Assembly (NCBI GenBank): GCA_001642005.1
Contig: LWCA01000293.1
Span: 1 to 33,319, forward strand
DNA from: Intoshia linei
Taxonomy: Eukaryota > Orthonectida > Rhopaluridae
Direction of reading: 5' to 3'
Length of the DNA: 33,319 bases
The notes under the pieces are model-generated. The model saw nothing but the letters and a program-made list of their open reading frames with translations, did not search any database and was not told the DNA's origin. Positions 1 to 33,319 of the stretch are shown piece after piece; positions within the stretch are counted from its first letter, which is position 1, and the number at the start of each line of letters is the position of its first letter. Both the position numbers and the translations under genes were made by a program.

Positions 1-386
1 TTGTCATCATTTTAAATATTTTATGCTGTAAAAATAAACTGCTTTACAGTAAAGATAATATTTGAGTAAAGTTACTCTTTAGTTTATGCTAACATATAGA
101 TGCTGTTTATTAAAAAATTCTTATTGAGTTAGAAATAATCGAGAATTTTGAAATTAAAATAGTAAATATCATATTGTCTTATACATGTATGTATATTGTA
201 CTATGTTATATAAAAATAATCACGTCCCGTGATTTAAGGAAACACAAAAATTACAAAAATGAACATACGTTAACAGTTGATGTTATAGGGCATGCAACAA
301 TCAATATTCACTCTTTGAATATGCATATTATAGAATACATATTAACTAATAGTATCTAATTAATATATCATAACCTATTCATTCAG
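1..386. other. Left edge, no supported feature
   Basis: AT-rich sequence before the first confident microexon. I see no unit with both a good acceptor and a good donor and a length divisible by three. Five-base candidates at 100-104 and 277-281 do not keep the downstream frame open. If the microexon gene starts inside the window its first exon must be here, but no start codon can be tied to the frame; a start left of the window is more likely. Confidence 0.5.
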
Positions 387-2741
387 GAAGTAAATTTTTA
401 GTTACATTAATATAAAATTTATACACATTAATGACAAAAAGTATCCAATTTCTGATTAAAGAATTATAACCAATGAAAATAGACAGTAAATTATTTATTT
501 AATTTGTAGGCCTTGCCTATTGTAAATAAATTTGAATAATTCACAAACGACCTCGGAAAATTAGCATTTACATGTTAATAATATTTTTTAGCTTGTAAGA
601 TATTAGTCATCTTAATTTTTGATGGAGTCATTTCGGTTCATGTTATTTTTTTTATTTATCCATGTTTAGTATGTAATTATTTTCCTTTTATATTTAGTCG
701 AAAATATTTCCTATTAAAATAATTATAAAAAATTTACTATTTTAATTTAGACAGTAACGATTAAAACATCAATTTATTTACCTTTCATTTTTTTTTCATT
801 TTTATTTTAAATAGATGGTATTTCAACATAATAGCTTAATTAATAATGTCTAATACAAAAATTTAATAAAACAATAAAGTCGGTAAATTATTACTTACTC
901 ATCAAAATATTTAAAAATTTAAAATGTGTATAATTTTATCTGTTAAAATTATTTAACAATATTTTATAGTTGGTATAATTATGCATAAATATTTGATGAT
1001 AAAACTACAGGCATTATTTTTTTGTATTTTAATTTGTAATTTTTAATATTTAAGATAGTAAATATTTAAAATACATTTAAATGTATTTATGCAAAATATG
1101 CAAAAAAAAAATAAAATAAAAGAATAATAAATAAGAAATAAAAGAATAAAAGAAAAAAAAATAAAAATATAGTGATAATTATATTTGTTATGGATTAACT
1201 ATAATAAATGATATTGATAAATCGGACAAACAACAGTGTTTTTTATGTTTAAAGCTTTTTTCTAATTCTAATTTAAAGCAATTTTTAGCCATTCTAGATC
1301 ATTTTATTACCATAGTTACATATTAAATTTTTTCGAATTTAAGTTTTTTAATTTTTGCCGATACCAAATCGAATTTTATTGAATTAAGGGGTCCCAATAG
1401 AAAAAGGTTAAGAAACCGTGATCTAAGATGTATCGCTCTAACTATACATGACTCAAATTAATGTCGCTTAACTATGTTTGCCATTTTTATTTATTAATTT
1501 TTTACTCAGCTAGTAATGAATACATATATTCTAAAATTTCATTATCTTGTGTATATTGTATTGTTATATTGCAAAATTTTGATTTAATTTCACATATGAT
1601 GCCATAAATGTAATCCAAAACAGTTTGTAATTTACACTATTTTTATTATTAAAAATATCTGTAACACGATATATGATATAAAAATGATAATAATTGTATA
1701 CATACAGTGTATATTGTAAATGTGTATAAATTTAGATGGTACATATTTTGGCGGTATTATAAATATTTTGAATTATTATGTTACATATAAAAGTTAAGAT
1801 TGAACTTAACCAAAGGGAAATTGTGGTTTATCAAACCCTGAAAATTATACATATTTTAGAATTAATATCTATTGCACTATCTATATCTAATAAACATGGT
1901 TTATGTATGATATTAACAGGAAATATACATTTATAATGAAACACAGATGGTAAATTTAAATATTTAAAACTACTCATATTGAACTTTCATCTACTACATA
2001 GCGAGTAAATCCAATATTCAAATATTTTAAACCTTTTTGCCAAGTTTTAAATTTTTTTAGCTTGAAAATATGTTTTACATATTAATTATATAATGTCATT
2101 TATTATTATTTAGAGAGTATATAATGTTATATAATGAATATATGTAAAATTACTGTGAGATGTATTCATTTATGATAATTTCAATAATTATTAGAAAGTA
2201 AATAATAATAAATACATAATAATATCACTATTAAATAAACTCTATTTATATTTGACAATTGTAGGCAGTATTATATTAATTCATCGTATTTAATTTATTA
2301 TTTATATATTCTGTTAATTTAAAGAGGGTACATACAAATTACATACAATTACTTTTAATATTACATGATATACAAATGTAGTATATATAATTATTAACAT
2401 AAATATTTATCAATACATGTAGACGGTTATTTCATTTATTTTTTATAAATGATATACTGAATAGATTTTAATACTCTATTTAGAAATTAATGAAATTGGT
2501 AATTTAAAAATATTTATTTTTATTTAAATTATTTTAAATTACACTAATATTTACCATTTTATCTATCAATTATCTAATTTTATTCTAGAAAGTAAATAAT
2601 AGTCTTTAAAGTTTAAAATATGAAATGATAAAATATTATTTGAATATAACATTTTTTAAATTTAAATTTTTAAAATTTTATTACATTTTGTCAATAAAAT
2701 TATACATTATATTAATTTGCGTTTAGTACAAGAAAAAAAAT
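387..2741 (+). CDS. Microexon block 1 (21 three- or fifteen-base exons and one uncertain one)
   Basis: Exons by first base: 387 GAA, 483 ACA, 592 CTT, 670 TAT, 751 ACA, 815 ATG, 880 TCG, 970 TTG, 1055 ATA, 1510 CTA, 1624 TTT, 1736 ATG, 1947 ATG, 2002 CGA, 2114 AGA, 2195 AAA, 2265 GCA, 2325 AGG, 2423 ACG, 2484-2498 (15 nt), 2589 AAA, 2727-2741 (15 nt). In the phase-1 frame they read NTLYNVVDTIYDAKKSKDE, then INEIEIQEKK. A 12-nt unit at 510-521 (TGTAG acceptor, GTAAAT donor) would keep the frame, but it would leave a 24-nt intron after 483, well below the 51-nt minimum elsewhere in the array, so it is left out. The intron between 1055 and 1510 (452 nt) contains a hAT-like end near 1390-1430. 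Units at 880, 1055 and 2325 use AAG acceptors and are weaker. Confidence 0.8.
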
Positions 2742-5700
2742 GTAATTTTGATAAAAATAAATAGACAAACGTATAATATAAATGTTTTTTCAAAGTTCTA
2801 AAAAGATATACAAAAAATCTAATCAGTCAATATTACTAGTGTTCAAAACCAGTTTTTTTCATTTCAGAAAAAAACATAGTTTGTAGTATCATAACCGATT
2901 TATTATATACTTATTATCATTCAAATCGTGATTTTAAAGTTAAAGGAAAAAGAATTTTATGTGGCTAAATAATTACTAAATTCATTAAAAAAAATTTATA
3001 TGCAGAGGCATAAGATAAAATTAATATCTGGTTTATTATATTTAAATAATTCAAATTAATTAAAAAATCGCAGTTTCCCGCTTTACACGAAAAAAATAAA
3101 AATTTAATTTATTGTAACATTTATTGTGTTGAGTAATGTGGACTATACTTACAAGTTTATATATTTATCTTAAGAAATGTGCCCTAAGTCAAAAATAGTA
3201 GATAATAATATAATGAGTGAGTATTTAAATTAAATTAAAGATTTGAATACACCTAGAAGAAAAAAATTGTAATAAAAAAACATTTATAGATATATAGAAT
3301 AAAAAACGAATAAAGTGTTTTTATAAGTCAAGCTGAATAGACTATTAACGATAAAGCCGTTGAGTTTTGAATGAGAACTTATATTTTCCAAATTATCAAA
3401 CTTTCTATGTCAAAAAAGGATTAAATTAGACTCGTTAGTGCTTGACGCAATTTTATTTTTACTATAGCTATAGCTATAAATTAGCAACAATTTTCTAGTA
3501 TAGTACCGACGCGATATTCTGAAAAAAATTCGGAAACTTACCACAGTGTTAAATTATTGCTATATTGCAATTACAATTATATTCTTATAAGACACTAGGT
3601 TGACTGATGTGATGACTGACAGCACCTAGCTCTGCCGAGGGCCATTTTCATTATACCAAAAAATTTTGCTATTCACTACTATCAACTTTTTAAAGGAGTG
3701 GTTACCGAATTTATTTCAGGTGGAACCGTCATATCACATTACTTTTGACTTTAAAGTGAATTATTCTATCTTAATTTTTTTTGTTAACACATTTACATAA
3801 AGAATTTTAAAAACAATTGTTATTTCATTTTTTTAATTTATTAGACAGAATGTGTGCATAATATTAAAAATTAAATAAAAACAATCCAATCCTAAAATTT
3901 GTCATAACTAGCATAAATTTCAAAAAAAATAAAATTATAAAAACCTATTTTGTCATTTTCAATGTGATAATATGTATTCAGTAACGATTTAATAAATATT
4001 TAAAAATACAAATTATGTATCAATAATTAACGGAATTAGCACTTTATAAACATATTTCATGTGAATTTTACCAATATTGCAAAGGATTATAATAAATATA
4101 AAAATGATAATAACAAAGTTGTATTACTGTTAGTAATTCGTTGTTGTAGTTTTAATTTAAATTTTATACAAAAATATTTTGAAAATGAGAATTTGAGATT
4201 TAAAAATTGCGTAGCAATGAAAAAAATTCCGAAGGAATAAATTATATAGATTTTCACACATATTACTTAATTGGAAATGTGTAGATCGTCAATACACATT
4301 TTTGTTGAAATTGTAGGATCAATATTTACATTTTCAATTTTTATTTTAATCGAAATATTTTGAAAAATAATGGTAGATAATATATTAAAAATTATTTTTC
4401 ACCGGGAATGCGTAGATTTCTGGGGTTGAACTTTTGTATTTATATCAACTGGAATAAGCTTTATCAGACTAATCTTTATTTTTAATTTTCGGACCCTTAA
4501 TTAATTCACATTTTTTGTTTAATATATAATAATTCCAAAGTAATTAATTAGAGTAATTAAAGTTCAGATAATTAGAATTTAAACACATAAAGGTGGGTTA
4601 AAGTAATTAAGATGTGTCAATACTGATAAATTATTTTAAAATCATTGTAAACTATTATATTTTTCAATATAAAATAATACAATAAATAGATAGTAAATAA
4701 AAAATTTTTCAATATTTTGTTTATAATGATTTTAACTAAAATTTTGTAGTGAGTAATACATAAAGGAGTTTAGTACATTATATATAAAGTGTATGTTTTT
4801 AAATATTTTTGCAATTTTATATTTAACATATTATAGCTGGTATTCTTATGTAATGATACTACTTATATAAATGACATCCTATGAAAGGTATAATTTATCG
4901 AGTTGATAAAGAAATATTTTATTGAGAATGGATATGCAATGGAAATTAATATCCCTTTTGAATTATTTTGGAATGTATTGTCTCATCACTTTCTAATGTT
5001 AAAATATTATTAATAATGTTATTATAGTCAGTAAATATAAGTTTCATAATGTAGTTATTTATCATTATTATTAATTATATATTATTGTTTTACATCTTAA
5101 ATAAATGATCTAAATGAAATGGTCAACCAAAATTTATTGTTACTACATCAGTATTTTTTGCTCTATTCTATATATCTATATTAATCATGATGAAATGAAT
5201 ATTTAATATACATTTTAAAATTTAGCTGGTAAATACTTTATGTATACATAATAATTGTATAAGTTACATATAATATTGAAGAACATTTAAAATACATTCA
5301 ATTAAATTTATTCTGAAATGATTTCATATGTTCATATTCATAGAAAGTAATAAATTCCATTATGAAAAGATTTTATTCTTATATAATCTTCACGTAGAGA
5401 GTAATATATATGCAAAATTACAAAATATCAATATAATTTTTTCGATTAATTTTATATTATGATATAATTAAACATTTACAACATCAAAAATAATGTTAAA
5501 AAACTAAAACACTAAAACACTGTAGCCAGTAAATACATATTATGTATAATAATCATTATTTTCCTTATTCTAGATTATTGTATACATTATAACATGTTAT
5601 TATTTAGAACGTAATTATATAAAACATTTGTATTGCTAATCAGCATATTGTGCAATTTACCAGCAATTAAAAAATCAGTATTTAAATAAAAATTAAATAT

Positions 5701-8700
5701 TCATTAAAAATTAAACATTAAAATTGATTTTTTTAAATTGAGTAAATATTAATGAATTTAATTAGATTGTAATTTAATTATTTCGTATAAATTAAATTCT
5801 AAATTATAATTTGAAGGTTTTCATAAGATGAAAAACCAAGCTGACTAGAATGAGAAATAACTAAAACAGCAATTACATGTAGATCGAAAATGTATGAAAA
5901 AAATTGAAAATTTCAGTCTCGTGAAATTATATTATAGTATTCAAAATGTCTGCATTTTTTCTAATTTTATTTAATTTTAACTCAAATATTCAAATATATT
6001 TTACTTACAATTAACTACTCGTAAAAAGCTTGTGTTATTAAAATTGTAATAAATGCATATGTATTACTACTAATATATTAGTAGTTGTGACATTTTAATT
6101 TTAATTTGTAGTTAACAAATTAAATTCAAATTAATAATACATGTATTTAAAATCATTCAGTAAGTAATATGTTTTATATTTTAACTTTTTAATAATTTTA
6201 TTATTATTTAATTTAATTTAATTATTTTATTAGGGCAAGTTTTTGAAATTTTTTTAAAAAATTATAAACATGGCCCTAGAGTCTAGGGTGTGAATTTTAG
6301 TTGTTTTTTTGGAAATTTTATAGATAGGAACGTATAAATTCGCGTATGACAGTTTTATGGCTACACTGAAAAAACTTTTCAAAATTCCAATATATTCGTT
6401 AAATTCCTCAAGTCCCACCAGTCGGCCTAATCCCACGTTTAGAAAACAATGATCTATTTTTTCAATTTTATTGTGGTGAATATAAATTTTAATAAGATTT
6501 TCATTTTTTTTGCAATATTTTCAATTTTTTTGTAACTTTTTAGTAGCTCTAATAATAACCTAGTTATAATTATGTATTGTACTAATCATTTAGCTTGTAA
6601 ATAATTTATTTTATAATAATAGTAGACATCACAGTTACCTATAATATTATTGTACAATTATAAATCTTATATAGACGTTTCCAGTAAATTTTCCGGCTTC
6701 TAGAGAGTTACCATACTTTGCTGACTAAATTGGGTTTAATGCCAAATTAATTTTTTAATATTGTTTCGTTCCATATATTTATACGTTTTATATATATATT
6801 TACATTATAAACAGTAAGTAAATTACACTTCATGTTTAATATAAAATTAATATTTTAAATATGATTTCATAAACTGAAAATAGGTTGTAAAATATATTTC
6901 AATTTTATTTAAACTAATTAATACGAATCGACGGAAATTAGTACATTGGAATTTATAATATGAAATTTTTATACTTTCTACGAGTTTATAATATCATTTT
7001 ATTTCCAAAATACATTTTGCGCTAGATGCGTGATATATAATGGATGTGACATATGTAGTACTTTAAATACTCAATGTATTAATAGTATATTTTATTTATT
7101 AAAAAATTATAGATTGTAATTTTATACTGTATAATTTATATCGTATTTCTTAATTTAATGTCTCTCGCGCCCTATTTTTGTAATTAAAACATTGCGCAAC
7201 CCGGTTACAAAATCCTGCTGTACAGTAATATTTTGCAGTATAAAATTTTTATGCTATAATTACAATTATATAGTATAATTTTATTTAACCGAATAAACTG
7301 AAAAACCACTTTTTTATTATTTCATAAGAAGTGACTTGAAAAATATCACGCTTCGATATAAAAACTCCTATTTTATAATTTTACGTGCCAAAATCCTTAC
7401 ATAACTTATACTAAATTTTACATATATTTTATACAATGTATACTATACATGTATAATTAGAAAGTTGATTATATTGAATATCTTATATTAGTCGGTAATA
7501 TAAAGTGGTTATTGTATTGTGTACTGAGTCTCAAACATTTATAAATTTAAATTTAAAATAATTTAGATGAATGTAATACAATTAAATTGATTCATTATAT
7601 TTTATATTTATTGGAATAATTTTTTATTTTAGTCGGTAATTTCCAATAAATTTTTAAAAAATTTTTTAATAAAAAAAATGTTAAAAATTAAACTTTACAT
7701 TAAATTAATTTCAATTAGGATGTAATTACGCTACAATATACATATATAAATATATGTACTACTGTCTTTTCTCGATTATAAGCAGACCCCTGAAATACAA
7801 ATTTTCAGTGAAATTTTATACTAAATAAAATTTGAATATAAGCGCAGTTTCTGCTTGTATTCGAAAGAAAGAACTTTAAACAAAAAATAGACAACATATC
7901 AATTTATTTTTAAAAATTAACTTTCTTCATACAATACAATGTCTAATTTGAAGTTTTGCTTTCACCATATACAATATGTTGTTTATGCAATTCGTTGAAA
8001 GTAATCAGAGTTTCAAATTTTTTAGAAGCAACAAAAAATTCATTAAGATAAGGTGATTCGGAAGTGTTTTTAATATTTTCAATGTACTTGTAATGATTCA
8101 ATATTTGAAAGTAAGCTTTAATGATCAAATGTTTAAATTTAAAATACGTTTACAATTAAGTTATGTTGATTGTGATTATTGTTGTTATAGTGATTGTTTA
8201 TAAGGTAATAGCTAGATATTAGATATGATAGTGGTGTATGAACACTACAGTACTCATAATTAATGATATCAAGCGGAACCAAATATTCTTTAAGTCCTTC
8301 ACAGACCTCATTTTTTCATTTATAAGTTTCATCTCAAACAAATAGATTTTGAGAATACCCCAATATGTAATTTAATACAAATTTAACGAGTTTTTAAAAT
8401 ATAAAAGCAAACTTTTAGTGTATTTTTTATATTTTTCAAGGTCTGCTTAAAAGTCTGCTTGTTTTTGATTATAAGCATTTTTCCTTCTACTCTCGAATAT
8501 GAAAAGACTTCTTATAATCGAAAAAAGACAGTAGCTTATGATAAAATCATACCTAATTTTTGTAACTTGTTACAAAATAGGGGGTAAATAATATTGATAT
8601 TAACTAAATGTATTATATTTAATAATTATAATGATTTTATAATAATTTCAGCTTGTAATACATAATAATTAATTTTGTTTACAATTATTTAGCATTTACA

Positions 8701-11700
8701 TTTTACATCAATTAAATTTTTTAGTTGGTAATAATATATCGATTATTAGCCATTTTCAAATTGAATAATAAATAAGTAAACACAACTAATATACTGTCAT
8801 ATAATTTTAGAAAGTATATTTTTTAATTAATCTAGTTTATAAAACATTATTTTCATGTCTGAAATGATTATATAATCATGAACGCTTAGAAAGTAATTAA
8901 TATTATTAAGTAATAAAGTAAATAATTATAATACTAAATATTTGTACATACTAATAATACTAATTAAAATGAATACTATAATAATTATGTGTAAATACAT
9001 GCATGTATTATTATTAGCTAATTTTATGTATCTGAATACTTGTAAAGTCGTTAAAAGATTGATTTATATTAATAGTGTGTAAATATACATTTTTTTAGAT
9101 AAAAACTTTGTATAACATAGTCATAATAAATTTTAATACAAATAAATACAACATAATTATATTCAGATTGTAAGTTTTTTAATATACATGTATTTAATTG
9201 TTTTGTCTTTATATTGAATTTGTTAATGTGTTTTATTTATATGAAAGATTGTAATCATTTAATACGTTTATTAGATTAGTGTATTACTGTGGTTATTAAC
9301 TTTTTTGTGTAAAGCACCGTTGAAGGTTTATAATAAAGAAATAAACTCAAGATAATTTTTAACCTAATATATAAAGTGGAATGTTTGGGTAAGTATTTTT
9401 TTGATTTATTTCGAAATTAAATTAAATAATACATTTTTTATAAAGAATTTTAAGACTGGTATTATCATTAAATCTATCGTTCATGTATTTCAAATGAAAG
9501 TGGAGCCTCCACTATTTATTCCGTTATTCATATTTTAACTATTTGCAAAATAATTTTCAAAATTTAATAAAATTTTGCATGTCTTAATTCCCTGATAACT
9601 AAAATAAAATTTCAAAAAATTTACGAGTTCCAGAATTATAAAACTTATGAGTACCACAAACATAACATTTTATATGCTAAAAGTAAAAATAATTTTTATT
9701 GCAGTAAGTTTGGAAATTTTTTTTTCTAGTTAGTGCATGAATACTACTGTAGTTCACTAAAAAACTGTACACATCATATAATATCGATAATGTTATCAAA
9801 ATCAATAATAAATAGTCAGTAAATCATTAATATATTAATTTTATCATATATCATATATGTATGTCATTGAAATTATAATTGTGTTTATGTACAAATTTTC
9901 ACGTCTATCGAAGAACCAAATACAGTCATGCAGTAGAATTGGTGTATTTAAAAAAATATAAATTAACATAATAACCCCATAATAATCAAAGTATATATCC
10001 TTGAAAGTGAAAAAATTTGAAATTTTTAATATAATTCATGGATAAGTAAATATTATCGATATTACCTGAAAAAATGGGCATGTAAATCAATTTTATGATA
10101 GTTTTTATTATTTTAAATAACAAAAAATAAAAATGTACATTGTACAATAATAGTAAATCACACGTTTATTGTAAAAAAAAAACTGATGGGAGGTATTTAT
10201 TTAGCTAAAACACTAAACCTTACAAATAATACATTTTTAATTAGTTGGTAAATTTAATATAATATATTATATTATTTAAAATACATACTATGCAGTTAAT
10301 GTATTGCAGTCAGTTCATTATATTCTCAAATTTTAAGTAGACTCAAAAATAATTGAATAATTATAGTAAATATACAGTTAATTTAATATTAAGTCATTAT
10401 GAGTGTGTTACGAAATTAATTTTGGTTTTATTCTAAAATAATTAAACACTTTTCATTTTTTATATTGATACTCAAATAATATTGAATTATTAATACTATT
10501 AATTTACAAATTACGATTAATAGTTTCTAATAATTATTAGTAAACCAAATATGTTTTCCTCTGAAATTAATATTGGATAGAAACCACTATATGTCTATGT
10601 ATGTAATATAGAAAATACTAAGATCTGACTGTAAATAAATGGTTCAGTTTGTTTATATTGATTTCCAGATGGTATATTAATTTTGATGAAAACATTACAT
10701 TATATTTTTAATATAAATTTTTGAATAAAATAATATTAACAATAATAATGATATTATAGATCGTAAATTTATATTACACTTTACAGATTATGGATAATAA
10801 ATTATTATAGATCTATCAATAACTATTGCCTATTAGTTTGTAATAAATATTTAAACTTTAAAAGTCAGAATTTTTATTTTGTTAATAAAGTAAATAATGC
10901 CAATTTTCAGTGTGTAATTGAATAGTTATCATATTAATATATTATTATTAGTATTATTATAAAATAATGTTAATAAATTCTAAAAAATATGAAGGTATTA
11001 CCATTTTTATGTGTAGTTGGTATTAAATTTAAAATTAAAAAATATTAGTGATATATATAACAATTGGATACCTTTTTATAAAGTATATTTGGTAAATAAA
11101 GGGATGCAAAGTAACCATAGACTTTGGATATATTGAATAATTATAATTCACATTTTTATTTTACCAAAAAAATAAATTCACGTTGAAAATCTAGCTTAAA
11201 AATCCTACTATTGACTATTATCAATCCTTTAAAGGAGTGGTTCCCAAACTTGTTTCAGGTGGAACCGTCATATCACATTACATTTTACTTTAAAGTGAAT
11301 TATTATATTTTAATTTTGTTTGGTTAACATTTGCGTAAAGAATTTTAAAGACATTGTTATCACATTTTTTTAATTTATTTTTTTTTATATCAACTGGAAT
11401 AAGATTTATCAGAATAATATTTTTGTTTATTTTTCTGACTGTTAATTAGTTCACATTTTTTGATTGAAATTTTTTTGTGGTTTAACAGGATACAACTGTA
11501 CGACCTGTAAATTTTTTAAATTCTACTGCTATTTTCATTAAAAAAAGGGTCATTTGTGGTTTTGGCCCTAAAGATAAATTTTTTTTTAATTAAATTTATA
11601 ATAATATTTATGATTTTAAAATCCGTATCAGAGTATATATTTTTTTAATTTCTCGAACTCGTTTGATTTTCAAAAAAAATAAGAATTTGGCTTTTTGACC

Positions 11701-14700
11701 ATGTAAGATGTGAGTTACGGAGGTTGAAATTTATTTTGCTAACACCAGAAAAAAATTTCATTGAAATTTGGACTTTATAAAATTCTAACACAGGTAGTTA
11801 CTGAAATAAACGATGACATACACAGACAAACAAAGCATATTATATAAGTAATAATTATATTTATGAATGCTATACCTTGTTTCATTGAAACAGTATTTAT
11901 TAAATTGGAATTGTTTTATGATAAAAATTTTTAGTTGGTACAATAAATTTGTTTTTTATATGTAAAATAATAAATATGTTAATATATTAATGTATAAATA
12001 TGTTAGTCAGTAATGATTTAATATTATTATAATAAATATTATTATTAGTGTATATGTATATGTAGGTTACAGGCAAAATTCAAATTATACACGTTTTATT
12101 TGTTAAAGCAAGTATATTAAAACATTAAGCGTTGATAAATATTGGGAATATTATGAAAGATTGATAAAATTACAAAATAATGTAAATGAACCCAGAATAA
12201 AAAATGATTGGAACATTTTGAACTTATTTTTTAATCTATTATTATATTATATTTTATGTTAAATTAATTAATTAGGTCAAATTTTCAAATTTGAATTATT
12301 ATTCACGTTGCTTGTTAAAATTTGAAAATTGCCTGTAACATATATACTTCAGCATCATTGATATTAATAATAAATCATTTATATATATCATAATTTAGAA
12401 GGTAAAATTGATATTTTAATATAACGTAATGTGTTGTTAATTATGTTTACATTCACCAATTTAGCTTGTAATATATTTATGTTTAATTAATGGAAGCATA
12501 TACTTATTAAATATATTAATTTATGCAATATTAAGCAATTAAACAATATTTAAATTTTAAATAGACATTTTTAAATAATATTTATTCAACAATTTACAAC
12601 AATATTAATTACATTAAATTTCGAAAAAATATGTCATTTCTTAGTTTGTAAATTTATGCATTCATTTATAATTTTAATTTATAAATGCATGTAAATAATT
12701 ATTAAAAATATGAAATACACGTATATTTCCTTATAGATTGTAAATTTGAAGATAATAAAAAATTTCATTAATTTTTCCATAATTTAAATTTAAAATTTTA
12801 ACAATATATTGACACTTTATTTAAGATGGTATGTGATTTAGAATAATTTTATTTTTATTTGTGGATTCATTTTTTTAAATAATTGGCTTGATAGGAAGTA
12901 TGTTTTATATTATTTATGAATTATTAATCATAATTTATGATATATCAATTATGAACGTACAATATACTATTAAATTAATTTAATTTATTTTTTCAATAAC
13001 CGAATATACTTTATTAATAACTTAATACAATTGTCAAAAAATACGAATTTCTTATAATTAGATGGTATTACATTGTATTAATTGTATTGAGTAATATAAT
13101 TTTATATTCAAACTATTTTATTTAGATATATATATATATGTATTTATACAATTAATTATTTCAGACAGTAATTTTTATAAAAATGAAAATAAATAATAAT
13201 ATAAATCATACATAACAAAAAATGTGAGATAAAAAAATTTTTATTATTTTATATATATTTATTAGAAAGTAAAAATTTAAACTTCAATTTTCGACTTATC
13301 TTATAAATTAATAATATAATTAATAATATTAATCATGTCATTAATATATTAATACTATCAATCAATATTGATTAAATAAAAATTTTTTTTAAAATATAGT
13401 CAGTAAAAAATACACTAAACTACGTTTTAAATCAGCGGTTCATAAATGCAAGTTCAAGGTCACTAAAAATCATTATTAATAATTATTAATTACATATTCA
13501 CAGAAAAAAATTAAAAATTTTAACATTGAACCAAGAACGTACATATTTTAGTAATTATATTAAGTGGCAGTGAAAAAATTAATGTATAACTATGATTTCA
13601 AATTGCGATAATTATCGATTTGTAATGTAAAAAATTTTGAGAACTCTTGTTTTAAACAATGATTATGATAATGATAGTGTGTATAATGCAAAATTAAATA
13701 GAATGTAAATAATTTCATAAATAATAGTGTACAATTGTATATTATAATTTTGAATAAAAATAAATATTTTTATCGCAATAACTGATATGTAAATCGATGA
13801 TAAACAAATATTACCTTTTATTTAGCTTTTAACATACCAAATGTATATTAACAAAGTATATTCTTACGTGTATATTTAGTGTGTAATTTTAATTCAATTA
13901 ATACATGTGTATCATTGAAATATGTAATACATTTTGAACTCGTAAATATATTTCTTTAATTTACATAATATTATAGCCAGTAAATATTTACAACAGATAA
14001 TACAGTTTCCGGTAAAGTAGGTGGCGCGCCACCCATTTTAACTTTATATAACTACTATTGAATTAGTGAATGGAATGATAATGCGAATATAAATATACAT
14101 AATATTTATTATTTTATGCAATATACAATGTATTGCAATAAATATGTAAAATGTATATTATAAATGTAGTAGGTATTAATATATGATTTAAAATTTAAAA
14201 AATGTAATATATATTTATTTTTTTTTATATTCACGCTAGCATGTATATTTATTTTTACAATTCAGTAGACACTAGAAAAGTGATCACACGCAACGATTAG
14301 TCATTTAGTACAGGAACCAATACCATACTACAGAGTTTTATAAAACTTAAATCTTAAAAATTCTTCTTCTACAAATTCTTCTGGAACAAATTTTAAAATC
14401 ATTAACATTTTCAAACATTTTAACCTCAGAAATTTACACTATCATTGTCAACACCTCAAATTACCCCTTTGTTTGAAAATGAAAATAAATAATCAAAGAA
14501 TTATATATAACATAAATTCTGGGATAATTTTTAAAATCATAAACATTATCATAAATCGCAACCTCAAAAACTAACAGTTTCGCGATTAAAGCCTTAGATA
14601 ACACTTTTTTTAAAAAATGAAAAGTCTAAGAATTTTTTAAAAATTGCAGCTCATAGTTATTTTCAGTAATCATGATAAAAAAATAAAAAATTTAACTATG

Positions 14701-17700
14701 ATTTAATTTTTTTAAGGGTGTATAGTAATTTCTATAGTCAAAACAGTCATAAAGTCAAAAATCTGCCTTAAATAGTTATTCAAAAAGTTGGTTCTCTGCA
14801 GAGCTAGCTACTGTTTGAACCAATTTTTTAATACATAACAGTTTATCTGATTCTAACTAATGTGTAATAAATGCATCTAATTAATATTTCATTGGTTGTA
14901 GAAAGGTTTCTATAACAATGTGTCATTTTCGAATCTACTGAATTAATAAAAAAATTAATTTATTTTTTTAAAAAGGAAAATTTGGGACATCATTATTTGG
15001 GATTGTGATATCATCTATGGGATTAAATGTCATTATAAGCACATTTTAGATCGTAATTATATTCTGTACAAAAATTTATCAATTACCAAAATTTATATTA
15101 CATTGAACAGATATAAATAATATTAAAAAACAATAATTATAATTAATAATAAATGTTATGATTGTATTAATAACAAGTACTGATCATTATAAATTTAGAA
15201 AGTAAAAATTAAATTTTTACAAAATTATTAAAATAGAATATGTAAAAAATTACATTGATACAAACAATTACATTATAGTATGTAATACATATATTTATTA
15301 ATTTAATACATACAATATTATTTACTCTTTTTATTTATAATAAACGTGTAATTGACATGTATCATTTAGTAAGTAAAAATAAATTTTAGTTAATAATTAT
15401 TTGGTGTTTATTATAATAAACACTTTCATCCCCTATGTGGGACCTGGGAATTTTCAAAGTTATATGAAAATTATGAATATAATTAACACTGCATATAAGA
15501 GCAAAAGCCACAGTATCAAGACCACAGGAAACAGAGACTTCAGGGCTCAATAAAATTGATCAATTTCATAACTGTTTTGTGTGAATAAATTAAAATAAAT
15601 TAAATTTAAATTATTAAGTTTATATCCGCTCAAATGTGACTAAGGCTGTTTGGTAATATGCACCTTTTTCTATTTTTTAATGACTTATTTTTAATTTCTC
15701 TATTCTCTAAAACTTTATTTTATGTGTAAATCTCACATTTCTACTTAATTAGATGGTAATACTTTTTTCTTATACTTCATGTATACGTTTATGATTTAAT
15801 ACCTGTCGTACAGATTTCGACAACTTGGGCGATTAAAATTTTTTGGTTTCACGTTTAATAAATATTGTACAATGTATATGTTGACATGTTTTATTCAATA
15901 TTTAAAATTGATAAATATATATTATAAATAATAGATAATAATATAATTAAATTACTATAATCCATAAAAGAAAAATAAAAAATTTTGCTTATTTTTAATT
16001 ATTAGAGTCCGTTATAAATTTTTGGGGAGACGGATAGAATGTGATCAAAAAACAGAATTTTTTAATTTAGGGGGCGATAATTCAAAAAAGGTTGAGAATC
16101 CTTGATATAATGTAATAGAATAACATAATACATGCCCATATTGTATATATTACAGATGGTAACATTATATTAATGCATATGCAAAACATACTTTATAATA
16201 TAAACTTTATATTAAATATTCAAAAATGTGGCCCAAAGAATTTTTTGATATATACTAATGGCCCACGAGATGCAAAAGGTTGTCGACTCTTGATGCAAAG
16301 TTTATATTATAATATGATTAATTATACATACTTTATGTACATCTCTATTACTATGTGGAATCCACAGTGTGGATGAGAAAATAAATTACTACATGTAATT
16401 TTTAAATAAATAGACAGTAAATTATAAATAAATACTTTATACAAAATCTATAATAGGGATGATAACTAAATATAAAAATATTAACCGATTAATTAATTTT
16501 GACATATTATTAAATTTGAAAGTATGAAAATATTTCGAAAGTCTTGATTTATAAACGAAAAACTAAAAAAATCGTATGTGGAAAATATATGTTCAAAAAA
16601 TAAATCTTAAAGACCCTCATTACATTCCAGTAAAAAAGTAAACCCCTAAAAACCCTAATCATATTTTGGTTCAAAAAATAAACCTTAAAAGCCTTCATTA
16701 TATTTTGGTACAAAATTTTCTATCTTTATTTAATTTTTAATCTTCTTTAAAATTCAATGGCTGTTTTGATTTTTTAAGAAAAGGGTAATTTTTGGTTTTT
16801 GCCAAGATATACCTTTTTAAAATAACTAATTTATGTTAATATTCATAATTTTAAAATAGACATTAGAGAGTATATTTTTTTAATTTCTAGGACTCGTTTG
16901 ATTTTAAAAAAAGGATAATGTGGGTTTTTAAGGGGAAAATATATTTTTGGTTGTAATTTTCTAAAATGTGCATTGATCTTACTTTCTCATTAAAAAAATC
17001 TGACTTGGAATTTTTGTATGTTAATTTCTAGAGCTCTTAGTTATTGAAATAAACGATAACACACACTCAGGCAAACACACAAAAAAAAAGTTTTATATAC
17101 GTCAGGATATGTATTGCTTTTAATTAATTATTACTGAGGTTGAAATTTTGAAAAGATATTTTATATTGATTTTGTAACGAGAATTTACATTTTCATGTAA
17201 ATATATAACCAGTTATCAACAGGTTAACGATTTCGAGTTATTTATTATCCCTACTACTACGCTAACATGATGCATAATTTATATCTTAATAAAATAATCT
17301 TAGAAGGTAACAAAAAATGAATAATTATAATTAATTACAATATAACGTATGGTAATCAGTGATGGGACGTATTATTTGTGAATAATAATTTGTGGAATAA
17401 GTACATTGTGTCATATAAATAAACCAACTCTATATATGATATGGTTTACGAAATTATGCATAAATAATATACAATCCCATAAGTAATTTTCATTAACTAT
17501 TAATGTACATTTTTACCACAAGACTGACACTATTGACATCACTCATTTATTGTAGATACACATTCAAATTTATCTCAAATAATATAATTCAATTAAAGTT
17601 GGTATTACTTAATTATTTCATTTGATGGTGTACTACACTGTAGACATGATTGATCTATCATCATTCATCATATTAGTCATTATTATTATGATTTTAAAAT

Positions 17701-18197
17701 TACAGTAGAATTAAACATAGTACGTAATTTATATATTTATTATTGTGAAATTCATAATATGTGATATTGTATAGTACAATGTATAATGTTATACCATAAA
17801 TAATACATGAAGTAATTTGTACAGTGTAAAAATAAAACTTAAATAAAAAATATTTAGTGGAAGGTAATTATATATATAATAATCATGTAAAATATTACTT
17901 ATTCTTAATATATTAGAACATTATTATTTAAAGTTCAAAGAGCAAATAAAAAATAAAATAATTTTTTGATTTTAGACTAATGGACCAGCCAAGATTAAAT
18001 ATTTTTTAAATTGTTATAGTTTTTTAATTAAATATATATATTTTTTATCTTTATACACAAAACAAACCTCTGAGTGTATACGTTAATTTTTATCACGTCT
18101 CAATGAACAATTTAAAATTTCTGAATTTTATTCAGATAGTACAATTTATGTATTATAGTATACAAATATATAATCCTAACAGGTGTCAAAACTGGAT
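387..18197 (+). CDS. Gene built from single-codon-sized (3-nt) exons; unknown product of about 98 visible residues
   Basis: Seen: 82 units of acceptor-AG, exactly three bases, donor GT, plus exons of 15, 15, 6 and 6 nt (and one probable extra 6-nt exon), all on the + strand, spaced 51 to about 1950 nt apart. Acceptors are mostly TTTAG, TATAG, ATTAG or TTCAG and donors GTAAAT, GTAATA, GTAATT, GTATAT or GTATTA, the same consensus as ZMAT2 and UTP4 in this window. Joined in order, exon-as-codon reading hits TGA (4750), TAA (6161, 6815, 15370) and TAG (14170). The third frame also hits stops. Only the phase-1 frame (last base of one exon plus first two of the next) is open from 387 to the end. 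The predicted peptide includes YFDEFGWAFEKMYYFIVNDL, encoded by 7113-10839; I recognise no family. The exon lists are in the five block entries. The 5' end is not found and is probably upstream of the window. What is inferred: that these are real exons. Transcript data would settle it. Confidence 0.82.
3650..4520 (+). repeat. Dispersed transposon-like repeat, copy A
   Basis: Two segments, about 3668-3805 and 4440-4515, recur with high similarity and in the same order near 11210-11470. The first includes the string AAAGGAGTGGTT followed by GGTGGAACCGTCATATCACA. The copy lies in the longest interval between microexons (2742-4689), so it is probably an insertion that lengthened that intron. I see no transposase ORF and cannot assign the family. 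Weak microexon look-alikes at 2880, 3218, 3849 and 4285 fall in or near this interval and have poor donors or acceptors. Confidence 0.65.
4690..7721 (+). CDS. Microexon block 2 (18 three-base exons and one six-base exon)
   Basis: Exons by first base: 4690 ATA, 4750 TGA, 4837 CTG, 5028 TCA, 5226 CTG, 5344 AAA, 5398 AGA, 5526 CCA, 5608 AAC, 5766 ATT, 6161 TAA, 6594 CTT, 6815 TAA, 6884 GTT, 7113 ATT, 7492 TCG, 7567-7572 ATGAAT, 7633 TCG, 7719 GAT. The phase-1 reading is YMTVTEKTKHLTLSYFDEFG. Three triplets here (4750, 6161, 6815) would be stop codons if each exon were itself a codon, yet they are split harmlessly in this frame. That is the strongest internal argument for the phase. Look-alikes with poorer donors at 6704 (AGA, GTTACC) and 7461 (AAA, GTTGAT) would each create a stop at the junction and are rejected. 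The same holds for a 6-nt unit at 5574. Confidence 0.82.
7759..8534. mobile_element. Non-autonomous DNA transposon with terminal inverted repeats
   Basis: The left end CTACTGTCTTTTCTCGATTA (from 7759) is repeated in inverted orientation at the right end, where GATTATAAG-type sequence runs into GACAGTAG at 8527-8534. The inner flanks (TATAAGCAGACC on the left, AAGTCTGCTTGT and AGGTCTGCTTAA on the right) also correspond. The element fills the 859-nt interval between the microexons at 7719 and 8581. It contains only a short minus-strand ORF (7943-8128) that I do not recognise. The ends recall pogo/Tigger-type elements, but no clear target duplication is visible, so the class is an inference. Confidence 0.65.
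8581..11019 (+). CDS. Microexon block 3 (16 three-base exons)
   Basis: Exons by first base: 8581 GGG, 8652 CTT, 8725 TTG, 8811 AAA, 8890 AAA, 9076 TGT, 9167 ATT, 9248 ATT, 9816 TCA, 10245 TTG, 10310 TCA, 10669 ATG, 10760 ATC, 10837 TTT, 10912 TGT, 11017 TTG. The phase-1 reading is WAFEKMYYFIVNDLLF. The unit at 9167 has the textbook donor GTAAGT. The unit at 10310 has a weak donor (GTTCAT) and 9248 an AAG acceptor. Weaker possible units in the 565-nt interval 9251-9815 are 9377-9388 (12 nt, GTAAGT donor, AAAG acceptor), 9705 TAA (GTTTGG) and 9730 TTA (GTGCAT). All keep the frame and cannot be decided from sequence alone. A 6-nt unit at 9275 would introduce TAG and is rejected. Confidence 0.8.
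11190..11470 (+). repeat. Dispersed transposon-like repeat, copy B
   Basis: Second copy of the repeat at 3650-4520, with the same two blocks brought close together (about 11210-11350 and 11388-11465), so the middle found in copy A is missing here. It lies in the 915-nt interval between the microexons at 11017 and 11935. The following stretch to 11850 belongs to a different repeat. Confidence 0.65.
11540..11850 (+). repeat. Second dispersed repeat family, copy 1
   Basis: Shares several blocks with 16690-17100 (+) and with the complement of 18535-18800: a TTTTTTTAATTTCT block followed by ACTCGTTTGATTTT, a GTGAGTTACGGAGGTTGAAAT-like block, and an ending with TTATTGAAATAAACGAT then ACACACA/CAAACA-rich sequence. 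There is no coding potential. It looks like the conserved part of a non-autonomous element or the 3' end of a retroelement; the class is not determined. Confidence 0.6.
11935..14242 (+). CDS. Microexon block 4 (17 three-base exons, one further uncertain)
   Basis: Exons by first base: 11935 TTG, 12007 TCA, (12109 CAA, AAAG acceptor, uncertain), 12399 AAG, 12465 CTT, 12645 TTT, 12737 ATT, 12826 ATG, 12895 GAA, 13062 ATG, 13165 ACA, 13266 AAA, 13400 TCA, 13702 AAT, 13880 TGT, 13977 CCA, 14170 TAG, 14240 CAT. The phase-1 reading is VV(T)KAFYYGNDKIKLSIA; the bracketed T depends on the unit at 12109. A unit at 13678 (TGT, GTATAA donor) lies only 21 nt before the 13702 exon acceptor and would create a TAA junction, so it is rejected. 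An 18-nt candidate at 11489-11506 has good sites (ACAG, GTAAAT) and keeps the frame, but it appears to lie in repeat-derived sequence. Confidence 0.8.
13433..13650. mobile_element. hAT-type MITE
   Basis: The ends CAGCGGTTCATAAA and (complement of the right end) CAAGAGTTCTCAAAA are inverted repeats of the hAT type. They are flanked by nearly identical 8-bp duplications, TTTTAAAT on the left and TTTTAAAC on the right. There is no coding capacity. It lies in the interval between the microexons at 13400 and 13702. Confidence 0.6.
14020..14033. repeat. GC-rich perfect palindrome
   Basis: GGTGGCGCGCCACC is a perfect 14-bp palindrome in sequence otherwise almost free of C+G. It lies within a microexon-gene intron, 41 nt after the 13977 exon. 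It may be part of a transposon end; no function can be assigned. Confidence 0.5.
14270..15000. repeat. Repeat-rich interval within the microexon gene
   Basis: An 807-nt interval between the microexons at 14240 and 15050 with no good three-base units. It contains a T/A-rich segment with internal near-repeats (TTTTAAAATCAT-AACATT at about 14390 and 14535) and a more mixed stretch around 14780-14820. It is probably one or more transposon fragments; no ends could be defined. Confidence 0.4.
15050..18197 (+). CDS. Microexon block 5 and possible 3' terminal exons
   Basis: Exons by first base: 15050 ATC, 15199 AAA, 15279 TAT, 15370 TAA, 15753 ATG, 16156 ATG, 16414 ACA, 17304 AAG, 17599 TTG, 17721 TAC, 17775-17780 TACAAT (probable), 17858-17863 TGGAAG, 18136 ATA. 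The phase-1 reading is YQILNDDKVVLQLE, then D at the next junction. Two endings fit. (a) The acceptor at 17974-17975, behind a T-rich tract, joins 17863 to AC followed by TAA, ending ...LED. (b) The 18136 exon joins an acceptor at 18181-18182 (44-nt intron) and ends SVKTG then TAA at 18195-18197. An AATAAA at about 18331 fits ending (b). Possible further units: 16867 AGA, inside a repeat copy, and 17360-17368 (9 nt, GTATTA donor). Confidence 0.75.
15995..16290. repeat. Fragments of hAT-type element ends
   Basis: Two stretches (about 15998-16105 and 16210-16300) end with AAAAGGTTGAGAATCCTTG-like and AAAAGGTTGTCGACTCTTG-like sequence, typical of hAT terminal repeats. They flank the microexon at 16156. 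A similar end lies near 1390-1430. The short + ORF at 16173-16376 comes from this sequence and is not considered a gene. Confidence 0.4.
16690..17100 (+). repeat. Second dispersed repeat family, copy 2
   Basis: Same blocks and same orientation as 11540-11850, ending in TTATTGAAATAAACGATAAC and an ACACAC/CAAACACA tract. It sits in the 887-nt interval between the microexons at 16414 and 17304. A TTAG|AGA|GTATAT unit at 16867 lies inside it and so may be a chance or repeat-borne splice-like site. Confidence 0.6.
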
Positions 18198-18213
18198 AAT
18201 TTAGAGTTATAAT

Positions 18214-18534
18214 TAAATTCAATACTGAAAAATATTATTTTATAAATCTAAAAATATATGTGCATGGTTAACTAGAGAGACATTCTAAAAAAATGTATAA
18301 CCACGGTTTATAGTGTTAAAATAACTCAAAAATAAATTATTTAACTAAGAACTAGGGTTGCAAATTGAAATTTACTCCATAAATTTTAACGTTAAATTTT
18401 TTTTAAAATTCCAAAACTAAATTAATCTTCATAATTTATTTAAACATATTTACATTATTAGTTAAAATAGTCCTTACTTCAATAATTATAATTATAGCAT
18501 ATTATAATATGCTATGCAATATTTGTTTGTCTTT
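18214..18534. other. Spacer with possible polyadenylation signal of the microexon gene
   Basis: AT-rich spacer after the latest possible stop of the microexon gene. AATAAA at about 18331 would suit the terminal exon ending at 18197. No ORF or RNA gene is visible. Confidence 0.35.
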
Positions 18535-18800
18535 TGTTTATTTCAATAACTACCAGTCTTAAAATTATCTATATTTTATAAAGTCCAAATTTCAAATATA
18601 GTTTTTTCCAGGGTGTTAGCAAAATACATTTCAACCTCCCAAACCCACATACACACATCTTACGGGTCAAAAACCCAAATTTTCTTTTATTTTGAAAATC
18701 AAACGGCAATGGGCAATTAAAAAAATATACGCTGATATTGATTTTAAAATCATAAATATTATCATAAATTTAAAAAAACCATATCTTTAGGAGTAGTCAA
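18535..18800 (-). repeat. Second dispersed repeat family, copy 3, inverted
   Basis: Reverse complement of the family at 11540-11850: it begins with GTTTATTTCAATAACTACC and includes AAAATCAAACGG and ATTAAAAAAATATA blocks. It fills part of the space between the end of the microexon gene and the 3' end of the VIPAS39 homologue. A looser relative of its distal part (TTTTAAAATCAT-AACATT) also appears around 14380-14560. Confidence 0.55.
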
Positions 18801-18881
18801 ATAATCAAATAATCTCAAGTTTAGACAAGTTTAAAAAATAAAAAATAGATATAAAAATTTAATATACACTTTAAATTAATT

Positions 18882-20453
18882 TTAATTTTTCCAACGAACA
18901 TCTTTATTAGAAATGGTATTATTTGCGAAATCTAAAGCATAAGATCCTTTTCTAAGTCTAGGTAACAATTTAACAATAGATTGCCGATCTCGCCAATCCA
19001 AATATATTTGTATGATAATTTCAAAACATTCAAGCCTCTCAGCAACTTCTAGCCTAGATTGAACATTGGGAATCAATGAACAAAACCTCATAATAACTGT
19101 AGATGGAGCATTAACCTCAAAAAGAGTGAAAGCAACATCCTCAATAGTAATGACATTATCATTGATAAATTTATTAAAAATGGATTTTTTTTTAAACATT
19201 TTTTCAATTTCATCATATTCACTCCTATGTAAATGTAATTTGATAGTAACCCAACAATTTTGTTGTTTAGATATTTTAAAAATATTGGCTAATGAAGAAG
19301 CTGATCCAGTAAAATTCTGAATATTACATGTATATAAAGAATCTAAAACGGAAGAATGATCATTAAATAAAACTTTGGATATTTTCTCAGGATCATTTTG
19401 ATTCAAAGTGTGATGTTGCCATTTGACTAGATTATGGTGTTGGTTAATCATATTTAAGAGTAAATAATCATCAGTTTGAGGTATAGAAATGGAATTGTTG
19501 AGATTTGTGAAACATTTAAATTCCTTGTTGGTGGGTTCCACTGAAGACATGGAAGAAACTGAAATATTTGAAGAGAGTTTGGACGTTATTTTTAAAAACG
19601 CCACATTACTGTACGAACCCGTCTTAAGATTGAAATTATCATTTTTATCCAGAGTGTGCATTTTAGAAAAAGAGGAAATTTGATCTTTTATAGTTAAAAT
19701 AGTGTTAATGGCATCATCTGAAATGGTATACGAGCTATTATTTTTCATTAAAGCAGGATTGAGGAATTGGTAAAAATACATGATAAACGCATCTCGCCTT
19801 CTTCCGATAAGAATATAAAAATTGAACAAATCTACATAATTTTCCATTGAATCAAGATGTGAAATGTAAAGATTAATCGTAATTTGATTTCGTTTGATTA
19901 AATGAACAAATATTTCAAATCGAAAAATTTTTTTTAAATGTAGAATAACCGTTAAAATTGAATCACCACAACCCAAGGTACAAACATCCTCCAACAATGC
20001 TAAAGCGTCTTCTTTTGTTGTGACGCTTATTAGCATTGAATCAACGTATGCATTTTCAAACGAATCGTAGTCTAAATTGTATTTACTAGCTACTAAATCT
20101 CTAGCAATTTTTCGTAAATTTGCGTCAACTGAAGTGGATGGTGTGAGTCTAGATTTATATGCTATGGATGACAAATTTCTGCCGTGTTTAATCGTTTTTT
20201 TTACATTTATAAAATTACTCTTATTTGTTTCGGTATTTTGAATCTTTTTTTGAGTACTATTTTTAGGTTGTATTATTAAAACTTTTTCGTTCAATGATTT
20301 TGGTACCTGTGGAACTTTTAGTGATTTTTTAGGCTGTTTTTCTATGACTGTGTTTCCGTTCCAATCAATCAATTCATTTTTTATATTGACATCAAACATG
20401 TTTGCGTCGTTGCATTTTTGCGCAGATGAAGCGTTCCAATAATCATCAGACAT
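18882..20453 (-). CDS. VIPAS39: VIPAS39 / SPE-39 homologue (VPS33B-interacting trafficking protein)
   Basis: Uninterrupted ORF. The family partners VPS33B in the CHEVI complex, acting in endosome/lysosome and lysosome-related organelle trafficking in the cytoplasm. The N-terminus has the MSDDYWNASS motif (family YWNSS), the middle has a Vps16-C-like helical region (around residues 110-480), and the protein ends in VRWKN directly before the stop, matching the conserved IRWKN end of vertebrate VIPAS39. I choose the Met at 20453 (523 aa, close to the 493 aa of the human protein). An in-frame Met 13 codons upstream would prepend a hydrophobic stretch not expected for the family. The neighbour ZMAT2 is divergent, 159 bp away. 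An ATTAAA on the minus strand near 18860 may be the polyadenylation signal. The absence of introns contrasts with all other genes here. Confidence 0.9.
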   Translation of the reverse strand: MSDDYWNASSAQKCNDANMFDVNIKNELIDWNGNTVIEKQPKKSLKVPQVPKSLNEKVLIIQPKNSTQKKIQNTETNKSNFINVKKTIKHGRNLSSIAYKSRLTPSTSVDANLRKIARDLVASKYNLDYDSFENAYVDSMLISVTTKEDALALLEDVCTLGCGDSILTVILHLKKIFRFEIFVHLIKRNQITINLYISHLDSMENYVDLFNFYILIGRRRDAFIMYFYQFLNPALMKNNSSYTISDDAINTILTIKDQISSFSKMHTLDKNDNFNLKTGSYSNVAFLKITSKLSSNISVSSMSSVEPTNKEFKCFTNLNNSISIPQTDDYLLLNMINQHHNLVKWQHHTLNQNDPEKISKVLFNDHSSVLDSLYTCNIQNFTGSASSLANIFKISKQQNCWVTIKLHLHRSEYDEIEKMFKKKSIFNKFINDNVITIEDVAFTLFEVNAPSTVIMRFCSLIPNVQSRLEVAERLECFEIIIQIYLDWRDRQSIVKLLPRLRKGSYALDFANNTISNKDVRWKN

Positions 20454-20612
20454 TTTATAAATGTGAAAAATTACAATGTTTAATAGTACCACTGCGATTT
20501 AACTTATTTATTTTCTTGTTGTCGTAGTGCTTAGATTTGTATACAATTTTTAGTTTATTGATTTTCAATTTTTTGGATTGAATATTTCATTTAAATAGTT
20601 TTATTTGATCAA
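20454..20612. promoter_or_regulatory. Probable bidirectional promoter of VIPAS39 and ZMAT2
   Basis: Only 159 bp separate the two start codons, and the genes point away from each other. No clear TATA box or named motif can be assigned in this AT-rich gap, so the promoter role is inferred from the arrangement alone. Confidence 0.5.
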
Positions 20613-23610
20613 ATGGCTGATAATCTAAGAAAAACGTGGGATAATGAAGAATATACCAACAAGGCTTTAGAAAGAATTGCTAGAGATGGTATTAGTGATA
20701 TGGGATATAAAGAAGCTAAAAAGGAAAATCTTACTCGCAGAGATTACAAAATTGATATTGATTCTAAAATTGGTTCATCTGTTGTTATTAGCAAAGCTGG
20801 TTGGTCTGATCAGTTGAGTGGGTATATTTTATTTTTTTTTATTATTTACATGAAAAAATATTTTTATTTCCCTTCAAGGGTTAATTTCAAATTTCTTGTC
20901 TAATTTATGTTGTTTAGTTATTGAAAAATGTCCGCTTTAGTGAATAATTTCGTTAGTTTTTATTTTTTTTTTTTGATAAATTTCACATTACTCAGATGAA
21001 AAATTTTGTATTATACCAATTCACAGAAAGGAGCGTGGGAGATGAGTTTTTCAATTTATCGTATACTAAAGAAATTTATATCAGCTCGTGATACGAGGTG
21101 ATACACCCAAACTTTGACAATATTAATTTAAATAGGGGAAAATGGCCATGTTTGAATAAATTTTTGTATTATTTTTTAATTACCGCATGACATAGGAAAT
21201 GATAATTAGTAGTGTATAATATTAACGTTTTTTGTTTAGATATTATTGCAACGTTTGTGACTGTGTTATCAAAGATTCTATCAATTTTTTTGATCATATT
21301 AATGGAATTAAACGTAATTATATTATATTTATATTGCTCATTAATTATATGCATTTTTTTTCACACTTTCTATCATTTTATAATTAATTCAGTGATTTAA
21401 AATATCAGAAGGGCTTATAAATAGATACAGAGTAGTCGAAAGCTTGTATGTAATTATATCAGTTTTGTATTATGTTTATGTTTATCCACTTGGAGTATTG
21501 CATTGGATGTATTTGTTATCTCCAAACTTTCCATACCCGTAATTATTTCCATAGGGTTGAAAATATTAGCTTCGATTATAATGGAACCCAAAAAAACCCA
21601 TTATTGTAAAAAAATGTTATTACGATAACATCTTACAATTTGAACCGTAAAGATTTCATTGTTGAGAGTAGGGATTGGAATTTTGATCTATCGCAGCCAA
21701 TTCAGAATGAGTATCTAAAATAATAGACGCTAGTTTTACAATTTCTGTAGGTAGCCACACAGTAAAAACTCTGATACTATGGAAATAAAATTATTGTGAA
21801 ATTGGCCCTCATTTTTTTAAATTGTGAATTTAAAATATGAATATTTTTTAAAAAAAATTTTTAATATCAACTATTTTGATAATCAAATTTAAACTGACAA
21901 GTTCAGACCGTCACATTTTTAAAAACTAAAATTTTGGGTCGATTTTTAAAATAATCTAATTATGGGTCTTACTAAGCAGTGAATCACAGTAAAAAAATTT
22001 CTGAATCAGTCATTTTGCCATTTCATTCATTATGAAGAATTTTCTTTAATGTTAAATTTTTTCAATATCCATCATTCAAAAATCCACTTTTACCCAACTT
22101 TATGGAAAAATCCAATTTTACCAACCCTTAAAGAAAAAATCCCTTTTTGCCAAACCTTAAGGATTTTTTTTACTGTGATTCACTAAGATTTACTGTGGAG
22201 TTTACCTTAAGGTCAGATTGGTTTGGTAAAATGGGATTTTTTCTTTAAGGGTTGGTAAAATTGGATTTTTCCTTAAGGTTTGACAAAAGGGAATTTTTTC
22301 CTTAAGGGTTGGTAAAATTGGATTTTTTTATAAAGTTTGTTAAAAGTGGATTTTTGAATGATGGATTATGAAAAAATTTAAAATTAAAAAAAATTATTCA
22401 TAATGACTGATTCAGAAAATGACATTTTCAAGATATAAATTACAAACTACCCCTTATTTAAAAAAATTTAAAAACTGAGTCTTAGAAATTAAAAATCTCA
22501 ATGCTAATATTTATTTTCAGTTAACACATTCAAAAAATTGAAGTATCACGTAATTAAACCTTTACCATCAAAAAAGAATTTTACATTTTACTCTTCTTTT
22601 TTACCATCAAAGTGGAAAGTTATGAGACTACATCAGCCTTGAAAAGCTGTATTATAAATTTTGTTTTGTACAATTCAAAGACTGATTTAGCACATATATT
22701 CAACTGTATGTAAATAAAGATTTCAAATTAATCATTTTTTTAGACCAAAAAAATATGGGAATGTCTATGAAAATTGAACGATCATCTTTGTCAAAAGTTA
22801 AAGAAAGAATTGCAGCAAATAAACGCAAATTATTACAGAAAGTACCCAAGTATGATTTTGAAAAACAAATAGAAGATGTCAGAAAACATGAAACTATCAA
22901 GCGAGACGCAAAACGTACATATTTAAAGTTTCAATTAATTTTGTGTTTAAAGTGTGACGTAGATTAGGCCCGTGCTAGATGGAAATTATAGGCCCCATAT
23001 TAATTTATTTAAAATGGAATCTCTATACTTGCTTAATGGATCGTTCATTATCTAAAAATTAAAAATAACTAATCGGACTGTTAATATAACATTCTATTAT
23101 ACGATAATTTTGGTATACTTGAGAAATTTTTCAACATTACCTAAAATTAAATTAAAATTTTAGGTCCGGTCAATACGGCCTCGGTATATAACGCTGTTGA
23201 TAATAAAAAAAAATTTGGTCATGGAACTTATAGTAAAATCAACTTTAATGTTTATAAAATAAAGATATATTTACTAAGAATTTTTCACGCATCACACGCC
23301 CCAGGGTTCACAAATCGACTTGAAAATGCTTGAAATAAAAATGGTACATACTGTATTTGACGTTTAATCGACATTAAATGTTAATAAAAACCTTGAATAA
23401 ATTTAAATGTCCTCAAAATTATTTTATTTGATATTGATTATATTCCAAAATTTAGGAGATAAACGTTTCAAAAAACGCCAACAACAGAGTGAAAAGAAAA
23501 AGAAAGAAGAAAAAGTTGTTCAACCCGATTCCACTGAAGCTGATGAAATTTCAAAAGTTATGGGATTTTCATTTTTTGGTGGAAAAAAAACACAAATAGG
23601 AAGAAACTAA
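20613..23610 (+). CDS. ZMAT2: ZMAT2 / SNU23 homologue, U4/U6.U5 tri-snRNP zinc-finger protein
   Basis: Four exons: 20613-20821, 21240-21313, 22744-22914, 23456-23610. They join in frame to 202 aa (human 199). Known role: splicing factor of the U4/U6.U5 tri-snRNP and B complex, nuclear, acting near the 5' splice site. Seen: N-terminal RKTWDNEEY, then [20 protein letters not shown], a matrin/U1-type C2H2 finger made by exons 2 and 3 ([13 protein letters not shown]...[13 protein letters not shown]), GMSMKIERS, a basic helical stretch, and the terminal [15 protein letters not shown] signature. Donors are GTATAT, GTAATT and GTACAT; the introns are 418, 1430 and 541 nt, in phases 2, 1 and 1. The polyadenylation signal AATAAATAAA is at 23695. 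The match is strong throughout. Confidence 0.93.
22000..22435. repeat. Large foldback (inverted repeat) inside ZMAT2 intron 2
   Basis: The left arm (about 22000-22175), including CAGTCATT, CCATCATTCAAAAATCCAC and CCAATTTTACCAACCCTTAA, is matched in complement by the right arm (about 22225-22435). The right arm contains the GGGTTGGTAAAATTGGATTT unit twice. The central loop is about 50 nt. Arms this long would form a stable hairpin in the pre-mRNA. Related AAAATCCACTT / TTTTACCAA sequence recurs at 28370-28560, so this is a repeat family, probably a foldback-type MITE. Confidence 0.75.
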
Positions 23611-23694
23611 AAAACCACCAATACAATCGAAAATTATTCATGTCTATTAAATTTGTAAATATAAAATTGATAATTCTGAATTTTAAATGTTGTT

Positions 23695-23704
23695 AATAAA
23701 TAAA
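23695..23704 (+). terminator. ZMAT2 polyadenylation signal
   Basis: Overlapping AATAAA/AATAAATAAA 85 nt downstream of the ZMAT2 stop codon. Confidence 0.7.
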
Positions 23705-23803
23705 TTTTCAATATAAAACACTTCCTTACTTTTAATCTATAATCTTAATGTAGTATAATTTTTTCGTTTTAAATTTTATATAAATTCAATTTTTTAATTT
23801 AAA

Positions 23804-24612
23804 ATGTCTGATAGAAAAACATGGGATACTGATTATTATTACCGAAAGATTGAATTTCGAAGGAAAATTGTGTTTTTCCAAATGTTGAACAATTTGTAGG
23901 CAAAAAATATTTAACCCGTGATTATAAAATTGATATTGATTCAAAAATTGTAGATAGTCACGGTTGGGCTAATCAACGTGGAGGTTTGTAATTTAAATTA
24001 TCAATAGTTACATGCGTTTATTACAGTCCTATATTTTTAAACATTACAACAATCGAAACAATAAATATATAGTATACATTTTTATGCATTCACCAAATTT
24101 ACGGGTATTTAAACATGTACAAATGTGGTTAATTAACTAGAAATATTAATCGAATATTTTAACTTTTTAAATTATAGCTATTTTTGCAATATATGCAAAG
24201 TTCTAATAAAGGATTCGATAACGTTTATAGATCATATTAATGGAACAAAACGTAATAATATTAAAATCCTAAATTAAATAATCAGATCAAAGATGTTTGG
24301 GGATGTCTATGGTATTAAAAAGATCCACTCTACAACAAGTACGAGAGAGGATACATCTAAACAAAATGAAATTATTACCTAGTCAAATGAATACTTTGTA
24401 TAGTTTTGAAAAACAAGTTGAAAAGACAAAAACCAAAGATATGAAAAAGAAGTTGAAACGTATTTACACTTAAACATTTATAGAATGATTATCATTGACT
24501 ACAGTTAGACGAAAGAAAAAAAACTATGAAATTAGAGAAACAATACAAAGTGAATTCAAAAGACATGCTTAATATAATGGGATTTACGGAATTCGGCAAA
24601 AAAAATATTTAA
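23804..24612 (+). pseudogene. Tandem second copy of ZMAT2, frameshifted
   Basis: Corresponds exon by exon to the ZMAT2 homologue just upstream: 23804-23983, 24178-24251, 24286-24459, 24509-24612. Exon 1 opens MSDRKTWDTDYY but shifts frame and meets TAG at 23897; the conserved [15 protein letters not shown] lies in another frame. The exon 1 donor phase also no longer fits exon 2. Exons 2-4 remain open and correct in phase: the zinc finger YFCNICKVLIKDS...FIDHINGTKHQRC is intact, followed by LGMSMVLKRSTLQQVRERI, and the end MGFTEFGKKNI keeps the family signature. Introns are retained, so this is a DNA-level duplication and not a retrocopy. Introns 2 and 3 are 34 and 49 nt versus 1430 and 541 nt in the parent. 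AATAAA is at 24621. Intact exons 2-4 suggest recent loss of function, or a start I cannot see. Confidence 0.85.
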
Positions 24613-24825
24613 ATGTAATTAATAAATATTAAATAGTTGAATTGTTTTTTAGTTTATAGAACAAGTGTTCAGTCGTGTATTAAATTAAAATGTTACAAAC
24701 GCAATTTAATTACATTAAACAATTCACTCAATTTATTAAAAATTATTCGTATAAATCGACACATTAAAAACTAAATCATAATCCACTCCATAAATATACT
24801 TGTCAAATATTAACACTTTCATTAA

Positions 24826-25554
24826 ATGATAATTTTGTGGCAATTAATTTTATATTTTGCATTAAAACACAGACAAGTAAATTGCATTGATGAAATAGGT
24901 ACAGGTAAATTTCTAATAAAATAAATGTAAAGATTGTAGCTTGTAGGCAGGGTTCGCATCAAACCTTGTTAGCAACCACCAAACAACAAAATCTATCTTG
25001 GACTACACCATCACATGAACGTCTAAAGACAATAACAGATAGATATGAAAGTCAATACGACAAATCACTATACTGTCATTGGAAAATTATATGTCATAAT
25101 CTATCCGAAACTGTATTTATCCAACTAAATCAACTCAATCTTACAAACAGTCTAACGTGTAAGAATGAATACCTTGCAATTAAAAATGGTAATTAATAAA
25201 AATAAAGTCATAATATTTAGGAGAATATTTATGGAGTCGCACCTTAAAGAGTTTTTGCGGAGTTGTCAATTCACCCATCAATGTATTCACCAGCCTCGCT
25301 GCTATAAGTGTCATTTTTCGTAATAAATATAATCTGTACAATACTACTTTTTCTCTTAACTATAGATCTGTTCCAATAGGTAATTTTTAGTCAATCATTA
25401 CATTTATATATTTAAATTCACATTAGAAACTTATCATATCATTCACGAAAAAAGTCAATATTTTTCTGTACTTTTATATGCAATTTTTAGCATTGTGCTT
25501 TTATTCACAATTATATGCATACTGTTGATGGTATCTCAATGTAAATATAAATAA
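24826..25554 (+). CDS. Small single-pass membrane protein with one CUB domain
   Basis: Exons 24826-24904 (or 24898, both phase 1), 24940-25188, 25221-25379, 25427-25554 join to 204 (or 202) aa. The N-terminus MIILWQLILYFALKHRQVNC looks like a signal peptide. A CUB-like domain follows: YCHWKI, ETVFIQLNQLNLTN, TCKNEYLAIKNG, then FCGVV and a hydrophobic/aromatic end (FSLNYRSV). Five cysteines flank or lie in it. The last exon encodes a membrane segment (FSVLLYAIFSIVLLFTIICI) and a short tail SQCKYK. Introns are 35-41, 32 and 47 nt, all phase 1. I do not recognise the specific family; a cell-surface or secreted binding role follows from the domain only. It is tail-to-tail with the UTP4 homologue, stops 240 bp apart. 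Confidence 0.75.
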
Positions 25555-25794
25555 ATTTTTTTATTGACATATATATTACATTTTACATATAAGAACATCT
25601 ATGCTAAAGCAGCTAATAGATACCTTGGAGGTACTATTCAGGACATAAAATGCTTATAAAACAGTTAATTCATCCTTTAGTTTCTAAAACTATAATTTTA
25701 TGACCATTTAGGGAAGATCACTGATCAAGTATTAATTTTTTATATTTTATTTATTTATAAATAATTATTGTACATAACTAATTAATATTAATAT
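25555..25794. other. Convergent intergenic spacer
   Basis: AT-rich spacer between the stop codons of the CUB gene (+) and the UTP4 homologue (-). AATAAA-type signals are present on the minus strand immediately at the UTP4 stop (25794-25799) and near 25750, and on the plus strand at 25550 overlapping the CUB stop. Nothing else is supported. Confidence 0.5.
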
Positions 25795-28700
25795 TTATTG
25801 CGCATATTTTTTAAAATATACAATTTCTGGACAACTTTTAAACATGTTTTGTCGATTTCTAGTTATTGCATAAACTTTGGAGGTTCCATTGTTTATATAT
25901 CCATAATACCCCTATAAAATCAATTTTAGTTTTTAAAAATTCAAAAATTCAAAATCAGGGATAATATTCCTATGAATTTAAGACCTTACCCGTATTGTCC
26001 TGTACATAAATAATAAAATAAAAATAATTACAAATTTTAAATGCTTTTTTACAATATTCAGTTCATCCTTTTCCCAATCGAATGTAAATTCATCATTTCC
26101 ACAAATGTAAAGAATTTGATTAGAGTTTTCGCCATACATTAAATGATTTTTATAATTTATATTGAAATTTGTAGTAGACGTTTTTCTCAAAGTTTTTGGG
26201 TATTTTTTTAACAATTTTTGGGTAAATTTGGTATATTTTCTTCGCTTGTAATCAAATTCTACAATCTAAAATTCAAATTAAAATGTAACTACAATAGCGA
26301 CAGATTAAGCGTACCATGGACCAGTTGTGAAAAGTGGACCACTTTTTTTTAAAATTTAAAAATTTTCATTGATGTCAGTTTTTTATATACAATAATTTAA
26401 ATATACTTGCATAAAGTAAACTTTGGAACAAAAAAAGCGGACCATGTACTTTGAAAAATCTGAACAATATTATCATTTTGCTCATAATATTAACAATTTG
26501 GATAGTCTATGTCAGGGGTGGCCAACAGGTCAATCCCGAAATTTTTTGAGTCGATCGCTGGAATATAAAAATTATTATTTATAGAAAATTATATTTGAAC
26601 AAAAATTTTGTGTTCAGATCTACACATTATACTACAATAAACAAGCAGGTCCCGTCATATGCAAGGATCTCTGAAAACACCTTTAAAATGAAGATCTGAT
26701 ACTCCACTATTCATCTTTAACGTAGCGGACGTTTTAGTAGATTTAAGATGTGTTCAGAATACAGCATTGGAAAAATTATTAGAAAGAATTTATAAATTTT
26801 ATTAAATCTTTCAGCATAGTATATTTAAGACTTTAAATAAATATATAATGTAATGAAATTATCAGTGAATATCAGTTAAAAGTATAAAATTAATAATTAA
26901 ACACATTCTCTAGTCCCACATATGAATACTTGCGCATTAACGTGTCTCCATCGTATTATAGATATATTTCTTAATGCGCAATTTTTTCATTGTTATATTT
27001 TATAAGTACTTAAATGACCCATATTAACAATTAACACGTGAATTCTTAATTAAATATCACTCACCACGGTATACGAATATTTTATTATCAAAAAAATAAT
27101 ATTTACAATGGGTCAAAAATCAGATTATTACCGGAAACAAAATCTAAAGTAATTGCTATGCTTGAGCACTAATCGAAATCTTAAATGGAAATTGCAAAAA
27201 TTTGTAATATTTCGGAATCAGCAGTATCAAAAATTAAAATAAAAAATTGTAAAAATTCAAGTTTTGAATAAAACAGAACAAATGTATGCGGGCGTAAAAA
27301 GGTATCAAATAAAAGAATAGATCGAAATAGAGTTAGAATGTCTTTAAAAAATCGATCTATGACTAGTAGTGAGATAGCCTACAATTTGCACAGTGAATGC
27401 AAAAAATTATCTAGAAAAACAGTTAACAATATATTAATTGAGGCATCTTTAAGATCTTATGCTAGACGCAGACAACCCTTATTAACGAAAAAGATGCAAT
27501 TGACTCGATTATAATAGGCCAATAAGCATAAAAATTGTTAAAAATTGTTAAAAATTATAAATTAATAATTAATATTTTATGAGAATTTCTAATAATTTTT
27601 CTAATACTGTATGTTCAATCATGTTTCGGTTCGATATACTTGTGCGAATCAGCGTTTTCTGTAATGAACTCGAAAAATCGGTCGTCCCTTACTGATAAAA
27701 ACTTGGAAAATTTAATGAAGTTATCCTTGTTAAATTACACTTCTAATTTTAACAAACTAGTAAATGACACAAAAATACAACCATCTCATTAATGATTAAA
27801 AGTAAATATTTCAACTAATTATTAACTAATATAGATATTTTAGTAATGCAACGTCACATTTTGATTTTTTTTAACTATAAAGTGTATTTAATTTATATAA
27901 TAAAATTTTACTATTTTTTAATTTATATTACAATGTCCTATTACATATTACTTATTAAATTTCAGTATAGTCGCTTACTAGTATTTCAAAAAATATAAAG
28001 TCAATGTCTAAAAAATCAAGTTGGCCAGCCTGGTCTATGTAAAAACTTTGACTCAAAGCTTTGAACAACATGTAAATAAAACTTTTAAATTTAATTAAAT
28101 AATTAACATTTTTAACAATTCAATCGTATAGTATATATATTATTACACCAGTGGTTCCCGATTGGTGGTCCCGGGACCCCTTGGGGTCCAAAACTACATG
28201 GCTGGGATCCGTGAGATTCAAATAAAATATAGAAAAATTTTTATCAATGTTTTGTTAGTTTTACAGGAGAATTTTCATAGTTGCCAGATGTTGGAAATTT
28301 ATCTTTAAGCCTATATGACCACTACATTATTATTTCAAAAATCCCACTTTTAATAACATTTCATTTCAAATCTTATGTGAAAAATCGACTTTTACCAATA
28401 TTTTTTGAAAAATCCACTTAATCAAACCACAAAATAAAAATACAATTTTAAAATTTTAAAAACGCAGGAAATATCCTTTTATTCCAATTTTTTTAAAAAT
28501 TCCCTTTTTTCAATATTTTTTTGAAAAACATGATTTTACCAAACCTTATGAGAAAAAACTTTTAATTTTTTCTAAATGTTTTATATTTCTTGTTTCCCTA
28601 GCTCTGTACACTATTTGAATAGAGACCACTGAATTATACGGATTAAAAATGCTAAAAACAACAGGGACCAATTACTAAAAGTGGTCCGCTTAATCTTTCC

Positions 28701-31700
28701 ATAGAATGGACTCCAAAGTTCGGAGTTCAGACTGTAGCATTTTCCAATAAGGTACAAAACAGTTACACATGTATTAATAATTAAATGTCGATACAATATA
28801 ACAGTCTATGACTAAGATTACCAATATCTCTCGCCTTATTATAAAAAAAATTTAAAATTCAATATTTTCTATAATATTATTAAAATAAATTAATGATTAA
28901 ATTGTAATTCTAAAAAAAAAATACATTCATGATTTATGGAAAATTCAATTGAAAAATAATAATATTATCTTTTTGAGTACTTTTCGAGTATTAAGGTAGT
29001 GATGTTAAAATAAAAAATTTAACACTTGACCAGGAATTCAAAATTCCGTGTTTTAAATTTTGACTGATTTTATACATTATTCCAGTTAATTTATGGACAA
29101 AAATTTGAAACTCACAAGTTTACGTTTTCCTGGTCAAAAATTACTTTTAATTTATTATCAACCAATACATTTTAACATTGATGAATTATAATGTTAATTA
29201 ACGCTTAGGCGTTTTTGCGATTTCTCTCAAATCTCTTCTCTTCTTCGAAATCTCAAAGATTTACAATTGTATTTAACATTATTTACATGCTAATTGTTAA
29301 CAATTGTTAATATGAGTATTTTTTATATACCCCTCTGGTCATGGGTTTAATTTGTAAAATTATGAAACCGTCTGTACATAGTCTTATCATGTATATCTTG
29401 GTTAGAGAATTAATTCATTAATAAAAATAAAAAATAAAATTAATTTTAATTTTTTTTAATTTATTAATTCATTATTTCTGCAAATAAATGAAATAAATTT
29501 ATGGACAAAATTGGGAAATGTAATGTAAATTTATGTATCCATAATTTAAAAATAATTATTAAAATATTACCATATTATTACAAAATTCCAACAACACCAA
29601 AGAATCCATTAGATGAAATATTAAATCATTAATATCGTTCTTGAATAAATTTTTCGAAATAATCTAGGCAAAAATAAATAAGATGGAACTACAATAAATA
29701 ATAAATGAAACATACTTTAAGGTTCATGTTCTGTTTATCGACAGTAGAATAGGATAAAATATAAACGGTATTTGTAAGTGATAATAAAGCAACAATTGAT
29801 TGGAATTTTGATACAAAAATATTTACAATTTGCTCTAAAAGGTAAAAAAATAGTAATAGCTATAAAAATTACATAAAATTAAAAAGGTACCTTCAAATTT
29901 CCATTTTGCAACAATTTGAAAGCTATCAACCGCATTATAGATAATAAAATCATTTTGAAGGGTAACAGCGACCAAATTTTCATTGATAATATTATCGGAT
30001 AAAAATTCAAAATTGATAAAATATTCAAAACAACTTTCTTGAAAACAGGGAAACTTTAAATTTGAAACAATTTGATAAGATTTGTTAATTTGTTTTTTCT
30101 AAATTTAAATAATAAATTTAAGTCATGTGAATTAAATTTTAATAGTATACCGTATTAGAAATTGAAATCAAATACATTCCGTCAATAGTTGAATAGATAA
30201 TTAAAGAACCTGTTGAGTTAACGGAAAAATTCAGAATAATTATTTCGGAATCCACCTTAACACACATTGACACATCTATTAAAAATAAATTTAAAATATT
30301 TCAATATATTGTACATTGTAGATCAGACTATTAACTAGTTGGGTATTATGGAAATATATATTCGAAAGCAATAAATAAAAAACACAATAGCCATCTAACC
30401 GGTTCAGATACCTACTAATACCGTTTTAACCACCTTCAACAACCTGATGTAAATAATATCTATATATAAATACCTTTATCAACCAAAGTCCACAATTCCA
30501 GCGTTTTAGAATTTGTTTGAACGACAAAATGACCCTTCTTTGTGAATTTCACGGATTTAACTTTAAAAAACTAAATTAAATGTAAAATTACCCATAAAAT
30601 AAAATATTATTATATTACCCTGTCTATACTGGTTATAACTGATTTAATTTTGTTGGATTCTTTATCAACAAAATTAACCATTCCACCATTTCCTATATTT
30701 TTAAATGTATTTATTTTATATTCACTTTAATGTCCATTAAAATGAATGATTTACCTGCAACCAGTACAGAAGTGTCAGTTATGCCAATAGAATGAAAAAT
30801 ATCAAACAATTGACGACGTGACTCAAAAGTTTGTATCCATTCAAAACCATTTTCATTGGTAATTTTTTTAAAGTGAACCAATTTTGCATCTACTCCAGTG
30901 GATATTACAGTGTCCTATTTTTATTTGGATAAAATATAAAATAACCGTATATATTCAAGTGCGCAAGTCTTGAATTTTGATAAAATACAATAAAAATGGA
31001 CAACGTTTTTAGATTTGATTTTGCTAACCAAATTAAAAAATTGTAAATTTCCATTCATTATTTATAACATTTATAAACACTATAAAGAAAGTGTTGATTT
31101 TAAAGAAAATTATATCATTGCAATTTCCACTACAATTGTTAATATAACGATACCATTTTATCGTGCCATAGCAATGAAGCCTAACGTGGGCGGTAGTGCC
31201 AACCTAGGGGCACTGGAGCTATTTGAGGTGCCTTTGAAGGACTCAATTTCTGAAAATAAAATTTGCGATAATTATGCGATAAAACATAACCTTCAAAAAA
31301 CTGTATTAGAAATGGATATTATTAAAACTCTACGCCTCTTACTTTCTTAAATAAACTATAACAAATAAATAAATAAACAGACATATTTTTAACTAACATA
31401 ATTATTAATGTAAATTACTCTATATACGTAAGGATTTACCGTTATAAATTTTTATCGATTGCCAACCCTAGTAATCAGTTTATAACAAAAAAACAATTTA
31501 AGTGGGCGGTGGAATGTTTTAATGGCACTCCTGGGCGCTATGGTGAAAACGCTTAAGAATCACTGTTATAGGCTGCTGATTATTTAATTCAATTAAAGAA
31601 ATATACCTTTAAAACTGAAATAGTTCTGACGTCGTATTTGTGCGAAGAAAATTCCTAAATAAAATTGCATGATTTTAAAAATAAAAACTTTAATAAATCC

Positions 31701-31761
31701 CAATTTGATATCCCAAAATGTTGTAAATCCATCAGAAGTTCCAGTAACAATTGTGATATCA
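25795..31761 (-). CDS. UTP4: UTP4 / cirhin homologue, WD40 protein of the small-subunit processome (5' part outside the window)
   Basis: Known role: nucleolar t-UTP subcomplex, pre-18S rRNA processing. Exons (descending): 31689-31761, 31607-31654, 30755-30914, 30619-30692, 30474-30570, 30151-30275, 29891-30098, 29716-29834, optional 29571-29639, 25990-26265, 25795-25911. Phases agree at every junction. Matches to the human protein include IVTGTSDGFTTFWDI, VISTGVDAKLVHF, EWIQTFESRRQLFDI, HFVVQTNSKTLELW, IVEFDYKRRKYTKFTQK, and the C-terminal VYAITRNRQNMFKSCPEIVY running to YFKKYAQ-stop, which aligns without gaps to the human VAVERP...KKKKFGT end. Divergence is high. The 3' side of exon 29716-29834 is uncertain: ending at 29767 (ACC|GTTTAT, phase 0) would join directly to IVEFDYK and align better than ending at 29716. 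Introns hold transposons. About the first third of the protein is missing from the window. Confidence 0.85.
27108..27514 (+). pseudogene. Degenerate Tc1/mariner-type transposase N-terminal region
   Basis: Read with at least one frameshift and several in-frame stops: TKSKVIAML, then MEIAKICNISESAVSKIK (first helix-turn-helix), RKKVSNKRIDRNRVRMSLKN, and SRKTVNNILIEASLRSYARR (second helix-turn-helix with the typical Tc1 'R..Y.RR' ending). The DDE catalytic part is absent. It sits within the hAT element at 26513-28032, so it inserted into it or was captured by it. Confidence 0.75.
27610..27792 (+). pseudogene. hAT transposase C-terminal dimerisation remnant
   Basis: Open segment containing LCESAFSVMNSKNRSSLTDK and NLENLMKLSLLNYTSNFNKL before TAA at 27790. 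This matches the conserved hAT C-terminal motif (CE..FS.M...K...R..LTD..L......L....) of SCAND3/ZBED5-like transposases. The rest of the transposase is missing. It is consistent with the surrounding element's hAT ends. Confidence 0.75.
28149..28600. repeat. Second hAT-type end and foldback-family fragments in the UTP4 intron
   Basis: CAGTGGTTCCCGATTGGTGG at 28149, followed by a GGGACCCC block, is a typical hAT left end in unusually GC-rich sequence. The opposite end was not identified. From about 28360 to 28570 there is sequence related to the ZMAT2-intron foldback (AAAATCCACTT, TTTTACCAA, CCAAACCTTA). There is no coding potential. Confidence 0.5.
28600..29570. other. Remaining intron sequence of the UTP4 homologue
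   Basis: No ORF, RNA gene or defined element seen. A GGACCA-ATTACTAAAAGTGGTCC segment near 28669 resembles GGACCAGTTGTGAAAAGTGGACC near 26318, so a further short repeat family may be present. The minus ORF at 28611-28796 has no recognisable features. Confidence 0.4.
30915..31606. other. Long UTP4 intron with probable transposon insert
   Basis: At 692 nt, this intron is far longer than its neighbours, most of which are under about 200 nt. It is relatively GC-richer at 31170-31240 and 31500-31560, and ends near 31545-31562 with AACGCTTAAGAATCACTG, resembling a hAT-type end. The + ORF at 31015-31350 matches nothing I recognise and is treated as insert-derived. Confidence 0.4.
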
Positions 31762-31805
31762 CTAAATAAAGTATATAATAAAATAACATTAGACTGCTAC
31801 TTGTT

Positions 31806-33319
31806 TTCTGGTAAAACAAGAACTGGCCTTTCGTGGAAATAATACAAATAAGAATTCATTAAATCGCGGTAATTACGTTGAATTAATCAAATATACCGCA
31901 AAATTTGATATCAAATTACAGGAACATTTAAACAATTCATCTGTATTTTCGGGACTGTCTAATTATGTGCAAAATAATTTAATTGATGCCATTTGCAAAG
32001 TTGTAGAAAATAGTATTATATAAGAGATTAAAAAAACACCATTCGTTGCAATTGAAGTCGATGAAGCCACCGATGTTAATAACGCAGCTTATTATTCCAC
32101 AATATTTAGATATTTGTTAGATGGAGAATCAAAAGAGACATTCATAGGTTTTAAAGAAATCAAAGACAGAACAGCCTTTGGTGTAGCAAAGTATATATTT
32201 CATAACCTCGAAAAATACAATTGCAAAGATAAACTAGTGGCTCAAACGTATGATGGAGCAAGTGTAATATTTTCTAATTTAAATGGTGTACAAGCTAAAG
32301 TAAAGGAAATTGCCCCATCAGCACTCTTTACACATTGCTACGCTCATAAATTAAATTTTGTCTCAATCAACCAAAAATATGCTAGAATGTAAATCATTTT
32401 TTATGACCTGCGATGGTTTTTCTGCATTTTTTAGTCATTCTACAAAAAGAACTCAATTACTTAATGAAATAGTTAAAAAACGTATCCCTAGGACTGCTCC
32501 GACAAGATGGAGTTCTAAGTTTAAATTAGTTCAAACTATAATACACTATCATTATGATCTTTGTCAGCTTTTCAGTTCTATTATTATCTATTATTGATAA
32601 TCATTTTAAGTGGGATTCTAATACTTCACTGGTGAGCCAAGGCTTTCTAAATTGGTTAATGAAAGATTCAACTTATTTTTTACTTGTTGTGTGTAACGAA
32701 ATTTTTGTTAAAACTGATACACTTTTCAACGTGTTACAAACAAAAATTGTAGATATATCGTATTGCATTAAAAAAATAAATGAAACCAACAAATCACTTC
32801 AATTATTAAGAAGCCATTTTGATGACATATATGAAAACTTTAATTGTTATTCCAAAAAGAACAACCTCATTGAAAAAAAATCTAGAAATAATAAAGACAA
32901 CAGACAAGAAAATAAACGAATTTTTTTATTTATACTCGATATTGTATGTCAACAAATAAATCAGAGGTTTAAGACTTCAAGGAACTTAGGTTTATTTCTT
33001 TGGTAAGCCCCATTAAAAATTCTAATATTGTTTTTGAAATGGACAAATTAGCTTTAAATTGTTTAGAGCATAATTATGGTCAGTTTTTTGATGTCATGCG
33101 ATTGAAAATTAATCTAGTTGGGATTTACAATTACGAAATGCTAAAATCAAAATCTATTAAAGATCTTCTTACTTTCATATTTGAAAACAATCTAAACTAA
33201 ACTTTTTGTGAAATTATTAAATTGTTACAGTTAATATTGACCATTCCAGCAACAAACTGTTTCGATGGAAAGATCTTTTTCCACTTTAAAGCGGATAAAA
33301 TCTTTCAGTAGAAATAGAA
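31806..33319 (+). pseudogene. Degenerate hAT transposase (ZMYM1/DUF4371 type), continues past the right edge
   Basis: Pieces in different frames follow the order of ZMYM1-like hAT transposases. First come GLAF-RGNN and GNYVELIKYTAKFD, then VAIEVDEATDV (first catalytic Asp region), FIGFKEIKDRTAFGVAKYIF, and KLVAQTYDGASV with NGVQAKVKEIAPSALFTHCY and AHKLNFV (second conserved region). Later come RTAPTRWSSKF, a long divergent middle, and, after a frameshift, the dimerisation motif MERSFSTLKRIKSFSRN at the right edge. Stops (for example TAA at 32023) and at least three frame changes make it inactive. Inserted upstream of the visible UTP4 exons, it lies either in a further UTP4 intron or between UTP4 exons outside the window. 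Confidence 0.85.

Follow-up and report, generated by a model that had tools for sequence, protein, structure and literature searches.

The window, that is, the whole stretch of DNA that was analysed, comprises 33,319 nucleotides of contig LWCA01000293.1 (assembly GCA_001642005.1) of Intoshia linei, a tiny marine parasite belonging to the orthonectids. An array of three-base units, each preceded by an acceptor-like YAG and followed by a donor-like GTA, occupies positions 387 to 18138 of the forward strand (Table 1). Downstream of the array, a 536-codon uninterrupted frame (18882-20492, reverse strand) presumably encodes a protein resembling VIPAS39/SPE-39; at the thresholds used, it gave no Pfam family over the cut-off, no PDB match, and no other protein of the database searched. 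The first exon of a ZMAT2-like gene lies at 20613-20824 on the forward strand (PDB 'Zinc finger matrin-type protein 2', E 2e-7), and two adjoining blocks of tandem repeats of 28-29 and 57 bp, the units of which look mutually reverse-complementary, are located at 22078-22355. Forward-strand frames without Pfam match (31015-33006) look like pieces of a hAT-type transposase.

In a sequence-only reading, the array had been proposed to be a gene split into more than 80 exons of three bases. The excess of YAG-N3-GTA units on which this proposal was based is confirmed. Between positions 387 and 18138, 75 units were counted on the forward strand and 4 on the reverse strand, and other spacings are rare, as had been claimed: YAG-Nk-GTA occurs 0-11 times per k on the forward strand for every k from 0 to 30 except 3. 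In 500 dinucleotide-preserving shuffles of the same region, the number of YAG-N3-GTA was 5.2 ± 2.2, with a maximum of 13. Some of the original figures need correction. The reported 82 instances of AG-N3-GT proved too low (106 on the forward strand and 17 on the reverse strand), and the 74 units with both YAG and GTA become 77 when two edge-cut units are included. The claim that no two units are closer than 51 nt holds for 75 of 76 gaps, the exception being a single pair 21 nt apart. Gaps shorter than 40 nt make up 1 of 74 in the array, compared with approximately 12 expected under random placement. No excess at k = 3 was observed in the rest of the window (18139-33319; 5 units on the forward strand and 8 on the reverse strand) or in 50,115 bases of sequence taken from outside the arrays, where the k = 3 counts were 14 and 11 and those at other k from 0 to 7 were 8-25.

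Table 1. The array of the window: modelled exons, introns and individual candidate units (position 1 is the first base of the window)
Feature	Position	Strand	Remarks
Array, 87 modelled exons	387..18138	+	every intron in phase 1 for the open frame
Nine 3-nt exons, tight run	387..1057	+	starts 387 483 592 670 751 815 880 970 1055; introns 61-106 nt
Modelled exon starts	1510 1624 1736 1947 2002 2114 2195 2265 2325 2423	+	
Possible 15-nt exon, in phase	2484..2498	+	model, single case
Long modelled intron	2592..4689	+	exon before starts at 2589, exon after at 4690
YAG/GTA unit	2880	+	within intron 2592..4689; omitted by the model
Modelled exon starts	4690 4750 4837 5028 5226 5344 5398 5526 5608 5766 6161 6594	+	
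Possible 9-nt exon	6675..6683	+	model
Modelled exon starts	6815 6884 7113 7492	+	
Possible 6-nt exon	7567..7572	+	model; pooled k = 6 excess, 26 vs ~8
Modelled exon starts	7633 7719	+	
Run of 3-nt exons	8581..9250	+	starts 8581 8652 8725 8811 8890 9076 9167 9248
Modelled exon starts	9816 10245 10669 10760 10837 10911 11017	+	
Long intron	11020..11934	+	holds the repeat-matching segment 11431-11853
Modelled exon starts	11935 12007 12109 12399 12465 12645 12737 12826 12895 13062 13165 13266 13400	+	
Two candidates 21 nt apart	13678..13704	+	13678 TGT, 13702 AAT; model keeps 13702
Modelled exon starts	13880 13977 14170 14240 15050 15199 15279 15370 15753 16156 16414	+	
Possible 6-nt exon	16779..16784	+	model
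Modelled exon starts	16867 17304 17721	+	
Possible 6-nt exon	17858..17863	+	model
Last modelled 3-nt exon	18136..18138	+	model

Similar arrays occur elsewhere in the assembly. Twenty stretches were taken from 15 other contigs; these loci were chosen by their k = 3 patterns, two or few units being sufficient, and their k = 3 counts are therefore partly given by construction, which leaves the frame test described below unaffected. On 12 other contigs there is a clear excess at k = 3 that is limited to one strand; their stretches hold 16 to 45 units per contig, compared with approximately 2-4 per 10 kb at other k, and smaller groups of units are present on contigs C86, C881, and C7. Several array contigs are only about 10 kb long, so the genes may number fewer than the contigs. 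Over the whole assembly (34.65 Mb), a pattern of two consecutive units was found 107 times, compared with 70 for a reversed-pattern control, and the matches listed group by contig and strand. A stricter two-unit form gave 38 matches at k = 3 (control 18) and 8 at k = 4 (control 23). The k = 3 peak is confined to one strand in the array. Single units show no excess in the whole assembly (YAGNNNGTAAAT 1,252 vs 1,288 for the reversed pattern), and the arrays thus represent a small part of it. When 14 array sequences (the window and 13 loci; 104,862 bases) were pooled, YAG-Nk-GTAA[AT] was found 289 times at k = 3 and 4 times on the other strand at the same spacing, 26 times at k = 6, and 16 times at k = 15; most other k up to 25 gave approximately 8, climbing to approximately 15 towards k = 90. 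Exon sizes may thus come as multiples of three, k = 6 and k = 15 being raised besides 3.

Three nested sets of loci were used for the pooled analyses. The flanks and the first frame test are based on the window and 18 oriented loci, L010 (113 bp) and L014 (no k = 3 excess) being left out; the order control, the residue tests, and the exon model are based on the window and 14 loci, with L011, L012, L022, and L028 (few units) also removed; and L027 was additionally omitted from the pooled count of spacings.

The flanks of the units resemble the splice sites of the I. linei genome. Among 472 pooled YAG/GTA units with enough flank, T occupies position -3 in 84%, and few G are found upstream. The exon ends in G in 30% of the units, compared with a G content of 12% in the sequence as a whole; A is found at +4 in 79% and G at +5 in 6%. 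So low a frequency of G at +5 is atypical of animals in general. The introns of a chaperonin gene in the same assembly were delimited by eye; their donors and acceptors are of the type that flanks the array units, the donors including GTACGT, GTATAT, GTTATA, GTAATT, and GTAAAT. These introns are mostly about 35-50 nt long, with two of about 140-150 nt, and a median intron length of 57 bp is given for I. linei in PMC6543705. In the pooled arrays, unit-to-unit gaps peak at 60-90 nt, and 3 of 456 are shorter than 40 nt; the modelled introns have a median of about 100 nt, with one quarter exceeding 275 nt, and are somewhat longer than those of the chaperonin gene.

The long gaps of the window's array hold interspersed repeats, as introns do, which supports the view that the gaps are introns. 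The segment 11431-11853 matches repeats in L011, L012, L023, L024, L025, and L028, and in L024 and L025 these also lie inside arrays. A second interspersed repeat of about 0.9 kb (window ~3560-4540) is situated inside the long intron 2592..4689. It was found on at least 39 other contigs (40 of 3,655 candidates scored), its main matches being 81-90% identical, and is probably a transposable element.

The main evidence that the three bases are exonic comes from the reading frame obtained by joining the units. In the first frame test, neighbours 40-130 nt apart (YAG-N3-GTA[AT]) were joined, and the expectation was taken from shuffled pairing. Codons assembled from the final base of a unit and the two leading bases of its successor included 1 stop in 198, compared with 11.4 expected, and none of 2000 shuffles was as low. 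In the other two frames of the same pairs, the in-register codons included 13 stops in 198, and the remaining frame had 15 (17.6 expected). For the window alone, the neighbour junctions contained no stop in 35 (2.3 expected, P = 0.047), and those of the other loci contained 1 in 163 (9.0 expected). With the looser pattern AG-N3-GTA, 4 stops were counted in the open frame (15.3 expected), and the second frame was slightly low (20 vs 26.7, P = 0.04). The depletion is limited to direct neighbours in genomic order. In the order control, junctions from unit i to i+1 gave 1 stop in 181 (9.9 expected, P = 0.0003), while those skipping units gave 5 of 88 for i to i+2 (4.4 expected) and 3 of 47 for i to i+3 (3.2 expected), and those in reversed order gave 9 of 181 for i to i-1 (12.0 expected) and 3 of 88 for i to i-2 (4.6 expected). 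Because stops are depleted only from a unit to the next, the units appear to be spliced and translated in that order, and no other explanation was found for this restriction. The depleted frame is the one in which every intron is in phase 1, so that the first two bases of an exon finish a codon and its third base begins another.

These results support a gene cut into three-base exons and modify one part of the original proposal, in which the exons were described as codon-sized. Three-base exons are upheld; exons that are themselves codons in register are rejected, since the in-register triplets include stops (TAA, TAG, or TGA in 5 of the 77 window units). Non-randomness of the encoded residues was also considered as separate coding evidence and was discarded: it was significant at first, with a P of 0.14 after the removal of T-starting codons. 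As the junction residue excess is no longer significant without these codons, it is largely driven by stops, and the coding evidence rests on the stops together with two cases on contigs C86 and C347, described below.

The frame data bear on several other explanations. A DNA or RNA signal unrelated to splicing (such as a binding-site array, small-RNA promoters, or DNA-elimination signals), resembling the consensus YAGNNNGTAA by chance, would also be expected to appear as a strong motif on a single strand with a regular minimum spacing. However, its flanks would have no reason to look like the splice sites of this genome, nor would its three free bases carry frame information between direct neighbours only, and we regard such a signal as extremely improbable. 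It could also be proposed that the units are ratchet points, i.e., recursive sites that help to remove a very long intron and leave none of the three bases in the mRNA. The array does span 17.7 kb, and its acceptors and donors are nearly juxtaposed, as in Drosophila (PMC8605326). Ratchet points, however, look like zero-nucleotide exons, and k = 0 is without excess here (2 in the region); furthermore, discarded bases would not avoid stops at the junctions as the units do, which makes this explanation very unlikely. A further alternative accepts the exons and assumes their alternative inclusion, whereby exons could be skipped without frame shift and very many variants could be produced per gene. 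It is consistent with the divisibility by three of all modelled exons but one, a property favoured by the prior of the model, and the micro-exon genes (MEGs) of schistosomes are reported to diversify by alternative splicing (PMC10526429). Junctions that skip one unit nevertheless keep their stops, both in the order control and with the looser pattern (6 of 146 vs 6.2 expected), suggesting that selection does not act to keep skipped forms open. Occasional skipping is compatible with this result, and extensive alternative inclusion is considered unlikely.

Three-base exons joined in genomic order are also recovered by a Viterbi model, which is composed of splice-site profiles, intron length, and an exon-length prior favouring multiples of three, and which is blind to the frame. 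For the window, the model contains 87 exons (82 of 3 nt, three of 6, one of 9, and one of 15), amounting to 288 nt within 17.75 kb and to 95 codons without stop. The three frames of the joined exons hold 5, 13, and 0 stops, the open one being frame +2, and the 86 exons of 3, 6, or 9 nt have 0 stops in this frame compared with 4.8 after shuffling of their order (P = 0.002). It is hardly conceivable that candidates 13678 and 13702 are both exons, and the 88-unit string that includes both has one stop in the open frame. The array's first unit is found 387 bases from the start of the contig, so the 5′ end of the gene is probably missing. A terminal exon was sought in 18180-18880, and none of the 13 candidate acceptors stands out there.

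Over all 15 sequences, 475 exons were modelled, 439 of which are of 3 nt, 27 of 6, three of 9, and six longer; 474 of the 475 are divisible by three in length, as the prior favours. On the reverse strand, used as a control, the model yielded 1-2 exons per sequence, compared with 11-87. Frame +2 of all 475 exons includes 13 stops (in L013, L015, L018, L019, L021, and L025), 10 of which belong to L018, L019, and L021; the models of these loci hold exons of 31, 48, and 54 nt, which may be false. When restricted to the 469 exons of 3, 6, or 9 nt, frame +2 has 487 complete codons, of which 5 are stops (a single one in each of L015, L018, L019, L021, and L025), whereas shuffling the exon order within each locus 2000 times gave 22.9 ± 3.6, with a minimum of 11. 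Frame +1 of the same exons has 40 stops against 42.8 after shuffling; the in-register count of 39 barely moves under order shuffling and is no test. Some of the individual weak sites chosen by the model may be wrong, and some exons may have been missed. Decaying pseudogenes that once had such a structure would account for the repeat copies in several introns and for the lack of clear likeness between the arrays, but hardly for a window model in which 95 codons contain no stop and all 87 exons have usable splice sites, and decay of this kind is highly doubtful.

Further support for three-base exons, besides the recurrence of the arrays on other contigs, is derived from a candidate first exon on contig C347. 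A 79-nt exon begins there with ATG and ends in phase 1; the stretch that it encodes, MKSVTFFSGLLFVFIQLISYNYIEAK, resembles a signal peptide. A 42-nt intron comes next and then, in phase, the first 3-nt exon of the array. The 79-nt exon was chosen by eye and hydropathy among several candidates in the five loci scanned, and a similar, less clear candidate was noted on C488 in the same way. On contig C86, two tandem gene copies are 70% identical over a 1,035-base match. Each copy has cysteine-rich exons followed by seven candidate 3-nt exons, the order of which is kept; in the alignment, five of the seven share their columns between the copies and two do not. A change of TGG to TAG between the copies would turn tryptophan into a stop in register, while it preserves leucine in the phase-1 frame.

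The tandem genes of C86 (L012, reverse strand, ~1,090-9,400; L011, reverse strand, ~590-2,010) possess many cysteine-rich repeats, with one repeat per phase-1 exon in the cases examined, and, of five such repeats, three matched Giardia VSP weakly in Pfam, with scores under the cut-off. Cysteine accounts for 0.2% of the 487 residues encoded by the modelled peptides of the arrays. With regard to relatives, no protein related to the 86-residue inferred peptide of the window was found in the protein database, nor any candidate sharing three 5-residue words with it. The encoded strings of the arrays show no clear mutual likeness (105 pairs, mean z 0.09). The sole pair well above shuffles, L015 and L020 (z 4.8 among 105), might be relatives.

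Taken together, it appears very probable from these sequence data that I. linei has a group of protein-coding genes whose bodies are almost wholly composed of 3-nt exons, with all introns in phase 1. At least one of these genes seems to start with a signal-peptide exon, and the products are probably secreted; a role at the host interface is conceivable. With good though lesser confidence, we propose a class of genes, probably for secreted proteins, that the spliceosome reads codon by codon: nearly every codon would be split by a phase-1 intron, about 190 bases would be transcribed per amino acid, and dozens to perhaps more than 100 consecutive 3-nt exons would be joined in order without skipping.

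In such genes, spliceosomal introns, some of them enlarged by repeats, would be removed between the 3-nt exons, which, joined in order, would yield one open frame. Splice sites would be paired across the short introns, i.e., by intron definition, to which short introns are suited. Neighbouring introns would be removed successively, one by one, since there is hardly space on a 3-nt exon for two splicing complexes together. Each step might regenerate a usable donor in the style of recursive splicing, with the three bases nevertheless retained, and this donor would then mark the end of the spliced exon as it lengthens, where G is favoured at -1. The data agree with either direction of intron removal. 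The exon-junction complex is positioned some 20-24 nt upstream of junctions, so that no such complex could be placed for every junction. For a 1-nt exon of Arabidopsis, intron definition and recursive, successive removal were likewise suggested by the authors (PMC4674806).

Exons of this size are considered difficult to recognise, and the described cases that were found stand alone. More than 80 exons of 3 nt in one gene would imply that the spliceosome works repeatedly and accurately on almost no exon sequence, and splicing of this kind would be purely intron-defined and sequential; neither exon definition nor one exon-junction complex per junction could be accommodated. The order and fidelity of splicing with three-base exons would thereby become testable. 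Gene finders and read aligners easily overlook genes of this type, and similar proteins may thus have escaped notice in other parasites as well.

In the literature outside the principal genome paper on I. linei (Mikhailov et al. 2016) and most of bioRxiv, no gene of consecutive 3-nt exons was found among the titles and abstract openings listed. Microexons in Intoshia were not found among these either, nor by a term search of PMC12249979, in which orthonectids are described as highly simplified parasites. Isolated tiny exons are known from otherwise ordinary genes, such as the constitutive 1-nt exon of Arabidopsis APC11 (PMC4674806) and a 3-bp exon of Drosophila homothorax (PMC7392893), whereas here many are consecutive and make up nearly the whole gene. 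The arrays share with recursive splicing the adjoining acceptor and donor and, probably, stepwise removal; however, ratchet exons are usually dropped (PMC8605326), while the three bases here are apparently kept and translated.

Two families of microexon genes are closer in style. In schistosome MEGs, the short exons number 10-20 and measure 6-81 bp (3-81 in the abstract), mostly 15 bp; these genes code for secreted proteins of a parasitic worm with an N-terminal signal peptide (PMC10526429). The arrays are like MEGs in having many very short exons, mostly divisible by three; a signal peptide may be common to both, judging from the candidate exon on C347. The arrays differ in that 439 of the 475 modelled exons are of 3 nt, with 82 of these in one probably incomplete gene. 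No sequence relation to MEG proteins was found by word match with the 86-residue inferred peptide, which says little in a family so divergent. In aphids, bicycle genes have approximately 17 exons on average, many of them microexons, and a secretion signal, and nearly all of their internal exons start at codon position 2 (PMC9168663), the same phase as in the arrays. The megacycle gene of M. sacchari has 118 exons and 2092 amino acids (PMC9168663), or approximately 53 nt per exon by division. The CYC motif of bicycle proteins was not found in the modelled array peptides, and relatives without CYC or without cysteine exist. Aphid origin and membership in the bicycle family, suggested by AT content, neighbouring genes, and phase, were rejected: a 485-residue chaperonin frame of the assembly is 100% identical to CCT-delta of I. 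linei, an orthonectid, so descent from that family is very unlikely. A search with COX1 gave no match.

The arrays therefore look like a micro-exon gene at its lower limit, which MEGs and bicycle genes resemble in style and not in degree. If the proposed structure is correct, they would lie at the far end of a tendency that schistosome MEGs and aphid bicycle genes show independently of each other, and the occurrence, in unrelated lineages, of secreted proteins encoded in same-phase or frame-keeping microexons calls for a common reason.
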